64,000 nt of DNA from a virus: IMG/VR virus record IMGVR_UViG_3300042387_000948, positions 62,001 to 126,000 of that record. One strand, given 5' to 3'. Position 1 is the first letter of the stretch. Each line of letters opens with the position of its first letter. The notes under the pieces were generated by a model. That model ran no database searches. It was not told where the DNA came from and saw nothing but the letters and a program-made list of their open reading frames with translations. Shown in pieces: positions 1 to 64,000 of this stretch. A program made the position numbers and the translations under genes.

Positions 1-85
1 CGTAGATTAGTTTATGGTTATTCTTTTCTTGTCCGTATAATGAAACTGATAGTAATAATGCTGAAATCAATAATAATTTTTTCAT
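1..85 (-). CDS. Exported protein, N-terminal fragment
   Basis: A reading frame starts at 85 and runs off the left edge. It opens MKKLLLISALLLSVSLYGQ, a typical Bacteroidetes Sec signal peptide (KK, hydrophobic core, small residues before Gln). Its ATG overlaps the TGA of the phosphoesterase gene as ATGA, so the two are probably translationally coupled. The mature protein lies outside the window, so no function can be given. Confidence 0.6.
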   Translation of the reverse strand, partial: MKKLLLISALLLSVSLYGQEKNNHKLIY

Positions 86-825
86 ATAAATTCTATTTCT
101 TTTGTTTTAAAATTGTAATCAAATGTTACTGGTTTGTTAATGTAGTTATATCCCAATGATAAGTTAGAACCATTTATACAATGTGTTTTACCAAAATGTA
201 CATAACCATAGCCTTCGTGAATGTGTCCGCATAAGTGGAAATCTGGCTCTAAATTCATTATGGTTTCTCTTAAATCCTCACATCCAACATTCATATTATT
301 GTTGGTTCTATCTACTACACCAAATAGAGGACCGTGCGTAACTATGATATTAGCATCCGGCGGAATAGTTCCCCACATCTCTCTACTATCCTCTCCCCTA
401 CTCACATTGAATGCCCAATCTCTACCAAAGCGTGCTGAATATGGTGAACCCCAAATCTTAACTCCCTCAATATCAACCGATTCATTCTCTAAATAGATAA
501 CACCATCGGGTAGATTACCAATCAATTCAGTAACCCATTCCGGCTTACCTTCAACTACTGGTAAATCCCAATCGTTTGTACCATCAAAGTATTGTGCTTT
601 CTTACGATATAGTATTTCGGATTCAAATGAAAGGTCGTGATTTCCAACAATGAACACTTTGTATTTGTATGGTAGATTACCAAACCATTTTACAAATCGT
701 TCGCATTCACTCTTCCTACCCAACGAAGATATATCTCCGCTGTGTATAATGATATCCCCACCCGGCAAATCTGCGGTAAGCTGGTTGTGTTTGTTGTGGG
801 TATCTGAAATGTGTGTTATTCTCAT
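82..825 (-). CDS. Calcineurin-like metallophosphoesterase
   Basis: Predicted dinuclear-metal phosphoesterase. The family motifs appear in order: SDTHN near the N-terminus, SGDIS, GNHDL, VTHGPLFG and a late CGHIHEGYG (GHxH). The family hydrolyses phosphomonoesters or phosphodiesters, and the substrate here is unknown. An upstream ATG at 846 exists, but the promoter -7 box at 859-866 would leave almost no leader there. The ATG at 825 places the DxH motif directly after the start as in most relatives, so 825 is preferred (247 aa). It is first in its transcript and overlaps the exported protein downstream. Confidence 0.85.
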   Translation of the reverse strand: MRITHISDTHNKHNQLTADLPGGDIIIHSGDISSLGRKSECERFVKWFGNLPYKYKVFIVGNHDLSFESEILYRKKAQYFDGTNDWDLPVVEGKPEWVTELIGNLPDGVIYLENESVDIEGVKIWGSPYSARFGRDWAFNVSRGEDSREMWGTIPPDANIIVTHGPLFGVVDRTNNNMNVGCEDLRETIMNLEPDFHLCGHIHEGYGYVHFGKTHCINGSNLSLGYNYINKPVTFDYNFKTKEIEFI

Positions 826-858
826 TGTAAAAAATTTACAAAACATTATTTATTGTAA

Positions 859-890
859 CAAATATACAAAACTTTTTTGATATATCCTAA
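859..890 (-). promoter_or_regulatory. Class A promoter for the phosphoesterase gene
   Basis: On the minus strand TTAGGATA, a 16-nt spacer, then TATATTTG. The -7 box fits the Bacteroidetes primary sigma consensus TAnnTTTG. The TTwGGAwA upstream block recurs at the same spacing elsewhere in the window. Confidence 0.75.
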
Positions 891-899
891 TTTAACTTA

Positions 900-1034
900 T
901 TAAATATCGTTACCCCACTTCTTGCGTATGTATGCGTAATATCTATCTAACTTTTTGTCATTGTATAGAAAATATACAAAGTATATATCCCACCAAAACT
1001 CAATCTTTTTTGTAACTTTTTTTAAGGTTTCCAT
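900..1034 (-). CDS. Small hypothetical protein, 44 aa
   Basis: ATG at 1034 lies 1 nt after the upstream gene's stop, and the frame ends TAA at 900. It begins METLKKVTKKIEFWWDIYF and is rich in Lys and aromatic residues. No family recognised. The tight junction with the gene at 1036-1278 and the stop just before the class A promoter support it as the last gene of an operon. Confidence 0.6.
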   Translation of the reverse strand: METLKKVTKKIEFWWDIYFVYFLYNDKKLDRYYAYIRKKWGNDI

Positions 1035-1035
1035 T

Positions 1036-1278
1036 TTAGTCAAAGTATAAGGTTGCTATATCATTTTCATCAACAGATGCATATCCTAAATGATTTTCGT
1101 TGTTTATAAACGAATCTGGGTCATTGGGGATGCTAGCATCTCTAACTTCACCATCAACAGATACATACTTAATATTTTCATATTGTATAACCTGTAATGT
1201 TTCTGGATTTTGTAAACCATGTACAACTGGTTCACCTTCTAATCCTAAATTTACTAATTTAAATAATTGCTTTTCCAT
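1036..1278 (-). CDS. Hypothetical protein, 80 aa
   Basis: Acidic soluble protein beginning MEKQLFKLVNLGLEGEPVV, with no membrane segment and no family I recognise. It sits in a run of closely spaced small genes (gaps of 1-12 nt from 900 to 2530). Confidence 0.65.
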   Translation of the reverse strand: MEKQLFKLVNLGLEGEPVVHGLQNPETLQVIQYENIKYVSVDGEVRDASIPNDPDSFINNENHLGYASVDENDIATLYFD

Positions 1279-1282
1279 AATT

Positions 1283-1486
1283 TTATTTTAATAATTTTTT
1301 AATTAAGTTTACCCAATATCCAAAATAGAATGTTGGTACTATAAATATTGCCTTAATAAATAACAAAAGTTGAAAAGATATTTGAAATCTAGCATCATCA
1401 TTCCTCTCTAACAATCTATCATTTATCCTCTTTGTTATTGGATATGTGGCAATTATCCATACTATAATAAATATATAGATACCCAT
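1283..1486 (-). CDS. Small membrane protein, 67 aa
   Basis: Two hydrophobic segments (about residues 2-16 and 38-58) flank a charged stretch with RINDRLLERNDD, suggesting a two-pass membrane protein. No family recognised. It lies 4 nt from the gene before and 3 nt from the gene after. Confidence 0.6.
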   Translation of the reverse strand: MGIYIFIIVWIIATYPITKRINDRLLERNDDARFQISFQLLLFIKAIFIVPTFYFGYWVNLIKKLLK

Positions 1487-1489
1487 AAG

Positions 1490-1813
1490 TTAGAATCTAC
1501 TTGAACGAATGAATGAAATAATTTGCTCTTTAATCAATTCCTTATATACATCTTTACCAACTTCTTCTTCGGTAACTTGCATCACATCAAATGCATAATC
1601 AACTGCATCGGTAACACTATACTCTGAATAGTTTGGGTTTACCTTATCCAACATTTCATCAAAGTTTTTACTTTGAGGATTTAAATAAGAATACTTACCA
1701 TTGTTATATTCATCCATTAAATCAAAGTATTCCATTGGGGGAATCTCATAAATTGCGTTATCCATTTCTTCTTTTGTTAGGTTATTTAATTTAGTTTCTT
1801 TAATCTTACTCAT
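1490..1813 (-). CDS. Hypothetical protein, 107 aa
   Basis: Acidic, soluble, mostly helical-looking protein (NLTKEEMDNAIYEIPP near the N-terminus, EEVGKDVYKELIKEQI near the C-terminus). No motif or family recognised. Part of the small-gene operon. Confidence 0.65.
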   Translation of the reverse strand: MSKIKETKLNNLTKEEMDNAIYEIPPMEYFDLMDEYNNGKYSYLNPQSKNFDEMLDKVNPNYSEYSVTDAVDYAFDVMQVTEEEVGKDVYKELIKEQIISFIRSSRF

Positions 1814-1825
1814 AGTAGTTTAGGT

Positions 1826-2158
1826 TTAATCGAACCATTGGGAACGATGTGTTTTTACATTTTTAATTCCTTCATCTTTATACTTAGGGTCTCCCCCTAA
1901 TTTTTCAGTAGCTTCGGAAATTGCGTTATATTTGGCATCATCTCCAATTCTACCAATTTCTTTTGCGGTTTTTAATTCTTTCGTAGATAATTCACCACCA
2001 TTTGCTAATGCAGCAAATGTTTTAGCATGATAGGTATCTAATGGACGAGTAAATTGTTTTAGGTAATTTGCTTTCGAATCTAAGTACTCAAAGAAGTCAT
2101 TTTCATCCAAACAATTCAGTTCGTTTTGTGTTAGTTCGTTTTCTGGATTATATTTCAT
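1826..2158 (-). CDS. Hypothetical protein, 110 aa
   Basis: Charged, predicted helical protein starting MKYNPENELTQNELNCLDE. No signal, membrane segment or catalytic motif seen. Its ATG overlaps the stop of the next upstream gene by 4 nt, indicating coupled translation. Confidence 0.65.
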   Translation of the reverse strand: MKYNPENELTQNELNCLDENDFFEYLDSKANYLKQFTRPLDTYHAKTFAALANGGELSTKELKTAKEIGRIGDDAKYNAISEATEKLGGDPKYKDEGIKNVKTHRSQWFD

Positions 2159-2364
2159 TGTATTTCTTCAAAAGGTATTTCAGGTGCCTCATTAACTAAA
2201 TAATAGGTTGTATGGTCTTTGATAATAGTTTCAACACCATAAACTTCTGCTAAGTGTTCTCCCCCAAATTCGTTTACTGCTTTAGTAAACCAACCATCGA
2301 CTGAAAACATTCTCTTAACCACATATACCCTTCCGTTTGCGTGTAAAAATTTCACTCCTTCCAT
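2155..2364 (-). CDS. Hypothetical protein, 69 aa
   Basis: A longer frame opens at 2403, but the ATG at 2364 lies 1 nt after the stop of the upstream 54-aa gene (TGA-G-ATG). That is the coupling seen throughout this operon, so 2364 is chosen. The protein starts MEGVKFLHANGRVYVVKRM and looks like a small beta-rich domain. Function unknown. Confidence 0.6.
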   Translation of the reverse strand: MEGVKFLHANGRVYVVKRMFSVDGWFTKAVNEFGGEHLAEVYGVETIIKDHTTYYLVNEAPEIPFEEIQ

Positions 2365-2365
2365 C

Positions 2366-2530
2366 TCATTTAACCCAATCATCATATGCTGCTTGGTATG
2401 CATCTACTGGTTCGTATCCGTCTCTAATCATTCGTTCTGCCTCATCGACAACTTCCTCTCTCAATCCCCAAGCAGATGCCTCAATACAAATTAATTCTAT
2501 TTGCTGTAAATCTCCTAAAGTAAGTTCCAT
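2366..2530 (-). CDS. Small hypothetical protein, 54 aa
   Basis: ATG at 2530, TGA at 2366. Begins MELTLGDLQQIELICIEAS, acidic with amphipathic helices, no family recognised. It starts just after the stop of the lipoprotein gene at 2532 and leads directly into the next gene. Its presence argues for the downstream start chosen for that gene. Confidence 0.6.
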   Translation of the reverse strand: MELTLGDLQQIELICIEASAWGLREEVVDEAERMIRDGYEPVDAYQAAYDDWVK

Positions 2531-2531
2531 C

Positions 2532-2795
2532 TTAGAAATTGTTTATATTTTCCGAATAAGTTGTTTTACCTGCGGTTTGTACGGAAATGGTTTCACCTTT
2601 GGTTGTAAAATAATGGTAGTGTCCGTTATCCCAAAAACGATAAACTTTTACACCATCTTTATCAAAAAGGTATTCTACTTCAAATCCATCATCCTTACCA
2701 ATTCTTTCTTTTGATATTGGTTCGTTTGTACAAGCTCCAAAAATCATAGCACCTAATCCAATAAGTACTATGTAAATTGCTAATGTTTTTTTCAT
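2532..2795 (-). CDS. Small lipoprotein, DUF4884-like
   Basis: An N-terminal hydrophobic segment ends in a lipobox (GAC, Cys at about residue 21), so it is likely lipidated after export. The mature part contains FEVEYLFDKDGVKVYRFWD and HYHYFTTKG, which resemble the small DUF4884 proteins of Bacteroidetes and their phages as I remember them. Exported phage lipoproteins often block superinfection, but nothing here proves that role. The transcript from the promoter at 2800-2831 would be leaderless or nearly so. Confidence 0.65.
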   Translation of the reverse strand: MKKTLAIYIVLIGLGAMIFGACTNEPISKERIGKDDGFEVEYLFDKDGVKVYRFWDNGHYHYFTTKGETISVQTAGKTTYSENINNF

Positions 2796-2799
2796 ATAT

Positions 2800-2831
2800 C
2801 TAATATAGTAAAAAGTTTTGATATTTCCTAA
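2800..2831 (-). promoter_or_regulatory. Class A promoter for the lipoprotein gene
   Basis: TTAGGAAA, 16-nt spacer, TATATTAG on the minus strand. The -7 box ends 4 nt before the ATG at 2795, leaving essentially no 5' leader. Confidence 0.7.
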
Positions 2832-2834
2832 TGT

Positions 2835-3296
2835 TTACCAAGAAGATGAATAATAAATGTCCTGATTGGGATTTGTTTCACCGATTATCTTATCTAACAT
2901 TTCAATAGTGTTTTCAACACCATCGTAATACCACTCATCGTAATCGGTATTTCCAAAGAAGAAACCAGATGTAGATGGTAATAATTCCTCCGCTTTACTA
3001 TGGTCATTCAACACCTCCGTACATATATTTCTAAGTGTTTCTAATTCACTTTTACTAACGGAATACTCCCCACAATTATCTACACCATTCTGAACATTCT
3101 CTACGAACCATCGGTGAATTTGGTTTTGCTTTCGCCAATACCCAACTTCCTCTTCGATGTTGGTAACGTTGGATATATCAATACCATCGTATGGTTTACC
3201 ACCCTTTGTGATAGTAACTTCAAACTGCTCTTCCGGCGCTTGATGTGACCATTGTTTAACGTAGGTCTTACGAGTCAAATACATATCTAATCCCAT
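2835..3296 (-). CDS. Conserved phage protein, function unknown
   Basis: 153 aa starting MGLDMYLTRKTYV, with a central EEVGYWRKQNQIHRWFV and a C-terminal FFFGNTDYDEWYYDGVE. This opening and the 'GNTDYDEWYY' segment recall a hypothetical protein common in phages of many hosts. I know no assigned function. Soluble, aromatic and acid rich. Confidence 0.7.
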   Translation of the reverse strand: MGLDMYLTRKTYVKQWSHQAPEEQFEVTITKGGKPYDGIDISNVTNIEEEVGYWRKQNQIHRWFVENVQNGVDNCGEYSVSKSELETLRNICTEVLNDHSKAEELLPSTSGFFFGNTDYDEWYYDGVENTIEMLDKIIGETNPNQDIYYSSSW

Positions 3297-3303
3297 ATCT
3301 TTA

Positions 3304-3855
3304 TTATTTTATAAGTAATACTTTTATTGCTTCTGCTTTTTCTTTTGCTTTCTTAGCTGTTATTCCAAACTGCTCCATCAATGCTCTTTCTAACGATATC
3401 TCACCACCAATATCTTTGTAACGATTTAGGTTTAATGGTAACAATTGCCCATTTTTTATTGTATCAATTACATTTTGAGATTTTAACTCATCAATACCCA
3501 TAATAGCACCTTTGAATGGTTTTCGTAATTTATATAATGATTTTAATTTATCATAATATGTTTCTTTAGATTCTGGATATGTCTTAACATCTCTGGTAAA
3601 AAATGTATAGAAAGGTAATTTGTCTTTTAACGTTTTAATTACGCTTTTCATTTCACCAACAAGTTTAGGATTTGATGGTGCTGCTATAATTCTTATTATG
3701 ATTGGATTTCCATCATTTTCAAATTTAAATACTTGAGACCTACCAACTCTGATGCATTCTCCAAAAATAGTTTCCAACAATGGTAAGGTGTTATTAAATT
3801 CTTCTTTTGCTGCCAATCCATCCAAATAAGGACTTCTATTTACATTAGTATTCAT
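3304..3855 (-). CDS. Hypothetical protein, 183 aa
   Basis: The frame is open to 3957, but that start would overlap the next gene by about 100 nt. The ATG at 3855 (MNTNVNRSPYLDGLAAKEE) leaves a 4-nt gap and is preferred. Lysine rich with alternating helices and strands. The C-terminal 60 residues (GITAKKAKEKAEAIK) look helical. No family recognised. Confidence 0.6.
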   Translation of the reverse strand: MNTNVNRSPYLDGLAAKEEFNNTLPLLETIFGECIRVGRSQVFKFENDGNPIIIRIIAAPSNPKLVGEMKSVIKTLKDKLPFYTFFTRDVKTYPESKETYYDKLKSLYKLRKPFKGAIMGIDELKSQNVIDTIKNGQLLPLNLNRYKDIGGEISLERALMEQFGITAKKAKEKAEAIKVLLIK

Positions 3856-3859
3856 ATTA

Positions 3860-4120
3860 TTATAAGTAACATTGTTTATGTGTGAGTGCCAATAACTTAA
3901 TAACTCTAATGTTATCACTATCCGCACGAGTAACTGCTCCAACCAAATCGTTAGCACAAACTGCTTCTACGAAACCACCGCCAGGATACGATGTCTTATC
4001 ACGCGTTGCCATAATCGAAACCATCATTTCAATGTTGTGGTCACTTACATTTGGAAACTCTGATTTCCACTCATTAGCGAATTGAATAGCTCGCTCTCTA
4101 TATTTCTCTCTGATATCCAT
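3860..4120 (-). CDS. Hypothetical protein, 86 aa
   Basis: Begins MDIREKYRERAIQFANEWK. Mixed helical protein with a Gly-rich turn (SYPGGGFVEAV) and no recognised domain. The leader carries AACCCC 6 nt before the ATG, a motif shared with class B promoter genes, although its transcript appears to come from further upstream. Confidence 0.6.
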   Translation of the reverse strand: MDIREKYRERAIQFANEWKSEFPNVSDHNIEMMVSIMATRDKTSYPGGGFVEAVCANDLVGAVTRADSDNIRVIKLLALTHKQCYL

Positions 4121-4131
4121 ATATTTGGGGT

Positions 4132-4581
4132 TTAATAATTTTCTTCTTCTTCAGCGTACTCCTCTTCATTATACTCATCATCCTCATCTTCATCATCATC
4201 GTAGAAGTAACCTTGATGCTCACATCTTTCAGGTCCTTTCATATCGTACACCCAACCTTCTACTTTTTCAGTTAAGTTAGGATAAAACACACCTTCAGCA
4301 AAATCACCAGAATGATTATTATTAGCAAATACCAAATCAATAGCAAACAATCTAGCAGCATTATTGTATTCATCACCTTTTAATTCGGAAACAAATCCGT
4401 TCATTTCGGCAAGTAATTCATAGAAATCTTTACCACCAAATACACCATAACCTTCGTAATCATTTTCCGTCCAAATGTTTCCGGCATTATCCGTCATATA
4501 AACTCTAAACGTATCACGATTAGAGAAAGTACTAGCGATACTCTTATTAGTATCCATTGTGTTCCAACTGAAAAGTCCCAT
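4132..4581 (-). CDS. Conserved phage protein with acidic tail
   Basis: 149 aa. The N-terminal MGLFSWNTMDTNKSIAS and the segment NDYEGYGVFGGKDFYELL recall a hypothetical protein seen in many phages, function unknown. The last ~25 residues are almost all Asp and Glu, as in some DNA-mimic or ribosome-associated proteins. That comparison is inference only. Confidence 0.65.
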   Translation of the reverse strand: MGLFSWNTMDTNKSIASTFSNRDTFRVYMTDNAGNIWTENDYEGYGVFGGKDFYELLAEMNGFVSELKGDEYNNAARLFAIDLVFANNNHSGDFAEGVFYPNLTEKVEGWVYDMKGPERCEHQGYFYDDDEDEDDEYNEEEYAEEEENY

Positions 4582-4599
4582 AGTTTTATATTTTAAAGA

Positions 4600-4848
4600 T
4601 TAATAACAATATTCTGATTCGTAAAAGGTAACTGACGGATAAACTTTAATCAATGAACAACCGTTGCTTGGTAAGTATTTGGTTAAATACTCATTATATT
4701 CCTCTTCACTATGTAAGGGGAAATCCATACTACCACCTTCGGGAGTGGCAACGTGCATTCTAACACATTTGTAATCGGGAATATACCCAGTTATACGAGC
4801 CGAAATATATTCAGAAAAAGTTTTAAAGGTAAATTCGAAATTATTCAT
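4600..4848 (-). CDS. Hypothetical protein, 82 aa
   Basis: Soluble 82-aa protein (NFEFTFKTFSEYISARITG at the N-terminus), no family recognised. It is the first gene after a class B promoter, and AACCCC lies 7 nt before its ATG. Confidence 0.65.
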   Translation of the reverse strand: MNNFEFTFKTFSEYISARITGYIPDYKCVRMHVATPEGGSMDFPLHSEEEYNEYLTKYLPSNGCSLIKVYPSVTFYESEYCY

Positions 4849-4883
4849 ATTAAAGGGGGTTATGTTGAACTCTTATTACTTAA

Positions 4884-4921
4884 TAAAGGTAAGTAAAATA
4901 AATGAGAAAGTCAAGCCTTTT
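4884..4921 (-). promoter_or_regulatory. Class B promoter
   Basis: Minus strand AAAAGGCTTG, 20-nt spacer, TACCTTTA. A perfect 10-bp inverted repeat (4900-4909 with 4919-4928) places the -33 element in its loop. This could act as an operator or as the terminator of the gene at 4935-5294. Confidence 0.75.
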
Positions 4922-4934
4922 CTCATTTATTTTT

Positions 4935-5294
4935 TTATAAACCTCTCTCCCTACGGAACATCATATTGTGGTATTCTGCTTCCGAATACTCTACCACTTT
5001 AAGGTAAGGAGCAAACTTGGTTTCGTAGTAACCTCTAAGGTTAGCCATATCAATTAATGAATCAATAAATGACTTACGAACATAAGTCATATCAGATGAA
5101 CCAAACCCCTGGTCTTCCGGCCAATCAGAGTAATCATCGGCAACTTCAGAAAGTGCCTCATAAACTGCATCGCCATATGTGATGATACGTTTTGTAAAAC
5201 GTCCTTCAACGGGGAAAGCGTTTTTAACAACTTCAAACCCTTCTATTAAAGAAGCGGTTTCTAAAACTGAATTAAGATTGAATGGTAAACTCAT
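4935..5294 (-). CDS. Hypothetical protein, 119 aa
   Basis: Acidic soluble protein (MSLPFNLNSVLETASLIEG...), no motif recognised. Its 50-nt leader is almost identical to that of the gene at 29417-29665, including AACCCC 6 nt before the ATG, so both are probably co-regulated. Confidence 0.65.
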   Translation of the reverse strand: MSLPFNLNSVLETASLIEGFEVVKNAFPVEGRFTKRIITYGDAVYEALSEVADDYSDWPEDQGFGSSDMTYVRKSFIDSLIDMANLRGYYETKFAPYLKVVEYSEAEYHNMMFRRERGL

Positions 5295-5340
5295 AAAAAA
5301 GGGGTTTTAGTGAAGTGATACTAACTCCAGTACCACGTAA

Positions 5341-5378
5341 TAAAGGTACGCAATTTTTATGAATTATACAAGCTTTTT
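5341..5378 (-). promoter_or_regulatory. Class B promoter
   Basis: Minus strand AAAAAGCTTG, 20-nt spacer, TACCTTTA. The leader that follows is nearly the same as that after the promoter at 29712. Confidence 0.75.
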
Positions 5379-5394
5379 GCCAAATATTTTTAAA

Positions 5395-5811
5395 TTATTT
5401 TAAAATATTTTCATCATACCATTCAAATATTTCTTCATCTTTTTTTATGTATCTAAGTGCAATTCCCTTGGTTGATATGTTTACATTTTCTTTGTTTGGA
5501 TATGCCGAATTGCAAAAGCAAAAGGGATTGAACATAAAGTTTAACCCCTCAAACAATCTTATTATTTTAAATCCACACTCACCATTTATAAAATACTTAT
5601 CTAATAAATTGAGTACTTCGGATGGAATTTTGTTTAATTTTTCATTTGATACCAAATATATTCCAGATTTCAACTGCCATTCTGGAAAAACATTTTCACC
5701 CTTTAATATATCTCTTATAGCAAATACACCCACGCCATCTACTTTAGAAGGTCTTATTTCGGTTTTCACATTTTGCGAAAGATGATATATAACTTCTTCT
5801 TCAATATCCAT
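5395..5811 (-). CDS. SET-domain protein (lysine methyltransferase-like)
   Basis: 138 aa. SET landmarks are visible: TEIRPSKVDGVGVFAIRDI near the start (the usual S-x-x-x-G-x-G-VFA strand), FCNSAYPNKENV in place of the NHxxxPN motif, and YIKKDEEIFEWY at the end (GEEI...Y). The family transfers methyl groups from SAM to protein lysines, and targets in phages are unknown. The NH of the cofactor loop is replaced by NS, so activity is uncertain. It sits 2 nt from the halogenase-like gene and is likely cotranscribed with it. Confidence 0.75.
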   Translation of the reverse strand: MDIEEEVIYHLSQNVKTEIRPSKVDGVGVFAIRDILKGENVFPEWQLKSGIYLVSNEKLNKIPSEVLNLLDKYFINGECGFKIIRLFEGLNFMFNPFCFCNSAYPNKENVNISTKGIALRYIKKDEEIFEWYDENILK

Positions 5812-5813
5812 TT

Positions 5814-7340
5814 TTATTTTTTACTAATTTTACCTTTAGTTAGTGCATCAAAGAATTCAGTATTTTTCATAACTTTAATTCCATTTAGCATATTTTTACG
5901 ATTAACAGAATCAAACTCATCTTTAATACTTTTTGGTGTATATCCATAAGAATCTAAAGTATGTTGTGATACTTCTTTAGTTATATGACCCATCCCCATC
6001 ATAGTCCAACACCAAACCCCCCAATTACCTGCTCCACGATAAAAATCAAAGTTCAACGTAGATGGGCATCTGTGTTTTGCCACGTCTAATATATGTTTTA
6101 CTTTATCGGTTCGTTTTAAATCATACTTACAATACTTCCAAAACTCCGTATCTTCTCTATCACTCATATAGTGTAGTTGAATCAAATCTTTAATATCATC
6201 AAATAACTTATTTAAAAAAGTATTGTGCTGATTTATATTGGTTTCAAAGTTTACATTTTCTTTTGTAGTGGCAAAATTTAATGAAATAGTTGATAGGTAA
6301 TCTAATTGTACGATGGTAGTATGTATGGATGTTGCTTCTAATGGTTCAACAAATCCAGCAGATAATCCCACCGCAACCACATTCTTTACCCAAATGTTTT
6401 CTAATCTACCACAATCAAATTTAATATTACGGATGGGTTCTACATCTTTACCTAATGATTTCCTTAATTCAGCTAATGCTTTCTCTTCGGTAGTAAACAT
6501 ATCCGAATAAACGTACCCACAACCATATCTTTCTTGCGTTGGTATTTTCCACATCCATCCATTTGATAGAGCGTGTGATAGTGTTTCCAACTTAGGAACT
6601 TCGTTTGGTTCGAATTGTTGGATGAATGGCATTGCATTATTTGTTGGTAGGTATTCTGAATAACTTTTCCACCCACCACCCATTGGATTGATTAAAACTC
6701 TAGCAAATCCACTACAATCAATCCACAAATCACCTTCGATAGTTCCTTTGGTAGTTTCTACACTGTCTAACTCACCATTTTGTGTATTTTTGTTTAAGGA
6801 TAGGACTTCACTATCTATTACTCTAACACCATTTTTAAGTGCATATTCTTTCCAATATTTACCCACCGCATGTGCATCAAAGTGATACGAATGGCCCATT
6901 ATACTTCTACCATCGGTTGAAATATAAGATGATAGATTTTTGTTCATAAGATAACCAGATGGAGATGCGTTTGCATAATCACCTAATATATGAGATACTA
7001 ATAAATGAGTATCAATAGTATGATGATTTGTTTCGGACTGTTGTATAGGACTTAGGAATTCAGTACCCACACCATTCCAATCTTTAAATCGTATGCCTAA
7101 CTTTAATGTTGATTTAGTTTTATTTAAGAATTCGGGTTCATTTATACCCCAATTTTTAAAATGATGATTTACTATTTGAGTAAATGTACCAGTTGAACCT
7201 TCACCTGCACCAATTATTGGTATTTTGGATGATTCTATAACTGTGATATCATTTATATTATTACCTGATTGATTAAATCTTGCCACATAACACGCAGCCA
7301 TCCAACCTGCAGTTCCCCCACCTACTATAACAATTTTCAT
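5814..7340 (-). CDS. Flavin-dependent tryptophan halogenase-like protein
   Basis: 508 aa, the usual length of the family. The FAD-binding VGGGTAGWMAA is at residues 6-16, followed by IPIIGAGEGSTG. A Lys in TLKLGIRFKDW aligns with the catalytic Lys of PrnA-type halogenases. WMWKIP matches the diagnostic WxWxIP motif. The family uses reduced flavin, O2 and halide to chlorinate or brominate tryptophan or indole groups. Many phage and marine members have unproven substrates. It needs a flavin reductase, none of which is seen nearby. It lies 3 nt from the gene before and 2 nt from the SET gene after. Confidence 0.88.
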   Translation of the reverse strand: MKIVIVGGGTAGWMAACYVARFNQSGNNINDITVIESSKIPIIGAGEGSTGTFTQIVNHHFKNWGINEPEFLNKTKSTLKLGIRFKDWNGVGTEFLSPIQQSETNHHTIDTHLLVSHILGDYANASPSGYLMNKNLSSYISTDGRSIMGHSYHFDAHAVGKYWKEYALKNGVRVIDSEVLSLNKNTQNGELDSVETTKGTIEGDLWIDCSGFARVLINPMGGGWKSYSEYLPTNNAMPFIQQFEPNEVPKLETLSHALSNGWMWKIPTQERYGCGYVYSDMFTTEEKALAELRKSLGKDVEPIRNIKFDCGRLENIWVKNVVAVGLSAGFVEPLEATSIHTTIVQLDYLSTISLNFATTKENVNFETNINQHNTFLNKLFDDIKDLIQLHYMSDREDTEFWKYCKYDLKRTDKVKHILDVAKHRCPSTLNFDFYRGAGNWGVWCWTMMGMGHITKEVSQHTLDSYGYTPKSIKDEFDSVNRKNMLNGIKVMKNTEFFDALTKGKISKK

Positions 7341-7343
7341 ATA

Positions 7344-7601
7344 TTAAATTCCGTCTGACGTTATACTTTGATTTTTCATAAATTTGATATAGTCTACTTT
7401 ATCAAATCCACCACCGTCATCTGGGAATAGTAGATTAACTCTTCTATCCATACCAATACCAACTCCTATAAACCCAAAACCCTCACAAATAATACTTTTG
7501 TAATATCCACAAGGTATTTCGGTTATTATTTCATCTATATCAAAATCCCATCCTAATTGGGGATTATGGAGTTCGCAATATTGCTTACTAAATTCAGCCA
7601 T
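7344..7601 (-). CDS. Hypothetical protein, 85 aa
   Basis: Begins MAEFSKQYCELHNPQLGWD, with a Gly-rich centre (GFGFIGVGIGMD). No family recognised. It is first in the transcript that continues into the halogenase-like and SET genes, so it may be an accessory factor. That is inference from position only. Confidence 0.6.
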   Translation of the reverse strand: MAEFSKQYCELHNPQLGWDFDIDEIITEIPCGYYKSIICEGFGFIGVGIGMDRRVNLLFPDDGGGFDKVDYIKFMKNQSITSDGI

Positions 7602-7616
7602 CTTTTTATTTTTTTG

Positions 7617-7648
7617 TAAATATACAAATAAATATTGGAATATCCTAA
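7617..7648 (-). promoter_or_regulatory. Class A promoter for the halogenase operon
   Basis: Minus strand TTAGGATA, 16-nt spacer, TATATTTA. The leader to the ATG at 7601 is only about 8-15 nt. Confidence 0.7.
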
Positions 7649-8194
7649 TTATATTCTAACTACCCAACTCCCATCTTTAAATGTAGCGTCTACTTTATCA
7701 TCAAAAATTTTACCCAAGTTATGTCTAATATTTCCCCAACCATAATCATGCCCACATACAAACCCACCTGGCTTAATTATACTTTTATAATGCGTAATAT
7801 CATAGTAAACACCATCAACGGTATGCAATCCATCAATGTAAACCATATCCCATTGTTGTTGGTTTAGGATTGGGAACGCATTTTCTGATGTATCTCTTAT
7901 TGATTTTATGTTTGATAGGGGTAATGTATTCTTTATAAATTCAGCATATACTTTATCAAATGGTGCATATCCGTTTGAAATAAAATCAAAATCAACATCA
8001 TAATTAACAAAAGGGTCTACCGATACCACTTCTTTAAAGTTTTGGGCAAACATTAAAGTACTTTCACCAACATAACTACCAATTTCAATCATCCTCATTT
8101 CAGATGTTGGTGTTACATTATTTACCCAATCAATCATTTGTTGCAAACCCTCTCTATGTTCAGGAAATCGCATTTGATAAAAATTATCTTTCAT
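7649..8194 (-). CDS. SAM-dependent methyltransferase (Methyltransf_24 type)
   Basis: 181 aa class I methyltransferase fold. MRMIEIGSYVGESTLMFAQ is motif I (E-x-G-x-x-x-G), VVSVDPF the acidic residue after strand 2, and WDMVYIDGLHTVDGVYYDI plus IKPGGFVCGHDYG the Methyltransf_24 signature. Relatives methylate small molecules or sugars, and the acceptor here is unknown. It precedes the halogenase operon, separated by a promoter. Confidence 0.8.
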   Translation of the reverse strand: MKDNFYQMRFPEHREGLQQMIDWVNNVTPTSEMRMIEIGSYVGESTLMFAQNFKEVVSVDPFVNYDVDFDFISNGYAPFDKVYAEFIKNTLPLSNIKSIRDTSENAFPILNQQQWDMVYIDGLHTVDGVYYDITHYKSIIKPGGFVCGHDYGWGNIRHNLGKIFDDKVDATFKDGSWVVRI

Positions 8195-8203
8195 AATTAT
8201 TTT

Positions 8204-8659
8204 TTATAGTTTAACTAAGTAATCAGCTGCATAAGTTGCAATTGGACCTAATGTTTTGTATCTAACTTCATAACCCATACCTTCAACCATACCAACCGCC
8301 TGTCTGAACACTTCGTTTGATTTGTATCTTGGGTCTGGGTTCAAGTCCACATCAATCCATCTTGCTTTTGGAATACCAGCAGCTTGTAATGTTTCCGCAG
8401 TTTCAATGGCATACCATACTTCATTTAATAATCTAACTGAACGAGCTGGTTCTCTTCCAACTTTCCATCTACGATATAATACGTGAGCACCTTTACCTCT
8501 ATTATACAGGGCAACCACAACAGCGTATATCGTTTTATCCGAAAAGTTTTGCGAATCGCATCCAATTAAGATATCTACATCGTGGTGTGTTTCTAAGTAT
8601 TCGGCGATGTAGCTCTCTAAGTGAACTTCTTCTCCACAATACAATTTCCTGTAATCCAT
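8204..8659 (-). CDS. RNase H-like protein, YkuK/DUF458 type
   Basis: 151 aa. DILIGCDSQNFSDKTIYAVVVALYN carries the G-x-DSQ and first-strand pattern of YkuK-like RNase H folds. RWIDVDLNPDPRYKSNEV supplies a second acidic cluster, and the C-terminus (GPIATYAADYLVK) matches the helix that usually ends the family. A nuclease role is likely but unproven. Last protein gene before the tRNA array. Confidence 0.65.
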   Translation of the reverse strand: MDYRKLYCGEEVHLESYIAEYLETHHDVDILIGCDSQNFSDKTIYAVVVALYNRGKGAHVLYRRWKVGREPARSVRLLNEVWYAIETAETLQAAGIPKARWIDVDLNPDPRYKSNEVFRQAVGMVEGMGYEVRYKTLGPIATYAADYLVKL

Positions 8660-8703
8660 AGTTTTATTGTTTAAGTAATCATTTGTTATAACGTTTTAGT
8701 TTA

Positions 8704-8795
8704 TGGTAGAGAGTACCGGATTCGAACCGGTGGACAGGTTTAACCCCATCGGCAGTTTAGCAAACTACTGGTATCAGCCACTCACCCAACTCTCT
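8704..8795 (-). tRNA. tRNA-Ser (GCT), CCA encoded
   Basis: Acceptor AGAGAGT/ACTCTCT, canonical T arm with TTCGAAT, long variable arm, anticodon loop TTGCTAA. CCA is encoded. The discriminator is A rather than the G usual for Ser. Confidence 0.9.
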
Positions 8796-8804
8796 ATAAA
8801 TATA

Positions 8805-8978
8805 TGGCTGTAGTGGGAGGATTCGAACCATCCACAATGCGATTCAGTTAGTAACATCCGCCGGCCGGCTTGGTGGTCTACCCCATATTACTAACCTATT
8901 TCGTACTCATCACCCCCGAGACAGGAGGGCTTGTCTGCCAAATTAACACACGTGCTAATCATTTTCCAACACACTACA
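8805..8978 (-). ncRNA. tRNA-like element 1, 174 nt
   Basis: The 3' end is tRNA-like: a degenerate T arm with GGTTCGAATCC, then CACTACA, G and an encoded CCA. The only 7-nt complement (TGTAGTG) is about 160 nt upstream at 8972-8978, forming an acceptor-like closing stem. Between them are an AGACA/TGTCT hairpin and an 8-bp GTTAGTAA/TTACTAAC stem, with no normal anticodon arm. It could be an intron-bearing tRNA, a decayed tRNA or a new tRNA-like RNA. No tmRNA tag frame is visible. Confidence 0.5.
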
Positions 8979-8985
8979 ATTTTAA

Positions 8986-9074
8986 TGGAAGAGGGAGTAG
9001 GATTCGAACCCACGGACCTGTTACAGTCTCTTGATTTCAAGTCAAGTGCGATAGACCAACTCTGCCATCCCTCC
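8986..9074 (-). tRNA. tRNA-Ser (TGA), CCA encoded
   Basis: Acceptor GGAGGGA/TCCCTCT, anticodon loop CTTGAAA inside CTTGA/TCAAG, long variable arm, T loop TTCGAAT, CCA encoded. A U-type discriminator is unusual for Ser. Confidence 0.9.
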
Positions 9075-9079
9075 TTATT

Positions 9080-9646
9080 TTACTCTTTTTCTGCTTTTCT
9101 TTCTTCTACTACTTCTAAATATGCCTGATACAAAGAATCCTTATGCTCCATTAATTCATCAATTACACCCTGTCTATAATCTTCAGCTTCTTCATCATCT
9201 TCACTCCAATATTTATCCAAATCCAATTTAATATCCAAATCTTCCATATCATCGTAACCAAATCCAAATACAAATGCTCCCATAGGGTCTAAACATTCAT
9301 CTTCGTATGTACCATATAGAACTACATCTTTATTAATACCACATAATATATATGTCAACTTTTCTAAAAATTGAGTTGGTACACTCCAAGCTGATGTCAT
9401 GTAGATTTGGACTTCGGATTCAAAGTCTTCAGTAACGGCTGATTCTACTTCCAACCACTTTGCACCAATGTTATCATACCACCAATCTAACTTGCTGAAA
9501 TCCACATCTCCATACATTTGTTTGATGATGTGTTCAACATTGGTATAGTACTCATTAGTACCATCGTTAAAGATTTCTTTTAATTTGTCATACGATGGTT
9601 GGTCCAAATTCCCAATCGTAAGTGAGGTACTCATATGATTTGCCAT
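9080..9646 (-). CDS. Hypothetical protein, Api92/DUF1281-like layout
   Basis: 188 aa. GAKWLEVESAV followed by YMTSAWSVPTQFLEKL resembles the G-x-KW...TAWSPP core of YubB/Api92 ferredoxin-like phage proteins, whose function is unknown. The C-terminal third is strongly acidic. It lies between tRNA-Tyr and tRNA-Ser and is probably expressed with the array. The family call is weak. Confidence 0.6.
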   Translation of the reverse strand: MANHMSTSLTIGNLDQPSYDKLKEIFNDGTNEYYTNVEHIIKQMYGDVDFSKLDWWYDNIGAKWLEVESAVTEDFESEVQIYMTSAWSVPTQFLEKLTYILCGINKDVVLYGTYEDECLDPMGAFVFGFGYDDMEDLDIKLDLDKYWSEDDEEAEDYRQGVIDELMEHKDSLYQAYLEVVEERKAEKE

Positions 9647-9661
9647 AACTTATATTTTGTT

Positions 9662-9745
9662 TGGTGGGAGTAGAAGGACTCGAACCTCCGAACTCGTAGA
9701 GAAGTGATTTACAGTCACCCGCAATTGCCACTATGCGATACTCCC
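9662..9745 (-). tRNA. tRNA-Tyr (GTA), CCA encoded
   Basis: Acceptor GGGAGTA/TACTCCC, anticodon loop CTGTAAA in GTGA/TCAC, variable arm of class II length as expected for bacterial Tyr, CCA encoded. Confidence 0.92.
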
Positions 9746-9860
9746 AAATGTGTGGGTAGGAGTCTCATCCCACACTAGACTTAAGGTTTCGAGTTCTTTT
9801 ACAACTTACTCTGAAAGTTATTCGCCCGCGTGTCCTTCACCTTAAAGCGGGAGCTCCTTA
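9746..9860 (-). other. Structured spacer between tRNA-Gly and tRNA-Tyr
   Basis: No reading frame. Complementary pairs are visible: GTGTGGG/CCCACAC, CCCGC/GCGGG, AACTT/AAGTT and TTAAGGT/ACCTTAA. This suggests a folded RNA or processing element in the array transcript. Identity unknown. Confidence 0.35.
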
Positions 9861-9935
9861 TGGAGCAGGTAGTCAGATTCGAACTGACGTCTCCGGTTTG
9901 GAAGACCAGAGCACTAACCACTGTGCTATACCTGC
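9861..9935 (-). tRNA. tRNA-Gly (TCC), CCA encoded
   Basis: Acceptor GCAGGTA/TACCTGC with U73 as expected for Gly, anticodon loop CTTCCAA in CTGGT/ACCGG, canonical T arm, CCA encoded. Confidence 0.93.
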
Positions 9936-10155
9936 AAATTTCCCCACATTGAGATTCCATGTGAGTAGTTATTTATAGTTTTTCCTTTCAAAAACCCAAT
10001 GCATCTTACTGCTTAAAAAGTCAACACTACTGGGAGGAGATGTGTCGTTCTCCTTTATTCCCACGACACCGGCGTTTAAGGATGTCCGGTCCAATACCCT
10101 ATCCATTGTTAAATGAGTCTTGGATTAAAGACTACCGAGCATCTCTTACTCGTTG
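9936..10155 (-). other. Structured 220-nt intergenic region
   Basis: No credible gene. Several hairpins can be drawn on the minus strand: CGAG/CTCG, AGTCTT/AAGACT, CCGG/CCGG, TGGGA..GGAG/CTCC..TCCCA and CACAT/ATGTG. It may be a small ncRNA or a processed spacer of the tRNA transcript. Confidence 0.35.
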
Positions 10156-10229
10156 TGGACCAGGTAGGAATCGAACCTACTACCTTTTGATTATGAGTCA
10201 ACTGCTCTAACCGAGTGAGCTACAAGTCC
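10156..10229 (-). tRNA. tRNA-Met or lysidine-type tRNA-Ile (CAT)
   Basis: Acceptor GGACTTG/CTGGTCC (one mismatch), D arm GCTC..GAGC, anticodon loop CTCATAA, T arm GTAGG/CCTAC. No CCA encoded. One of three CAT tRNAs. Which is elongator, initiator or tRNA-Ile2 cannot be settled by eye. Confidence 0.88.
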
Positions 10230-10285
10230 ATATCGTTTAATCTAACGATAAAATCTGATATCGTTTCTTTCAACGATAATATGGG

Positions 10286-10393
10286 TACCGGAGGAGAGAT
10301 TGGTTACTCTCACGCAGTCCTTTTCGGTTACTGCACCACTTCGAATCAGGCACGTCTAATGGTTGTACTTCCCATTCTTTCCGCCACTCCGGC
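10286..10393 (-). ncRNA. tRNA-like element 2, 108 nt (Leu-like 5' end)
   Basis: Opens GCCGGAGTGGCGGAA, the standard 5' half-start of tRNA-Leu, and closes CTCCGGT-A, giving a 7-bp acceptor-like stem. The interior does not fold as a tRNA: there is an extra AATGG/CCATT hairpin, a GCAGT/ACTGC hairpin, and a GAGAG/CTCTC stem whose loop is not TTCRANY. It is either a decayed tRNA-Leu with an insertion or a tRNA-derived RNA. Confidence 0.45.
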
Positions 10394-10403
10394 ATATAAT
10401 TTT

Positions 10404-10479
10404 TGGTGGAGGATAACGGATTCGAACCGTTGTCTCCGCCGTGCAAGGGCGGTGCTAAAACCAGCTCAGCTAATCCCCC
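10404..10479 (-). tRNA. tRNA-Ala (TGC), CCA encoded
   Basis: Acceptor GGGGGAT/ATCCTCC, anticodon loop CTTGCAC in CCGCC/GGCGG, canonical T arm, CCA encoded. Confidence 0.93.
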
Positions 10480-10650
10480 AAACCGAAACCGCTATTTTCA
10501 TAACGGCTTCTTTTCTCCTTCTCCACTTACCTCTTTCGAGTGGAAGGCAAGATTGTAATGTAACGGCTGTGCGGTTTGTGTCCGAGATTGCTCTCCAGTT
10601 TCCATTTCATTCTTAGCGTCCGTTCCGCCATTCTTTCGAATCGTTACATT
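10480..10650 (-). ncRNA. Structured spacer RNA with GNRA hairpins
   Basis: The 94 nt at 10557-10650 are closed by a perfect 9-bp stem (AATGTAACG/CGTTACATT) and contain a GAGA-GCAA-TCTC hairpin. The adjoining 10480-10556 has two more GAAA-capped hairpins (CTC-GAAA-GAG within CCACT/AGTGG, and CCGTTAT-GAAA-ATAGCGG). No reading frame is convincing. It lies between tRNA-Leu and tRNA-Ala in the same transcript. Identity unknown. Confidence 0.4.
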
Positions 10651-10651
10651 G

Positions 10652-10734
10652 TACTTCGGACTGGAATCGAACCAGCACTCCATAAAGAAACAGCATTTTA
10701 AGTGCTGCGGGTCTACCGATTCCCCCACCGAAGC
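10652..10734 (-). tRNA. tRNA-Leu (TAA)
   Basis: Acceptor GCTTCGG/CCGAAGT, anticodon loop CTTAAAA in CAGCA/TGCTG, long variable arm, T arm GCTGG/CCAGT. CCA not encoded. Confidence 0.92.
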
Positions 10735-10743
10735 GAACTGAAC

Positions 10744-11097
10744 CTACACTTTTGTAAGTTTGGCTTTCTTAAACTTTGTGTGTTTCTGCTTACCACTAAT
10801 AAGAATATCCACACGTTTTGTGAACCTAGCATTCATTACATCTCTTACTACATAAACTCCATTGTGTTTACCGATGCCTGTAATTCGTACTTTAGTTCCA
10901 AATTTGTACTTTCTCTTCAAATCTCTACTAACTGCCACAATTCGGGTTGTTCCTTTCTTAATTCGAAACCCACTTGCCGTTAATCGAGGTGTACTATCTG
11001 TCTGCGATGTTGTTGCAGAATAAGTTGTCACTGTTACTATATCCGTTGCGTTTACTCCGAAACTCAAAAGGATACATACTATGGTCTTTTTTATCAT
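10744..11097 (-). CDS. Exported 3D/double-psi barrel protein
   Basis: 117 aa with an N-terminal hydrophobic signal (MIKKTIVCILLSFGVNA). The mature domain has VAVSRDLKRKYKFGTKVRI, ITGIGKHNGVYVVRDVM and FTKRVDILI, matching the small '3D' barrel domain related to MltA and RlpA, with Asp residues in RDVM and VDIL. Such domains cleave or bind peptidoglycan, so a cell-wall or lysis role is plausible. It lies inside the tRNA array, 9 nt from tRNA-Leu. Confidence 0.7.
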   Translation of the reverse strand: MIKKTIVCILLSFGVNATDIVTVTTYSATTSQTDSTPRLTASGFRIKKGTTRIVAVSRDLKRKYKFGTKVRITGIGKHNGVYVVRDVMNARFTKRVDILISGKQKHTKFKKAKLTKV

Positions 11098-11111
11098 ATA
11101 GTTTTATTTAG

Positions 11112-11185
11112 TGACTCCGTTTGGGTTCGAACCAAAGACCTATTCTTTAGAAGAGAATTGCTCTATCCAGCTGAGCTACGGAGCC
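11112..11185 (-). tRNA. tRNA-Arg (TCT)
   Basis: Acceptor GGCTCCG/CGGAGTC, D arm GCTC..GAGC, anticodon loop CTTCTAA in ATTCT/AGAAT, canonical T arm. It would read AGA/AGG codons, common in AT-rich genes. Confidence 0.93.
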
Positions 11186-11220
11186 GTTATTTATTCCTAC
11201 TTATAAATCTTTTATATAAC

Positions 11221-11586
11221 TTAAATCTTCATAGAGTCATCATCTTTACTTTCGGATGGTTTCTCTAATTTCAATTCAATTGGCGGATACTTTTTGATAA
11301 TCTCTAACGAATCTTCTGCTGCCCATTTCTCTTTTAATTGAGCACGTTTTTCGATGGTTTTGATATCAGCTTTAAGTTTATCAATTCTATCATTGATTTT
11401 CTTAATCTTTACCCATCTGGTTGCGTAATCTGATGTTGTTACTGTCTCCCATTCAATATCCCTTTGAAGGACTTTGATTTCTTTCTTAATTGTTTCAATT
11501 GCTCCTCTATCGTTTGATAATTGAGGGTCTACACCACCCAACAAACTATTGAAGAACATTGTAATTGATAATACGATTTCTTTCAT
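11221..11586 (-). CDS. Coiled-coil protein with N-terminal hydrophobic segment
   Basis: 121 aa. Residues 1-18 are hydrophobic (signal or anchor), followed by a long charged helix (KKEIKVLQRDI, DRIDKLKADIKTIEKR) with heptad-like spacing and an acidic tail. No family recognised. A class A promoter lies just upstream, and its transcript may continue into tRNA-Arg. Confidence 0.65.
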   Translation of the reverse strand: MKEIVLSITMFFNSLLGGVDPQLSNDRGAIETIKKEIKVLQRDIEWETVTTSDYATRWVKIKKINDRIDKLKADIKTIEKRAQLKEKWAAEDSLEIIKKYPPIELKLEKPSESKDDDSMKI

Positions 11587-11603
11587 AACTTATTTTGTTT
11601 TTA

Positions 11604-11635
11604 CAAAGATACGCAAAAGTTTTCACATATCCTAA
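11604..11635 (-). promoter_or_regulatory. Class A promoter
   Basis: Minus strand TTAGGATA, 16-nt spacer, TATCTTTG, followed by the coiled-coil gene at 11586. Confidence 0.78.
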
Positions 11636-11653
11636 TTTTATTTTTACTTTTTG

Positions 11654-11724
11654 ATGCCTTACTAGGATTCGAACCTAGACTAACTCCGCCAAAAGGAGTT
11701 GCGCTACCCTTACGCTATAAGGCA
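11654..11724 (-). tRNA. tRNA-Gln (TTG)
   Basis: Acceptor TGCCTTA/TAAGGCA, anticodon loop TTTTGGC in ACTCC/GGAGT, canonical T arm CTAGG/CCTAG. Confidence 0.9.
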
Positions 11725-11729
11725 ATTCG

Positions 11730-11803
11730 CAGTTCGTACGGGATTCGAACCCGTGGTCTCTTCCGTGACAGGGAAGCATGTTGGGCCTCTACACCAACGA
11801 ACT
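11730..11803 (-). tRNA. tRNA-Asp (GTC)
   Basis: Acceptor AGTTCGT/ACGAACT with G73 as expected for Asp, anticodon loop CTGTCAC in CTTCC/GGAAG, canonical T arm. Confidence 0.93.
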
Positions 11804-11808
11804 AAAAT

Positions 11809-11993
11809 AAAACAAACTTTTTGTGTCCTTCTACACATCATAACCAACTTTCATTGGCGGTTACATTTCGCATTGGGTTAATTACTCCCCACTTATAGTA
11901 ACTCTCTCCTGACCTGTATGACTATTCCGGCTTCAACAGGACCCATTTGGATTTTATATACCGAGGGGTTACACCACAGTCGTTGTTTGTTTT
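11809..11993 (-). ncRNA. Structured 185-nt spacer with 9-bp closing stem
   Basis: A perfect closing stem AAAACAAAC/GTTTGTTTT pairs 11809-11817 with 11985-11993. An inner CCAA/TTGG hairpin is visible. No reading frame of note. It ends 2 nt from tRNA-Thr. It could be a small ncRNA or an RNA-processing domain. Confidence 0.35.
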
Positions 11994-11994
11994 G

Positions 11995-12067
11995 AGCTTT
12001 TGATAGGACTCGAACCTACAACCTGCTGATTACAAATCAGCTGCACTACCAATTGTGCTACAAAAGC
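11995..12067 (-). tRNA. tRNA-Thr (TGT)
   Basis: Acceptor GCTTTTG/CAAAAGC, anticodon loop TTTGTAA in GCTGA/TCAGC, T arm GTAGG/CCTAT. Confidence 0.92.
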
Positions 12068-12125
12068 AATTTGTTCGTCTTTCCGAGCTGTCATCGGTTG
12101 ATTATATACAACACCACCGAAAGTG

Positions 12126-12197
12126 TACTCCCAACGGGAATCGAACCCGTGACTCATCCGTGAAAGGGACGTGACTTAACCGCTTGTCGATAGGAGC
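12126..12197 (-). tRNA. tRNA-Glu (TTC)
   Basis: Acceptor GCTCCTA/TGGGAGT (two wobble pairs), anticodon loop CTTTCAC, and an ACGGGTTCGATTCCCGT T arm typical of Glu. Confidence 0.92.
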
Positions 12198-12202
12198 AGA
12201 TG

Positions 12203-12332
12203 TGCGGATGGGAGGATTCGAACCTCCAGTTACCTCTTCATTGTAACTAATTACAATGGCCAGCCTTTATTTTTGTTATCTCCTTACGTTATGGAGTTCC
12301 CACATTACCATATACTTTAGCTGGTCACCCGC
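12203..12332 (-). ncRNA. tRNA-like element 3, 130 nt
   Basis: Canonical tRNA 3' half: T arm GGAGG-TTCGAAT-CCTCC and acceptor CATCCGC-A pairing with GCGGGTG at 12326-12332. The interior is not a tRNA: CCAGC/GCTGG encloses ~60 nt where the D loop should be, and the anticodon position holds an 8-bp CATTGTAA/TTACAATG stem with a 4-nt loop. It is the first element after the promoter at 12367, so it should be expressed. Possibly a tRNA-like RNA rather than a decoder. Confidence 0.5.
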
Positions 12333-12366
12333 TTTTTAATAATTATCAATATTTCAAAGAACACTA

Positions 12367-12398
12367 CAAAAATACGAAACTTTTTTCATATTTCCAAA
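12367..12398 (-). promoter_or_regulatory. Class A promoter inside the tRNA array
   Basis: Minus strand TTTGGAAA, 16-nt spacer, TATTTTTG. It points at tRNA-like element 3 and the tRNAs below it. Confidence 0.72.
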
Positions 12399-12420
12399 CA
12401 ATTCTTACTATTTAATTTGG

Positions 12421-12492
12421 GGTGTAAGGGCGGTATCGAACCGACTTCCCTGGCTCCACAAACCAGTACATCACCTTAATGCTTCAAACACC
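12421..12492 (-). tRNA. tRNA-His (GTG), irregular
   Basis: Anticodon loop TTGTGGA in CTGGT/GCCAG and a TTCGATA T loop. The 5' end starts GG and the 3' end has C73, consistent with the extra G-1 of His tRNAs. The acceptor has two mismatches and the D arm is weak, so function is less sure than for the second GTG tRNA. Confidence 0.7.
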
Positions 12493-12499
12493 ATTTTAA

Positions 12500-12778
12500 T
12501 TAGAAGCGGGATTCCGCCGCCCAATCTTCATTTACTAAATACCAATATTCTTCTCTTAAATAAATAATATCGTAACTACCATTACTATCAATCGAAACTA
12601 TATTTTTCTTAACCAACGAACCCAATGCCCCACGAAGAACTTTGGTAGAGATTCCCAATTCTGAACTCAAATCATTTACATCCACATCAGAGAAACCTGG
12701 TTCAGCATACAAACCACCAATAAAGGTAGTAAGGGTTTTGGTTTCCAATTCAGTCAAATTCAATTCGTTAATCATCAT
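12500..12778 (-). CDS. Winged-helix (MarR-like) small regulator
   Basis: 92 aa from the ATG at 12778. A frame starting with GTG at 12817 exists but would begin at the transcription start. LTELETKTLTTFIGGLYAE is followed by VDVNDLSSELGISTKVLRGALGSLVKK, a clear helix-turn-helix with a wing (NIVSIDSNGSYDIIYLR). Likely a DNA-binding regulator of phage or host promoters. Target unknown. Driven by a class B promoter and placed within the tRNA array. Confidence 0.7.
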   Translation of the reverse strand: MMINELNLTELETKTLTTFIGGLYAEPGFSDVDVNDLSSELGISTKVLRGALGSLVKKNIVSIDSNGSYDIIYLREEYWYLVNEDWAAESRF

Positions 12779-12821
12779 ATCTTTAGGTGGAGGGAGGGGA
12801 GTTTGTCTCTCAACCACGTAT

Positions 12822-12859
12822 TAAAGGTACGCAATTTTAATGAAATAAACAAGCCTTTT
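12822..12859 (-). promoter_or_regulatory. Class B promoter for the winged-helix gene
   Basis: Minus strand AAAAGGCTTG, 20-nt spacer, TACCTTTA. The flanking ACGTGG after the -7 box is shared with the promoters at 5341 and 29712. Confidence 0.78.
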
Positions 12860-12898
12860 GTAAAATATTTTTAAATTATTTTTAAATTATTTTTAAAG

Positions 12899-12969
12899 TT
12901 GCGTGTACGAGGTTCGAACTCATTTGGCTTTCCTTATGAGAGATAGCTCTTTTCCACTAAGCCACGCAA
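12899..12969 (-). tRNA. tRNA (CAT), Met or Ile2, irregular acceptor
   Basis: Acceptor TTGCGTG/CACGCAA, D arm GCT..AGC, anticodon loop CTCATAA, T arm ATGAG/CTCGT. Positions 8-9 are missing or shifted and one extra A follows the T stem. A second of three CAT tRNAs. Confidence 0.8.
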
Positions 12970-12973
12970 TGAT

Positions 12974-13047
12974 TGGTGTGATTGAAGGGAATCGAACCCT
13001 TATTGAATGCACCACAAACATTTGTCCTACCATTAGACGACAATCAC
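12974..13047 (-). tRNA. tRNA-His (GTG), CCA encoded
   Basis: Acceptor GTGATTG/CAATCAC, anticodon loop TTGTGGT in AATGT/GCATT, canonical GGGTTCGATTCCC T arm, CCA encoded. A73 is unusual for His. Confidence 0.85.
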
Positions 13048-13049
13048 CG

Positions 13050-13120
13050 AGGCGAGTACAGGATTCGAACCTGTGTAAGAGCTTTTGCAGAGCTCCATAT
13101 AACCACTCTAACAACTCGCC
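13050..13120 (-). tRNA. tRNA-Cys (GCA)
   Basis: Acceptor GGCGAGT/ACTCGCC with U73 as for Cys, anticodon loop CTGCAAA in GAGCT/AGCTC, canonical T arm. Confidence 0.93.
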
Positions 13121-13125
13121 TTATG

Positions 13126-13197
13126 TAGTTCCGGAGAGAATCGAACTCCCATCAATTGGTTCGTAGCCAATCATTTTATCCGTTAAACTACGGAACT
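13126..13197 (-). tRNA. tRNA-Arg (ACG)
   Basis: Acceptor AGTTCCG/CGGAACT, anticodon loop CTACGAA in ATTGG/CCAAT. A34 would need editing to inosine by host TadA to read all CGN codons. Confidence 0.93.
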
Positions 13198-13203
13198 ATT
13201 TTG

Positions 13204-13274
13204 CACACCCACTAGGATTCGAACCCAGAACAACGCTTTTGGAGAGCGGCATGATACCATTTCACTATGGATGC
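13204..13274 (-). tRNA. tRNA-Trp (CCA)
   Basis: Acceptor GCATCCA/TGGGTGT with G73 as for Trp, anticodon loop CTCCAAA in CCGCT/AGCGT, canonical T arm. Confidence 0.9.
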
Positions 13275-13295
13275 GGATAATACTAAATCGTATTG

Positions 13296-13373
13296 TTGGC
13301 AAGAGGGGATTCGAACCCATATTTTCAACCAATTACCTTACTCCAACTTATCAGATTGGGTGGATACTTGCCA
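13296..13373 (-). tRNA. tRNA-Ile (GAT)-like, D arm missing
   Basis: Perfect acceptor TGGCAAG/CTTGCCA and a perfect anticodon arm CCAAT-CTGATAA-GTTGG giving GAT. Only seven nucleotides separate the acceptor from the anticodon arm, so the D arm is absent. About 25 unpaired-looking nucleotides, including GGTAATTGGTT that resembles a D loop, lie after the anticodon arm. It may be non-functional, or a rearranged tRNA. Confidence 0.55.
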
Positions 13374-13382
13374 ATGTTAATG

Positions 13383-13460
13383 TGGTAGGGTAAGAGGGAT
13401 TTGAACCCCCATGATGTCTACAACCCAAATGTAGCGGCTTACCAGTTAGCCCATTACCCT
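13383..13460 (-). tRNA. tRNA-Pro (TGG), CCA encoded
   Basis: Acceptor AGGGTAA/TTACCCT, anticodon loop TTTGGGT in CTACA/TGTAG, T loop TTCAAAT, CCA encoded. Confidence 0.92.
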
Positions 13461-13466
13461 ATATTG

Positions 13467-13540
13467 TTCCCCCGGCGTGATTCGAACACGCGACCCCCTA
13501 TTTAAAAGATAGGTGCATCTACCAGCTGAGCTACGAGAGA
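13467..13540 (-). tRNA. tRNA-Lys (TTT)
   Basis: Acceptor TCTCTCG/CGGGGGA (wobbles), D arm GCTCAGCTGGTAGA, anticodon loop CTTTTAA in CCTAT/ATAGG, canonical T arm. Confidence 0.92.
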
Positions 13541-13589
13541 ATTTGTTTGTCATACTTGTCACTTTCCATAGTATAAATTGTTTAATTGT

Positions 13590-13666
13590 TGGTGGAGCAG
13601 ACAGGTATCGAACCTGTTCCTCTGGATTTTCAGTCCAGCGCAATGAACCTCATCTGCCACTACTCC
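13590..13666 (-). tRNA. tRNA-Phe (GAA), CCA encoded
   Basis: Acceptor GGAGTAG/CTGCTCC, anticodon loop CTGAAAA in CTGGA/TCCAG, T arm ACAGG/CCTGT, CCA encoded. Confidence 0.92.
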
Positions 13667-13704
13667 CTATTCCGATTTTGATATGTAGCATCGGGAACTA
13701 CCTG

Positions 13705-13778
13705 TGTCCATAGTAGGACTCGAACCTACACAAACTGGTTTCTAAGACCAGTGCGGTTGCCAATTACGCCATACGGAC
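13705..13778 (-). tRNA. tRNA with TAG anticodon (Leu codon CUA), short variable loop
   Basis: Acceptor GTCCGTA/TATGGAC, anticodon loop CTTAGAA in CTGGT/ACCAG, T arm GTAGG/CCTAC. The anticodon reads Leu codons, but the variable loop is only 5 nt whereas bacterial tRNA-Leu has a long variable arm. Charging identity is therefore uncertain. Confidence 0.85.
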
Positions 13779-13786
13779 ATTTAATG

Positions 13787-13859
13787 TAGTGAGTGAGGGA
13801 CTCGAACCCCCAACATCCGCCATGTAAAGACGGCGCTCTACCAATTGAGCTAACCCACT
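13787..13859 (-). tRNA. tRNA-Val (TAC)
   Basis: Acceptor AGTGGGT/ACTCACT, D arm GCTC..GAGC, anticodon loop TTTACAT in CCGTC/GGCGG, GGGGGTTCGAGTCCCTC T arm. Confidence 0.92.
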
Positions 13860-13890
13860 ATTTTTACCACGATGTCAAAGAACTCTATTG

Positions 13891-13962
13891 AGGGGAGGGA
13901 GAATTACGATATCTCGACCTGATGATTAACAGTCATCTGCTCTGCCTCTGAGCTACCACCCC
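13891..13962 (-). tRNA. tRNA-Asn (GTT), divergent T arm
   Basis: Acceptor GGGGTGG/CCTCCCC (one mismatch), D arm GCTC..GAGC, anticodon loop CTGTTAA in GATGA/TCATC. The T loop reads ATCGTAA rather than TTCRANY. Confidence 0.82.
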
Positions 13963-13967
13963 TTAAA

Positions 13968-14008
13968 ACAAAAAAACCCCTAACCGATTTTGATTTCAGT
14001 TAGGGGTC
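13968..14008 (-). terminator. Rho-independent terminator
   Basis: Minus strand 9-bp stem ACCCCTAAC/GTTAGGGGT followed by seven T. It ends the transcript of the 44-aa gene at 14033-14167. Confidence 0.85.
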
Positions 14009-14032
14009 TTTTAACCTTTATATGTAGTTTGG

Positions 14033-14167
14033 TTATTCCACTTCTACATTTTGTACCCCTAACGTTATTTCAATTCTCTTCGAATTAAAATCACACACAC
14101 CAATCCCAGCCCACAACATATTCGTTGCCGGTTGATAATTGGGTGTATGTAGGTTAAGAGTTTTCAT
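14033..14167 (-). CDS. Small hypothetical protein, 44 aa
   Basis: ATG at 14167 (MKTLNLHTPNYQPATNM). The same frame stays open to 14401, but that extension runs through two tRNA genes and is not credible. A strong terminator follows the stop, and a TATATAAAAG-type AT element lies just upstream, which supports a real short mRNA. No family recognised. Confidence 0.5.
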   Translation of the reverse strand: MKTLNLHTPNYQPATNMLWAGIGVCDFNSKRIEITLGVQNVEVE

Positions 14168-14299
14168 TCTATTTCTTTTATATAAGTATGTATTATTTAA
14201 TTTTTCAGTTTTTCCACATCTTTTAGTGTTATGGGAGACCGAAATCTCCCACTCCACAGTGTAATAAAAATCAAGATATGAAAACAACTCACGTTGTAG

Positions 14300-14370
14300 A
14301 GCGGTGGGATGGAATTGAACCATCTCCTTCGACCTGGACGGCCGATGTGCTACCGTAACACTTCCTCCGC
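14300..14370 (-). tRNA. tRNA-Gly-like (apparent TCC), non-canonical loop
   Basis: Acceptor GCGGAGG/CCACCGC with U73 (Gly-like), T loop TTCAATT, anticodon loop CGTCCAG in CGGC/GTCG. Position 33 is G instead of the near-universal T, so decoding is doubtful. Confidence 0.55.
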
Positions 14371-14375
14371 TTGTG

Positions 14376-14445
14376 AGCGGAACTAAGGAATCGAACCCCA
14401 ACTTCTCTACGGATGTAGAGCGTGCTACCTTTACACTAATACCGC
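14376..14445 (-). tRNA. tRNA-Gly-like (apparent TCC), short anticodon loop
   Basis: Acceptor GCGGTAT/GTTCCGC with U73, T arm TTGGGGTTCGATTCC. The anticodon arm CTCTA-CATCCG-TAGAG has a 6-nt loop. Like its neighbour it resembles tRNA-Gly but breaks loop rules. It directly follows the large ncRNA. Confidence 0.5.
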
Positions 14446-15322
14446 TTTTAGTGGTTACGGATGAGAATACTCACGTAAGCGAACCAGCTTTTGAAACCTT
14501 ATGTTTTAGTTTCGTTTCCACTACCTTTTGAGTAGTACCGATTCAATGCGGGTTAGTAATGCCAACCACTCATAAAGTTACAAACTACTCTCTCCCTAAT
14601 CCGTTTCTTCTACTCTGCCGAGCAAACTCACACTTGCGGTGTTAGAAATTTTTCAAAAGAATCACATTCATCTTGCGGATGTTTGTGGCAAGGAACAACT
14701 CCCTACTATGTACGCACCTTTCGTTCGTAACTGATGGACACTTTTGCTCTTTTTGTTTAAGTTTGCACTACCAGCAAATTGAGTTTTGGTTGTAGATTTA
14801 TTCAAGTAGTGGTCCACCCATCAGCTTCCCCACCTTTTGAACGAAGAAATACTGAACTACTCGATGTGTTATCCCTAACACCATATTTCAAGTCATCTTC
14901 ATAACTCCTACCTTGGTAGGTGAAGAGTAAGGATAATAACAGCACCACCTGTACTTTATCTTACCTTTCGGTTTTAAGATTACTCTAATATTGAATCACG
15001 CAATGATAAGGAGAGATTAAGTCCTTACTTCTTACAATAACTCTATGGATTATTCTTATTGGTATCCCTACCTCAACCGAACTATCTACATTAGCCCAGT
15101 CATCTCACCACCCTCTTTACAGTGTTACCCTCAATACTAAAGGTGAAATGATATTCCACTTGCTTACTCGAGCTCCTTACGAAGCCGCAAACCACTTAAC
15201 CAAATGATTCACTTTATCCTACTTTCGTAGTTTATTTCACGACCATAAGCGGCCGATTGAATACTATGTGAAACAAGTTCACTATGTACTCTAATATCTT
15301 TCAAAGAACTTTTTCTTTATTG
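14446..15322 (-). ncRNA. Giant structured ncRNA, GOLLD-like candidate
   Basis: About 870 nt without any substantial reading frame, starting just after a class A promoter (15328-15359) and ending in a long 3' hairpin (14453-14485, GGTT..TACGTGAG-TATT-CTCA..CGTA..ACC). Many hairpins are visible, several with GNRA loops: CTAC-GAAA-GTAG, ACC-GAAA-GGT and C-GAAA-G in ACGAACGAAAGGTGCGT, plus GTGAA/TTCAC near the 5' end. Known giant phage RNAs of this size that sit beside tRNA genes are GOLLD (about 800 nt) and the shorter ROOL. Length and context favour GOLLD, but identity needs a covariance-model search. Confidence 0.6.
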
Positions 15323-15327
15323 TTTAT

Positions 15328-15359
15328 CAAAGATACGAAACTTTTTTCGTATTTCCTAA
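15328..15359 (-). promoter_or_regulatory. Class A promoter of the giant ncRNA
   Basis: Minus strand TTAGGAAA, 16-nt spacer, TATCTTTG. Nearly identical over 32 nt to the promoter at 15485-15516. Confidence 0.82.
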
Positions 15360-15377
15360 TAATTTCTTAATTATTTT

Positions 15378-15480
15378 TTCAAATTAGTAAATGGTATCCG
15401 GCTTTATAGTTTACCACTTATGGTTGGACTTCACACATTCGGTTTTATTAGATGTTGGCTTCAACCATTTCCTAATTTGT
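15378..15480 (-). ncRNA. Small structured RNA, ~100 nt
   Basis: 15381-15395 pairs with 15464-15478 to form a 15-nt stem (AAATTAGGAAATGGT with ACCATTTACTAATTT, one mismatch) closing ~68 nt. A dedicated class A promoter ends 5 nt upstream at 15485, so the RNA would start at its own 5' stem. No reading frame. No known family recognised. Confidence 0.5.
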
Positions 15481-15484
15481 TTAT

Positions 15485-15516
15485 CAAAGATACGAAACTT
15501 TTTTCGTATTTCCTAA
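15485..15516 (-). promoter_or_regulatory. Class A promoter of the small structured RNA
   Basis: Minus strand TTAGGAAA, 16-nt spacer, TATCTTTG. Confidence 0.8.
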
Positions 15517-15550
15517 TATTTTGTAAATTACTTTCAAAATATTTTTTAGT

Positions 15551-15620
15551 AACGGGGGACAGAATCGAACTATCGTAAACCTGGCTTATGAGACCGGTGG
15601 GTGACCAACAACCTCCCCGC
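15551..15620 (-). tRNA. tRNA-Met (CAT), irregular
   Basis: Anticodon loop CTCATAA, T loop TTCGATT, acceptor about GCGGGGA/TCCCCCG with mismatches. First tRNA of the array. It could be elongator, initiator or Ile2-type. Confidence 0.72.
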
Positions 15621-15632
15621 GATGTATAAAAA

Positions 15633-15697
15633 AAGAAACGTTTTTCTTTATCGTTTACAAAGATACGAAATCTTTTTGATAAATCCAAACGTTTCTT
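15633..15697 (-). terminator. Terminator-like hairpin enclosing a promoter
   Basis: A perfect 11-bp inverted repeat (15633-15643 and 15687-15697, AAGAAACGTTT/AAACGTTTCTT) is followed on the minus strand by seven T. The 43-nt loop holds most of the class A promoter at 15658-15689. Read-through from the gene at 15708 could form the hairpin, while transcripts starting inside could not. Confidence 0.45.
15658..15689 (-). promoter_or_regulatory. Class A promoter at the head of the tRNA array
   Basis: Minus strand TTTGGATT, 16-nt spacer, TATCTTTG, upstream of tRNA-Met at 15620. Confidence 0.78.
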
Positions 15698-15707
15698 AAT
15701 CTTTTTT

Positions 15708-16166
15708 TTACTTCTTTCCTATTTTGTAAGATAAACCCAGTCCTAATGTGAAATCACTACCTACTAAGTTACCAATTGTCCACAAATTAAGTGTGCTTCC
15801 TGGTCTTAATGGGTTGTACATTAAAAATGCATTCGGTTTGTTTCCACCTGCAGTTGGTTGAACACCAAATCCTACAATTGCTTTATCTTCTTTCAATTGT
15901 CTTAACACACCAAACTTCATATTGGAAGAGATTGTTCCAGTAGCAGTATTAACTCCCGGAGGAAGTACAATTCCGCTTGAGTTTTGGTCTTTAATTTCAG
16001 TATAAGGAAGTCCAGCGAAGAAACCCCATCCTTTTTTCATGTATCCACCGGTAATATAACCATCCGATGGTCCACCTTTTCTAGTTCCGGTTAAGAACCA
16101 TTCTTGTGCGTTTGAAACGATACTCATTCCGAATAACATTACAAACAATAACATTAACTTTTTCAT
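15708..16166 (-). CDS. Exported outer-membrane beta-barrel-like protein
   Basis: 152 aa with a clear signal peptide (MKKLMLLFVMLFGMSIVSNAQ). The mature part alternates short strands rich in Gly and aromatics and ends LGLGLSYKIGKK, like small Bacteroidetes outer-membrane barrels. A phage protein sent to the host outer membrane may mask a receptor and exclude other phages, which is inference. A TATATTTATAT motif lies 21 nt upstream of the start. Confidence 0.7.
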   Translation of the reverse strand: MKKLMLLFVMLFGMSIVSNAQEWFLTGTRKGGPSDGYITGGYMKKGWGFFAGLPYTEIKDQNSSGIVLPPGVNTATGTISSNMKFGVLRQLKEDKAIVGFGVQPTAGGNKPNAFLMYNPLRPGSTLNLWTIGNLVGSDFTLGLGLSYKIGKK

Positions 16167-16187
16167 AATTGTTTTTTAGTTTACTTA

Positions 16188-16198
16188 ATATAAATATA
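16188..16198 (-). promoter_or_regulatory. Class C (candidate late) promoter motif
   Basis: TATATTTATAT on the minus strand, 21 nt before the ATG at 16166. The same 11-mer precedes several virion-type genes. Confidence 0.5.
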
Positions 16199-16212
16199 TA
16201 CTAATTTTTTTT

Positions 16213-16434
16213 TCATAACCCATATACTGGTTTGATAGATTCTTCTCTATTTAAAGTGATGTTTCTATCCATTCGTATATCTTTATTACTTAGAGTCCAG
16301 ATTTCTCCATCATCCATTCCGCAAGTAAAGTATAAATCGTGCTCCTGAGAGTAATCTATACACATAAATGCAAATCCTTTCATTCCGTCCTTTACCCTAA
16401 CTATGGGTATGGTTGGATTCAATTGTATTATCAT
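16213..16434 (-). CDS. Small conserved phage protein, 73 aa
   Basis: Start at 16434 gives MIIQLNPTIPIVRVKDG..., followed by FMCIDYSQEHDLYF and GEIWTLSNKDIRM. I recall this LNPPIP...IDYSQEHDL...GEIWTVPN pattern from many phages, always as hypothetical. The start overlaps the bilin reductase gene's end by 38 nt but keeps the conserved N-terminus. Function unknown. Confidence 0.7.
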   Translation of the reverse strand: MIIQLNPTIPIVRVKDGMKGFAFMCIDYSQEHDLYFTCGMDDGEIWTLSNKDIRMDRNITLNREESIKPVYGL

Positions 16435-17068
16435 TCTTTTGTATTTTAGGGAACAATATTTGCTCCATAAAGTAACGTGCTCTTTCTTCACCTATCTTTG
16501 CTTTCAATGCTCCAAAGGTTCTAGGGTTTGATGCTTGAACTTCACAATAACGATTTTGGATATCAATAACTTTATTAATATCACTCGCCTCTTCTTTTAA
16601 ATATAACCCATCCTTCAAAAACGTTTTGTACTTTTCTAATGACCAACTGCAAAACCTCATAAACTCACTATCAGATTCAGGTTTAATCATAATAAATTTA
16701 TCCGAAAAAACAGTTGCCCATTGAGGTAGTGGTTTTCTCCCATTAAAATCTATATCCTCATCAAAGTTATACTCCTTAATGCCAGGTGATAAGTCCATAT
16801 AAACACCAGTTACACCCGATTTAGTAGTTATGACATCAAAACCATATATGGGTTCTGGTGATGTTGGATTTGGGAATGTGGTAACGTGTAGTACCTCAAT
16901 TGCCCTATCACCATATCTTTCAACGTGTGCCATTCTATACACATCAGATTCAAAACGATGATTCACCCACCCAAAATCTTCAGTAGGTAATACTTTACAA
17001 CCCGGTGCGTGTTTCATTATAGAAAGAAACCTATCGGCTAACTCATCCAAATATTCGGTGTAGTTCAT
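16397..17068 (-). CDS. Ferredoxin-dependent bilin reductase (PcyA/PcyX-like)
   Basis: 223 aa, the size of phage bilin reductases. Core EVLHVTTFPNPTSPEPIYGFD matches the FDBR pattern ILHxxxFPRP...PxFGxD, with His and Asp at the positions of PcyA His88 and Asp105. YMDLSPG and the C-terminal QNRYCEVQASNPRTFGALK, then ARYFMEQILFP match the Y..YC..Q..N.KT...A..Y....LF signature. The enzyme would reduce biliverdin with ferredoxin electrons. Retention of His points to PcyA/PcyX rather than PebS (Asn). It overlaps the heme oxygenase gene by 26 nt, so the pair likely makes and reduces biliverdin. Confidence 0.82.
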   Translation of the reverse strand: MNYTEYLDELADRFLSIMKHAPGCKVLPTEDFGWVNHRFESDVYRMAHVERYGDRAIEVLHVTTFPNPTSPEPIYGFDVITTKSGVTGVYMDLSPGIKEYNFDEDIDFNGRKPLPQWATVFSDKFIMIKPESDSEFMRFCSWSLEKYKTFLKDGLYLKEEASDINKVIDIQNRYCEVQASNPRTFGALKAKIGEERARYFMEQILFPKIQKNDNTIESNHTHS

Positions 17069-17555
17069 CTAATATCTTTATGTTGTAATCCAATGCTTTG
17101 TTTGCTTCATCAGCCCACTCATCTTTTTGGATTGCTCTAATACTTCCAGCTGCCTCTCTCATATCCTCAAACTCATACATTCTACCACTACCCGGCGTTT
17201 TCTCTTTCATCATCTGTCCACCAAACATAATAGCTAGGTAGTTAAGATATATGTGTGGTTGTTGTTCTTCTGCCGTTAATGTGTTTAGGTAATCACAATA
17301 TTCAGCAGTACTTAATAATAATGGAATTGTATCCTCACCTACCAATTCAATAATATCTGCTTCAACTAAATCCTTTCTATTCAAAGATGGATGCGGTAGT
17401 GGATTCTTTTCTAATGTGTAGAAAATTGCGTCTTGTTGTGTTAAGTAGTTTGCATACTCTTCGTTATTTAACTCACCTCTAAACATCTTTTGATTGAATG
17501 GCATTTTTTCTGCCAATGAATGTTTTTCTGCTATTGCTTCTTTTAATGGTAACAT
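17043..17555 (-). CDS. Heme oxygenase
   Basis: 170 aa. LKEAIAEKHSLAEKMPFNQ carries the heme-ligating His (residue 12) in the standard context, and YLAIMFGGQMMKEKTPG supplies the distal-helix Gly-Gly, followed by RMYEFED. The enzyme opens heme with O2 and reductant to biliverdin, Fe2+ and CO. It is shorter than cellular HO1 (about 210-240 aa), typical of compact phage forms. Directly followed by the bilin reductase. Alternative role: iron release from host heme. Confidence 0.83.
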   Translation of the reverse strand: MLPLKEAIAEKHSLAEKMPFNQKMFRGELNNEEYANYLTQQDAIFYTLEKNPLPHPSLNRKDLVEADIIELVGEDTIPLLLSTAEYCDYLNTLTAEEQQPHIYLNYLAIMFGGQMMKEKTPGSGRMYEFEDMREAAGSIRAIQKDEWADEANKALDYNIKILDELHRIFG

Positions 17556-17557
17556 AT

Positions 17558-17800
17558 TTATATTGTTTTAGTTATTTTAATCATTATACCAGCACGTCCG
17601 GCTGATATGTGGTACTTATTCTCTCTATTATCATTTATCCAACCATAACTTTTAAATCGATATAGTATTACCTCTTTGTTTTCAAACCACGCGTGGATAC
17701 AATTGGTTGCGTAATCGATGTGGGGGTCTCTAATAAATCCCAACTTCCAACTTTCAACAAATTCCGATTCTAATTCATCGGTATCAATTGTAATTACCAT
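17558..17800 (-). CDS. Hypothetical protein, 80 aa
   Basis: Begins MVITIDTDELESEFVESWK and appears beta-rich with conserved-looking Trp and Tyr residues. No family recognised. It lies 2 nt upstream of the heme oxygenase gene and so belongs to the same transcript. Confidence 0.6.
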   Translation of the reverse strand: MVITIDTDELESEFVESWKLGFIRDPHIDYATNCIHAWFENKEVILYRFKSYGWINDNRENKYHISAGRAGIMIKITKTI

Positions 17801-18303
17801 AATTCATCGTCAACTACACTCATTGTAACAGGCATCTTTGCCGTTGCTTTGGATAGAAATCTTTTTTTGTTTGGGTTTATAGGTTGTCCCAACGAACCAC
17901 TCAAATGCGAAAACGAGTGGGATGGTGCAGTATTAACTACTTTAGTAATCCCCACCCCCATCTTTTTTGCGTTTTGTATTGCTTCCAATAAATTAAAATA
18001 TGAATCTATAAGAGGTAATCCTAATATAGTATTCCTAATTGTTTCAATAAAAATTGGTATGCTACTTATATCTTTTTTAGTTATAATTTCAGTACTTTGG
18101 TTTTTATTATGTACATCTTCAACATACATTTTCCAAACTTTAGTACTTATAACAATTCTAAATAGGGGTGTATGGTCAAACTTATCACATAGATGAAATT
18201 GAAATGTTGTATCATCCTGTTTGATAACATCTCCAAAATTCATCTCAACCCCAAACATCACTACCCTCTCACCAACAATATGATTTACATTGGTAATATT
18301 CAT
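17794..18303 (-). CDS. Hypothetical protein, 169 aa
   Basis: Starts MNITNVNHIVGERVVMFGV. A mixed domain followed by a polar tail (NTAPSHSFSHLSGSLGQP). No catalytic motif recognised. Overlaps the genes on both sides by 4-7 nt, indicating a tight operon with the glycosyltransferase above and the bilin genes below. Confidence 0.6.
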   Translation of the reverse strand: MNITNVNHIVGERVVMFGVEMNFGDVIKQDDTTFQFHLCDKFDHTPLFRIVISTKVWKMYVEDVHNKNQSTEIITKKDISSIPIFIETIRNTILGLPLIDSYFNLLEAIQNAKKMGVGITKVVNTAPSHSFSHLSGSLGQPINPNKKRFLSKATAKMPVTMSVVDDELW

Positions 18304-19250
18304 AACGCTTTTATTCTATTGTAATAAATATCAAATTCTGCTCGTAACTCATCCGTAACTCCATTATTGAAATTACCATCAGTTACTAATGGTATAACCT
18401 TTGAGAAAAATCCAGAACTTCTTAAATGGTCTACTTTATCCCTAACTCTGAAGTGTTCATTGAACATAGTAGTTCCTAATACTTCCTTACCATTATCACT
18501 AACTCTACCCGTATCGTGCTCCCTTACATATGTTAAAATACGTTTTAGAGATGCATGTCCTAATCCCAAATAATCCAAACTACCTAAGAACTCCAAATCA
18601 TCTACAAAGTTAGAAGTTACTGTGATTTTATCTTTCACTCTTCTAACGGATTCAGTTCTCATTACATAGGTATGATAGATACACATTATGTTTGATTTAG
18701 CACAATGTATTAAGGATGTCCATTGTTTTGGATATGGATGAAAATCTTTATAGAATGCCCAAGGTTTATCCCAAGGATGATTATTTGGTATTGTATATCC
18801 TGCCCAATCATCTCTAGATGGTTCACATTCGGTTGGTGCTATTGTTTCTACCAATCTATTTAATCCACCTTCCCCAAATAGAATGGATGAACCATATGAA
18901 AACTCTAACTCCCGGTTTGTATGGTATAAGTTAGATAGGTATTCTAATGAATCTTCTGCAAGAATATCATCATCATCCAATCTCACCATCAATTCACCCT
19001 TTGCTAAATCGGGTGCCATCAACCAAGAATCACCAAACAAATCATAGGATTGATATGATGTAAGATATAGTATCCTCTTATCAGGGTTCATAGATTTGAA
19101 ATGCCTATAAGCATCAAAGTTCATATTAGTTGCACCATCATCAAATATCAGTACCTCCCAATCAGTATGGGTTTGTAGATGGATTGATGCCAATGCTTCT
19201 TTTAGGAACTCTGGTCTATTATATGTTCTTACAACAACCGTAACCTTCAT
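18300..19250 (-). CDS. Family 2 glycosyltransferase
   Basis: 316 aa GT-A enzyme. VTVVVRTYNRPEFLKEAL is the classic GT2 opening, WEVLIFDDGA the nucleotide-binding strand, and ELMVRLDDDDIL the DxD metal site. It transfers a sugar from a nucleotide donor. Acceptor unknown. It shares a transcript with the bilin genes, away from the main sugar cluster. Confidence 0.82.
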   Translation of the reverse strand: MKVTVVVRTYNRPEFLKEALASIHLQTHTDWEVLIFDDGATNMNFDAYRHFKSMNPDKRILYLTSYQSYDLFGDSWLMAPDLAKGELMVRLDDDDILAEDSLEYLSNLYHTNRELEFSYGSSILFGEGGLNRLVETIAPTECEPSRDDWAGYTIPNNHPWDKPWAFYKDFHPYPKQWTSLIHCAKSNIMCIYHTYVMRTESVRRVKDKITVTSNFVDDLEFLGSLDYLGLGHASLKRILTYVREHDTGRVSDNGKEVLGTTMFNEHFRVRDKVDHLRSSGFFSKVIPLVTDGNFNNGVTDELRAEFDIYYNRIKAL

Positions 19251-19265
19251 TATTATTCTTTTAAA

Positions 19266-19499
19266 TTAATCTACACTAATGTAGTGAGTTGGTGCTTTAT
19301 GCTCTCTAGCTTTGGCAATCAACTTCCACTCTTCGATTTCAGCTATTGCTTCCTCTTCAGTTAAATAGGATGCAGTTACTCCATCTCCATCGAAATCTTC
19401 TTTCCATCCTCCGAAAAATCCGGTCTTACTTTGTGGTGTGTACCAAACACTACCATCAAATTCAGTTGTTACTTTAATTCTGTATGATACGTTACTCAT
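19266..19499 (-). CDS. Hypothetical protein, 77 aa
   Basis: Begins MSNVSYRIKVTTEFDGSVW. A small beta-rich domain followed by a helical EEEAIAEIEEWKLIAKAREH. No family recognised. Its start overlaps the stop of the upstream 48-aa gene (ATGA). Confidence 0.6.
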   Translation of the reverse strand: MSNVSYRIKVTTEFDGSVWYTPQSKTGFFGGWKEDFDGDGVTASYLTEEEAIAEIEEWKLIAKAREHKAPTHYISVD

Positions 19500-19642
19500 T
19501 TTTCTTTCTTTTTATATCTTCCTTTATAACCCATTCCACTTTCATTCATATCTGCCCATTTAATTGCCACCCACATAATACCAAATGGGATTGGAATTAT
19601 CACACCCAATCCAACTATAAGGTATAACAATTGGGTTAGCAT
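19496..19642 (-). CDS. Small membrane protein, 48 aa
   Basis: MLTQLLYLIVGLGVIIPIP opens a single membrane helix, and the protein ends in a basic tail (GRYKKKEK). It overlaps the stop of the gene above by 1 nt (TAATG) and the start of the gene below by 4 nt, strong evidence for a real coupled gene. Confidence 0.6.
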   Translation of the reverse strand: MLTQLLYLIVGLGVIIPIPFGIMWVAIKWADMNESGMGYKGRYKKKEK

Positions 19643-20037
19643 TATTTATATATTTTAAGTGTGTACTCACTATTTAGAGTTTTGAACTGAATTTCATCTG
19701 CAGTTTCCTCAATGATTTCAGTTACAACAGTTGTCATCCAAGTATACCCACCATGTGCAAAATCTATTAGTAAACTTCTACCAATTGCTGGTTTTGGATA
19801 TTCACCTTTATACTGCCCATTTTCTTTCCACTCAATCCATTGTACTCTATTACCTCTATGTTTAACACCATCATGTCTTTCCAAATAGTATTTCCACCTT
19901 TCCCCACCATGCTCTTCACAATAAAGTTGACCCGTAAGTCCTTCACTAATAATTCGGCTACAAGTATGACAGAGTGTAGCCCCTCTTCCTCCGTTTAATT
20001 TGTGTATTGGTTTTAGCATAAATTGTTTTTTAATCAT
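19642..20037 (-). CDS. Zinc-finger-like hypothetical protein, 131 aa
   Basis: The N-terminal region contains CHTCSRIISEG and LYCEEHGG, a CxxC...CxxH set that may bind zinc. The rest is beta-rich (GRSLLIDFAHGGYTWMTT). An alternative start at 20019 (MLKPIHKLNGG) fits just as well. No family recognised. Confidence 0.6.
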   Translation of the reverse strand: MIKKQFMLKPIHKLNGGRGATLCHTCSRIISEGLTGQLYCEEHGGERWKYYLERHDGVKHRGNRVQWIEWKENGQYKGEYPKPAIGRSLLIDFAHGGYTWMTTVVTEIIEETADEIQFKTLNSEYTLKIYK

Positions 20038-20110
20038 CGAATAGCCAGAACATCAGTCTTACTAATGCTGCTACTAATATAAATATAGAAATTCCAAAAG
20101 TTATTAACAC
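20030..20110 (-). CDS. Possible 26-aa membrane peptide (GTG start)
   Basis: Reads as a single hydrophobic helix (LITFGISIFILVAALVRL) ending FDD. It fills the only gap in a row of overlapping genes. The GTG start and small size keep this tentative, and a TATATTTATAT motif inside it (20077-20087) may instead be a promoter. Confidence 0.3.
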   Translation of the reverse strand: MLITFGISIFILVAALVRLMFWLFDD

Positions 20111-20127
20111 ATAAATACATATAACTT

Positions 20128-20265
20128 TTATTCCTCATCCAAAAAATCTTCACCTTTATAATCAGGATGATTTTTTTTCATATGCTCAATACCCGCCATC
20201 CATAATATACTAACGGGAAATACCATTAAAAATACACATAAAATTACTGTTATCGTTTCCATCAT
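20128..20265 (-). CDS. Small membrane protein, 45 aa
   Basis: Start at 20265 (MMETITVILCVFLMVFPVS) overlaps the stop of the upstream gene as ATGATGA. One membrane helix, then an acidic tail (YKGEDFLDEE). A longer frame to 20313 would overlap the neighbour by ~50 nt and is rejected. Confidence 0.55.
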   Translation of the reverse strand: MMETITVILCVFLMVFPVSILWMAGIEHMKKNHPDYKGEDFLDEE

Positions 20266-20600
20266 TTCCAAAATATTTGAATTGTTAAAATCATACTTGC
20301 TAATAGTAAACAAACTAAAGTTTTTGCTGTAAGTGGTTCTTTAAATAGTATTATACTCAACGTAACAAAAACTATGATACCCACACCAAAACCAATCAAC
20401 CGAGATGGCCATAATTCACCATCAAAAGCATCTACCAAATGTTGAACTGATTTCATATAAAACCAAGTTGATGGTATTGATGATAGTATTAATATAATTG
20501 GGTACTTATCATACCAACCATACTTTACCCCACCCTGCATTTGTAAGAATGAAAAAAGTTGTCCCAAAAATGCCCACAATACTCCATATATTAAACTCAT
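20262..20600 (-). CDS. Four-helix membrane protein, SMR/EamA-like
   Basis: 112 aa with four hydrophobic helices, short loops and a conserved-looking VFVTLSIILFKEPLTAKT. The FKEPLTxxT element before the last helix is typical of small DMT/EamA and EmrE-type transporters. Transport substrate unknown. It overlaps genes on both sides by 4 nt. Confidence 0.6.
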   Translation of the reverse strand: MSLIYGVLWAFLGQLFSFLQMQGGVKYGWYDKYPIILILSSIPSTWFYMKSVQHLVDAFDGELWPSRLIGFGVGIIVFVTLSIILFKEPLTAKTLVCLLLASMILTIQIFWK

Positions 20601-21358
20601 ATCTTATGTTTATACCCCAATGTTATCATAGCTTCATCCATATGCCCATTCATATAATGCTGTAATGCTAGATGTGATTGAGGGTCTGCTATATCAGGTA
20701 TCCCTATACCATTTGGGTCTTTTACTAATTCTTTATGTTTGGATTCAAATAGTATTCGTGAATCGTGTAACATCTCTACACCATTTTCCCACATTGCTCT
20801 ACCCAATACCCAATCATCAATTTGGTAATCCAATGGTTCTTCTACAATTCTCATTTTATCTAATGCAATTTTCATAGAATCTTTGGATACCATATACCCA
20901 CACCCACTTGCTATGTATCCCAATTTAGGTTGTACTTTGAATCTCATAAATCTATGTGGATTCCAACCATCACAAGGATGTACACAACCCATATAATCTA
21001 TCTTACCATAGTCTTGGAAGTTGTGATGCATCATTGTATCGAATCTAATCGGTGCAACAAATGAATCCGAATCAATTCTGAAGTAGTATTCATAATCGGT
21101 TTCTTCCAAAATCCATTTGATAGGTAAACGAATTGATTTATCCCACAATCCCATCTTTGTATCTTCTGCTCTAAAGTAAATGAAATCTCCATCTAACTTC
21201 CATTCAGTTTCTAAATCCGGTTTACCAATTGCAATTAATATATGATACCCTAACTTCTTTAACTCCGGAATCCAAGTCCTATAACACTCCTTCCAATTCT
21301 CATCGTAAGGGGATATCATAGTTCCCGTAACCATTATCATTATCTTATCTTTGTTCAT
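20597..21358 (-). CDS. GT31-like glycosyltransferase
   Basis: 253 aa. YYFRIDSDSFVAP is a DxD metal/donor site, ASGCGYMVSKDSM the Gly-rich acceptor loop, and DDWVLGRAMWENG the (E/D)D-V-x-G motif seen in galactosyltransferase-like enzymes. Donor and acceptor unknown. Overlaps the AAA ATPase gene by 4 nt. Confidence 0.7.
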   Translation of the reverse strand: MNKDKIMIMVTGTMISPYDENWKECYRTWIPELKKLGYHILIAIGKPDLETEWKLDGDFIYFRAEDTKMGLWDKSIRLPIKWILEETDYEYYFRIDSDSFVAPIRFDTMMHHNFQDYGKIDYMGCVHPCDGWNPHRFMRFKVQPKLGYIASGCGYMVSKDSMKIALDKMRIVEEPLDYQIDDWVLGRAMWENGVEMLHDSRILFESKHKELVKDPNGIGIPDIADPQSHLALQHYMNGHMDEAMITLGYKHKI

Positions 21359-22608
21359 CGTCCAAATCCAATCTTTGGTTTCTCATCTTCACTTTTAAAT
21401 TCTTCCTCATCCACATTGTAGATTTCAGTTAGTGTCATTTCTTTTGTTGCGTTCTCTTCCTTACCCAAATGCTTCAACAATGCATTTGCATCATCCATAG
21501 GTAGAGCATCGAACTTATGTTCGGCAATCAATCTACCCTTTCTCAATAGTGCTGAATCAATCTTCGCCTTATCCATATTAAATGTAGCAACTACCTGAAT
21601 CTTTAAGATATCACTTAGGATACCATCGGTAATGTTTAGAATATTAGATACACCATTCGAACCATTGATATTTCTATCCGTAATTACATTCTCCGCATCC
21701 TCAATGAAGAGAACCGAATTAGAATTTTGGATTAAAAATGGTGTCATCTCCGGCGATGTAATAAAATCTGCTAGGTATGGTGGAATGAATAGAACTTGCT
21801 TATCTTTAATTTTTGATGCCAAATACTTTAAGTAGTGGGTCTTACCTCCACCCGGCACTCCGTGCAATAGAACCAATCCCTTACCATTTGGTTCGTTTAG
21901 TTGTTTGATAATCTTTTCGTGGACTGGTTTGAAATCCTTACCATAGTTCAAATCAATATCCAACTTCTGCTTTGGTAACTCAAACGTTTGAGTATCATAT
22001 CCTCTTTGTGTTTGGATAACTAATGCCACATTATTTGCTTCCTGCTTCTTTGATGTAGTTAGAGCAACGATTGAATCCGTTACCTCTTTGTATATACTTT
22101 CAGCAATGTTACCTGTTAGGGAAACATATATTTCGTTCTTACCAATCTTTGCTTTGTTCTTTGGAAAATCTACCAAATAGTCCTGAACTGTTAGAAGTAA
22201 AACACCTCCTTCGGATTCCATCTCATACACTAAAGTAGAAAAGAATTCACCTTTAGTAACATAATCCTTTGTATGCAGTTTGGTAAACTTACTTTTAGAT
22301 ACCCACCCCTGCATTGCAGTTTGAGTTATAGTTAATCCATCACCCACTCTGAAATGTTGTGATATCAATTCACCAGTCTTTTGATGAATGTATGTACCAT
22401 ATGGAAAATCATCCGTATCCGATAATCTATAATATTGAGTTACAATAGATGATGTGGCTGGGTCTTGGTAACGCTTGTATCCATTTGTTCTCCTTCCACT
22501 GGAATTTCTTGCTTCCTCAATTTCAAATACCACCTCTCTATACAATTCTTCACCTAACGCTTCTTTAAGTTCTTCGTTACTTTTAAGCTTAATTCTTTCC
22601 TTTGCCAT
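21355..22608 (-). CDS. AAA+ ATPase, BCS1-like
   Basis: 417 aa. After a ~220-residue N-terminal domain come Walker A (LLHGVPGGGKTHYLK), Walker B (SVLFIEDAEN) and an arginine-finger region ending SALLRKGRLIAEHKFD. The domain order matches BCS1-like AAA proteins, which unfold or translocate proteins. The C-terminal ~40 residues are acidic. Role in the phage unknown. Confidence 0.75.
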   Translation of the reverse strand: MAKERIKLKSNEELKEALGEELYREVVFEIEEARNSSGRRTNGYKRYQDPATSSIVTQYYRLSDTDDFPYGTYIHQKTGELISQHFRVGDGLTITQTAMQGWVSKSKFTKLHTKDYVTKGEFFSTLVYEMESEGGVLLLTVQDYLVDFPKNKAKIGKNEIYVSLTGNIAESIYKEVTDSIVALTTSKKQEANNVALVIQTQRGYDTQTFELPKQKLDIDLNYGKDFKPVHEKIIKQLNEPNGKGLVLLHGVPGGGKTHYLKYLASKIKDKQVLFIPPYLADFITSPEMTPFLIQNSNSVLFIEDAENVITDRNINGSNGVSNILNITDGILSDILKIQVVATFNMDKAKIDSALLRKGRLIAEHKFDALPMDDANALLKHLGKEENATKEMTLTEIYNVDEEEFKSEDEKPKIGFGR

Positions 22609-22611
22609 ATT

Positions 22612-23196
22612 TTATATGTTTGCTAATACCCAATGCATAAATTTTCTATGTCCCTGTCCCCATAAGTGAATTCCATCGCCAGAATCACTTCTATTAATTG
22701 TATCCGTCATAGGAACAATTGTAGCTCCCTTTATATCAGTTACGATTCTCTTTTGTAAATCAATGTATCGATTACGGCATTTTGTTTCAACATCGTTTGG
22801 ATATGATGTTTGTGTTATGACCATTTGTGGATTGTATCCAACTACCACAATAGGTTCTGCTCCCATATACTTTGCCATATTTACCATCTGTTGGATGTTT
22901 TCTATCGTTTCATCTTCTCTAACGCTTGAGAATGAATCATTGATACCACCATAGATGATTACCTTTGTGTATCTATCCGTTTTGTGGGAATATTGTTTCA
23001 GTTGTGATAGCATCCATTTAGTACGTTTTCCACCTTTTGAAATGTTATCGTATTTCATCTGCAACATTCTACCTAATTGATGTTGCCAACCACCACTATA
23101 TGCGGTTAGAGAATCACCAACAAATAGGATTCTCTCTTCTCTTTGTATAAACCCCATAAGGAATACACATAATAGTACTATAAGAATTACTTTCAT
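22612..23196 (-). CDS. Exported SGNH/GDSL hydrolase
   Basis: 194 aa with an N-terminal hydrophobic signal. ILFVGDSLTAY is block I with the nucleophile Ser, IIYGGINDSFS block III (G-x-ND), and GDGIHLWGQGHRKF block V with the Asp-x-x-His pair. The family deacylates lipids or polysaccharides, so it may trim host glycans. Follows the small membrane genes closely. Confidence 0.8.
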   Translation of the reverse strand: MKVILIVLLCVFLMGFIQREERILFVGDSLTAYSGGWQHQLGRMLQMKYDNISKGGKRTKWMLSQLKQYSHKTDRYTKVIIYGGINDSFSSVREDETIENIQQMVNMAKYMGAEPIVVVGYNPQMVITQTSYPNDVETKCRNRYIDLQKRIVTDIKGATIVPMTDTINRSDSGDGIHLWGQGHRKFMHWVLANI

Positions 23197-23375
23197 TTTT
23201 GTAACTTTTTGATTATTGCTTCCTTCTCTTTAATATCGTTTTTTAAATGTATTACACCAACCATCTGAATTGCTATACAAATTAATAAACCTATCAGAAC
23301 CCAAATTAAGGTATTATCCCTATCGAATTTACTTCCGTTTTCTTCCATTTGTCTTATCGTATTTTCTTTTTTCAT
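23193..23375 (-). CDS. Small membrane protein, 60 aa
   Basis: One membrane helix (IWVLIGLLICIAIQMVGVIH) flanked by charged ends and a Lys-rich tail. It may start at 23348 instead, which would reduce overlap with the gene above. No family recognised. Confidence 0.5.
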   Translation of the reverse strand: MKKENTIRQMEENGSKFDRDNTLIWVLIGLLICIAIQMVGVIHLKNDIKEKEAIIKKLQK

Positions 23376-23466
23376 CGAACACCATCCAAAGCATCACACA
23401 AATTAGTACCAAAGATAGTACTCCATAGATTTGTGCTTCTAATATAAATTGTTCTTCAGAAATCAT
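23329..23466 (-). CDS. Small membrane protein, 45 aa
   Basis: MISEEQFILEAQIYGVLSL leads into one membrane helix and ends in a basic tail (GRKRK). The class A -7 box ends 3 nt before the ATG, so the transcript would be leaderless. It overlaps the following gene. Confidence 0.5.
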   Translation of the reverse strand: MISEEQFILEAQIYGVLSLVLICVMLWMVFDEKRKYDKTNGRKRK

Positions 23467-23469
23467 ATA

Positions 23470-23501
23470 CAAATATACAAAAAAGATTTCACTTTTCCAA
23501 A
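23470..23501 (-). promoter_or_regulatory. Class A promoter
   Basis: Minus strand TTTGGAAA, 16-nt spacer, TATATTTG, immediately after a terminator and before the leaderless gene at 23466. Confidence 0.8.
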
Positions 23502-23537
23502 TAAAAAACCTCCTAATTTTTGGTTATTATTAGAAGG
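23502..23537 (-). terminator. Rho-independent terminator
   Basis: 9-bp stem CCTTCTAAT/ATTAGGAGG (one G-U on the minus strand) followed by six T. Ends the gene at 23565-23897. Confidence 0.8.
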
Positions 23538-23564
23538 TCTTACGCACGGCATGCAAGGTTTTTG

Positions 23565-23897
23565 TTATCTAGGTCTTCTTCTTAAAAATCCCGGCTGAAT
23601 GCTGTTCCTTTCTTGTTCTTTTTGCCATCTTCTTACGATTTGCATTCTTCTTCTCTCTCTTAGTTTGTGCCATATTCTCCAACGGTTTAGGTTTCTGATT
23701 TGATTTTCAGTAACCATAAATATAATCAAATTTGCATTACGTTGAATATCGGCCTCTCTTAATTGACGGGATTGCATTGCATCAATAATTGGTTGTGGAT
23801 TTTGTACCCACTTATCAGATGTTGTTGGAAATTGCGGTGTCTGTCCCCATACCCCAACACTCACTAACAAACACATTACCACTAATAATTTTTTCAT
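23565..23897 (-). CDS. Exported basic protein, 110 aa
   Basis: Signal peptide MKKLLVVMCLLVSVGVWGQ (a second ATG lies two codons upstream). The mature protein is rich in Arg, Gln and Trp (IWHKLRERRRMQIVRRWQ) and ends RRRPR. Periplasmic or outer-membrane location is likely. No family recognised. Ends at a terminator. Confidence 0.65.
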   Translation of the reverse strand: MKKLLVVMCLLVSVGVWGQTPQFPTTSDKWVQNPQPIIDAMQSRQLREADIQRNANLIIFMVTENQIRNLNRWRIWHKLRERRRMQIVRRWQKEQERNSIQPGFLRRRPR

Positions 23898-23930
23898 AAT
23901 CATTTTGTTTAAGTTTATTAATAACTATCC

Positions 23931-24137
23931 TTACCTACCACCAATCCAATCATCCCAACTCTTTTTTGAGACAAATTCCCCATTTCTATCCACATTAACG
24001 GAAATTAACTTAACCATATACACAAATGGCCAAAGAACAAACCAACATATTAGAGATACTACAACCGATATCGATAGGATTAGAACCAACATTCCAACTA
24101 CCACTTTAATCAATAACCATTTGAATAACTTTTTCAT
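23931..24137 (-). CDS. Small membrane protein, 68 aa
   Basis: Two closely spaced hydrophobic stretches (VVVGMLVLILSISVVV and LICWFVLWPFVYMV) and a short polar tail with KKSWDDWIGGR. Overlaps the superoxide dismutase gene by 4 nt. No family recognised. Confidence 0.6.
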   Translation of the reverse strand: MKKLFKWLLIKVVVGMLVLILSISVVVSLICWFVLWPFVYMVKLISVNVDRNGEFVSKKSWDDWIGGR

Positions 24138-24784
24138 CCTTCGTAATTTTTTTGGGCTTTATCCCAATCCAAGCACTCAAAAAATGAATCTATCCACCCG
24201 CTCCTATTACTCTTATGTTTTAGGTAATACGAATGTTCCCACAAATCGCATCCTATGATTGGTATGTATTGGTTATTAGGAAACATTAAAGGATTGTCTT
24301 GATTTTGGGTTGTTATTATGGATAACTCTCCTCCATTATCCTTCACTAACCAAACCCAACCTGAACCAAATCTTTTTAGACCTTCCTCTCTAAACTTCTC
24401 TATAAAGGATTCCATACTTCCCCATTTTTTACCAATAGAAAGAGATAGATTTCCTTTGGGTGTGGTTTTATTAGGAGTCAATAACCTAAAGAAGAAATTG
24501 TGATTCCATATCCCACCCCCATTATTGCGGATTCCACTCTCATACGAACGGATATCACCTAATACTTCCTCCAGAGACCTTTGAGAAGCCGGTGTTCCAT
24601 CGATTAGAGAATTGTAGGTTTCCACATACTTCTTCAGATGCTTTGTGTGATGTTCCCTCATTGTCTCCTCATCGATGATGGGTTCTAAGGCATTATACTC
24701 GTAAGGTAGTGGTATTAAGTGTTGAGCGGAATTCTTTCCGTGTATCTCAACTAAATCCTTAAAACTCATCATTCCGCTTTCCAT
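24134..24784 (-). CDS. Fe/Mn superoxide dismutase
   Basis: 216 aa. All four metal ligands are in place: EHHTKH, WNHNFF, then Asp and His in GCDLWEHSYYLKH. FGSGWVWLVKDNGG is the family's GSGW core. It dismutates superoxide to H2O2 and O2. No signal peptide, so cytoplasmic, though packaging in the virion is possible. Metal preference is not resolved. The first few residues overlap the gene above, and a start a few codons later is possible. Confidence 0.9.
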   Translation of the reverse strand: MESGMMSFKDLVEIHGKNSAQHLIPLPYEYNALEPIIDEETMREHHTKHLKKYVETYNSLIDGTPASQRSLEEVLGDIRSYESGIRNNGGGIWNHNFFFRLLTPNKTTPKGNLSLSIGKKWGSMESFIEKFREEGLKRFGSGWVWLVKDNGGELSIITTQNQDNPLMFPNNQYIPIIGCDLWEHSYYLKHKSNRSGWIDSFFECLDWDKAQKNYEG

Positions 24785-25068
24785 TGGGTTTCCAAAGAAT
24801 TATATATGTTTTCGTATTCTTGAGCTCCTAAAGGATTGTACTCTCTAAAGGTTTCTCTCACTTTAACGTATTTACTCAACTCCATTCGGTTGTTGATTAG
24901 TTCTACGTTTTGATTGTTTACCAACGTTTGTAAGGAATCCACCTGCTTTGCGGTATGTGTCCCCTCTAATTTTGCTAATCGTTCGTTACGTTTTCCATCT
25001 TGCCACACTACGATGAACATCAATCCTGCCATTACGAACGGCATTAAGTAATCGGTTACTTTCTCCAT
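24769..25068 (-). CDS. Membrane-anchored coiled-coil protein, 99 aa
   Basis: N-terminal membrane helix (LMPFVMAGLMFIVVW), then a charged helix (SLQTLVNNQNVELINNRMELS). The layout resembles small spanin- or holin-partner proteins, but no lysis gene is recognised beside it. Overlaps the dismutase gene by 16 nt. Confidence 0.55.
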   Translation of the reverse strand: MEKVTDYLMPFVMAGLMFIVVWQDGKRNERLAKLEGTHTAKQVDSLQTLVNNQNVELINNRMELSKYVKVRETFREYNPLGAQEYENIYNSLETQWKAE

Positions 25069-25151
25069 TATCTAAAATTTTTGTAGTATTCATACATACC
25101 CATCCCAAATGCGATGAAAGAGGCATATATCTTTATCATTAATATTTTCAT
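25068..25151 (-). CDS. Tiny protein, 27 aa
   Basis: MKILMIKIYASFIAFGMGM... ends TAATG, overlapping the start of the gene at 24769-25068, typical coupling here. Hydrophobic centre. A TATATTTATAT motif lies 48 nt upstream. Confidence 0.45.
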   Translation of the reverse strand: MKILMIKIYASFIAFGMGMYEYYKNFR

Positions 25152-25199
25152 ATACATCAACTAACCCCCCACCCAACCGAGTGGCTTTGTAGCTTGTAC

Positions 25200-25210
25200 A
25201 TATAAATATA
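25200..25210 (-). promoter_or_regulatory. Class C promoter motif
   Basis: TATATTTATAT on the minus strand, upstream of the 27-aa, coiled-coil and dismutase genes. Confidence 0.45.
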
Positions 25211-25262
25211 GTACTATCAAAAATTTTTTCCTTTCGACTCATCCCCCAAAGGGATTCGTTCG

Positions 25263-25451
25263 TTAATCTCCGAATAAGTTTACTGATACGAATTTCGAAC
25301 CACCTCTATCATTATTAACCCATAGTGTTAATTCACCTGTTTTAGGATTGAACATTTTCTTATTTGATGGCGTTGCTTCGTGCTGAATGGATTGTGAAAG
25401 AATCAAATCATTTAGCCTTCTTAGGTCTTCCTCTTGTCTTTCTTCGAACAT
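25263..25451 (-). CDS. Hypothetical protein, 62 aa
   Basis: Charged N-terminal helix (MFEERQEEDLRRLNDLIL) and a small beta C-terminus. Overlaps the upstream gene by 44 nt, more than its neighbours, so the start is uncertain. No family recognised. Confidence 0.45.
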   Translation of the reverse strand: MFEERQEEDLRRLNDLILSQSIQHEATPSNKKMFNPKTGELTLWVNNDRGGSKFVSVNLFGD

Positions 25452-25776
25452 CTTCTTTAGGTCTATTAATGTATTCGGTTAATAATTTGATTCGATGGCA
25501 CATTTCGTATTCTTCAAACTCCAATGCCCATTCCATCAATTTACCAATCCCGTCCATTACATCTTCTTTCTTCAACTTACAATCTAATACCGTCCTACCT
25601 CTAGGTTGTATGATATTGATTCGGATAACTTCTATGGTATCCAAATTTTTGTATATTAGTTCTTCGGAAGCAGAAAGCGTTTCGGCAACCATTAAAGCAC
25701 GATTGTCCTTCATAAAACTTTCCACCTCCGAAGAGGGGATACTTAACTCCATTACCTGGCGTTCTTCATCCTCCAT
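25408..25776 (-). CDS. Hypothetical protein with AT-hook-like tail, 122 aa
   Basis: Helical acidic body (VESFMKDNRALMVAETLS...) and a basic end RRKTRGRPKKAK. RGRPKK fits the AT-hook core (RGRP) that binds the minor groove of AT-rich DNA. A DNA-associated role is plausible but not shown. Confidence 0.6.
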   Translation of the reverse strand: MEDEERQVMELSIPSSEVESFMKDNRALMVAETLSASEELIYKNLDTIEVIRINIIQPRGRTVLDCKLKKEDVMDGIGKLMEWALEFEEYEMCHRIKLLTEYINRPKEDVRRKTRGRPKKAK

Positions 25777-25779
25777 ATA

Positions 25780-26055
25780 TTAATAAATAGGTAATACACT
25801 TAAAATACACTCATATAAACCTTCGTTGGAATTTTGGTATGGTTTGATACCCACAATCTTCCAATTCATTTTCTCAAAGTGTAACTTACCACCAACAGTG
25901 TAGCAAGGTCCTCCTTCGAAATCAAATAGAGTTGTACTTCCATCCCTACCTTTGGATTGACGTACCATTTGTGATTCACCCATAACTCTCAACCTTTGAA
26001 AGTCCACTCTTTGAATTGAACGGTCTAAGCCGTATCTACTTTTTACAATTTCCAT
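25780..26055 (-). CDS. Hypothetical protein, 91 aa
   Basis: Basic N-terminal half (GLDRSIQRVDFQRLRVM) and beta-rich C-terminal half ending LSVLPIY. No family recognised. 3 nt from the next gene. Confidence 0.6.
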   Translation of the reverse strand: MEIVKSRYGLDRSIQRVDFQRLRVMGESQMVRQSKGRDGSTTLFDFEGGPCYTVGGKLHFEKMNWKIVGIKPYQNSNEGLYECILSVLPIY

Positions 26056-26083
26056 TGTTGTTTTGGTTTGGTTAATAAATAAA

Positions 26084-26575
26084 TTAAAATAAGCGTTCTA
26101 GTCCTTTTGTTGAAGCTCGTTTAAGTTTGATTGCCATCTCACTTTTGGTCATCACTTCTTTGACCTGTTTTTTGTACCACCAATAAATATCTTCGGTTGT
26201 GCCTTTTCCTCTTTTTCTCTCCATTGCCTTCTCCCACAAATCCTTTTCAAATTCTTTCTTCAGTTCACCCTGCAACTTCCATAGGATTTTTTGCTCCTGC
26301 GAACCTGCTTCCAACATCAACTTTACGGCTTTAATTCTCTTCATTCTTCCCGCCTCCAATGCTTCGTAAATGCGGTTCTTTTCATCCGTTCCTTTATAGT
26401 TCTTATATGTTAGGTCATACGTTCGTTGTGCTTCAGCTTTGGTATCTTCAGCCTCCTTAAACATATACGAATACTCAAAGTCTCCGTTACGGATTTTAAG
26501 TAATAGAGGAGCATCTTCATTTAATGGCTTATTGGGTCTACCCTTTGTGTACCATCTATATTTGTTATATCCCAT
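26084..26575 (-). CDS. Basic helical hypothetical protein, 163 aa
   Basis: Lys/Arg-rich, long helices (KAEAQRTYDLTYKNYKG, LQGELKKEFEKDLWEKAM). May bind nucleic acid. No recognised domain. Its ATG overlaps the previous stop by 1 nt. Confidence 0.6.
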   Translation of the reverse strand: MGYNKYRWYTKGRPNKPLNEDAPLLLKIRNGDFEYSYMFKEAEDTKAEAQRTYDLTYKNYKGTDEKNRIYEALEAGRMKRIKAVKLMLEAGSQEQKILWKLQGELKKEFEKDLWEKAMERKRGKGTTEDIYWWYKKQVKEVMTKSEMAIKLKRASTKGLERLF

Positions 26576-26958
26576 TATTGTACGATTTCAATTCTAACTG
26601 AACCATCTTCATTAAACCAACCCTTTAATCTATAAGGTCTATTATCCGCATCTGATGCCGATTCCAAGTATCCTTCGATATGTGGTGCATCACCATGTCC
26701 ATTCTTTTGATGGGTTCTGAATGATAATTGTGTTTCATAAATTTTACCATTATCAATTCCAAATTCATCATTTTCTGATTGGATTAGTTTTCGAAACCCC
26801 TTAACAACCATATGTCCAGCTGCACGTAACTCACCAACTTTACGAATGTACATATCCTGCACATTGGAATCTTTTGCTTTCAAAGACATTCGGTTTTTCC
26901 GAAGTTGTTTAACCTTGTCTTTGGAATAAGTTGCTCTACCTAAACCTTTTACTTTCAT
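26575..26958 (-). CDS. Basic hypothetical protein, 127 aa
   Basis: MKVKGLGRATYSKDKVKQL begins a basic N-terminal region, and the second half looks beta-rich (IEGYLESASDADNRPYRLKG). First gene after a class A promoter. Function unknown. Confidence 0.6.
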   Translation of the reverse strand: MKVKGLGRATYSKDKVKQLRKNRMSLKAKDSNVQDMYIRKVGELRAAGHMVVKGFRKLIQSENDEFGIDNGKIYETQLSFRTHQKNGHGDAPHIEGYLESASDADNRPYRLKGWFNEDGSVRIEIVQ

Positions 26959-26987
26959 CGTTTATGATTTTATGATTTTATGTTTTA

Positions 26988-27019
26988 CAAATATACAAAA
27001 AAGATTCCGTAATTCCTAC
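26988..27019 (-). promoter_or_regulatory. Class A promoter (weaker match)
   Basis: Minus strand GTAGGAAT, 16-nt spacer, TATATTTG. It overlaps the stop of the 42-aa gene. Confidence 0.6.
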
Positions 27020-27144
27020 GATTTGTTTGAAATGATTTTCTTTTGAGCCTCCGTTAGCATTTTCTTAGGAGCTTCCTTTTCTTTTTGTTCTGGTAGATTG
27101 TAGTTCTTAACTAACTTCTCCATCCAATCATCTTGCTTTGCCAT
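27016..27144 (-). CDS. Small charged protein, 42 aa
   Basis: MAKQDDWMEKLVKNYNLPEQ..., Lys/Glu rich, stop TAG at 27016. Its start overlaps the FolE stop by 1 nt (TAATG). No family recognised. Confidence 0.55.
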   Translation of the reverse strand: MAKQDDWMEKLVKNYNLPEQKEKEAPKKMLTEAQKKIISNKS

Positions 27145-27776
27145 TAACTTAAATTGTTTTTAGTGATAGCGTGCATAAACTCTTCTCTAACTAAGTTGTT
27201 CTTTTCTAAGAATGCTCCGCTGAATTTATTTGTTGTCATCATTGAATCTGGATGTTGGATACCTCTCATACCACAACATAAGTGATGCCCACTAATTGAA
27301 ACTGCCACATCATCGCACTCTAACTTATCAGTTACGAATTTGTGGATTTGTGCAGTAAGTGATTCCTGCATTTGAGGTCTACGAGAGAACCAATCTACGA
27401 TACGATTTAATTTAGATAGTCCAATCACCTTACTCTTTGGAATATAAGCAATTGCTGCGTATCCGTAAAATGGTAGGTTGTGATGTGCACACATTGAGTT
27501 TACCTTAATGCCTGTTTGGATTACAATACCATCGTAACTATCCTCATTTGGGAATGTGGTAATACAGGGTGCTTCACTCATACTACCTCTAACCAAGTCA
27601 TCAACCCAAGCCTTTGCTACCCGCTTTGGAGTATCAATCGTTTGTGGGTCTTTGGTGTAATCAAAACCCAATGCCTTTAGAAACTCACCATAGTAATGGG
27701 ATGCGTTAAACAACATCGTTTCCTTTTCTTCGGGAGTTACTATCTGATTTTCGTTTGCTTTACTTAACATTCTCAT
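27144..27776 (-). CDS. folE: GTP cyclohydrolase I
   Basis: About 210 aa. SMCAHHNLPFYG holds the zinc Cys and the active-site His pair, GLSKLNRIVDWFSRRPQMQE is the family signature, and HHLCCGMRGI supplies the last zinc Cys. It converts GTP to 7,8-dihydroneopterin triphosphate, feeding folate or, via QueD/E/C, 7-deazaguanine bases used by some phages to protect DNA. None of those partner genes is in the window. The GTG at 27809 is less likely than the ATG at 27776 (or 27770). Confidence 0.93.
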   Translation of the reverse strand: MRMLSKANENQIVTPEEKETMLFNASHYYGEFLKALGFDYTKDPQTIDTPKRVAKAWVDDLVRGSMSEAPCITTFPNEDSYDGIVIQTGIKVNSMCAHHNLPFYGYAAIAYIPKSKVIGLSKLNRIVDWFSRRPQMQESLTAQIHKFVTDKLECDDVAVSISGHHLCCGMRGIQHPDSMMTTNKFSGAFLEKNNLVREEFMHAITKNNLS

Positions 27777-27966
27777 ATGCTTTTGGTGATGGTAAACCAC
27801 TGTACTCACAATGTAGTTCTTCCGATTGTTGGTTATCGGTATTTAACTTCTCCTCTAATGAATTTACTTTCACCAAAGACGTAACTGCTACTCTAAATGC
27901 TACCATCGATATTCCAATGATTGAACCAACTACTAAAATAGCCAAAAAAAATACTAATATTTCCAT
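27760..27966 (-). CDS. Small membrane protein, 68 aa
   Basis: N-terminal membrane helix (ILVFFLAILVVGSIIGISM) and a polar tail. Overlaps the start of folE by 17 nt. No family recognised. Confidence 0.55.
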   Translation of the reverse strand: MEILVFFLAILVVGSIIGISMVAFRVAVTSLVKVNSLEEKLNTDNQQSEELHCEYSGLPSPKAYENVK

Positions 27967-27987
27967 GTGTTTTTATTTAGATTTATA

Positions 27988-28071
27988 TTACATAGTTGCA
28001 CACTTCAATACTAAAAAGCATAAAGCGAATCCAACTATAAAAAGTACTAATGGTGTTTTAATTTCTTTCAT
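27988..28071 (-). CDS. Tiny membrane protein, 27 aa
   Basis: MKEIKTPLVLFIVGFALCF..., a single hydrophobic helix with a basic N-terminus. Lies between a terminator and the 68-aa membrane gene. Tentative because of its size. Confidence 0.4.
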   Translation of the reverse strand: MKEIKTPLVLFIVGFALCFLVLKCATM

Positions 28072-28094
28072 AATTTTTTAATATTTTGGGTTAA

Positions 28095-28125
28095 TAAGAA
28101 AGGTGGGAGGAATGAACCCCCCACC
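28095..28125 (-). terminator. Probable terminator after the CobS-like gene
   Basis: 9-bp stem GGTGGGGGG/CCTCCCACC (one G-U only on the minus strand), then TTTCTT. The G-U pair supports minus-strand transcription. Confidence 0.6.
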
Positions 28126-28152
28126 TGTTTGGTATGGCTAACCCCCCAACCA

Positions 28153-29343
28153 TTACCAAACAATACTTTCAGAATCATCAGTTGGTTCAGAGAATAACGC
28201 CTCATCAGCTTTATCATCCTTCACATACTTCTGAACTAATTGAGTAATATAAGTTCTTTCAGAATCCACACCACCATCCGTAGAGAAGAATGGGAAAACC
28301 GAAATCTCAGCTGCTTCGAACAAATTGAAACCATCATAAATCAACCCAGCAAACTCCACACTAGCACGAGTGGAAATCATATTAGTTAATTTACCAGTCT
28401 CACCTTTAGAAATCTCACGAGTGTGGTGAGCAATTTCAGCCACAGCTGTCAAATCTTCATCGGAAACTTCTGGATACATATACTTTAACAATCCAAATTC
28501 CTGCTCCTGATTCAGAACATCCATTTCGATGATGGTGAATCGGTCTAAGATGGCACGGTCCATAACACGCGTTGATGTATATTCAGTACCAATGTTGGCA
28601 GTAGCGATGAAAGTTACACCTTCAGCCACATTAACGATTGGAGAACCTTCCGCCTCATCCAAACGTAAGTAACGTTGGCCCTGGTCTAAAACTGTCATTA
28701 AGATATTCCAAGCATCAGGATGTGCTCTACTCAACTCATCTAATAAGATAACTGCGTTTGGAGTTTTGATTGCTTTAACGAATGCCGAGTCAGAGAAGAA
28801 TGTACCCTGCTTAGAATCAAAGTGAGTGTTACCAATTAAGGTTGCTCTAGCATCCTGCGTAGCTCCTAAGTTGAAGTAGTAATCAGGACGATTTAATCCC
28901 TTAACCAAAGCCTTAGCGGCCATAGTTTTACCACAACCAGCAGGTCCGGTCATCATAATGTTCTTCGCACGAACTGCGGAACGAATAAGGTACTTCCATT
29001 TCAAATCAGTCATTACGATTGATTCGGGCTTCAACTCCACCGATTTGTTGTGGATGAAGTTCTTAATATCTTCGTGAGTCTTTTTCACCTCAACATTAAC
29101 CTCCGCGTTAGTTTTTAACGGAGCAACTAAATTAGAGTATTCACTCATTGGTACTGAACGATAAGAGATTTTGCCTCCCTTACCAACAACCTGGCGGAGA
29201 GCTTTACCAGCTTCGTAAGCGTTCTTACGAGTTACAGTACCTACACCTAATGTACCAACCTTCTTACCGGCGGTATTAATCATTTTGAATGAGTTACCAA
29301 ATTTTTGTACTTTGAAAACAAGGGGGGATTTTTCAGATTTCAT
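28153..29343 (-). CDS. AAA+ ATPase, CobS/MoxR-like
   Basis: 396 aa. Walker A MMTGPAGCGKTMAAKAL, Walker B AVILLDELSRAHPDAWN, sensor region FIATANIGTEYT and arginine finger RAILDRFTIIEMD. Layout and the NxGATQDARxTLIGNT segment match CobS-type MoxR ATPases. In cobalamin synthesis CobS works with CobT to insert cobalt. In phages, CobS-like ATPases paired with VWA proteins more often look like chaperones. The VWA/CobT-like partner is encoded 0.4 kb upstream. Own class B promoter, AACCCC before the ATG, and a terminator after the stop. Confidence 0.82.
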   Translation of the reverse strand: MKSEKSPLVFKVQKFGNSFKMINTAGKKVGTLGVGTVTRKNAYEAGKALRQVVGKGGKISYRSVPMSEYSNLVAPLKTNAEVNVEVKKTHEDIKNFIHNKSVELKPESIVMTDLKWKYLIRSAVRAKNIMMTGPAGCGKTMAAKALVKGLNRPDYYFNLGATQDARATLIGNTHFDSKQGTFFSDSAFVKAIKTPNAVILLDELSRAHPDAWNILMTVLDQGQRYLRLDEAEGSPIVNVAEGVTFIATANIGTEYTSTRVMDRAILDRFTIIEMDVLNQEQEFGLLKYMYPEVSDEDLTAVAEIAHHTREISKGETGKLTNMISTRASVEFAGLIYDGFNLFEAAEISVFPFFSTDGGVDSERTYITQLVQKYVKDDKADEALFSEPTDDSESIVW

Positions 29344-29381
29344 AACAATTGGGGTTAAATGTGTGTTTCTTAATTATATAT

Positions 29382-29419
29382 TAAAGATAAGTAAAATTAT
29401 TGAGAATGTCAAGCCTTTA
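29382..29419 (-). promoter_or_regulatory. Class B promoter of the CobS-like gene
   Basis: Minus strand TAAAGGCTTG, 20-nt spacer, TATCTTTA. Confidence 0.78.
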
Positions 29420-29665
29420 TCGATTTATTTTTGGATATTTTTTAACGATTGAAACAAGCTTTTTTACTCTGGTGTAAAGTGTAGAATCCAACTCTTTACG
29501 AGCTACCAAAAGTAACTCATCGTAAAGGTATCCATCGTACAAACCACATAACATATTAGTAAGATTAAAGCTAGCATCTATAAAAACTTCATTATAAATG
29601 TTTCCTACCTCACGTAGAGTTTCTACGTTCATATTAGCATGTCTATCAAATCGGATGTAACTCAT
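29417..29665 (-). CDS. Hypothetical protein, 82 aa
   Basis: Helical protein (NVETLREVGNIYNEVFIDA...), no motif recognised. It lies between the CobS-like and CobT-like genes and has its own class B promoter, with a leader nearly identical to that of the gene at 4935-5294. A functional link to the ATPase system is possible. Confidence 0.6.
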   Translation of the reverse strand: MSYIRFDRHANMNVETLREVGNIYNEVFIDASFNLTNMLCGLYDGYLYDELLLVARKELDSTLYTRVKKLVSIVKKYPKINR

Positions 29666-29711
29666 AAAAAAGGGGTTTTAGTGAAGTGGTACTAACTCCA
29701 GCACCACGTAT

Positions 29712-29749
29712 TAAAGGTAAGTAAAATAAATGAGAATTACAAGCTAATC
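29712..29749 (-). promoter_or_regulatory. Class B promoter
   Basis: Minus strand GATTAGCTTG, 20-nt spacer, TACCTTTA. A 9-bp inverted repeat AAATAAATG/CATTTATTT flanks the upstream element. Confidence 0.72.
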
Positions 29750-29765
29750 CCCATTTATTTTTTAA

Positions 29766-31922
29766 TTATTTTTCCATAAATAATCCGTTCATAGTCTTTG
29801 TTACTTCTACCACATTCGTAACGTTGATGTATTTGGCGGCTTTTCCGTAACAACTTCTAAACACTCTACCAGAAGCAGATTGCTCTCCTAAGTTGTGCTC
29901 AGCCACAAAGTAAGAAAGAACTTTGATTCCCATTCCGGCAATCTTATCTACCATCTTTTTAGTGTGGTTGGCTGCTGCCATACCAGAGTAATCCATCCCA
30001 CGTCCACCGAAGTATGGTTCACCATCTGAAATGTTTAAGAAGTAAGAATCTGAATCAGTTCCGGTTGCAACCATTTCTTTCATCAGAGCCTCAAAACACA
30101 ATCCTTCAGGAGTAGTACCTCCGGCAGTTAATGCTGGGAATAAGGTTTTAACTTTCATAAACTTATCAACACGCGAATCGTAAGCAACAACCACATAAGG
30201 AAGTTCTGAATTAGAAGTGGTACGGAATGTAACCTGAATGTTAAGGTTAGAAATCATATCCACTGCTTTACACAATGCTACTACGTTGGTCAAAGTTTTT
30301 CTCCACTTATCACCATGCATTGAACCAGACGCATCAACCGAAATATGTAGGTTAGCTTTCTTATAAGCATCAATCTCTTTAGTGAAGAAAACGTTTTCGT
30401 TTCCAAATCCTAATGAAGAAACCATTCGTTTATCCATTCTACCAACCTTTTGACGATTGAAGATTGTTTCTCTACTTTCAGAACGAGTTTGTAATCTCTT
30501 ACCTAAAACAGTACCCAAACGAATCCCTTCCTCAACTTCAGTTTGGTAAGAGTTATGTAATTTATAAGAACGTAAATCAGCATCCCACATTCTATTTGTA
30601 AGTGGGAATTCATCAGTTTCCATAAGTGCTTTAGTCATTTTCTTAACTAAGATACACTCAATACCTTTTTGAACTACACCCCAATGGTTTTTTACATCCT
30701 GCCCAACCACTTTGGTTTCAGCGCCTGATTGCTCAATGGTATCTAATGTAGATTGCTCCGTTTTAGTAACAGTTGCTTTCTTAACATTACCATCCATAAA
30801 ATCTTTTTGCTTTTGAATTTTCTTCTCAAGCATTTTCTTCTGCTTATCTGATAATTCAGTAGGAGTACCACCTTTGGATTTTGAAGTAGAACCAGAAGCA
30901 GTTGAGTTAGATTCTTTAGATTTTGATTCTGAATAAGAACCACCATTTGAACTACCTTCAGCTTCCATATCAGAACCCATCCCATCACCATCTCCATCTC
31001 CATCCATATCACCACTCATTTGGGTTTGTCCGTTCTCATCACCTTCACCTTCAGAACCTTCACCATTTGAACCACCCTGCTCTTCTCCTTCTTGTCCCTC
31101 ACCACTCTCACCTTCACCATCATCACCACTTTGTGAGTTCGATGGAGTTACATCAGGTAAAGCGTTAAGAATCAATTTGAAGATATCAACCGCAACTACC
31201 AACGCATCTTCCGTAGATTTCAAACGAGAGATGTTATTAAGGTTAGCCACCTTAGAGATTGCCGGAAGAGCTTTCAATCCGTTCAACTTTGTGTATTTGG
31301 ATTGTAAGTTAATCAAACGGAACATATAAGAATCAATAGTTTCTTCAGTAAATGATTCCGATTGGATACCTTTATCAATTAAAGGGTCATTGAAGTACTT
31401 ATCATACATAGCACGATAGTAATCTCTATAACCCGGAGCCGAATTGTAAATAAATTGGTCAATACGTCTATCTTCTACCCAATTAAGGATATCTTTGATA
31501 GTGCGAAGAAAGGTCACATCTTTTTGGTTGGACAATGTTTCCAACTCACGATAATCGGTAATCTTACTGATTTCAGCCGATAAATTTTGTAGGGCTTTGA
31601 AGTTAGATAACTTAATGTGAGAACCTTCGTGCAATGCCAAACCAACTGCCACGTCAAATTCGGCAGGGTCAGTAATTTTAGAAGAAATAGTAACCGTCTC
31701 ACCATCCGTATAAGAATCACCTTTAGTGGAGAAACGAACTGGAATGTTCTTACCAGTTACAATAGAAACGAAGTTGGAAATCGCTCTACGATTGGCTGCC
31801 AACTTATAAAGGTTTTTAGAAAGAATCTCTTTTTCAGATAAGAATTCATCTTCAAATTCAGAGGTAGTGGTGAATGGTTTCAACCACCAAGAAGAGTTTC
31901 CGTAAGAAGTGTATTTTGTCAT
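29766..31922 (-). CDS. VWA-domain protein, CobT-like
   Basis: 718 aa. N-terminal domain with VGLALHEGSHIKLSNF, an HExxSH-like motif; central ~130 residues of Gly/Ser/Glu/Asp low complexity, as in CobT; C-terminal von Willebrand A domain with a MIDAS site (ISVDASGSMHG, then TAGGTTPEG and SDGEPYFGG). With the CobS-like ATPase it forms the usual MoxR-VWA pairing, which remodels client proteins or loads metals. The HEGSH motif suggests metal binding in the N-terminal part. Class B promoter upstream. Confidence 0.8.
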   Translation of the reverse strand: MTKYTSYGNSSWWLKPFTTTSEFEDEFLSEKEILSKNLYKLAANRRAISNFVSIVTGKNIPVRFSTKGDSYTDGETVTISSKITDPAEFDVAVGLALHEGSHIKLSNFKALQNLSAEISKITDYRELETLSNQKDVTFLRTIKDILNWVEDRRIDQFIYNSAPGYRDYYRAMYDKYFNDPLIDKGIQSESFTEETIDSYMFRLINLQSKYTKLNGLKALPAISKVANLNNISRLKSTEDALVVAVDIFKLILNALPDVTPSNSQSGDDGEGESGEGQEGEEQGGSNGEGSEGEGDENGQTQMSGDMDGDGDGDGMGSDMEAEGSSNGGSYSESKSKESNSTASGSTSKSKGGTPTELSDKQKKMLEKKIQKQKDFMDGNVKKATVTKTEQSTLDTIEQSGAETKVVGQDVKNHWGVVQKGIECILVKKMTKALMETDEFPLTNRMWDADLRSYKLHNSYQTEVEEGIRLGTVLGKRLQTRSESRETIFNRQKVGRMDKRMVSSLGFGNENVFFTKEIDAYKKANLHISVDASGSMHGDKWRKTLTNVVALCKAVDMISNLNIQVTFRTTSNSELPYVVVAYDSRVDKFMKVKTLFPALTAGGTTPEGLCFEALMKEMVATGTDSDSYFLNISDGEPYFGGRGMDYSGMAAANHTKKMVDKIAGMGIKVLSYFVAEHNLGEQSASGRVFRSCYGKAAKYINVTNVVEVTKTMNGLFMEK

Positions 31923-31947
31923 AATGGGGTTATCTTTAAGTACATAG

Positions 31948-31985
31948 TAAAACTACGAAAAAAAATTGATATATACAAGCCTTTT
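31948..31985 (-). promoter_or_regulatory. Class B promoter of the CobT-like gene
   Basis: Minus strand AAAAGGCTTG, 20-nt spacer, TAGTTTTA. AACCCC lies 3 nt before the ATG at 31922. Confidence 0.72.
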
Positions 31986-31998
31986 GTGAAATATATTT

Positions 31999-32088
31999 TT
32001 AATATCCCAAAATCTGGCATTGTAGTAAATAAGTGTTAAGGATTTCAGCTTCCTCAATTTGCTGGTCAGTTACCGGTTGGTCATTCAT
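31999..32088 (-). CDS. Tiny protein, 29 aa
   Basis: MNDQPVTDQQIEEAEILNTY..., acidic and helical. Too short for families, but it sits directly after a perfect class B promoter and may be the leader gene of the CobT transcript. Confidence 0.45.
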   Translation of the reverse strand: MNDQPVTDQQIEEAEILNTYLLQCQILGY

Positions 32089-32115
32089 AAGACAATATTG
32101 ATTTTTATTACATAG

Positions 32116-32153
32116 TAAAGATATGTAATTCCAATCAAAATGTCAAGCCTTTT
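32116..32153 (-). promoter_or_regulatory. Class B promoter
   Basis: Minus strand AAAAGGCTTG, 20-nt spacer, TATCTTTA, ahead of the 29-aa gene. Confidence 0.78.
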
Positions 32154-32166
32154 GTGATATTTATTT

Positions 32167-32343
32167 TTATTCGAATTCGTTTTCGTAGTTATCCAAAGGG
32201 AAAGATGAGTCCATTTCCTCGTATAAGAAATTTAACTCCTTCACAGCCCCCTCAATTGCTCCCCAGTCTTCGAATGAAATGCCATCTTCCAACATTGCAA
32301 TAATATCGGAGATTCTTTCTGTTGTAGTCATTTTATTAGCCAT
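32167..32343 (-). CDS. Small acidic protein, 58 aa
   Basis: MANKMTTTERISDIIAMLED..., ends in an acidic tail (NYENEFE). Helical, no family recognised. No other reading frame of similar length occupies this gap. Confidence 0.5.
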   Translation of the reverse strand: MANKMTTTERISDIIAMLEDGISFEDWGAIEGAVKELNFLYEEMDSSFPLDNYENEFE

Positions 32344-32376
32344 TATATTTTCAATTAAATATAGGTTTTTTTTATT

Positions 32377-32787
32377 TTACTTCAACCAACCAATTTTTTG
32401 TCCTGCTTTCTTTCTACGTTCCCACTCTGCTTCCGAACCGGGAAATCTCCAAGCCCAAACTAACCAAAAGCACATAAATAACCAAATACCAATTAATGCG
32501 GCTGGTTTAGTAATAGTGAATAGTATGATTGTATAACTTACAATACAACTAATCAACATTATATACTTTACTTTTGTTGGATAAATACTCTTCTCTTCCC
32601 ATCGGATTAAATGTGGGGAGAATGTTGGGTGGGTATGTAACCACTCATTCAATGCAGGTGAACTCTTAGCGAATGCCCAAGCAGCCAATATAACGAATGT
32701 GGTCATTGGTACACCGGGAACTATTGCTCCAATGTAAGCGCAACCTACAAATAACAGGCCTAATGCCCTCCATAACCATTTTTTCAT
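32377..32787 (-). CDS. YbaN/DUF454 inner-membrane protein
   Basis: 136 aa with three to four membrane helices. LLFVGCAYIGAIVPGVPMTTFVILAAWAFAKSSPALNEWL matches the DUF454 core (G-hydrophobic-P-x-x-P-T-T-P followed by FA-x-SSP, in segments). Family function unknown. Ends in a basic tail (RRKKAGQKIGWLK). Confidence 0.8.
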   Translation of the reverse strand: MKKWLWRALGLLFVGCAYIGAIVPGVPMTTFVILAAWAFAKSSPALNEWLHTHPTFSPHLIRWEEKSIYPTKVKYIMLISCIVSYTIILFTITKPAALIGIWLFMCFWLVWAWRFPGSEAEWERRKKAGQKIGWLK

Positions 32788-32798
32788 AACTACTTATT

Positions 32799-32957
32799 TT
32801 ACGATAAACTATCCCACTTATCCTTTCTTTGTGGTTTCTTTGAGATAGGTTTGGGCTTATTACCCATTTTACTTTTAGATGCTTTACGTTGTTGGTTTTC
32901 TTCTTCCTCCATTTCATCAAACATCATCTTTTTCAGATATGCCTTTTCATTCTTCAT
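32799..32957 (-). CDS. Small charged protein, 52 aa
   Basis: MKNEKAYLKKMMFDEMEEEE... then a Lys-rich half (PKPISKKPQRKDKW). Acidic and basic halves suggest nucleic-acid or protein binding. Other frames here are shadows of this gene. Confidence 0.5.
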   Translation of the reverse strand: MKNEKAYLKKMMFDEMEEEENQQRKASKSKMGNKPKPISKKPQRKDKWDSLS

Positions 32958-32968
32958 ACTCAAAAGTA

Positions 32969-33103
32969 TTATCTTCCTTGTCCTCTGTATTTCTTTGGTT
33001 TCTCTTCGTACTTACTATACGATTTTTTTGCTTTACCCTTTCCTCTCTTTCCGAAAGTTACTTTTTTGTTGCTGTTACCAACTGAACTTTTAGCCTTTGC
33101 CAT
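32969..33103 (-). CDS. Small basic protein, 44 aa
   Basis: MAKAKSSVGNSNKKVTFGKR... ends KKPKKYRGQGR in spirit of small basic proteins I recall from other large phages of Bacteroidetes. Strongly positive, so probably nucleic-acid binding. Ends 12 nt before the next start. Confidence 0.6.
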   Translation of the reverse strand: MAKAKSSVGNSNKKVTFGKRGKGKAKKSYSKYEEKPKKYRGQGR

Positions 33104-33155
33104 TTGTTGTTACATTTAATATAAAATTCACAACGTAACCTATTGAAATAACTTA

Positions 33156-34010
33156 TTAAATAATATTTGCTTTTTTTAATGCTCTAGCATTTTGTACCCA
33201 TTTTTTACCAATTGAATTTTGAAGTGGTTTTCTTAGAAATCCATCTATTGATTTTTGAATATCTTGCGATATATTTGTATCAACAAACTCATCAACACCT
33301 GCTTTTTTATTCTTAAATTTAGCTTGGTATTTTTTATATTCCGTATTATCTACAATTACAAAATTACCTTTGAATAAAGATTGAAATGCTCCCAAATTAT
33401 TTTGACATGCTTTCCATATTTCAGATACCAATGATTCTGGTAAAGTTCTATCTCTGGTTTTGTTTCTTTCTTGCGCTATTTGTAATGATGTGTTTACAAA
33501 TACCATATAGCAATCATATCCTAAAGATTCAGCGTGTTCTTTTTTCTTTTTGATTTTAGAAAGTTCATCACCTGTTCCATCAATAATCATACCCAATCTA
33601 CCGGCTTCATAAAAAGCTTGTTGTTGTTTGGTTATGTTCTTTGCCTGATTACGAATTGAATTTGGATTTGTTTCACCGGCAATAGTGTTCCATAAATCAG
33701 ATTGTTGGTCTATTTTTCCTAAATCTTTTGGATTGATGCCATTCTTTGCTAATGCTGCTTCAAATGCCGAATCTGAATTTACAATCTTTAAACCACCTGA
33801 AGATACAGATGCTAATGTTTTTTTACCAACACCGAATATCTCCTTTGCTATATAAGATTTACCACTACCCGGCCCACCTGCCATAAATACACATTTAAGA
33901 ATACCAGGGTCATCAACACCTTCGGTAATCATATCAATGTAAAGTTGTTTTTTGATTTCTTTCAGTTCTTTATCTAACTGTAAAATCTCCTCATTCAAAC
34001 TTTTCTTCAT
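33156..34010 (-). CDS. P-loop kinase, zeta-toxin-like
   Basis: 284 aa. CVFMAGGPGSGKSYIAKEIF is Walker A with the GGPGSGKS form common in zeta toxins and related AAA_33 kinases. MIIDGTGDELSKIKK and MVFVNTSLQIAQERN, then RTLPESLVSEIW fit the same fold. Zeta toxins phosphorylate UDP-GlcNAc, but phage relatives may act on nucleic acid ends or sugars. No antitoxin is seen, so a toxin role is not supported. Confidence 0.72.
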   Translation of the reverse strand: MKKSLNEEILQLDKELKEIKKQLYIDMITEGVDDPGILKCVFMAGGPGSGKSYIAKEIFGVGKKTLASVSSGGLKIVNSDSAFEAALAKNGINPKDLGKIDQQSDLWNTIAGETNPNSIRNQAKNITKQQQAFYEAGRLGMIIDGTGDELSKIKKKKEHAESLGYDCYMVFVNTSLQIAQERNKTRDRTLPESLVSEIWKACQNNLGAFQSLFKGNFVIVDNTEYKKYQAKFKNKKAGVDEFVDTNISQDIQKSIDGFLRKPLQNSIGKKWVQNARALKKANII

Positions 34011-34114
34011 TATTTCTTTTTCTTCTTCTTTACTACTATTGTTTTTTTAGCTTCCTTAATTGTAGGATTGCTATTTAGTAACATTTTGACGAATAAAATA
34101 AGTTTATCGAACAT
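34010..34114 (-). CDS. Tiny basic protein, 34 aa
   Basis: MFDKLILFVKMLLNSNPTIK..., ends in a run of lysines. TAATG overlap with the kinase gene supports it. Hydrophobic N-terminal half. Confidence 0.5.
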   Translation of the reverse strand: MFDKLILFVKMLLNSNPTIKEAKKTIVVKKKKKK

Positions 34115-34118
34115 TCTA

Positions 34119-34424
34119 TTATTGTTTAGTAGATGGCTTTCTACCTTTGCGTACCGGAGATTTTCCTTTAGCTGCATCAGTTACATCCTTTACTTGCTTC
34201 ACAACTTCTTTTGCTGCGGTAACTACATCTGCAACTTCTTCTTTAACTCTTTTAGCTCTTGCTTTTGTTTCTTTTACTACTTCCTTAACTTCCTCTACTT
34301 TTTCTTCGATTACATCTGGAATTCCATTTCCATCTACATCTTTGATTTTGCCTGATTTAGTTAGGAAATATGTAACCAATGCTGCTACTAATATAATCCC
34401 AACTACGATAATTAATCCTGTCAT
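34119..34424 (-). CDS. Membrane-anchored coiled-coil protein, 101 aa
   Basis: N-terminal membrane helix (LIIVVGIILVAALVTYFL), a Ca2+-loop-like DVDGNGIPDVIE, then a long Val/Lys/Glu coiled coil and a basic tail (RKGRKPSTKQ). Membrane or envelope scaffold is plausible. Preceded by the class C motif at 34446, which suggests late expression. Confidence 0.62.
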   Translation of the reverse strand: MTGLIIVVGIILVAALVTYFLTKSGKIKDVDGNGIPDVIEEKVEEVKEVVKETKARAKRVKEEVADVVTAAKEVVKQVKDVTDAAKGKSPVRKGRKPSTKQ

Positions 34425-34445
34425 AATTGTTTTTTGTTTTGTTAA

Positions 34446-34456
34446 ATATAAATATA
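34446..34456 (-). promoter_or_regulatory. Class C promoter motif
   Basis: TATATTTATAT, 21 nt before the ATG at 34424. The leader AACAAAACAAAAAACAATT resembles that at 16166. Confidence 0.5.
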
Positions 34457-34474
34457 ATTGTTTTTGTTTTTACA

Positions 34475-34732
34475 CTATTCCTCACCATATAGGGAGTACT
34501 TTGTTACTGGTTTTTCAACCCTAACTTCTTGCGTTCTAATAATCTCAACTGTCCCTTTTCTCGCATCCAAAAAGAATTGCGTTTCTCCATTGTTTTGGAA
34601 ATGATATTCTAATGCATCCGTTAGGGATTCCAAAGTAATAGATGGTGAACCAACGGGAGACCATCTATCCCCCGGCGGTACACGCTTTAATACTACTTCT
34701 TTGGTTTCTTCTATTTTAGTTTCAACCGCCAT
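34475..34732 (-). CDS. Hypothetical protein, 85 aa
   Basis: MAVETKIEETKEVVLKRVPPG begins a small mixed domain. Coupled to the gene above by TAATG. No family recognised. Confidence 0.6.
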   Translation of the reverse strand: MAVETKIEETKEVVLKRVPPGDRWSPVGSPSITLESLTDALEYHFQNNGETQFFLDARKGTVEIIRTQEVRVEKPVTKYSLYGEE

Positions 34733-34944
34733 TATTCAATAACTCTAATGATTCTACTTTCTTTTGCTCCACTTACTTTGTACTCAATTTGTACACCCGC
34801 TTCAGTAAAGTCTTCAACAACTCTTGCTTCTGCTTCAGTAACGGATTGTGCATCTACTAAATAGATTTCTTTGTTTTTCTTTTCTTTGCCATTCTTTTGC
34901 ATGGCAACTACAACTTCTACTGTTACTTCAAAAAATTTGCTCAT
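34732..34944 (-). CDS. DUF4494-like protein, 70 aa
   Basis: KKNKEIYLVDAQSVTEAEARVVED matches the YLVDA-x-SxTEAEAR core of DUF4494 as I recall it, a small family common in Bacteroidetes and their phages, function unknown. First gene after a class A promoter. Confidence 0.7.
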   Translation of the reverse strand: MSKFFEVTVEVVVAMQKNGKEKKNKEIYLVDAQSVTEAEARVVEDFTEAGVQIEYKVSGAKESRIIRVIE

Positions 34945-34971
34945 ATTGATTTATTTTAGTTTATAATGTTA

Positions 34972-35003
34972 CAAATATACGAATAATATTTTAGATTTCC
35001 AAA
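34972..35003 (-). promoter_or_regulatory. Class A promoter
   Basis: Minus strand TTTGGAAA, 16-nt spacer, TATATTTG. Adjacent to the stop of the HNH-like gene. Confidence 0.8.
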
Positions 35004-35564
35004 TTAGTACTCATAATCTTTTCGTGGACCTGTAAGATTTCCATTGATTAGGAACGAACAATTGAAGCATAACATACGCAAATTATCATATTCGAAGTTC
35101 TTTCTATTTCCATCTAAAAAGTCCAACACAAGCGGAACTTTGTGGTCTGTTACTCTTCTTTCTTCAAATCCACAATTGTTACACTTCTCCAACATATAAC
35201 CATGCGATAGGATTCTACGTTTTAATTTCCATATAGGATAGTTTGGATGTTTACCAGATAGGATATCATCTAAATTGTTATGACCCGGCATACCAACTCC
35301 CTTACGAATACCATACCCAGACGGATTCTTCAGTACATCAAATATCCCATACATTCTTGCGTATTTTTTGTAGGTGTTATAAGATACACCTAAAAAACGA
35401 GCAGCTTCCATTGCGGAACGTGCTCTCTTTTGAACCTCTTTGATTTCGGATTCTAATAGTGGTTTTGCACCAACACCCCTCTTACGATTGGTTGGTATAA
35501 AATAATGATTTTTTTTCTTTGGATTGTAGTTCGAAAACCCGTCATCCTCCAATTCTTCTTCCAT
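35004..35564 (-). CDS. HNH-like protein with helix-turn-helix
   Basis: 186 aa. A helix-turn-helix (SAMEAARFLGVSYNTYKKYA) precedes a zinc site CNNCGFEE ... LCFNC around VLDFLDGNRKNFEYDNLRML. This is the HNH fold found in phage homing-type proteins, but the His expected in LDHxDGN is Phe and the final CxNCH is CFNCS, so cleavage activity is doubtful. It may now be a DNA-binding protein. Similar degenerate versions occur in other phages as I recall. Confidence 0.65.
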   Translation of the reverse strand: MEEELEDDGFSNYNPKKKNHYFIPTNRKRGVGAKPLLESEIKEVQKRARSAMEAARFLGVSYNTYKKYARMYGIFDVLKNPSGYGIRKGVGMPGHNNLDDILSGKHPNYPIWKLKRRILSHGYMLEKCNNCGFEERRVTDHKVPLVLDFLDGNRKNFEYDNLRMLCFNCSFLINGNLTGPRKDYEY

Positions 35565-35621
35565 AACTAAATTGATATACTAATTTATTCTTTTATATAA
35601 GTATATCATTTTTATTTTTTC

Positions 35622-36086
35622 TTACAATTTATCTATATCTTTTAGATAATTTATTAGCTTGGAAAATGATTGAGTTGGATTATCTGATGTTGTATTGATT
35701 TCAAAGAAGTTTTCCTCCGGCGTTTCGTAATCTGATATTGTGGGTACTAACTTCTTCTTTGTAGTGTACACATATATCTCCACTATATTTTCACCAATTT
35801 GTGCCTTAAATCCCTCTCTTAATTCTTTATATGGAGTTACCATTGAAACGACTACATCTGAACCCGAATTGTGTATATATTCTGCGATTAGTTGTGTATC
35901 CTTTATGTTTTCTATTTGTCCTACTTCGGATTGGTCTTGATTATCGGTGAGTTCTCTTACAATATCACCATCGATTTGAAATACATCCTTTCTCCAATTT
36001 CGTTTTTCCGTTTGAAGAAATTCTTTTAATTTAGTAGCTAATACAGTTTTACCTGCGCCTGTGTTTCCTGTGAACCAGTATATCAT
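35622..36086 (-). CDS. P-loop kinase, APS-kinase-like
   Basis: 154 aa. YWFTGNTGAGKTVLATKL is Walker A at the extreme N-terminus, FQIDGDIVRE the DGD-x-R motif of adenylylsulfate kinases, and EIYVYTTKK the later strand. No sulfur-assimilation partners are seen, so it may act on another nucleotide or sugar. Confidence 0.7.
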   Translation of the reverse strand: MIYWFTGNTGAGKTVLATKLKEFLQTEKRNWRKDVFQIDGDIVRELTDNQDQSEVGQIENIKDTQLIAEYIHNSGSDVVVSMVTPYKELREGFKAQIGENIVEIYVYTTKKKLVPTISDYETPEENFFEINTTSDNPTQSFSKLINYLKDIDKL

Positions 36087-36135
36087 AACTTGTCTTTATT
36101 TATAACAATTATAAGTATTCTCTTTTTAAATTATT

Positions 36136-37734
36136 CTATCTAAAACTAAGTCCAGCACCACTAAATGATATGTTACTACCACCAACTACTAAATTTGGAG
36201 CTACGGTGTATATTGGAGAAGTTGATGATTGTATCTGAAATGCACTATATAATATATATTGAAATGAACCTAATAAACTTCTGGTATTTGAATAATCATT
36301 AGTTAATTCCGTAGTGTACATATCAGCTGATGCGAATAGTTGTAATTGTAATTTAGTATATTCAGGTGTTGATGTTGGGTATTTTTGTAAATATAAGGCA
36401 GCAACTCCGGCTACTTGAGGTGATGCCATTGATGTACCACTAATATTAACTTGTTTAAAGGATGCGTTTAAATGATATGTTTGTCCACTAAACGAATTGG
36501 TATTTGAACATGCACTCATAATATCAGTACCAGGTGCCCAAATATTAACGCCTGGTCCAGTTTCCGAATAAGTTGCCCTTTGGTCAAATGTTGCATCATA
36601 TACCGTACTATCCATAGAACCTACCATAAATGCTCTATCACTATATGGGGATGAACCTCTATGATAATAAATTGTACCATTATTAGTAACTACAAAATTA
36701 TTATAATCAATCCCATCAGATACATCTATTTTTGTTGCTCTATTACCAGCTGCTATACAAACTATAATACCAGCATCAATCATTTCTTCAACATCAGTAT
36801 CTACCGAACCAACTCTTACATTACATGAATACGTTAGAATTGGTGCTCCTGATGTTGAATTTAATCCGTATGTAGAATATCTATAAGATTCGTTTCCAGT
36901 TGTATTTGCATCAGTATATGATACTCCTCTATAAGTTAAAGATGTTACTGTACCATAAAATGCACGATATCCCCAACTCATATTAACTACAGTTGGTCTA
37001 CTACCTGCTTTAGAAGTATGCCAAGTTTTAATAGCATCAAATGCGTAAGTAATACTGATACCAGTACCACTATCACCACTTCCTTCCAATCCACTTAACT
37101 TTTGAGAATATACTCTTGCGTTCTTTGCCCAACCATATGTTTTACCACAAGCTATACCAGCGCAGTGTGTACCATGTCCATCATAATCTCTATAATGATT
37201 TGCATCTTGTGTGAATGCTCCACCACTATACGCACCCCAATCTAATTGTTGAACCCTTGTGTTGTTATTGACATCCGTAAATTCAGGATGGTCTATTTGC
37301 AATCCACTATCCTGAATAACTACATCTACACCAGTTCCATCTAATGTATAATCGTAGTTTAATGCGGTAGTTGTACCAGTACCATAAACGTTTGTTGTAT
37401 TTGATGAACGAATTAAACCCCAATTTGTAAATGCTCCACTATCTGATGTAGTTTTGGTAAAGTCTGCAATTTGAGTTGCACTAAACCCCATTATGATATC
37501 ATCCCTATGTTCGGGTGGTATCTCTACACAAAATACTCTTTCATCTTGTCTTACCAATTCTGCTTCTTCATCTGTCAGCAAATACCAACATTGACGAAGA
37601 GAACCAGGTCTTTCATTTGTAAACTCTACCTTACGATTTGGAATGTATAGAAGACCATCATTTTCGGTCTCCATATCTTCCCAAAATCCATCGTAATCAA
37701 CTCCGGCTTTTAATGCAACATTATATTCTTTCAT
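36136..37734 (-). CDS. Subtilisin-like serine protease (S8)
   Basis: 532 aa. Catalytic triad in order: Asp142 in VVIQDSGLQIDHPEF, His187 in DGHGTHCAG, and Ser near residue 435 in GTSMASPQVAGVAAL; oxyanion Asn in CIAAGNRA. The first ~90 residues resemble an inhibitory prodomain. The C-terminal ~100 residues are fibre-like. It follows the fibre genes, so it may mature virion proteins or cut host surface proteins at entry. No signal peptide. Confidence 0.88.
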   Translation of the reverse strand: MKEYNVALKAGVDYDGFWEDMETENDGLLYIPNRKVEFTNERPGSLRQCWYLLTDEEAELVRQDERVFCVEIPPEHRDDIIMGFSATQIADFTKTTSDSGAFTNWGLIRSSNTTNVYGTGTTTALNYDYTLDGTGVDVVIQDSGLQIDHPEFTDVNNNTRVQQLDWGAYSGGAFTQDANHYRDYDGHGTHCAGIACGKTYGWAKNARVYSQKLSGLEGSGDSGTGISITYAFDAIKTWHTSKAGSRPTVVNMSWGYRAFYGTVTSLTYRGVSYTDANTTGNESYRYSTYGLNSTSGAPILTYSCNVRVGSVDTDVEEMIDAGIIVCIAAGNRATKIDVSDGIDYNNFVVTNNGTIYYHRGSSPYSDRAFMVGSMDSTVYDATFDQRATYSETGPGVNIWAPGTDIMSACSNTNSFSGQTYHLNASFKQVNISGTSMASPQVAGVAALYLQKYPTSTPEYTKLQLQLFASADMYTTELTNDYSNTRSLLGSFQYILYSAFQIQSSTSPIYTVAPNLVVGGSNISFSGAGLSFR

Positions 37735-37759
37735 TGGTTAATTAGTTGTTTTCCAATAA

Positions 37760-38446
37760 TTAAAAAGCACGAATGGCACGAACCCAAAACGTAGTACTTT
37801 TATCATGATTAGCTTGTACTCCATTTGCAAAATTTTGTGATGATGCTCTTGCATTATTTGGATGTAACTCCGTAGAACTCCAATAAATTTGCTCAGCAAA
37901 CCCACCTACTACACTTTTTTGTTGATATAGTAAGTTTAATTCATATTTACTTGGTAGATACCAATCACCAAAATTTCCACCATTATAAAACGCACATATT
38001 TCAGCTGCGTAGCTTCCAGTTTGATAAACGGTTGTGATACTTGTAGTATTTCGTATTCCAGCATTAATACCATCAAATGGTGCATTTGCTGCAGCATAAC
38101 CACCATTATACCAAGACACTCCAGTAGATTGGTCAAATGTTGCTGATATTAATCCATGCTTACCACCATCATATACATAAAATACAGTTCCACCACCATA
38201 CGATTCTCCGATATAGTGTGTAACACCCGTTCCACCGATTATTAAACTTCCAGTTATATTCAACGAACCAGTTATTCTTTGATTTCCATAGAATACATTT
38301 GCCGATGATGTTACTGCGAATAAATTATAGTTTTGTATTTGCTGTGATGATGATACCATTCCTGCTGCACCTGGCGCAGATACTATTATTGTTGTTGCGG
38401 TCATTGAACCACTTATATCTATTGAACCAGATAATACTAATGCCAT
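37760..38446 (-). CDS. Fibre protein with DUF1566/Lcl tip
   Basis: 228 aa. The N-terminal ~25 residues (MALVLSGSIDISGSMTATT) nearly match those of the next fibre gene, and VSSSQQIQNYNLFAVTSSAN is a module shared by all three fibre genes. The C-terminal domain (DWYLPSKYELNLLYQQK, IYWSST) is DUF1566-like, a C-type-lectin-like fold often at fibre tips. It probably contributes to receptor binding. Confidence 0.75.
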   Translation of the reverse strand: MALVLSGSIDISGSMTATTIIVSAPGAAGMVSSSQQIQNYNLFAVTSSANVFYGNQRITGSLNITGSLIIGGTGVTHYIGESYGGGTVFYVYDGGKHGLISATFDQSTGVSWYNGGYAAANAPFDGINAGIRNTTSITTVYQTGSYAAEICAFYNGGNFGDWYLPSKYELNLLYQQKSVVGGFAEQIYWSSTELHPNNARASSQNFANGVQANHDKSTTFWVRAIRAF

Positions 38447-38469
38447 TTTTTATTGTTTTATACTCTTTA

Positions 38470-39738
38470 TTAGTTATTCTCCAATGCTTCAATTCTTGCA
38501 ATTAAACCATCTATGATAGCTTGTTGCTCCTGAATTGCTTTTGTTAATACAGGTATTAAGAATTTCTCATTTACTCTCAATGGGTTATCTATTTCAGTTT
38601 CACCAACAAATATAGAATCTGCTCCAAAACTTTCAACTGCTTCAGGAACTATTGTTTGTATTTCTTGTGCTACAAATCCTAACATATCCTTTCCATTTTC
38701 CGATGGAACAAAATCATCAATCCAATTAAATTTAACAGGATTTAATGCTAACACCGAATTTAAACTTCCACTTATAGATGAAATATTTTGTTTTAATCTA
38801 GCATCAGATGCGTTATAAATGTTTGTACCAGATGCAGCACCTATGTTACCACTACCATCGATAGTCATTCTAACCGATGCTTCACTAGCATTATCACCAT
38901 TTAATGTATGGAATGTTAAAGAACCATTACAAGTGTTAGCTCCCGTACTATCCAATACACCTTTTATGATAGCAAATTCTTTTGGATTACCATTATTTGC
39001 CGATGCTAAAAATCCAATTCTACCTCTAGCACCCGTTGCATTACTATCAACAGCACCAAACTGTATTCCAGCCGCTGAATTACCTTGTCCTCCAACTAGT
39101 CTTATTGTACTACCTCCATGATTTTGAGGTCCAGAAACTGCGGTGGAGAAGAATGTAGTATTTCCTGTTAAATAAGAAGTACCTGATTTAAAATCTCCAT
39201 TTACGTCTAATTTATATCCCGGAGTTGTAGTTCCAACCCCCATACTTCCAGCAGAATTAATTGTAACTTTAGGTGTTCCAGTTGAATCCCCATTAGTATA
39301 AATTTGTAATGCCCCATCATTTGCAGTAATAGATGCTTGGGCAGATGATGTATTATAAAAATCAATGATTCCACCACGAGCTGCTCCAACCAATCTTAAT
39401 ATACCATAACCATTTGTAGTTGTATTACTTACAGTAAGTTGAGGTGTTACATTTGTTCCAGTAGCACTTGTCACATTTAAAGAACCACTAATACCTTGAT
39501 TACCAAAGAATGTATTTACAGAACCAGTTCTAGCAAATGTGAAATAGTTTTGTATTTGCTGTGATGATGAAACAATTGCTGCCCCTTTTAAAGATGCCGT
39601 ATATGCCATCAATGGTGCTAATTCCGTTATTTGTGCCGAAGATGATACCATCCCCCCTCCACCCGGTGAGGATACTAATATAGTTGTTGCGGTCATTGAA
39701 CCACTTATGTCTACTGAACCTGATAATATTAAAGGCAT
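38470..39738 (-). CDS. Tail fibre with S74 autocleaving chaperone
   Basis: 422 aa. Beta-rich repetitive shaft, then the intramolecular chaperone of endosialidases: ASDARLKQNISSI with the cleavage-site Ser, LNPVKFNWIDD, MLGFVAQEIQTIVPEAV, ending in a coiled coil (QEQQAIIDGLIARIEAL). The chaperone trimerises the fibre and then cuts itself off. The N-terminus matches the neighbouring fibre gene, so both probably attach to the same base. Confidence 0.85.
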   Translation of the reverse strand: MPLILSGSVDISGSMTATTILVSSPGGGGMVSSSAQITELAPLMAYTASLKGAAIVSSSQQIQNYFTFARTGSVNTFFGNQGISGSLNVTSATGTNVTPQLTVSNTTTNGYGILRLVGAARGGIIDFYNTSSAQASITANDGALQIYTNGDSTGTPKVTINSAGSMGVGTTTPGYKLDVNGDFKSGTSYLTGNTTFFSTAVSGPQNHGGSTIRLVGGQGNSAAGIQFGAVDSNATGARGRIGFLASANNGNPKEFAIIKGVLDSTGANTCNGSLTFHTLNGDNASEASVRMTIDGSGNIGAASGTNIYNASDARLKQNISSISGSLNSVLALNPVKFNWIDDFVPSENGKDMLGFVAQEIQTIVPEAVESFGADSIFVGETEIDNPLRVNEKFLIPVLTKAIQEQQAIIDGLIARIEALENN

Positions 39739-39759
39739 ATTTGTATTGTTTTATTCTTT

Positions 39760-42054
39760 TTATACTATTCTAATTACTATGAAGTTTCCGTTTCTATACA
39801 ATCCACCTAATGGTACTCCACCAGCTGCTGCTGCCGTGTCATCTACAAAATTCAAACTTTGTGAAACTTGCTGAAGTATTACATAACCATTTTGTATTGT
39901 GTGAGATGAACCACTTGCTAATAATGAGCCACTTATTGTTTGAGTACCATAGAATATATTTGCAGATGATGTTACCGCAAATAGATTATAGTTTTGTATT
40001 TGTTGTGAAGATGATACAATTGCTACCGATTTCAATGATGAAGTATATGCTTGCAATCCAGCTATCTCACCCAATTGATTTGATGAAGAAACGATTGTTG
40101 CCGATTTTAGTGATGCAGTATATGCTTCAATACCAGCTATCTCACCTTTTATAGAACCCGTACCATTATATAGGTTGGAGTTCAATGCAAATACATCATA
40201 GTTTTGAACTTGCGTTGATGAAGATACAATTGCTGCAGTTTTTAATGATGCCGTATATTCTTCAATGCTATTTAATTCGATTCTAGTTGATGCGGAAATT
40301 GCGTTTAATCCAGCATTACCCAATACTTCCGTACCAATTATTAAAGAGTTTTGTAAATATACCGAACCAGTAAATTCATGCGTATCCGTAGATTGGTCAC
40401 CAAATATGTTAGAACCAGATGTTACTAATACTGAAGATGATATGTATTGTACGTTTAATTTGTTTACATTCAAATCTCCAATAATTTGAACATTAGTACC
40501 ACTTACACTTATTGCTGCTTTTAATGATGATGTATATGCTTCTATACCAGCTATCTCACCTTTGATTGAACCAGTAGATGTGTATAAGTTAGAATTAAGA
40601 GCAAATAAATCATAGTTTTGTACTTGCGTTGAAGAACTAACTATTGCCTGTGCTTTTAGTGATGCTGTATATGCTTCTATACCAGCTATTTCACCTTTTA
40701 TTGAACCAGTTCCATTGTATAAATCGGAGTTTAGTGCAAATAAATCATAGTTTTGTATTTGTGTTGAAGAACTTACTATTGCTTGTCCTTTTAAAGATGC
40801 GGTGTATTGTTGTAATCCTGCTATCTCACCCAATTGGTTCGATGATGATACTATTGTACTATTCTTTATTGAAGCAGTTAAAGCCATTAACTCATTTGTG
40901 ATTCCTATAATAGAACCACTATGTAATTCTAATGAACGAGTTGCCTGATATAATTGATATAATTGTTCATCGGTTGCATATGTACTATCCAATGCCGCAG
41001 TGAATGCCATCAAACCATTTGTGATTCCTATAAGAGAACCGGTTGAAATGTATAAATTGGAATTAAGAGCAAATAAATCGTAGTTCTGAACTTGTGTTGA
41101 AGAACTTACTATTGCTGCCGATTTAAGTGATGCGGTGTATTCTTCTATACCAGCTATCTCACCTTTTATTGAACCAGTTGCAATATACAATACCGAATTT
41201 AATGCGAATAAATCGTAGTTTTGTATTTGAGTTGAAGAACTTACTATTGCTGCTGCTTTTAGGGATGCTGTATATTCTTCCAAACCTCCAATTTCTCCTC
41301 TAAATGAACCAGTCACTTGAGATAATGTGAAGTTTCTACTATCTTGCGAAGCAGTAAATGCTAATAAAGATGCAGTTTGTAATTGTATTGAAGCAGTTGC
41401 CTGTTGTAAAGATGCAGTTGCTTGATTTATTGAACCAGTTACAATCGATAATACAAAATTTCTATCAGCTTGTGATGCTGTAAATGTTTGTAGTGATTGT
41501 GTTGCTTGATTTATTGAACCAGTTACAATACCTAAAACAAAATTTCTACTATCTTGTGAAGCGGTAAATGCTTGTAAAGATGCAGTAGCTTGTTGTAATC
41601 TATTTATTGTATTTGCATCAAGATTTAGTAAAGTTACACCATTATAAATTAAAGAACCAGATACATTAATTGAACCTGTAAATTCGTGCTTATCACCAGT
41701 ATCATCACCAAATTTAGTTGAACCAGATGCGTAAATTACAGATGCAGTTGTAATTTCAGTATGAAACTCCTCTGCCGTAATTCTACCAGCTACAACTAAA
41801 TTACCACCAACACTTGCGTTTCCAGTTACCGATAAAGTTGATTGGATTGTTTGAGGTCCTTTGAATGTATTACCAGCTGAACCAGTATGTGCGTTGTATG
41901 CATTTACAAACTTACTAAAATCCTCAACTATCATTTGAGTAGTAGTTCCAGCAACAACAATTGGTATTACGGATTTTAAATCATTTATCCCATATCCCAC
42001 CGAACCAGATACTCGTTGGATTAAAGGTAATTCGGTTATTTTTTTATTCGCCAT
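39760..42054 (-). CDS. Long repetitive tail-fibre shaft protein
   Basis: 764 aa. Starts MANKKITELPLIQRVSGSV, an adaptor-like N-terminus of phage fibres. The body repeats a ~45-residue unit (EYTASLKAAAIVSSST, QNYDLFALNS, TGSIKGEIAGIE) at least five times, plus QATASLQ-type units, and ends with ILQQVSQSLNFVDDTAAAA. It is likely the proximal shaft to which the two smaller fibres connect. First gene of the block, behind a class C motif. Confidence 0.78.
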   Translation of the reverse strand: MANKKITELPLIQRVSGSVGYGINDLKSVIPIVVAGTTTQMIVEDFSKFVNAYNAHTGSAGNTFKGPQTIQSTLSVTGNASVGGNLVVAGRITAEEFHTEITTASVIYASGSTKFGDDTGDKHEFTGSINVSGSLIYNGVTLLNLDANTINRLQQATASLQAFTASQDSRNFVLGIVTGSINQATQSLQTFTASQADRNFVLSIVTGSINQATASLQQATASIQLQTASLLAFTASQDSRNFTLSQVTGSFRGEIGGLEEYTASLKAAAIVSSSTQIQNYDLFALNSVLYIATGSIKGEIAGIEEYTASLKSAAIVSSSTQVQNYDLFALNSNLYISTGSLIGITNGLMAFTAALDSTYATDEQLYQLYQATRSLELHSGSIIGITNELMALTASIKNSTIVSSSNQLGEIAGLQQYTASLKGQAIVSSSTQIQNYDLFALNSDLYNGTGSIKGEIAGIEAYTASLKAQAIVSSSTQVQNYDLFALNSNLYTSTGSIKGEIAGIEAYTSSLKAAISVSGTNVQIIGDLNVNKLNVQYISSSVLVTSGSNIFGDQSTDTHEFTGSVYLQNSLIIGTEVLGNAGLNAISASTRIELNSIEEYTASLKTAAIVSSSTQVQNYDVFALNSNLYNGTGSIKGEIAGIEAYTASLKSATIVSSSNQLGEIAGLQAYTSSLKSVAIVSSSQQIQNYNLFAVTSSANIFYGTQTISGSLLASGSSHTIQNGYVILQQVSQSLNFVDDTAAAAGGVPLGGLYRNGNFIVIRIV

Positions 42055-42085
42055 TATATAAAATTCTTATGTATAGTTCTTCACT

Positions 42086-42096
42086 ATATAAATATA
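42086..42096 (-). promoter_or_regulatory. Class C promoter motif of the fibre operon
   Basis: TATATTTATAT on the minus strand, 31 nt before the ATG at 42054. Confidence 0.55.
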
Positions 42097-42122
42097 AGAA
42101 TTTTAACAAAAAGGTTTGAGAA

Positions 42123-42665
42123 TTATTTTGGTTTTCCAAACATCATTTTAGTGTGTATAGTACCACCAATCTTTCTATCGTATGTACCATCACCATTCCA
42201 CTTAATTTCTTTGTTAGGTAGGGCTTTACGAACTACTTTCTCATCCATTACAGGTTGTAATCCCTTAGCCATTAGGATATCTTTCATCTTACCAGATACC
42301 TCTACAAAGTATCCACTACCTTTTAATTTATCCACTTGGTGATTTACTGCTGCCGATTTTCCTGCTGAAGAACCATCATGTCCTAATGCTACAAACTTCT
42401 TACCAGCGGGTTTATGTTTTGCTACTGTTGCCGCATCTATCTCATCATCACCATCCACATCTATTACATCAAAGAAATCACCCTCCGAAGGTAAATCATC
42501 TTTATCTTTCACATTAGAGTGTCCACCAATTGGAGCATAAGCAGTTGAAATCAAATCATATATTTGTTGTTTGAAATCCGGCAACTCTGAACGCATTATC
42601 GGTGTCCATTTGTTTGTTGGAATATTAATATCTCTCTCAAAAAGTAAATCTTTTAACTTTATCAT
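42123..42665 (-). CDS. Hypothetical protein with capsid-targeting-like N-terminus
   Basis: 180 aa from the ATG at 42665 (a TTG at 42683 is less likely). Starts MIKLKDLLFERDINIP, in line with three neighbouring genes. The middle has an acidic DVIDVDGDDEIDA stretch and the end KIGGTIHTKMMFGKPK. No enzymatic family recognised. The shared N-terminus suggests a protein packaged in the capsid. Confidence 0.62.
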   Translation of the reverse strand: MIKLKDLLFERDINIPTNKWTPIMRSELPDFKQQIYDLISTAYAPIGGHSNVKDKDDLPSEGDFFDVIDVDGDDEIDAATVAKHKPAGKKFVALGHDGSSAGKSAAVNHQVDKLKGSGYFVEVSGKMKDILMAKGLQPVMDEKVVRKALPNKEIKWNGDGTYDRKIGGTIHTKMMFGKPK

Positions 42666-42669
42666 ACTA

Positions 42670-43206
42670 TTAAATATTATCAATTATATAATCCATAGTA
42701 TCATCTTTACCTTTTAATTCTTTCCAATGTTTAGAACCAATAAAAGTAGAATATAAACTATTCATATTTCCGTTTGCTTCAACTTCCCAAGGTAGTTTCA
42801 TATATGTTTGGATATCGGATTTCATCAACTTACCATAATCCTTTGCTGTGATATACTCCTTACCTTTCCATAGAATAGCAGTATAATCTTTGTTTGGTAG
42901 TAACTCATTTTTCGATACCTGTTTAACATGAGTTAATTCGTGTATCATAGATTGGATAATTCTCTTATAGGATTGATTCGGATTAAAATGTAAGTAAAAC
43001 TTATTCCCATCCACCGAATTTGAGTTTAGGGATATATCACCAATCATCCCCGCTTTATCCTTTTTCTTTATTATTATCTTTGCAGTAAAATTGTACTTAT
43101 CCATCATAAAAGAAACCACCGATTTAACCATTAAGGATTCGTGTGGTTTCATTTTTAGAGATGTACCAAATAGGTCTTCACTCAATATGGATTTTAACTT
43201 TATCAC
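42670..43206 (-). CDS. HExxH metallopeptidase with capsid-targeting-like N-terminus
   Basis: 178 aa beginning MIKLKSILSEDLFG. MIHELTHVKQ carries the zincin HExxH motif, and LPWEVEANGN downstream may give the third ligand. The chain looks like a small secreted-type or SprT-like protease. If the N-terminal peptide targets it to the capsid, it could be injected to cut host proteins. Confidence 0.7.
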   Translation of the reverse strand: MIKLKSILSEDLFGTSLKMKPHESLMVKSVVSFMMDKYNFTAKIIIKKKDKAGMIGDISLNSNSVDGNKFYLHFNPNQSYKRIIQSMIHELTHVKQVSKNELLPNKDYTAILWKGKEYITAKDYGKLMKSDIQTYMKLPWEVEANGNMNSLYSTFIGSKHWKELKGKDDTMDYIIDNI

Positions 43207-43604
43207 TATCTTATTTTATTTAAATCCTTTAATATAGAATTTACTTCACTATTATCAAAATTATGTTCCGATGATATTTGTGACCTACTTATAGTTTTCC
43301 ATATGGGAGTTCCATTTATATTAATATCGGATACTATATCGTTTTTATTTCTACACCCATTGTAATCACAATACTTCCCATTGTACAAAATACAAACGTG
43401 AACCATTGCTTCCGTTTCAGGTTCTATTATAGCTACATACTTACCCCTATTTCCTAAATACTTATTTAGTGCATCGGCAAATGTATAACATCCCCCACTC
43501 ATATACCAATCCGTCCAATTAGTATCACTTCTATATTGTTCCAACACATCATCCAAATCTGATACGGATTTTACACCCTCCATCAAATCAATTAACTTAA
43601 TCAT
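43206..43604 (-). CDS. Papain-fold-like protein with capsid-targeting-like N-terminus
   Basis: 132 aa from the ATG at 43604, which overlaps the upstream stop (TAATG). Opens MIKLIDLMEGVKS. GGCYTFADALNKYL, MVHVCILYNGKYCDYNG suggest a Cys-His(-Asp/Asn) arrangement like NlpC/papain-fold hydrolases. Fold assignment is tentative. Confidence 0.55.
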   Translation of the reverse strand: MIKLIDLMEGVKSVSDLDDVLEQYRSDTNWTDWYMSGGCYTFADALNKYLGNRGKYVAIIEPETEAMVHVCILYNGKYCDYNGCRNKNDIVSDININGTPIWKTISRSQISSEHNFDNSEVNSILKDLNKIR

Positions 43605-43894
43605 TATCCAATGTAGCAATTAAGTTCGTATCCGTTTTTCATTCCGTATACCTGAATGTGTAGTTGTTTGTTTGATGGTTTTCCACCTTTGGTTAATTCA
43701 ACCGATACTTTGTTTGTTTTTCCTTCCGATGGTTTGCGAGGTCCCATTCCAATCTTTGTAAATGAATCATCTTCATCTACCAAATATCCTTTTTTCAAAG
43801 CGTATTCTTTAGCAGTTTGAATTGCTTCCGTATAAGATTTGTGATATACTTTGAAATCGGTTGCTTCAGTTAATATTTGAGTTAATTTTATCAT
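43604..43894 (-). CDS. Small protein with capsid-targeting-like N-terminus, 96 aa
   Basis: MIKLTQILTEATDFKVYHKS: the first ten residues match the neighbouring genes and end LTE-A, a typical prohead-protease site. The rest is basic and mixed, no family recognised. First of the three coupled genes, behind a class C motif. Confidence 0.62.
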   Translation of the reverse strand: MIKLTQILTEATDFKVYHKSYTEAIQTAKEYALKKGYLVDEDDSFTKIGMGPRKPSEGKTNKVSVELTKGGKPSNKQLHIQVYGMKNGYELNCYIG

Positions 43895-43909
43895 ATCTTT
43901 GGTTATATA

Positions 43910-43920
43910 ATATAAATATA
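43910..43920 (-). promoter_or_regulatory. Class C promoter motif
   Basis: TATATTTATAT, 15 nt before the ATG at 43894. Confidence 0.5.
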
Positions 43921-43938
43921 AACTTTTTAATTTAACTA

Positions 43939-44472
43939 CTAGTCGTGCTTTATGTGCTGAATCTTTTGCTTTACGTTCGGATATTTCTTTAATCGGGTTC
44001 GAACTGCATGAATGTTTTTGAGTGAATCATCGATAAAGAACACATCATCGTATCCCTCATCTCTAATTTGTTGTTCTATCCAATCTGCTTTCTTTTCAGG
44101 ATTGTTATCACCTAAAGCGATTACATGAACACCTTTGATACCACTTTGGCGAATAAAATCGTAGACCGGTTTGTAAGAACTTCGGGCGGTTAGGATATAA
44201 ACACCTCTATCACCTTTATCCTTTTCGGTCATTCTTTTTAGGAGTTCAAATACCCCTTTGATAATTTTTGGATTTTTAACTTTCTCAAAATCAGAGAAGT
44301 CATATACATCACCCGGTCTTGCATTATAAGTTGCGTATTGTGCGGGTGTTAATTTGGATTTATTTCCGTTTGAGTGTGTAATGTAAATAAATGAGTTTGT
44401 AAATACTAAAGTATCATCAAAATCGTACACACGTAATTTCTTGCTTTCTAAAAATAGGGTTCTACTTATCAT
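43939..44472 (-). CDS. HAD-family phosphatase
   Basis: 177 aa. LRVYDFDDTLVFTNS is HAD motif I (DxDxT), YILTARSSYK motif II, and DVFFIDDSLKNIHAV motif IV (DD). It resembles phage 5'/3'-nucleotidases and the phosphatase part of polynucleotide kinase. The first residues MISRTLFLES also look like a short targeting peptide. Class B -7 box ends 4 nt before the ATG, so the mRNA is nearly leaderless. Confidence 0.82.
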   Translation of the reverse strand: MISRTLFLESKKLRVYDFDDTLVFTNSFIYITHSNGNKSKLTPAQYATYNARPGDVYDFSDFEKVKNPKIIKGVFELLKRMTEKDKGDRGVYILTARSSYKPVYDFIRQSGIKGVHVIALGDNNPEKKADWIEQQIRDEGYDDVFFIDDSLKNIHAVRTRLKKYPNVKQKIQHIKHD

Positions 44473-44476
44473 ATAG

Positions 44477-44514
44477 TAAAGGTAAGTAATTTATTTAACA
44501 TTACCAAATATTTT
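44477..44514 (-). promoter_or_regulatory. Class B-like promoter of the HAD gene
   Basis: Minus strand AAAATATTTG, 20-nt spacer, TACCTTTA. The upstream element has TTTG in place of CTTG. Confidence 0.6.
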
Positions 44515-44525
44515 ATCGATTATTT

Positions 44526-44837
44526 TTAACCGTTTAATATTTTTTTACTACCAACTTTAGCTAATTTTTGATTCTCCGCAGTTAGGTATTCTACTTTAAC
44601 ACTTAATTCGGCTACCTTAGCAGTCATCTCAATAATCATTTTACGAAGTTCATCTTTTTCAGCAGATGACGAAGATAATAATGCTTCTAACTTTGAAATT
44701 CTATCTCTGCAATCGTGTCTGATAAAATCTTCATCTTTTTGTCTATTATCTGCTTTTCTTTCGTAGAATCTCCAAGCCGATGCTCCACCTAAGACTGTGA
44801 TTGCTGTAATTAGTACCGAGTATATGTTATTATCCAT
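44526..44837 (-). CDS. Membrane-anchored coiled-coil protein, 103 aa
   Basis: N-terminal membrane helix (VLITAITVLGGASAW), a basic-acidic hinge with RHDCRDRI, then a long coiled coil (ISKLEALLSS, MIIEMTAKVAELSVKVEYL). The shape is that of an inner-membrane spanin or a tail/head accessory factor. Coupled to the head-type gene upstream by TAATG. Confidence 0.6.
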   Translation of the reverse strand: MDNNIYSVLITAITVLGGASAWRFYERKADNRQKDEDFIRHDCRDRISKLEALLSSSSAEKDELRKMIIEMTAKVAELSVKVEYLTAENQKLAKVGSKKILNG

Positions 44838-46372
44838 TATTTTTTTAGTAATTTCATTGCCATTTGTTGCATTCCCAATAACCCAGAAGATACAAACTTC
44901 TCTTGGTTAGAACCACTTAATGCATCATATACAGTTGCGATTGCAGATGCGGAAAATACATCAACTCTCATTTTCTTACCACTCTTCGGGTCTACTACTA
45001 TATTGTTTTGATGAGTCTTTGCAATATTTTTGATTTGAGATATGATTTCAGGTTCGGTAGCTTCGTTTACCGATTGTTCTTTTTTTAGTTTACCTAAAGT
45101 TCTTTGTTTTAGTATTTTTTTTAAATCTGCAATTAATTTCTCATTACCCTCATATCTACTAAGGTTTATAATCATATCAGTTATTGCATCTTTAGAATAG
45201 TTATCTAAGTTTTCGTTTACCGATTCGTTTTGTGTTTTTGCATAATCTTCAACGTGTTTTTTTACAAAACTAGGTAATTTTTTATCGTAAAATGTTATCC
45301 TACCACTATCGGAAACATGAGCTATTTTTTTGTAATCACCGAATTCTTCTTCAGCACGATTCCAAAATATAGTACCACTACCCATACTACCTGCTCCAAT
45401 ATCATATTTAGAACCAAATTTTTTGTTTACATTATATTCGTTTACCGATTCATATTTAATCATATCAGGATTAAACTTTTCAAAATTCTTTCTTGCCCAC
45501 TTTACAGCTTCTTCATATGAATTGAATTTAATCCTATCCTGTTTGAATCCCTTTTGTTTATTTAGGTAATCAATATAAACTTTTTCTTCTTTTATTTCTT
45601 CTTTCTTACCATCAGTACCATCCATTGTATCGTGTACTGAATTTAATTGGTCTACTGCTAATGTGATTTGAGAGTACATCCACGAATCTAAGTTCTGTCC
45701 TTGTCCCATTCTTTCCAAAATCATATTTGCATAATCGGCAATTCTTTCCAAATCACCCATTGCCATTTCTTTCAATCCCTCTAATGTTTCTTCGGAATCT
45801 TCTCCTTCTTTGATTGGCTCTTCTTCAGTTTGTGGTAATGCTGCTGCAACGTGCTCTACACCTTTATCATCAACATATTCCTCTACCGTTGCTAACTTTG
45901 TATAATATTGTGGGTCTTCGAATAAATGGTCTAATGTGATTTCTTTAGCCATCTCTCTATCCGTTGTGTGTTCCATTTCGGTTTGGATACCTTTCTTAAA
46001 CTCTGCTACTAGCATATCAACACTCATTCCGTGCTTCTCTGCAATATCATTAAGAGTCATTCCTTTTGCTAAACCACCGGGAATTTGGTCTTCTCCTTCT
46101 TTAATAACACCTTCAATTCTTAATCTATCAGTAACATCGGTAACTTCATCATATCCAGAGTTTCTTAATGCATCTTCAACATCTCTCCTATCTGCTTTAG
46201 GGTCTTTTAACAATATAGTTCCAATTTTTTTACGAGTGAATGAACCACCCTTATCCCAAATTGCCATAATTGCCTTATAGTGCCAATCATTTGTAGTTAC
46301 TTCTTTTATGTTTTCTCTAACTACTGAACGGATTTCCTCCTTCATTTGTTTTTCTGATATCTTTTGTCCCAT
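44837..46372 (-). CDS. Large helical protein, possible head-core or internal protein
   Basis: 511 aa, highly charged, helical, with three VNE segments (ESVNEYNV, ESVNENLD, QSVNEATE) that resemble prohead-protease cut sites. The N-terminal third carries two short HTH-like repeats (GTILLKDPKADRRDVEDAL; LNDIAEKHGMSVDMLVAEF). A scaffold or internal virion role is inferred from composition and neighbours. Class C motif 26 nt upstream. Confidence 0.55.
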   Translation of the reverse strand: MGQKISEKQMKEEIRSVVRENIKEVTTNDWHYKAIMAIWDKGGSFTRKKIGTILLKDPKADRRDVEDALRNSGYDEVTDVTDRLRIEGVIKEGEDQIPGGLAKGMTLNDIAEKHGMSVDMLVAEFKKGIQTEMEHTTDREMAKEITLDHLFEDPQYYTKLATVEEYVDDKGVEHVAAALPQTEEEPIKEGEDSEETLEGLKEMAMGDLERIADYANMILERMGQGQNLDSWMYSQITLAVDQLNSVHDTMDGTDGKKEEIKEEKVYIDYLNKQKGFKQDRIKFNSYEEAVKWARKNFEKFNPDMIKYESVNEYNVNKKFGSKYDIGAGSMGSGTIFWNRAEEEFGDYKKIAHVSDSGRITFYDKKLPSFVKKHVEDYAKTQNESVNENLDNYSKDAITDMIINLSRYEGNEKLIADLKKILKQRTLGKLKKEQSVNEATEPEIISQIKNIAKTHQNNIVVDPKSGKKMRVDVFSASAIATVYDALSGSNQEKFVSSGLLGMQQMAMKLLKK

Positions 46373-46398
46373 TGTACGAATTTTACCTAATTTTATAG

Positions 46399-46409
46399 AT
46401 ATAAATATA
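46399..46409 (-). promoter_or_regulatory. Class C promoter motif
   Basis: TATATTTATAT, 26 nt before the ATG at 46372, in the gap after the sugar cluster. Confidence 0.52.
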
Positions 46410-46414
46410 AAAAT

Positions 46415-47308
46415 TTAATTATTCGATTGATTTTCGATAAGTTTTGCTACAAATTTCTTTACCTCTTCCTGTCCCAATTGATGCGCAGCATCATAAAACT
46501 CTTTCTTTTTATCAATTGGTTTAATTTTATCCGAATATGATGGAGTTCTATTGAAATAATCTTCGGTAATATACACCCCATCCAACACAAATTGCCTAAT
46601 ACCAGCTCCCAACTTATTACCCACTGTTGCTGCTGCCATTCCATATGTATCTTCAGGTCCATAACCTTTAAATGATTCAGGTATACCAACCAATTCCCAA
46701 AATGATTTAGAGTATAGAGTATGCATACCACATCCAAATTTAATTGTTTCTATTTCTCTCGCGGTTACAGCTTTTATTTCTTGAACCAATGTGTTATCAG
46801 CAATTTCTTTGGAATCCATTGCATAACCATATGGTTTATCTTTGTAATCCGAATGACATAAATCTTCCCAACTATCATCCCACCATTTTGGAAGTGATGG
46901 TGATACTATATATGTACCATCTAATTGATATGATATATTTAATTGATACTTTAACATATGTTCGTGCATCAAAATATCATTATCTACAAATATAAATTGG
47001 TCATAATCTAATTTGTAACTTTCTCTTTTTTGTTGTGTAGTTCCCCAACAGGATGTATCTAATATTACTTCGTTTATATTTTTAACACCATTGAATAATA
47101 CACCAAATCTTGCAACAAAATATCCTTGCTTCAATTCACTATTATCCCAATCAGTTAGCTCTGGATTTAAGTTTAGAGTTACTTTAAGTGTCACATCATC
47201 ATCCCCATCCAAATATTGAAGTGCTTTGTGATATTGTTGCATAAATCGTTCAAACATCTCTAATTCGGATGGCATTACGTGTATGCAAACTAATGTTCTT
47301 TTTTTCAT
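46415..47308 (-). CDS. GT-A glycosyltransferase
   Basis: 297 aa. YDQFIFVDNDILMHEHM has a DxD metal site and FKGYGPEDTYGMAAA the GPED motif seen in polymerising galactosyl/GalNAc-type transferases. Donor unknown. Last gene of the ~16-kb sugar cluster. Confidence 0.72.
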   Translation of the reverse strand: MKKRTLVCIHVMPSELEMFERFMQQYHKALQYLDGDDDVTLKVTLNLNPELTDWDNSELKQGYFVARFGVLFNGVKNINEVILDTSCWGTTQQKRESYKLDYDQFIFVDNDILMHEHMLKYQLNISYQLDGTYIVSPSLPKWWDDSWEDLCHSDYKDKPYGYAMDSKEIADNTLVQEIKAVTAREIETIKFGCGMHTLYSKSFWELVGIPESFKGYGPEDTYGMAAATVGNKLGAGIRQFVLDGVYITEDYFNRTPSYSDKIKPIDKKKEFYDAAHQLGQEEVKKFVAKLIENQSNN

Positions 47309-47309
47309 T

Positions 47310-48542
47310 TTAAAATACGTTTTTAAACAATGGTTTAATCATGTCCTTTGTTGTTAATTTATATATTTCTATTTCAAATATATCCCAATCAAATGTACCA
47401 ACTGAATCATTTTGTTGTATTACAAATGGTAAATTCATAATAAATTGTTGATAATGTTCTTGCGTTAATTTAGAACCATCAAATCTAACTACCACATCTC
47501 CAAATAATTCATCATTTACTGAATAAACTTTTTCAGATATATCAAACATAGTTTCTTTACTTTCATTTTGGATGTAAGAATCGTACTCACAATCCACATA
47601 TATTCTATCACACCAAGGTTCTAATATAGAAAGTAATTGTGGTGTACAATTTACAATTACAAATGTAGTATCATATCTTTTTGGTACTATTGGTAGCATA
47701 TTATCATCATGCAATACATTGGTATGCCATTTTCTCCACCACTCTCTGAACTTATTCTCTCTTAATTTTGTATATTCTACCGAATCTTTAGGTTTGTACC
47801 ATATAGTTCCATCCGGTAATGGTATCTCTCTTTCAATTTCAATACCATCTTTAAATCTACTACCTCTACAAGTCATATGATATACAAATGCATCTCTACT
47901 TTGTACCAATTTATAACCAGCTAAATCCATCCGATTGAATATATCAGAATCTTCCAACTCCATAGGTGCAAATAATAAATCATGTCCACCAATTGATGTA
48001 AAATCTTCTTTATATAGCATCCATGGTGCAAAGATACCATATGTTACTAACCCTTCATTTTGAGTTTCTAATGTAGCAACAAAGTGTGTAAATGCATCTT
48101 CTTTTGCAAAAAATTCATCAACTTCCAATCCAAAGTTCATTACATACTTTTCAGGTCCCGGTGGGTGAAGTGGTGGTTCTATACGAGTAGCACTTACCAC
48201 AGTCATTGGTTTTAGATGCTTTAACATATTACCAACATAGTTTTCAGTAACTACCATATCCGAATGTAGAATTGTAACTATTGGTGTTGTTGCCAACTTA
48301 ATACCAACATCATATAGAACTGTATGCCCAACTCTATCCGATGATTCATTACGATATTTTGTATAGTGTTCTGCCTCTAACGAGTTTATCCACTCCCAAG
48401 TACCATCGGTTGATGCATCATCTAATATAATAATGTGGTGGTATGTTCCGTAATGTTTTTCAATACTACTAACTGCCTGCTTTAAATAAGGTAAGTTATT
48501 TCTACAAGGTATAATAAAACTTATTGGTTGGTTCTTTGTCAT
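47310..48542 (-). CDS. Family 2 glycosyltransferase with extra C-terminal domain
   Basis: 410 aa. SFIIPCRNNLPYLKQAVSSI, HIIILDDASTDGTWEW and TILHSDMVV define a GT2 domain in the first ~110 residues. MELEDSDIFNRM is the acceptor-side ED motif. The last ~130 residues form a separate domain of unknown role. Overlaps the kinase gene by 4 nt. Confidence 0.82.
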   Translation of the reverse strand: MTKNQPISFIIPCRNNLPYLKQAVSSIEKHYGTYHHIIILDDASTDGTWEWINSLEAEHYTKYRNESSDRVGHTVLYDVGIKLATTPIVTILHSDMVVTENYVGNMLKHLKPMTVVSATRIEPPLHPPGPEKYVMNFGLEVDEFFAKEDAFTHFVATLETQNEGLVTYGIFAPWMLYKEDFTSIGGHDLLFAPMELEDSDIFNRMDLAGYKLVQSRDAFVYHMTCRGSRFKDGIEIEREIPLPDGTIWYKPKDSVEYTKLRENKFREWWRKWHTNVLHDDNMLPIVPKRYDTTFVIVNCTPQLLSILEPWCDRIYVDCEYDSYIQNESKETMFDISEKVYSVNDELFGDVVVRFDGSKLTQEHYQQFIMNLPFVIQQNDSVGTFDWDIFEIEIYKLTTKDMIKPLFKNVF

Positions 48543-49291
48543 TTCTTAATATAATTTCCTACTTTTGTTACTCCTTTATGCTGTACTACTATCGTAGCAC
48601 ATTCGTTTGCGTATAATATTGCTTTACCAATATCACCACTCCTACACCACTCAACTACTAAACCTGATATGAATGTATCACCAGCTCCACTATTATCTCT
48701 AACCTCCACTTCCTTTACATTGTATTCGGTTTCCATATACTTACATCCCTTTCCACTCATAGTTACAATTAACTTATCGTAGAACTCTTTGAAGTACTGT
48801 CCAGCTGCTATGTTGTTTGCATATTCGTATTCATTTATCTTAATGAATTTTGCATCTAACATATACTCATTAACAATCTTTTTGGTATCTATAAAAACTG
48901 CTGAATGTGATTTACAAATAAACTGAATATCTTCGTATGTTAATAACCCTTTATTGTAGTCCGATATAATAACTGCATCATAATCTCCAAACTTAATCTT
49001 ATCCAAATTTTTAATTCTTGGGATAGATGATGTTTCGGAATCTATTCGTATAATTTGGTGATTTGTCTTTTCTTCTACATATCGGGTTTTAGTTACCGGA
49101 TTCTCATTGGTAACTAAATGAACGTCCACTTCCAATGATTCTATATTTTCAAATACATTAGCTGCCATACCACCCGTCCGTGTCTCCCTTTTGGGGATAA
49201 ACACAGGAACGGGTGCTTCAGGGCAAAGTCTATCCGCTTTACCATAAACATAGACATCAATACAACTATCTCCTATAACTAATATATTCAT
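48539..49291 (-). CDS. PfkB-family sugar kinase, HldE/RfaE-like
   Basis: 250 aa. ILVIGDSCIDVYVYGKADRLCPEAPVPVF closely follows the start of the heptose-7-phosphate kinase domain of HldE (in segments), and DNSGAGDTFISGLV is the PfkB signature with the catalytic Asp. Shorter than HldE kinase (~310 aa) and without the nucleotidyltransferase domain. Would phosphorylate a sugar for activation. Confidence 0.8.
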   Translation of the reverse strand: MNILVIGDSCIDVYVYGKADRLCPEAPVPVFIPKRETRTGGMAANVFENIESLEVDVHLVTNENPVTKTRYVEEKTNHQIIRIDSETSSIPRIKNLDKIKFGDYDAVIISDYNKGLLTYEDIQFICKSHSAVFIDTKKIVNEYMLDAKFIKINEYEYANNIAAGQYFKEFYDKLIVTMSGKGCKYMETEYNVKEVEVRDNSGAGDTFISGLVVEWCRSGDIGKAILYANECATIVVQHKGVTKVGNYIKK

Positions 49292-49292
49292 A

Positions 49293-49697
49293 TTACCAAC
49301 TAATTTCCCAATCTTTGAATTCTGCTGCTAAGCAATCAATTTTGTAATCTTTTCTACCACCATTCACCTCTTGGATTTTGTTCTTAGCTACGTTACGAAT
49401 ACCATTTAATCCGTGCGTTAATTCCAAATTGTTACCATCTCTAATACCTTTACGATAGTTGGATTCATTATGCCAAATGTGTAAGTTCATTTGTGAAAGA
49501 ACTACAACTGCTCTAATAGTTTCGGCAGTTACAGCTTCGGTACTCTCATCCAAATACAATTGAATATCATGTACAATTGCTGCAATCTCTTCAGCGTATT
49601 CTGCTTTGTGGTCTGTAATGAATACTTCTTTTAATTGAACAATAGATAATCTATCAATCAATTCACTTAATGTTGGTAAATATTTTCTCTCTTCCAT
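49293..49697 (-). CDS. Hypothetical protein in sugar cluster, 134 aa
   Basis: Helical protein with LPTLSELIDRLSIVQLKEVF and IRNVAKNKIQEVNGGRKDYK. Similar small helical proteins turn up in phage and bacterial nucleotide-sugar operons as I recall, without known function. Spaced 1-2 nt from both neighbours. Confidence 0.6.
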   Translation of the reverse strand: MEERKYLPTLSELIDRLSIVQLKEVFITDHKAEYAEEIAAIVHDIQLYLDESTEAVTAETIRAVVVLSQMNLHIWHNESNYRKGIRDGNNLELTHGLNGIRNVAKNKIQEVNGGRKDYKIDCLAAEFKDWEISW

Positions 49698-49698
49698 A

Positions 49699-50643
49699 TT
49701 ATAAATTTGTAAAATTTTTGTTGTTGTATTTAATAATTACTTTGTATGCTTCTAACAATTGTTTGATACCATAATCCAAATCGTAGATAGGTTTCCAACC
49801 TCTACTTTCTAACTTATCATTTGATACAATGTAGTTTCTCTTATCAAAATCTTCTTTGAAATCATCTTCCTTAATAACCAAAGATGGTATATGTGATTTA
49901 ATCTTTTCTGCCAATTCCAACTTTGATAAGTTAGCAGTTGATAATCCTACGTTGAATGCCTCACCCTTACAAGCATCATAATTCTCAATGATGAATTGGA
50001 ATGTTCTAGCTATGTCCTGAACGTGAATGTAGTTTCTCTTAAAGTGTCCTTCAAACAACACTAAATAACCATCTACTGCACTTTTATAAACAAAATCGTT
50101 TACTAACAAATCCTGTCTCATTCGAGGTGATACACCAAACACCGTTGCCAATCTTAATGATACACCATTTCCATTTGCCAATAAAGCGTTCTCCGCATTA
50201 CATTTTGTTTCTGCGTATAATGATAATGGATTAAATGGTGAGTCTTCGGTAATGATTGAATCAGATGAACCATATTGTGAATTGGTATTAGGTAAGATTA
50301 ACTTTTGGTTATCTCTTAGGACTTCAATCACATCAACTACCTGCTGATAGTTTACCGCTATCGTTAAATCAGGATTTGCTTTACATGCAGGCATTCCTAC
50401 GATTGCAGCCAATGGAATAATCACATCATGCTCCCCTACTAACTTTTGTAGTAATTCTTTGTTTCTTACATCACCCATCTCAAACTTAAAACCTTCTCTC
50501 TTAAAAAGGTGTAATAATGATAGTTGTTTGTAAGATAAATTATCCAATACCGTTACTGAATAACCTTCATTTAATAGGTGCTCCGTTAATGTAGAACCTA
50601 AATACCCAGCACCGCCGGTAATTAAAACTTTTTCTTTACTCAT
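49699..50643 (-). CDS. NAD-dependent sugar epimerase/dehydratase
   Basis: 314 aa extended SDR. VLITGGAGYLGSTLTEHLL binds NAD, and SLYAETKCNAE has the YxxxK pair. It modifies a nucleotide sugar by epimerisation or dehydration. Substrate not resolved. Overlaps the next SDR gene by 4 nt. Confidence 0.85.
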   Translation of the reverse strand: MSKEKVLITGGAGYLGSTLTEHLLNEGYSVTVLDNLSYKQLSLLHLFKREGFKFEMGDVRNKELLQKLVGEHDVIIPLAAIVGMPACKANPDLTIAVNYQQVVDVIEVLRDNQKLILPNTNSQYGSSDSIITEDSPFNPLSLYAETKCNAENALLANGNGVSLRLATVFGVSPRMRQDLLVNDFVYKSAVDGYLVLFEGHFKRNYIHVQDIARTFQFIIENYDACKGEAFNVGLSTANLSKLELAEKIKSHIPSLVIKEDDFKEDFDKRNYIVSNDKLESRGWKPIYDLDYGIKQLLEAYKVIIKYNNKNFTNL

Positions 50644-51617
50644 CCTAATCTATTTTTTATATCGTTATATACCACTTCTAATCCTTCTCTTAATGAAGTC
50701 TTTGCTTCCCAACCCAATTCTTCTTTTACTAAATTACAATCACACCACTGTCCCCAAATTACTGTGTTCTTTGTTGTATCGTATTCGATTTGAATATCCT
50801 TACCACTAATTGCAACAACAGTCTCTGCTATATCTGATATGGTACATCTCTCACCCTTTCCAACATTGTAAGGTCCAACTAATTGTTTTTCATCCAATGC
50901 TTCAACCATTTTTTGAATACAATCTAATGCATCCTCAATAAAACAATATGAACGGGTTTCGGTTCCAGTTCCCCAAATTCTAAATGGTACTTCGGGATAC
51001 TTCACACCTCTATGTGAGAATACAGGAATAACCGAACCAGTTTCTAATTGGAAATCCTGATTTGGTCCGTAGATACCAATAAATCTTGCAATTGCTACAT
51101 TTAACCAATCATACTCAACTACCGCAGATTCGATTGCTTTTTCACCAATCAACTTTGCCCAACCATATGTTAGTTCGGGATTAGCAGGATATGCATCCGA
51201 TTCTTTAATCATTGGTGAATCTGCTATTGTTTGCAATTCCTTTGGATAAATGTGTGCTGATGATGCGTAAAAGTATTTAGTGATTTTGTTTTCAATAATA
51301 CCCCTCAATACATTACTATCCATTTTCATATTAGCGTTCATCACTTCATATGGTTTAGATAGATATGTACCAATACCACCCACTTTAGATGCCAAATGAA
51401 TTACAATATCTTTATCTTTGAATAGATGTGCTACCTGATTATAATCAGTTAAATCATAATAAACTAATTTTATATCAGATTTTACCTCTTCTAAAAATTC
51501 AGTTTTACCTCTTTCCAAATTATCGATTACCGTAACATCGTAACCTTCTTTAACTAATCTTTTTGTAAGGTGGGAGCCGATAAAACCAGCCCCACCCGTA
51601 ATTAAAACTTTTTTCAT
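50640..51617 (-). CDS. NAD-dependent sugar epimerase/dehydratase
   Basis: 325 aa extended SDR. KVLITGGAGFIGSHLTKRL (Rossmann loop), LTYGWAKLIGEK (YxxxK). The overall pattern is closest to UDP- or GDP-sugar epimerases. Overlaps both neighbouring SDR genes, so three reductase/epimerase steps are translated together. Confidence 0.85.
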   Translation of the reverse strand: MKKVLITGGAGFIGSHLTKRLVKEGYDVTVIDNLERGKTEFLEEVKSDIKLVYYDLTDYNQVAHLFKDKDIVIHLASKVGGIGTYLSKPYEVMNANMKMDSNVLRGIIENKITKYFYASSAHIYPKELQTIADSPMIKESDAYPANPELTYGWAKLIGEKAIESAVVEYDWLNVAIARFIGIYGPNQDFQLETGSVIPVFSHRGVKYPEVPFRIWGTGTETRSYCFIEDALDCIQKMVEALDEKQLVGPYNVGKGERCTISDIAETVVAISGKDIQIEYDTTKNTVIWGQWCDCNLVKEELGWEAKTSLREGLEVVYNDIKNRLG

Positions 51618-52570
51618 TATAATCTTGCTGTTTCTTTATTGTTAAGATACCATTCAATAGTTTGTTTTAAACCATCCTCTAAAGTTGTGTTTGGAACATA
51701 ACCAAATGTTTCTTTAAATTTAGTCATATCGTAAAATCTCTTAGGTTGTCCATCTGGTCTAGTTGTATCCCAAACAATCTCACCTTCATATCCCACAATC
51801 TTAGCAATTGATTCGTTCAATTCTTTAATAGATGTCTCAACACCAGTTCCTAAATTGAAAGGACCTGTTTCATTACAATCCATAGCATCAATGATTGCTC
51901 TAACAGTATCACCTACATATAAGAACTCTCTTGTTGCTACACCAGTTCCCCACACCTCAACAGTAGGTGAATTTGATTCTTTAGCTGCAATGAACTTTCT
52001 AATCAATGCAGGAATAACGTGCGAATTCTCTAAGTGGAAATTATCATATGGTCCGTAAAGATTTGCTGGTAATAATACCGTTGTATTGAAACCATATTGT
52101 TCTCTATATGCCCAACCACCAATCACTAAGTTTTTCTTAGCCAATGAATAACCATAAGAATTCATATCAGGCAATCCGTTCCAAAAATCATCTTCCGAAA
52201 ATGGTACTGGAATATCTTTTGGATATCCACATCCTGCTGCTAATGATACTAACTTCTCAACACCATTGATGTAAGAGTAATGATTAAGCAACACGCTCAT
52301 CATTGCGTTCTTATAAAAGAATTCAGCCGGTCTTGCTTTGTTAGCCGCAATACCACCAACCAAACCAGCAATATGTAATACCACATTTGGTTTGTTAATT
52401 TCAAAGTAACTTTTTACATCCTCTTCATTTGTAAAATCAACACGAGATGATGTTGGTGTTAAAAGGTTTGTAAATCCTTTTGATTGCAATTGTTCTACTA
52501 AATTTTTACCTACGAAACCACTAGCTCCGGTAATTAAAATCTTTTTGTCTTTAAATTGTTCTATGTTCAT
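51617..52570 (-). CDS. GDP-L-fucose synthase-like SDR
   Basis: 317 aa. ILITGASGFVGKNLVEQL, HIAGLVGGIAANKARPAEF and MNSYGYSLAKKN match GDP-L-fucose synthase, which turns GDP-4-keto-6-deoxymannose into GDP-L-fucose. The GDP-mannose dehydratase that makes its substrate is not in the window, so the host may supply it. A GT11 fucosyltransferase is encoded in the same cluster. Confidence 0.82.
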   Translation of the reverse strand: MNIEQFKDKKILITGASGFVGKNLVEQLQSKGFTNLLTPTSSRVDFTNEEDVKSYFEINKPNVVLHIAGLVGGIAANKARPAEFFYKNAMMSVLLNHYSYINGVEKLVSLAAGCGYPKDIPVPFSEDDFWNGLPDMNSYGYSLAKKNLVIGGWAYREQYGFNTTVLLPANLYGPYDNFHLENSHVIPALIRKFIAAKESNSPTVEVWGTGVATREFLYVGDTVRAIIDAMDCNETGPFNLGTGVETSIKELNESIAKIVGYEGEIVWDTTRPDGQPKRFYDMTKFKETFGYVPNTTLEDGLKQTIEWYLNNKETARL

Positions 52571-52581
52571 AATTGTTGTTT

Positions 52582-53310
52582 TTATAATGTACTAGCATAA
52601 AGGTCAGATGCTGCAAATAATTGAAAATTGGTATATCCATATGTCTTCAATAACTCCACAATATCATCACGCTTATACCCAAATTGAGTTGTGTTTTTAT
52701 CATCAAATTCTAATAATATTGATGGTTTAAATTTGTTTAAAGTTTTTTCTCCACCTTTTAATATACTTAATTCGGCTCCTTCGGTGTCTATTTTGATTAC
52801 ATCTACGCTTTCTAATTTTTGTTTTTCAAAAAATTCATCAATAGTTGTACAATAAACACTTTGTGTAGTAAACTCTCCACTTTTATCATCATAGATGAAT
52901 CTAGATGGGTCATTACCTAAAGTTGCTAAACCACTATCCGTAGTATCAACTGGTATTTTTAGTTCTAATTCTTTTGATTCATGCCAAACTCCCATATTAA
53001 AACACTCTACCCTATCTTTTAAATTGTTCAACTCAACGTTGTGAACAAGTGCCGCAAATGCTAATGGATTTGGTTCGAATGCATAACATTTGAGGGTGGG
53101 ATTTAGTAATGGTAAAAATATAAAACTGCCTGTATTAGAACCAATATCTAAAAAATTAATTTGTTCTCTATTGAATATAATGTGATTGTAAAACTGATTA
53201 ATTAATTGCTCATCATAGATAGAACCATTTCTAGATGCTCCCCAAATTGATTTACACTTATCGGATAATAATATTTCATTCCCTAAGAATGATGATTTAA
53301 AGTGATTCAT
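52582..53310 (-). CDS. FkbM-type methyltransferase
   Basis: 242 aa. INFLDIGSNTGSFIFL is SAM motif I, CYAFEPNPLAFAAL motif II, and VDVIKIDTEGAELSILKGGE the FkbM signature. FkbM proteins O-methylate sugars or sugar-linked lipids. Overlaps the next gene by 14 nt. Confidence 0.85.
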   Translation of the reverse strand: MNHFKSSFLGNEILLSDKCKSIWGASRNGSIYDEQLINQFYNHIIFNREQINFLDIGSNTGSFIFLPLLNPTLKCYAFEPNPLAFAALVHNVELNNLKDRVECFNMGVWHESKELELKIPVDTTDSGLATLGNDPSRFIYDDKSGEFTTQSVYCTTIDEFFEKQKLESVDVIKIDTEGAELSILKGGEKTLNKFKPSILLEFDDKNTTQFGYKRDDIVELLKTYGYTNFQLFAASDLYASTL

Positions 53311-54226
53311 ATTTTTTTATTTTTTCAAAAATCGTATTTACCTCATACTCTTGCACTTTTTCATAGGCAGCATTTATAATGGGGGTGTACATATGGTGAT
53401 TGTTAATAATGTGGTATAATTTATAGTATAAATCTTCCAAACTATACCAATATATAAAATGTTGATTGGGTGTAAACCATTTTTCAATTACATTCCATTC
53501 ATCATATTTAACCAACACTAATGTTTTACACATCATTGACTCTATGATTCTTGGTTTAAATTGTGGTATGTATCCACTTTCTAAACTTTTAAAAGCTTCA
53601 TTGTCTTCCCAATTTGGATACTTCTTTATAAATTGAAAATGGGTTTCATTTATTGGAGCTAAATTCATAGCAATTGAAACTTTTGATTTACTTAATAAAT
53701 CCCATTTAACCGAACTGTGTATATTGTTATGCGTTGGTTCATATGGTGGTGGATACTTACCCTCAACTGCGCTAAATATGTATTTGTAATCACGCATAAT
53801 ATCAATAATAGCAAAATGTTCAGCTCCAAGTAAATGCCCCATATACATTACATCATTTGTTTTAGGATGTGAGTAATCAATATGTTCAAATGATTTTTTA
53901 TTAAATGGAAATGGTATTGGTATGAATTTTGTTTTGGAAGTTTTGTTCATCCAATCAGCGGTATATGGACATATTGTATATATGTGAGTAAAATACTCCT
54001 GCTCCTCATTACAACTTTCCGTACCACAATAAGCACATGGTGCTTCTAAATTCATATAAACTCTCTTATCGTAATTTTTGTATTGTTCTTTAAGAGAATC
54101 ATTTACAGAGGTTGAATACCCCTGAAATAAAACTTCGGTTTGAGAATCATCATTATATTGCTCCAAGTTATAATAACTATTTATCATATCTTGATATTCC
54201 CCACTATATTCTGTAACTATTTTCAT
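53297..54226 (-). CDS. Group 1-like glycosyltransferase
   Basis: 309 aa from the ATG at 54226 (a TTG at 54238 is possible). The C-terminal half has FKPRIIESMMCKTLVLVKYD and FTPNQHFIYW, the donor-binding pattern of GT-B group 1 enzymes. The N-terminal half is divergent with a Cys-rich ACGTESC-like stretch (CAYCGTESC). Confidence 0.68.
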   Translation of the reverse strand: MKIVTEYSGEYQDMINSYYNLEQYNDDSQTEVLFQGYSTSVNDSLKEQYKNYDKRVYMNLEAPCAYCGTESCNEEQEYFTHIYTICPYTADWMNKTSKTKFIPIPFPFNKKSFEHIDYSHPKTNDVMYMGHLLGAEHFAIIDIMRDYKYIFSAVEGKYPPPYEPTHNNIHSSVKWDLLSKSKVSIAMNLAPINETHFQFIKKYPNWEDNEAFKSLESGYIPQFKPRIIESMMCKTLVLVKYDEWNVIEKWFTPNQHFIYWYSLEDLYYKLYHIINNHHMYTPIINAAYEKVQEYEVNTIFEKIKKYESL

Positions 54227-54227
54227 A

Positions 54228-54929
54228 TTATTTTGCAAAAAACATTCCGTAGTTTACCCTACGTTCTGGGTTTATTAATTTATCCAATTCCAATTCATCC
54301 AACGTATAAAATTCTTTTGGATATTCTAAATAAGGGTCTCCTTTGTCCGAAAATGTTGCTTTTGGAAATACATCGCCTTCATCAAACCAACCGATTACAC
54401 CAAATTGAGTATAACCTATACTTTGTAAATGGTTTAATATTTTGTATAAACTATCTTTTTCTTCCTCATGCCACTCAAAGCAAATATCATTAGCTTTTTG
54501 AGTTAATCCACTCAATACCGTATACTCATATCCCTCCACATCAATCTTAATCAAATCAGGCATACCATATCTTTCAATCATAGAATCAATTGTTATTGAT
54601 TCTACTTTAACAGGCGGTGCCCAACTTACTGAATTTTGTGGAAGATTCTTACTACCTTGGGTAAATCGAGAATTGTTCATAAATTCAGTTGATGCCGTAG
54701 ATACTCCAGTTGTAGCATGTGAGATATAAAAATCAATTTCGTCACCTTCAACATTAGATACTAAATTGTTTAGTAATAAAAAGTTGTAATTTAATGAGAA
54801 GTTTCTTTTTAATACACCACATAAATTAGGATTTGCTTCTACCGCAATCACACTTGCATTTGGATATTTACCAAAACAAACTTCAGTAAATTCTCCTTCA
54901 TTGTAACCTATATCAAATATTAAATTCAT
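54228..54929 (-). CDS. FkbM-type methyltransferase
   Basis: 233 aa, second FkbM enzyme. NLIFDIGYNEGEFTEV at the start is SAM motif I, VIAVEANPNL motif II, and LIKIDVEGYEYTVLSGL the signature. The two FkbM genes differ and flank a glycosyltransferase, suggesting two methylation sites on the glycan. Confidence 0.83.
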   Translation of the reverse strand: MNLIFDIGYNEGEFTEVCFGKYPNASVIAVEANPNLCGVLKRNFSLNYNFLLLNNLVSNVEGDEIDFYISHATTGVSTASTEFMNNSRFTQGSKNLPQNSVSWAPPVKVESITIDSMIERYGMPDLIKIDVEGYEYTVLSGLTQKANDICFEWHEEEKDSLYKILNHLQSIGYTQFGVIGWFDEGDVFPKATFSDKGDPYLEYPKEFYTLDELELDKLINPERRVNYGMFFAK

Positions 54930-54940
54930 AATTTATTTTG

Positions 54941-55801
54941 TTAAACTTGTACAAACTCCATTGGATAAAACTTATGCCTTTTCAAACCAGGTTCATCTGG
55001 GTGGTAGTATTCAGGAGCTACTACTATTTTATTTGGATTTGAATTTACATATGCTGCCCACCATCCAAAACTACTAGCGTGCGAAAGTATATTATGGTCA
55101 CATAACATAATTCTACAAAAATCATCTATTTGTGGTTGACCTTCGGAAAACAAAAACTCATCTCCTTTAAAGAAGTTTTTACACCACTCTACATCAGTTG
55201 AATTATCTTCATCGAACCTCTGCCCTCCAGTGAATACTAAAAACTTTACCCTCTTACCATCAAATACTTTTTTAGCATTATTAAAGTATTGTTCATACAT
55301 CCCACCCGGTTCAAATGCTTGTATCAAACCAGTCTGACCATTAGTCATATTATCTCCTCTCCTAACATGAACACTTACTATTTCATAACCTTCGTTTTCA
55401 GATTTAATCTTATTTATGAACTCTCTATTTTGTTCAACTAATTCCGATTTAGGTGTTAGTTCTTTTTTAATTTGCTCTTCAAATCCTTCAAAGTAAAAAG
55501 TACTCTGAAAGAAACCTTCTATTGTACTACCATCGGGTATTTCAAAAAAGGTAGAATCGTATTTGTTCCAATTTGGTTCGGAATACATATATTGAATGTT
55601 AGATATATTTTCATCATCCAAATACCCAGCTTCTATATTAAATTGGTCTAACAAACAAGTCTGTCCATGCCAATTCATTGTTTGTGGGTTTGGTATTACT
55701 ACTTCATATCCGTTCCGTAAACCTAATCCTTTTAATGCAGCATATTGAAATAACTGATTACCTAATCTACCCAATTCTCCTAATTTGTGAAAAGTTATCA
55801 T
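54941..55801 (-). CDS. GT11 alpha-1,2-fucosyltransferase
   Basis: 286 aa. GRLGNQLFQYAALKGLG at the N-terminus, VSVHVRRGDNM (the HxRRGD donor motif) and MLCDHNILSHASSFGWWAA match GT11. It would transfer L-fucose from GDP-fucose, which fits the GDP-fucose synthase gene nearby. Overlaps the next gene by 4 nt. Confidence 0.88.
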   Translation of the reverse strand: MITFHKLGELGRLGNQLFQYAALKGLGLRNGYEVVIPNPQTMNWHGQTCLLDQFNIEAGYLDDENISNIQYMYSEPNWNKYDSTFFEIPDGSTIEGFFQSTFYFEGFEEQIKKELTPKSELVEQNREFINKIKSENEGYEIVSVHVRRGDNMTNGQTGLIQAFEPGGMYEQYFNNAKKVFDGKRVKFLVFTGGQRFDEDNSTDVEWCKNFFKGDEFLFSEGQPQIDDFCRIMLCDHNILSHASSFGWWAAYVNSNPNKIVVAPEYYHPDEPGLKRHKFYPMEFVQV

Positions 55802-56871
55802 TCTATAATATTTTTAAAAAATTCATTATATTTAGCAACTACCGATTCTTCCGAATTAAATTGTTTTACATAATCCAAATCCATATGGTAGTTATCATTG
55901 TAAAGAATCTCATACAATGCCTTTGCATATTCTTCCGTCCCATCAACTACATATCCATTTTTGCCATCCATCACAATATCTGTTGATATATTAGTTGCAA
56001 ATGATACTAATGGTGTTTCATTCTTAATACATTCAACTGCCATCATAGGGCCGGCATCTGCTAAAGTAGTTAAAGCAAATACATCTGCATTTTTATATAC
56101 TTTTGATAATTCTTTTCTATTTGGTATAAATCCTAAATACTCTACTTTAAATTGAGTATCAATTTCTATTTCCTTACCAATATATTTTATTATAATATCA
56201 TTTGGATTATCTACCATTTTATATAACCACTCTAATACATTTTCAAAATAGCTTTTTCCTTTTCTAAATGTCTTTGGTTGAGTAGTACCCCATAATATTG
56301 TTTTTATTTGATTAATTGGTTTTTTATATTCTATATCAACATCAATTTCTTCAAATGGAAACGGAATAACTTCACACTTAATATTATTTAATAAGCTATT
56401 TTCTAAAACTGATTTCGAATATGATGAACCTACGATTATGGTAGAATCTAAAGATTCATATAAATTTTTTCTTTGTTGAATAATCTCCCCATTCATGTCA
56501 TCTTCTATTTCAGGATAGTGTATTGATGGTGTATTTCCAAATACCCAATGAGTCATTGTTATTATGGCAAATTTACTATTAAATTTCTCACATATCATTT
56601 TTATAATAAAATTTGAAAAATCGTTTCCTGATAAAAATAATAATTTATGTTTTGGTAATACATCTATTAATTCATTGATATTTTTTGCAGATGGTTCTAT
56701 AAATGGTAAAAAATCATCAGCATCAACCTCTATATTAGTATATCTAAACATTGGTAATACTTTTAATCGTATTCCTTTAACATTTTTTAAAGTTTTATAT
56801 AAAATATAGTTTCCACTTACAGAATCACCATAATCTAATATACCACATACTAACAAAACATCACATTCCAT
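55798..56871 (-). CDS. GT-B glycosyltransferase (group 1)
   Basis: 357 aa. C-terminal ELSKVYKNADVFALTTLADAGPMMAVECI is the acceptor/donor cleft with an E-x7-E-like pattern. N-terminal domain begins DVLLVCGILDYGDSVSGNYI. Donor unknown. Overlaps the acetyltransferase gene by 11 nt. Confidence 0.75.
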   Translation of the reverse strand: MECDVLLVCGILDYGDSVSGNYILYKTLKNVKGIRLKVLPMFRYTNIEVDADDFLPFIEPSAKNINELIDVLPKHKLLFLSGNDFSNFIIKMICEKFNSKFAIITMTHWVFGNTPSIHYPEIEDDMNGEIIQQRKNLYESLDSTIIVGSSYSKSVLENSLLNNIKCEVIPFPFEEIDVDIEYKKPINQIKTILWGTTQPKTFRKGKSYFENVLEWLYKMVDNPNDIIIKYIGKEIEIDTQFKVEYLGFIPNRKELSKVYKNADVFALTTLADAGPMMAVECIKNETPLVSFATNISTDIVMDGKNGYVVDGTEEYAKALYEILYNDNYHMDLDYVKQFNSEESVVAKYNEFFKNIIE

Positions 56872-57631
56872 ATGGCGTAAATTTTATAAGTTTAGATTGT
56901 AGTTTTTTCATAAATGTAATTTCAACATCAGTTCCTCTTTTAGTGTATGTTCTATCGGTTATATTAAAATAACTTATTGTATCATCTACTATTTCTGAAT
57001 TATTTTCTATCCATTGAATTCCGCTTGGTAATTCAAATTGTTCTAATATTTTTTTCTTTTCTCCGTTTGCTGTTAGTGTAAATTGAGGTAACATCCTATC
57101 AGTTAAATCCTTTGCAGGCGCTCCTCCGTAAATATGGTTTGCTTCCATATCTTTTGTAATAACACTACCAACTAAAGCCATAGCACCATCTTCAATTGTT
57201 ACTGGGGATACTATACAATGTCCTACTAACCAAACATCATTTCCAATTACCATTGGTTTTGTGATTTCGGTATAATTACATCCAGCCAATGGGTCACCCC
57301 ATCTAGCATGCGACCATAATTGAGAGTACGCACCCACACCAAAGTTATTTCCAATCGTCATTCCACCAATACTATCAATAATAGTACCTTGTCCAATCCA
57401 AGCATTATGACCTATTTTCATTGGGTTGTATCCGTGAAAATTACAATGATGGTGAACTTTACAATAATCACCTATTTCAAAATCATCTAATATAATTTGA
57501 ACAGAATCTCCAATATATGTATTATCACCAATAACTACTCGTTTAGCATTACCATTTAATCCTCTAATAATTGCTGTTGGTGAAATTACAACATTTTTAC
57601 CCAATATTATTTCGTCAGCTTGTATGTTCAT
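56861..57631 (-). CDS. Hexapeptide-repeat acetyltransferase
   Basis: 256 aa. Left-handed beta-helix repeats (VVIGDNTYIGDSVQI, MKIGHNAWIGQGTII, MTIGNNFGVGAYSQL, MVIGNDVWLVGHCIV) in the first ~170 residues, ending GSVITKDM. It likely O- or N-acetylates a sugar. It is directly coupled to an aminotransferase gene, which suggests N-acetylation of an amino sugar. Confidence 0.83.
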   Translation of the reverse strand: MNIQADEIILGKNVVISPTAIIRGLNGNAKRVVIGDNTYIGDSVQIILDDFEIGDYCKVHHHCNFHGYNPMKIGHNAWIGQGTIIDSIGGMTIGNNFGVGAYSQLWSHARWGDPLAGCNYTEITKPMVIGNDVWLVGHCIVSPVTIEDGAMALVGSVITKDMEANHIYGGAPAKDLTDRMLPQFTLTANGEKKKILEQFELPSGIQWIENNSEIVDDTISYFNITDRTYTKRGTDVEITFMKKLQSKLIKFTPYGM

Positions 57632-58257
57632 TATTCTATAACTTTATTATTTTTGAATACCGTAAATTCAGTTAAATCTCTATAACCATTTAGTTCACCT
57701 TGGTCTGAATTGTGTATTGCTAAGTTTTGGAACATTGCCAATCCATGTGCTGCTTGTTGTGGAGTCATATACATATTCCAACCATTGAATGTGATATCAT
57801 CCTCTTTGTAATACTTTTCACTTCTACCTTCATATCTAGCTTTCTTAAACCAATCAGCTGCCTCAACGTTATCCGTTAGAATCATACCACCTTTCCAAAT
57901 TGGTAATATCTTTTTGATGTGGAATGATAATCCCATAAATGTTCCGGGCATGTACATATCCTTTGTTAATCTCTTAGCCGCATCCCAAATTGGATATGGT
58001 TTTAATTGGTATGCACCTACCCAATGATTCGTTTCAGGTCTCTTATCAAAGATAACTTCACCACCAGCATGTATGATTGATTGTGGTACTGATAGATATG
58101 TTTTAGATGGGATGGTTACTTCTTTAACTTCATTGTACTTACACATTAGAAACAATGCATTAGTACAACTATCAATTGAAATTGCGTAAGGAGCGCCGGT
58201 ATATGCAGCTATTTCCTCTTCGAACATTCTTACTACTTTATATGGATTGTGTAACAT
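57631..58257 (-). CDS. Short DegT/AHBA sugar aminotransferase
   Basis: 208 aa. VVRMFEEEIAAYTGAPYAI and DSCTNALFL form the PLP cradle, PIWDAAKRL gives the Asp, and LSFHIKKILPIWKGG the PLP-binding Lys. Normal members have ~370 residues, and the C-terminal domain is missing here. It would aminate a keto-sugar before acetylation by the next gene, if the short form is active. Confidence 0.75.
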   Translation of the reverse strand: MLHNPYKVVRMFEEEIAAYTGAPYAISIDSCTNALFLMCKYNEVKEVTIPSKTYLSVPQSIIHAGGEVIFDKRPETNHWVGAYQLKPYPIWDAAKRLTKDMYMPGTFMGLSFHIKKILPIWKGGMILTDNVEAADWFKKARYEGRSEKYYKEDDITFNGWNMYMTPQQAAHGLAMFQNLAIHNSDQGELNGYRDLTEFTVFKNNKVIE

Positions 58258-58258
58258 A

Positions 58259-58474
58259 TTATTCTTCTTCTTTAATTATTTCAATGCAAAGTATATTTTT
58301 ATCGTTTACCATTACCAATCTACCATCCTTTGTTTCAAATTTAGTAAACTGCCCTTGCTTAATGGATTCCGTATCTACGTTATTGAATGTCCGTTTCTCA
58401 CCTCCCACAAAGTGTAGTATTTGAGAAACATATTTTCCTTTTTTTGTAATTGAACTTTTTAAGTTTGTCATCAT
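58259..58474 (-). CDS. Hypothetical protein, 71 aa
   Basis: ATG at 58474 overlaps the upstream stop (ATGATGA). The longer frame to 58510 is rejected. Small beta-rich protein (FETKDGRLVMVNDKNIL). No family recognised. Confidence 0.6.
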   Translation of the reverse strand: MMTNLKSSITKKGKYVSQILHFVGGEKRTFNNVDTESIKQGQFTKFETKDGRLVMVNDKNILCIEIIKEEE

Positions 58475-58857
58475 TTTTTGAATATTACATATGCTTCTTT
58501 GAATCCACAAGACTTAAAAAGATTCATACTTGCTTCATTACCTAACTTAACTTTACCTTCGGCGGATGGCCATATCTTCATACTTTCCTCAATCATAAAC
58601 TTACCAACTCCCCTCTTTTGGAATGCTGGGTGTACACATATACGAATATCATCATCAATCACACCAATATATCCAACAGGTGCATTATCAATTAATGCTA
58701 TTTTATAATATTTGTAATGAACAGTCATATATGCTTCCTGCATATCTTCGGTGATGTAAGTTGATTTAATAAAACCATCCTTAACTCTTTCATCATTACG
58801 GAGATTTCTAACAAACTCCCAATACTTTTTTGTACAATCTACTAATTCCATACACAT
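58471..58857 (-). CDS. GNAT acetyltransferase
   Basis: 128 aa. ICVHPAFQKRGVGKFMIEES is the acetyl-CoA loop (Q/R-x-x-G-x-G/A) and NLFKSCGFKEA the last motif. Acts with acetyl-CoA on an amine, perhaps an amino sugar made in this cluster. Overlaps the next gene by 16 nt. Confidence 0.83.
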   Translation of the reverse strand: MCMELVDCTKKYWEFVRNLRNDERVKDGFIKSTYITEDMQEAYMTVHYKYYKIALIDNAPVGYIGVIDDDIRICVHPAFQKRGVGKFMIEESMKIWPSAEGKVKLGNEASMNLFKSCGFKEAYVIFKK

Positions 58858-59618
58858 ACTTTTTGAATATCCTGCCCACCTCTATAATTCCAAAATGCTT
58901 GTAAGTAACCTCTTTCCGTTGGCATATCCATCATTGGTGTCAAACAAGTTCCAATATCAACATAAGAGTTTTCAGGAAATTCTTTGAACAATTCATAGAT
59001 TGCCAAATTTGAGAATGTTGAAGCTGAAAATAAGAATAGGTGGTTTTTTATGTTATTATCTCTTATCCAGCTTTTGATGTCTTCAATCTTGCCATAATCG
59101 TTAATCATTGCGTTGTATCCAACTCTAAAATCTTTTATAACAAATGGTAGTTTATCTAAGTTAGCATTTTCATTACATACCATTACTACATTCTTACTAT
59201 AAAAAATAGGTAGGGTTTGAAATATGAATTGAGGATAGTTTCCGTTTACCCATAAATTTGCCCAACTTAAACTCTCATCATCTCCACCATGTAAATCAAT
59301 CTGCCAATCAAATGCTTCCTTACCAACACAACAACTACAACTAATACCTTTGTAGTAATTTGGTTGTTTGTGTTGATATGCTTCTATTAATTTTTGTTGA
59401 TAGAATCCATGCTCTTTTGGGTCATAGTGTTTGAAATCAGGAGCTTGATAAACTCCACCTTGCTTTTCATCCCCAATCTGAATTAGATTTGAGTCTAATA
59501 CCAACTCTTTATTTTGTAAAATATATAATTCACCATCCGAATATCTAGCGAAAGCAAAATGCTCATCGTTTCGTATCATTTCGGTGAATTTGGAAAAATG
59601 CTCTCTAAAGTTCTTCAT
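58842..59618 (-). CDS. GT-D-type glycosyltransferase-like protein
   Basis: 258 aa. FAFARYSDGELYIL matches the RFGDGE donor motif of DUF1792/GT-D enzymes. KNHLFLFSASTFSNLAIYEL and YVDIGTCLTPMMD match its later motifs. GT-D enzymes add glucose to protein-linked glycans. A CSCC cluster in the middle is unusual. Confidence 0.65.
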   Translation of the reverse strand: MKNFREHFSKFTEMIRNDEHFAFARYSDGELYILQNKELVLDSNLIQIGDEKQGGVYQAPDFKHYDPKEHGFYQQKLIEAYQHKQPNYYKGISCSCCVGKEAFDWQIDLHGGDDESLSWANLWVNGNYPQFIFQTLPIFYSKNVVMVCNENANLDKLPFVIKDFRVGYNAMINDYGKIEDIKSWIRDNNIKNHLFLFSASTFSNLAIYELFKEFPENSYVDIGTCLTPMMDMPTERGYLQAFWNYRGGQDIQKVCVWN

Positions 59619-60603
59619 CTAATATCTTTTTAATTTTTTGTGCAGCTTTACCATCGCCATACGGACAAGTTGTGTAAAGATAAGGTTTTTTTATCAAATT
59701 TCCAAATAAAATCCCTAATTTATTTGGTTCACCACATAAATGTAAATGGCCTGTTTCAATTCCTTCCGGTCTTTCGGTAGTTAATCTACATACAATAACC
59801 TTTTTATTAAAGAATGTACCTTCTTCTTGTAACCCACCACTATCACTTATTACCAAACTACACTCTCTTAGTATTTTCATAGTTTCATCATGCGATAATG
59901 GCTCTACTACACTTACATTTTTAAGTAAGTTTTTGTACTTTTGTACATTTGGATTTGGATGTATTGGTAAGATAAATTCGTAATCTGAATATTCAGTTGC
60001 TAACTTATCAATTTCCTTAAACCACTCTTTCATTATGTGGTGGTTTTCTCTACGATGTAATGTAACTAATATCTTTTTACCATAGGTTGGTGCTTCATAC
60101 TTAGTTAGATTATCCAATACCGTATTTCCTGTCACATAAATTGCACCATTCACACTCTCATCTCTTAGATTCATCTCCGAGCGTTTAGTTGGTGCGAAGT
60201 TTACATCGGAAATCCGTGCAATCATTTGACGATATGCTTCTTCAGGATATGGGTGTTTTAGATTGTGGCTTCTCAACCCAGCTTCCATATAATAGATTTT
60301 GAGTTCTCTATTAAATGCTGCCAATGCACAAGCAAAAGCAGATGCAGTGTCTCCTTGCACCAAAACACCTCTAAAATCTCCATTTGGAAATTGTAATAAG
60401 CAATCACTTACTACACTATCTAAACGATTTGAGTTATCGGATATTTTTATTCGATAATCTACTTGTACATCTTTAAGTAAATCTATATGTTGACCTGTAA
60501 ACAATAAACGATATTCGTTCTTATTCATCAAATCAATTAGTGGTTTTACTTTTAACCATTCAGGTCTAGTACCAAAACATATTAAAATTGGTTTATTTTT
60601 CAT
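59605..60603 (-). CDS. wecB: UDP-N-acetylglucosamine 2-epimerase
   Basis: 332 aa. ICFGTRPEWLKVKPL, VLVQGDTASAFACALAAF, YMEAGLRSHN and ISDSGGLQEEGTFF match WecB. It converts UDP-GlcNAc to UDP-ManNAc. Slightly shorter than WecB (~370). Symbol given by motif similarity only. Confidence 0.87.
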   Translation of the reverse strand: MKNKPILICFGTRPEWLKVKPLIDLMNKNEYRLLFTGQHIDLLKDVQVDYRIKISDNSNRLDSVVSDCLLQFPNGDFRGVLVQGDTASAFACALAAFNRELKIYYMEAGLRSHNLKHPYPEEAYRQMIARISDVNFAPTKRSEMNLRDESVNGAIYVTGNTVLDNLTKYEAPTYGKKILVTLHRRENHHIMKEWFKEIDKLATEYSDYEFILPIHPNPNVQKYKNLLKNVSVVEPLSHDETMKILRECSLVISDSGGLQEEGTFFNKKVIVCRLTTERPEGIETGHLHLCGEPNKLGILFGNLIKKPYLYTTCPYGDGKAAQKIKKILDEEL

Positions 60604-61363
60604 TTACTAATTTCCAGCCTTTTTTACGTTGATTGTGGAAATACTCATTCATTAATTCTTTGAATGGTATTCCATCTATACTTCTTTGATTTGATTCCCA
60701 TAATGAGTTAGCATCACCCCCATAAGTTGGACCTTTAGTGCTACCCCACAATTCTATATCTGAACGAGGGTGTGGTGGTACAAATGTTTTAATACCAGCA
60801 TACTTTTGTAGCATATAAGAAAAGTGCATATCCTCACCGCAAGTGTTATATTTTGGGTCAGGTAACTCTCTGAAGAAATGTGATAACCACTCTTTCTTAA
60901 AGAACCAACTATGCCCTACTAAATCAACTTCTACTTTCTTATCATTGTTACCCAAATCAGGCCAACCAAAACGTAAGTAGTGTTCGTAATAAGATGAATG
61001 TTCTGGTGGTAATGGATTTGGATATAGTAACCCAACAGTTCCCATCAACCCTTCCTCTTCTTGCATTGTGTTCATACAATTTTCCAACCATTTCTTACCA
61101 GGAATAGTATCATCATCAAACACACAAACATAAGGATTTCTTGCATTTATGGCAAAACCAAATCTTGCCCAAACTCCAAAGTTGTAATTACAATAGGCAA
61201 CGGGAACTTCCGTACCAATATCGTAATTAATCAAATCATTATCACCAGGATTGTTATACCATACTAATATCTCATCGGGTGGCAGTGTTTGATTTTTGAG
61301 AGCTTCCATTTGTTCATTTAGATTCTCCCCTCTTTTGTAACCATTTAATATAACTGTTATCAT
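60593..61363 (-). CDS. Family 2 glycosyltransferase
   Basis: 256 aa from the ATG at 61363 (a TTG nine codons upstream is less likely). MITVILNGYKRGENLNEQM, PDEILVWYNN and YVCVFDDDTIPG give the GT2 donor site. CGEDMHFSYMLQKY is the acceptor motif. Overlaps wecB by 11 nt. Confidence 0.82.
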   Translation of the reverse strand: MITVILNGYKRGENLNEQMEALKNQTLPPDEILVWYNNPGDNDLINYDIGTEVPVAYCNYNFGVWARFGFAINARNPYVCVFDDDTIPGKKWLENCMNTMQEEEGLMGTVGLLYPNPLPPEHSSYYEHYLRFGWPDLGNNDKKVEVDLVGHSWFFKKEWLSHFFRELPDPKYNTCGEDMHFSYMLQKYAGIKTFVPPHPRSDIELWGSTKGPTYGGDANSLWESNQRSIDGIPFKELMNEYFHNQRKKGWKLVNEK

Positions 61364-62352
61364 AAGTGTTTTTTTATTCTTTCTGTCCAAACTTTTAATG
61401 AATAGTTTTCTTCGTAGTTTCTTTTTGCCAAAGTACTACAACTATTATAAAAATCTTTATCTTTTGCCAATAATCCAGCCATTGATTTAGCCTTATCTAT
61501 ATTCTTAATATCAATCGATAATACTGAATGACATAATCTTTGTGTATCAACTTCTTCATTACCAATACAAGGTATTCCAAAGTATGCACAATTAAGTGAA
61601 AATGTACCGGCTGCTACCGTTGGCATTAGATGTACTGCGTATTTGTAAGTTGATAATTCTCTCATCCAATCATTCCATATAAGTCTTGGTAAATGATTTA
61701 ATCCATCCATATACTCTTCGTTCTCTCTTTTAGCGTGAGAATCTTGCACCCAAATTGGTACATCAAACTTTTGAGCTACCATATAACTTTCAAACCCACC
61801 ATACCATCTTGCGAAGTTACCTCCAATGATTACCTTATCTTCTTTAGTAGGTACTATATCTTTGACGTAATCATCTATCATAAGTGAATAGATACTTTGT
61901 ACTTCTTTGGTAGGAAATAACCCCTTATAGTAGGGAATATCGGATTCGTTATGGGCAAATATACTATCACATTCGGATAACATATTGTAGAATCCAATTT
62001 GGTCTGAAATTTCATAATCATTCCACCACCAATGCGGTCCTTCTTGCACATAGTGTACTTTATGATTTCCTTTTTCTTTTATTCTCTGAACGATGGATTG
62101 TTGTAATAATTCTGAAATTGGATTGACTCCGTTTACCAATCTACTCCCCTCCGAACTTAAAAAAGTTTTACCTTTTGGAAATATAATAAATACATGGTCA
62201 TAGTTTGTTAGGTTTTTATCCACACCAAACAAATGAATGTTATAGTGGTCAGCATCTAAAGCGTGCATCCAAGCAAACTCCGTTCTCATATTTGGATGAT
62301 TTTCTGGCACTTTACCAACAAAACCCATTTCAGTTAAGAATGCTATTCTCAT
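61360..62352 (-). CDS. GT-B-like glycosyltransferase
   Basis: 330 aa, begins MRIAFLTEMGFVGKVPENHP and carries LMPTVAAGTFSLNCAYFGIPCIGNEEVDTQ, a donor-site-like pattern of group 1 enzymes. Ends in a helix (YSLKVWTERIKKHL). Assignment is moderate. Confidence 0.65.
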   Translation of the reverse strand: MRIAFLTEMGFVGKVPENHPNMRTEFAWMHALDADHYNIHLFGVDKNLTNYDHVFIIFPKGKTFLSSEGSRLVNGVNPISELLQQSIVQRIKEKGNHKVHYVQEGPHWWWNDYEISDQIGFYNMLSECDSIFAHNESDIPYYKGLFPTKEVQSIYSLMIDDYVKDIVPTKEDKVIIGGNFARWYGGFESYMVAQKFDVPIWVQDSHAKRENEEYMDGLNHLPRLIWNDWMRELSTYKYAVHLMPTVAAGTFSLNCAYFGIPCIGNEEVDTQRLCHSVLSIDIKNIDKAKSMAGLLAKDKDFYNSCSTLAKRNYEENYSLKVWTERIKKHL

Positions 62353-62981
62353 AGTGTATCGTAATATGCGTTTTGTTTTTCCTGTCTTTCAATTTCTTTG
62401 GGATGATATAGACAGTAATCCTCTTCAGCGGGTAATACTGAAAGTGTGTTATACCCTTTGATTCTTTCGTGTACTTTACCATCCCACTCTATTTCCGATG
62501 TTCTTCGATATAATCTAGTCTGATAATCTGGGAAATTTACCCAACCCTTTTCACTTACATTCCATCCCCATTTTTTAATATGTTTAGGAGTCAATCCACC
62601 AACTGTATTAATACGTGGTACAAAGAAAAGGTCAACATCTTTATTATATTCCAATAAATCGTGTAAATTTTCTATCAAATATTCTGATGGTATTTCATCT
62701 GCATCAATTTGGAAAATGAATATTCCGTTTGCATTATCTTTTAGATTGTTTTTAAAAGATGCAAAATCGTTGTTAAGTGGGTATGATATAACCCTAATGT
62801 TTGTGTTATGTAATTGAGATATAATTAATAAATACTGCTTTACAGCATCGGTAACAGAATCCTCATCATATTGGATTAATATTTCATCATCCGTTTGTAT
62901 TCTTGGATGTAGGAAATTTATTAATTTTGTAATTTCTTCTAACTCATTACAAACAGTAATAGCATAGGTAATATTTATCAT
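62349..62981 (-). CDS. Family 2 glycosyltransferase
   Basis: 210 aa. ITYAITVCNELEEITKLI is the N-terminal donor strand and GIFIFQIDADEIPSE the DxD site. KVHERIKGY near the end fits SunS-type and related GT2 enzymes. First gene of the sugar cluster, behind a class A promoter. Confidence 0.82.
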   Translation of the reverse strand: MINITYAITVCNELEEITKLINFLHPRIQTDDEILIQYDEDSVTDAVKQYLLIISQLHNTNIRVISYPLNNDFASFKNNLKDNANGIFIFQIDADEIPSEYLIENLHDLLEYNKDVDLFFVPRINTVGGLTPKHIKKWGWNVSEKGWVNFPDYQTRLYRRTSEIEWDGKVHERIKGYNTLSVLPAEEDYCLYHPKEIERQEKQNAYYDTL

Positions 62982-62999
62982 AACTTATTTTGTATTTTA

Positions 63000-63031
63000 C
63001 AAAGATACGAATAATTTTTCAATTATCCAAA
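63000..63031 (-). promoter_or_regulatory. Class A promoter of the sugar cluster
   Basis: Minus strand TTTGGATA, 16-nt spacer, TATCTTTG, 18 nt before the ATG at 62981. Confidence 0.8.
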
Positions 63032-63056
63032 CATCTTTTGTTTTTTATATATGTAT

Positions 63057-63067
63057 ATATAAATATA
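63057..63067 (-). promoter_or_regulatory. Class C promoter motif
   Basis: TATATTTATAT between the terminator and the class A promoter. The sugar cluster may thus have two expression times. Confidence 0.42.
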
Positions 63068-63085
63068 AAGTTTTTGAATAAAACA

Positions 63086-63120
63086 TAAAAAAATGGGTAA
63101 CTTTTTTCAAAATTACCCAT
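63086..63120 (-). terminator. Rho-independent terminator
   Basis: 8-bp stem ATGGGTAA/TTACCCAT with a run of seven T on the minus strand, 20 nt after the collagen-like gene. Confidence 0.85.
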
Positions 63121-63140
63121 CTTATTTTTCTTATGTTATT

Positions 63141-64000
63141 TTAGTAGAACGGATTCCAATCTAATCCATCATACACATACGGTTTTGGTGTTGGTGAACC
63201 ACTCATAATCAAACTACCAGTTACCGATGGAGTTGGTTTATTACCTACATATTGTGTTAATACTAAAATATTATTTATGTGTAAAGAACCTGATGCTTCT
63301 AAATAAAATACGTTAGGAGATATTACCGCACCACCTGCACCTTCTACATATGTAAAAACACCCCCATTAGTTGTACCGATTGTAGCAACAGACGTACCAG
63401 AACTACCAGAAGTACCGCTTGTACCAGATGTTCCACTTGTACCAGGTAATCCACTAGTTCCATTAAATCCAGATGAACCGGATGTACCATCCGAACCAAA
63501 CCCATTTGTACCATTTGTACCATTTAAACCAGATGTACCAGATGTACCATTACTACCAATACCATTAGTACCATTTGTTCCAGATGAACCGGATGTACCA
63601 GAAGTACCAGCTGCACCAAAAAATCCATTTATACCAGATGAACCTGAAGTTCCTGATGTACCAGTAGAACCAGTTCCACCAGTCACACCACTACTACCAG
63701 ATGTACCAGATGTACCAGATGTACCAGATGTACCAGTAGAACCAGTTCCACTTGTTCCAGAAGTTCCACTTGTTCCAGAAGTACCAGCTCCGCTTGTTCC
63801 AGAAGTTCCACTTGTTCCAGAAGTTCCAGAAGTTCCAAAGTTAGTACCATCTAATCCACTAGTACCACTTGTTCCAGACGTTCCTCGTGTACCACTACTT
63901 CCAGAAGAACCAGAAGTTCCAGAAGTTCCAGAAGTTCCAGAAGTACCGGCAGTACCAGAAGTTCCAGAAGTACCGGCAGTGCCAGCAGTACCCGTTGTAC
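63141..64000 (-). CDS. Collagen-like (Gly-Thr-Ser)n fibre protein, C-terminal part
   Basis: The frame stays open to the right edge, so the start lies outside the window. It consists of Gly-x-x triplets (GTSGTSGSSG, GTNGTNGFGSDG) over at least 200 residues and a ~75-residue C-terminal domain ending PKPYVYDGLDWNPFY. Triplet repeats form trimeric collagen-like shafts of phage fibres. The GSLHINN and VTGSLIMSGS segments resemble the fibre genes at 37.8-42 kb. Ends at a terminator. Confidence 0.8.
   Translation of the reverse strand, partial: TTGTAGTAGTSGTSGTAGTSGTSGTSGTSGSSGSSGTRGTSGTSGTSGLDGTNFGTSGTSGTSGTSGTSGAGTSGTSGTSGTSGTGSTGTSGTSGTSGTSGSSGVTGGTGSTGTSGTSGSSGINGFFGAAGTSGTSGSSGTNGTNGIGSNGTSGTSGLNGTNGTNGFGSDGTSGSSGFNGTSGLPGTSGTSGTSGTSGSSGTSVATIGTTNGGVFTYVEGAGGAVISPNVFYLEASGSLHINNILVLTQYVGNKPTPSVTGSLIMSGSPTPKPYVYDGLDWNPFY

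Follow-up and report, generated by a model that had tools for sequence, protein, structure and literature searches.

The question raised by this locus is why a phage that looks to infect Bacteroidota carries, side by side, genes for a heme oxygenase (HO)-fold protein and a ferredoxin-dependent bilin reductase (FDBR), and what the two would make. The stretch analysed, referred to as the window, comprises 64,000 bases (62001-126000 of the 207,029-base virus record IMGVR_UViG_3300042387_000948). Both genes lie on its minus strand, HO at 17043..17555 (170 aa) and FDBR at 16397..17068 (223 aa). The 3' end of HO overlaps the 5' end of FDBR by 26 nt (17043..17068), from which we infer translational coupling. 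An 80-aa ORF with no assigned function (17558..17800, minus strand), located 2 nt upstream of HO, is probably co-transcribed with it, and its homologue was observed close to the cassette in 13 of 29 compared loci.

A first-pass annotation, made from the letters alone, had described an overlapping HO and FDBR in an apparent Bacteroidetes phage with no photosystem or phycobiliprotein genes nearby. The overlap is as described, and the second statement can be widened, as neither a photosystem (psbA-type) gene nor a phycobiliprotein (PF00502) match was found across the 207 kb record, which may be incomplete.

Classification of the bilin reductase

The FDBR protein was assigned to its family by Pfam (PF05996, Fe_bilin_red; E 1.6e-18, 67.7 bits, curated cut-off 31), by PDB sequence matches to PcyX (5owg, 3.5e-18) and Synechocystis PcyA (2d1e, 8e-14), and by its predicted fold. 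The AlphaFold model (mean pLDDT 92.0) retrieved PcyA 2d1e in a Foldseek search (E 9.7e-14, TMq 0.79). The protein also matches phrog_7278, 'ferredoxin oxidoreductase' (2.4e-23).

Residues Glu76, His88 and Asp105 are critical in Synechocystis PcyA, Glu76 being PcyA-specific and required for 18-vinyl reduction (PMC10151467). The complete triad is present in the window FDBR as Glu50 (16919-16921), His61 (16886-16888) and Asp78 (16835-16837), all on the minus strand; the His and Asp had been recognized in the first-pass annotation, which did not mention the Glu. Within the clade of the window FDBR, Glu occupies the Glu76 site in all 65 sequences aligned there, and the equivalents of His88 and Asp105 are invariant (66/66 each), whereas marine PcyX sequences have Asp at the Glu76 site in 81 of 81 cases. 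PcyX, which carries Asp55, makes phycoerythrobilin, and the FDBR of the freshwater phage CB_2, which is without this PcyX-specific Asp55, makes phycocyanobilin (PMC11480375). In our alignment, Asp55 coincides with the Glu76 site. Based on this difference between Glu and Asp, the window FDBR is classified by its sequence as PcyA-like, and phycocyanobilin, a blue bile pigment, is predicted to be its probable main product. The residue by itself does not fix the product, because in the sister L116 clade, a second freshwater-type group (L204-L228), the Glu76 site varies (Glu in 22 of 27, Ser in 2, and Gln, Cys and His in 1 each).

The comparison with PcyA, PebS and PcyX that had been proposed earlier was performed as a maximum-likelihood tree, in which cyanobacterial PcyA (100/100), marine PcyX (100/99) and the L116 clade (94/97) are all apart from the window group. 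The window FDBR thus falls outside the cyanobacterial PcyA clade, the one that the tree covers among the known PcyA lineages (cyanobacterial, green and AX). The root of the tree is unsure, PebS rooting being unreliable (branch length 9.8). Other identities were considered and rejected. A PcyX identity disagrees with Glu at the Asp55/Glu76 site and with the placement apart from the PcyX clade. A PebS identity disagrees with the presence of both His and Glu (in PebS of P-RSM6, Asn replaces His88 and Asp replaces Glu76) and with the very long and distant PebS branch. A pre-PcyA identity disagrees with the presence of both the Glu76 and the His88 equivalents and with the lack of a PF00502 match in the genome.

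Conservation of the gene pair

Scans of IMG/VR revealed 26 relatives found by HO and 67 found by FDBR; the alignments used for this were narrow ones, because diversity became too great once FDBRs from cyanophages and marine phages were included. FDBR follows HO in all 26 HO-found loci, and HO is directly upstream of FDBR in 66 of the 67 FDBR-found viral loci, the remaining locus starting at a contig end. The other neighbours of the cassette vary among loci and include thymidylate synthase (by Pfam) and GroES/GroEL, sugar-nucleotide and unassigned genes (read from sequence). Among five close members, HO has dN/dS values of 0.13-0.21 and FDBR of 0.06-0.24, which shows purifying selection on both. 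Because the pairing is kept while neighbours change, and dN/dS is low, the two genes are taken to be selected as a pair. Judging by sequence, these HO and FDBR pairs form a large separate family. No FDBR relative was detected in the plasmid collection scanned.

Individual loci show further peculiarities. The two genes at L228:1418-2624 differ in affinity, HO falling among marine PcyX-type HOs (99/96) and FDBR in the L116 clade, so this pair is possibly of mixed origin. In L204-L228, the HO-FDBR pair is directly preceded by ORFs that, as read from sequence, resemble Hsp20 and ClpS.

The heme oxygenase and its distal pocket

The HO protein matches PF01126 (Heme_oxygenase; E 1.5e-12, 48.2 bits, curated cut-off 23), and Pfam therefore agrees with the first-pass annotation for both proteins of the pair. 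PDB sequence matches to HmuO and other HOs are weak (HmuO 8e-4). With the AlphaFold model (mean pLDDT 97.1), Foldseek retrieved Synechocystis HO-1 (E 1.7e-7, TMq 0.84), human HO-1 and many other HOs.

The heme His and the distal GG described at first pass are present on the minus strand as His12 (17520-17522), equivalent to the proximal heme ligand His25, and as Gly112-Gly113 (17217-17222), equivalent to the GG containing Gly143; Arg140 (minus strand) corresponds to Arg183. The canonical HO implied by these residues stands only in this part, as the altered distal pocket had been overlooked. Ile109 (17229-17231, minus strand) is found at the position of Asp140, Asn105 at that of Arg136, Phe45 at that of Tyr58 and Ala108 at that of Gly139. 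In addition, the protein is ~ 30-40 residues shorter than typical HOs.

These features characterize the whole window HO clade. Equivalents of His25, His132, Tyr134, Gly143 and Arg183 are kept in 64 of 64 members, whereas Asp140 is present in none (Leu in 29, Ile in 25, Pro in 5, and others). Arg136 is likewise absent from all 64, with Asn or His throughout, while Tyr58 persists in 6 (absent from 58/64; Phe in 55) and Gly139 is replaced by Ala in 59/64. In contrast, HOs of marine cassettes retain Asp140, Arg136 and Tyr58 in all 68 cases, and those of the L116 clade retain Asp140 and Tyr58 in 27/27, with Trp at Arg136.

In human HO-1, the distal network is thought to aid oxygen activation, D140A turns the enzyme into a peroxidase, and the balance between oxygenase and peroxidase has been studied with the G139A mutant (PMC5623701). 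With three network positions changed almost throughout the clade, and with purifying selection showing that the altered protein is useful, the HO-fold protein could be no classical oxygenase, acting instead as a peroxidase or with other regiochemistry beside a reductase that uses another or an external bilin. We consider this distinctly unlikely, as the constant partner is a PcyA-like reductase that has kept its triad and whose known relatives act on biliverdin IXalpha. Moreover, soybean (plant) HO-1 is active without Asp140 and Arg136 by means of an alternative network (PMC7948506), and BphO-type HOs of Bacteroidota, reading GSTLGG, are likewise without the Asp, so the changed pocket is no proof of inactivity. 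As far as sequence can tell, the changed distal network is a real departure from canonical HOs and not proof of lost activity, and the window HO is predicted, with good likelihood, to be active as a heme oxygenase. Decay of the HO gene was rejected, since the gene is under purifying selection and the remaining heme-site residues are conserved throughout the clade.

A more far-reaching proposal, which we rate as rather unlikely, is that in this family of Bacteroidota phages the hydrophobic distal pocket would activate oxygen in a manner unlike HO-1, HmuO and plant HO, or would support another heme reaction, and that together with the PcyA-type reductase it would yield a bilin otherwise unavailable to the host bacteria. 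In either case, a ready set of proteins for testing the need for the network is at hand, since the distal Asp has been lost naturally across this selected family (60 or more members) and retained in the sister clade and in marine relatives.

Genome and host

T4-like hallmarks in the genome are a tail sheath, DNA polymerase and DnaB-type helicase. The window contains 25 tRNA genes within ~ 6 kb (8704-14445), a nearly full set with some ORFs in between.

Low use of Shine-Dalgarno (SD) sites, a TTTG/TAnnTTTG promoter and Gln after signal-peptide cleavage are marks of Bacteroidota. SD-like sites were found for 4% of ORFs here and 6% in a Flavobacterium phage stretch, in comparison with 28% in P-SSM4, 28% in Mel-JY01 and 67% in the Mosig stretch. 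The promoter motif TTTG-N16-23-TAnnTTTG occurs upstream of 11 ORFs vs 0.8 expected; it is by itself not decisive, because Mel-JY01 shows it (5 vs 0.6 expected) and the Flavobacterium phage stretch does not (0 vs 0.1). Nine signal peptides cut before Gln were identified here and six in the Flavobacterium phage, while the cyanophage stretch (P-SSM4) has none and Mel-JY01 no convincing one. Elsewhere in the record, a gene resembling outer-membrane receptors combines CarboxypepD_reg, TonB plug and OMP_b-brl_4 (L034:9078-12338, equal to G000:28078-31338, plus strand). Based on these sequence features the host looks to belong to Bacteroidota, in accordance with the first-pass annotation.

The nearest isolate by tail sheath (48%) and DNA polymerase (51%), Mel-JY01 (PP395634.1), is recorded from Microcystis elabens, and this is what speaks for a cyanobacterial host in which the cassette would serve phycobilisomes as in cyanophages. 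The claim that the phage is not a cyanophage thus meets an awkward closest relative, although one without the low SD use and the Gln-type signal peptides seen here. These two differences, which separate the window from P-SSM4 as well, the promoter motif (with the caveat of its presence in Mel-JY01), the CarboxypepD_reg/TonB-type receptor gene, the lack of a psbA-type or phycobiliprotein gene in the record and the position of FDBR outside the cyanobacterial PcyA clade together make a cyanobacterial host highly improbable. In the annotation of Mel-JY01 no photosynthesis gene is named, and its host record appears doubtful. Mel-JY01 also carries a 'major paralogous domain' gene at L119:5529-6170.

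Host signals are shared by other members of the core clade (SD 5%), whereas SD values lie at 31-38% in the L116 clade and in basal members (L104-L113). For this reason, the cassette seems to have been transferred between phages of different host phyla.

Possible roles of the cassette

To address what the pair might contribute, 396 Bacteroidota genomes were inspected. An FDBR was found in only one, and this copy is broken by an internal stop. Since the phylum is almost devoid of FDBR, the phage would supply a reaction missing from it, the clade would extend the host range of the cassette into such a phylum, and an explanation by light harvesting fails. The broken copy (L049:5200-5688, in the Bacteroidetes MAG G001) has one TAA, shares 34% identity with the window FDBR and resides on an 8 kb contig; it is possibly a phage remnant, a transfer or a binning error. 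A Bacteroidota genomic source of FDBR was rejected, this copy being the sole candidate in the 396 genomes.

The reading that we prefer, with a probability of about 0.62, is a two-enzyme pathway in a Bacteroidota phage, leading from heme through biliverdin IXalpha to phycocyanobilin. For its reactions, product and benefit we infer the following. The HO-fold protein would bind heme via His12 and open the ring to biliverdin IXalpha, iron and CO. Host ferredoxin would feed the PcyA-like reductase, which would convert biliverdin to phycocyanobilin in a four-electron step. The likeliest benefit would be that heme iron is freed quickly while infection proceeds; by clearing biliverdin, the reductase would pull HO forward and would yield a soluble, reducing pigment. 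In favour of this reading, no protein that uses bilins was found in the phage genome. The absence of Asp140, Arg136 and Tyr58 from HO, as read from its sequence, counts against this pathway.

The suggestion of iron comes from genomic context. When a profile of the phage HOs was compared with eight bacterial HOs, two Bacteroidota HOs scored best by far (~ 7e-45). They retain Asp140 and sit between imelysin and di-haem oxidoreductase genes, a setting that by analogy suggests a part in the handling of iron or heme. These two group with L116 and marine HOs in the HO tree (94/91), apart from the window clade, and they therefore indicate context and not ancestry; the imelysin/DHOR operon may be linked to the phage HO by analogy. 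Several relatives of the cassette have NifU/IscU-like and IscA-like Fe-S genes nearby (L004:11013-12378, L010:1-1133, L015:3080-4328). On these two grounds, iron salvage is tentatively favoured over other uses as the main purpose, at less than even odds. Two points count against it. NifU and IscA genes and a 2Fe-2S (Fer2) ferredoxin gene were not found in this 207 kb record, which may be incomplete, and an aim limited to iron would not require the reductase, which is nevertheless retained in every case.

Biliverdin is the usual chromophore of bacteriophytochromes. The first-pass annotation had suggested searching for these in candidate hosts, and a PHY domain was indeed found in 40 of the 396 Bacteroidota genomes and HO in 44, mostly adjacent to each other. 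While infecting, the phage could accordingly use phycocyanobilin to load a bacteriophytochrome of its host or to re-tune it, an activity resembling that of CB_2 vHemO and vPcyA, which load Cph1 in E. coli (PMC11480375). This is unlikely to be the purpose, because only ~ 10% of Bacteroidota have a phytochrome, those that do usually own an HO for biliverdin, and the 207 kb phage record (which may be incomplete) yielded no phytochrome gene.

Bilins are also antioxidants, and an Fe/Mn superoxide dismutase (SOD) gene is located on the same strand as the cassette (24134..24784, minus) and near the cassette of the closest relative, L002. Conceivably, heme freed in host takeover would be turned into reducing bilins that act together with the phage SOD in an antioxidant or heme-detoxifying module, although a functional partnership of this SOD with the cassette is possible only. 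SOD was noticed just in these two closest genomes and HO frees redox-active iron, itself an oxidative stress, which makes such a module quite unlikely.

Relation to known systems

HO and FDBR pairs were already known from viruses infecting cyanobacteria and proteobacteria. Outside cyanophages they have been published from pelagiphages and from a freshwater phage whose host is proposed to be an alphaproteobacterium, their co-occurrence being called enigmatic (PMC11480375). The setting described as unusual at first pass is hence less unprecedented than it seemed, as cassettes of Mosig and CB_2 (PMC11480375) were already known; what remains of the claim is a non-cyanobacterial phage of Bacteroidota type. 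A literature search, in which few subscription papers were covered, disclosed no report of HO and FDBR in Bacteroidota phages or of the missing distal network.

The nearest named cassette is the marine hemO-pcyX of Pelagibacter phage Mosig EXVC030M (32% identity for both proteins). Both are large T4-like phages with a non-cyanobacterial host and HO directly upstream of FDBR, but Mosig has a ferrochelatase and four 2OG oxygenases nearby. Marine PcyX (PcyX_EBK42635, PDB 5owg) differs from the window FDBR in having Asp for Glu76 and making phycoerythrobilin, and the accompanying HOs in retaining the Asp140, Arg136 and Tyr58 network. CB_2 resembles the window in its hemO-pcyA pair and in an FDBR without the PcyX Asp55, and its vHemO and vPcyA have been shown to make biliverdin and PCB (PMC11480375). 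As judged by its published description, it is set apart by its proposed alphaproteobacterial host and by alaS (PMC11480375). The three-gene hemO-pcyA/X-alaS phage cassette is not matched here, as alaS was not found, there being no PF00155 (aminotransferase-I/II) match in the 207 kb record, perhaps incomplete.

PcyA of cyanobacteria, cyanophages, algae and alphaproteobacteria has Glu76, His88, Asp105 and the fold (2d1e) in common with the window FDBR, while cyanobacterial and cyanophage PcyA differ by their low identity (~ 24-30%) and separate clade (100/100). HO-1, HmuO and BphO (PF01126) share with the window HO the fold, the His25 ligand, GG, His132, Tyr134 and Arg183, and differ in length and in the Asp140-Arg136-Tyr58 network, which is replaced here. 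Pre-PcyA clusters of heterotrophic bacteria are similar in combining FDBR with HO outside photosynthetic organisms (PMC10151467). However, pre-PcyAs lack Glu76 and His88, both of which the window FDBR has, and belong to a BBAG gene cluster (PMC10151467); no phycobiliprotein-family match was found here.

Other genes in the window

Further genes of the window were also recorded. A flavoprotein of tryptophan halogenase type (PF04820, 1.2e-101) is encoded in this phage at 5814-7340. A subtilase-type protease (PF00082) at 36136-37734 matches phrog_9158, which has no assigned function. A long series of ORFs resembling glycosyltransferase and sugar-nucleotide genes (read from sequence) extends over 46415-62981 and is possibly a surface-glycan locus.
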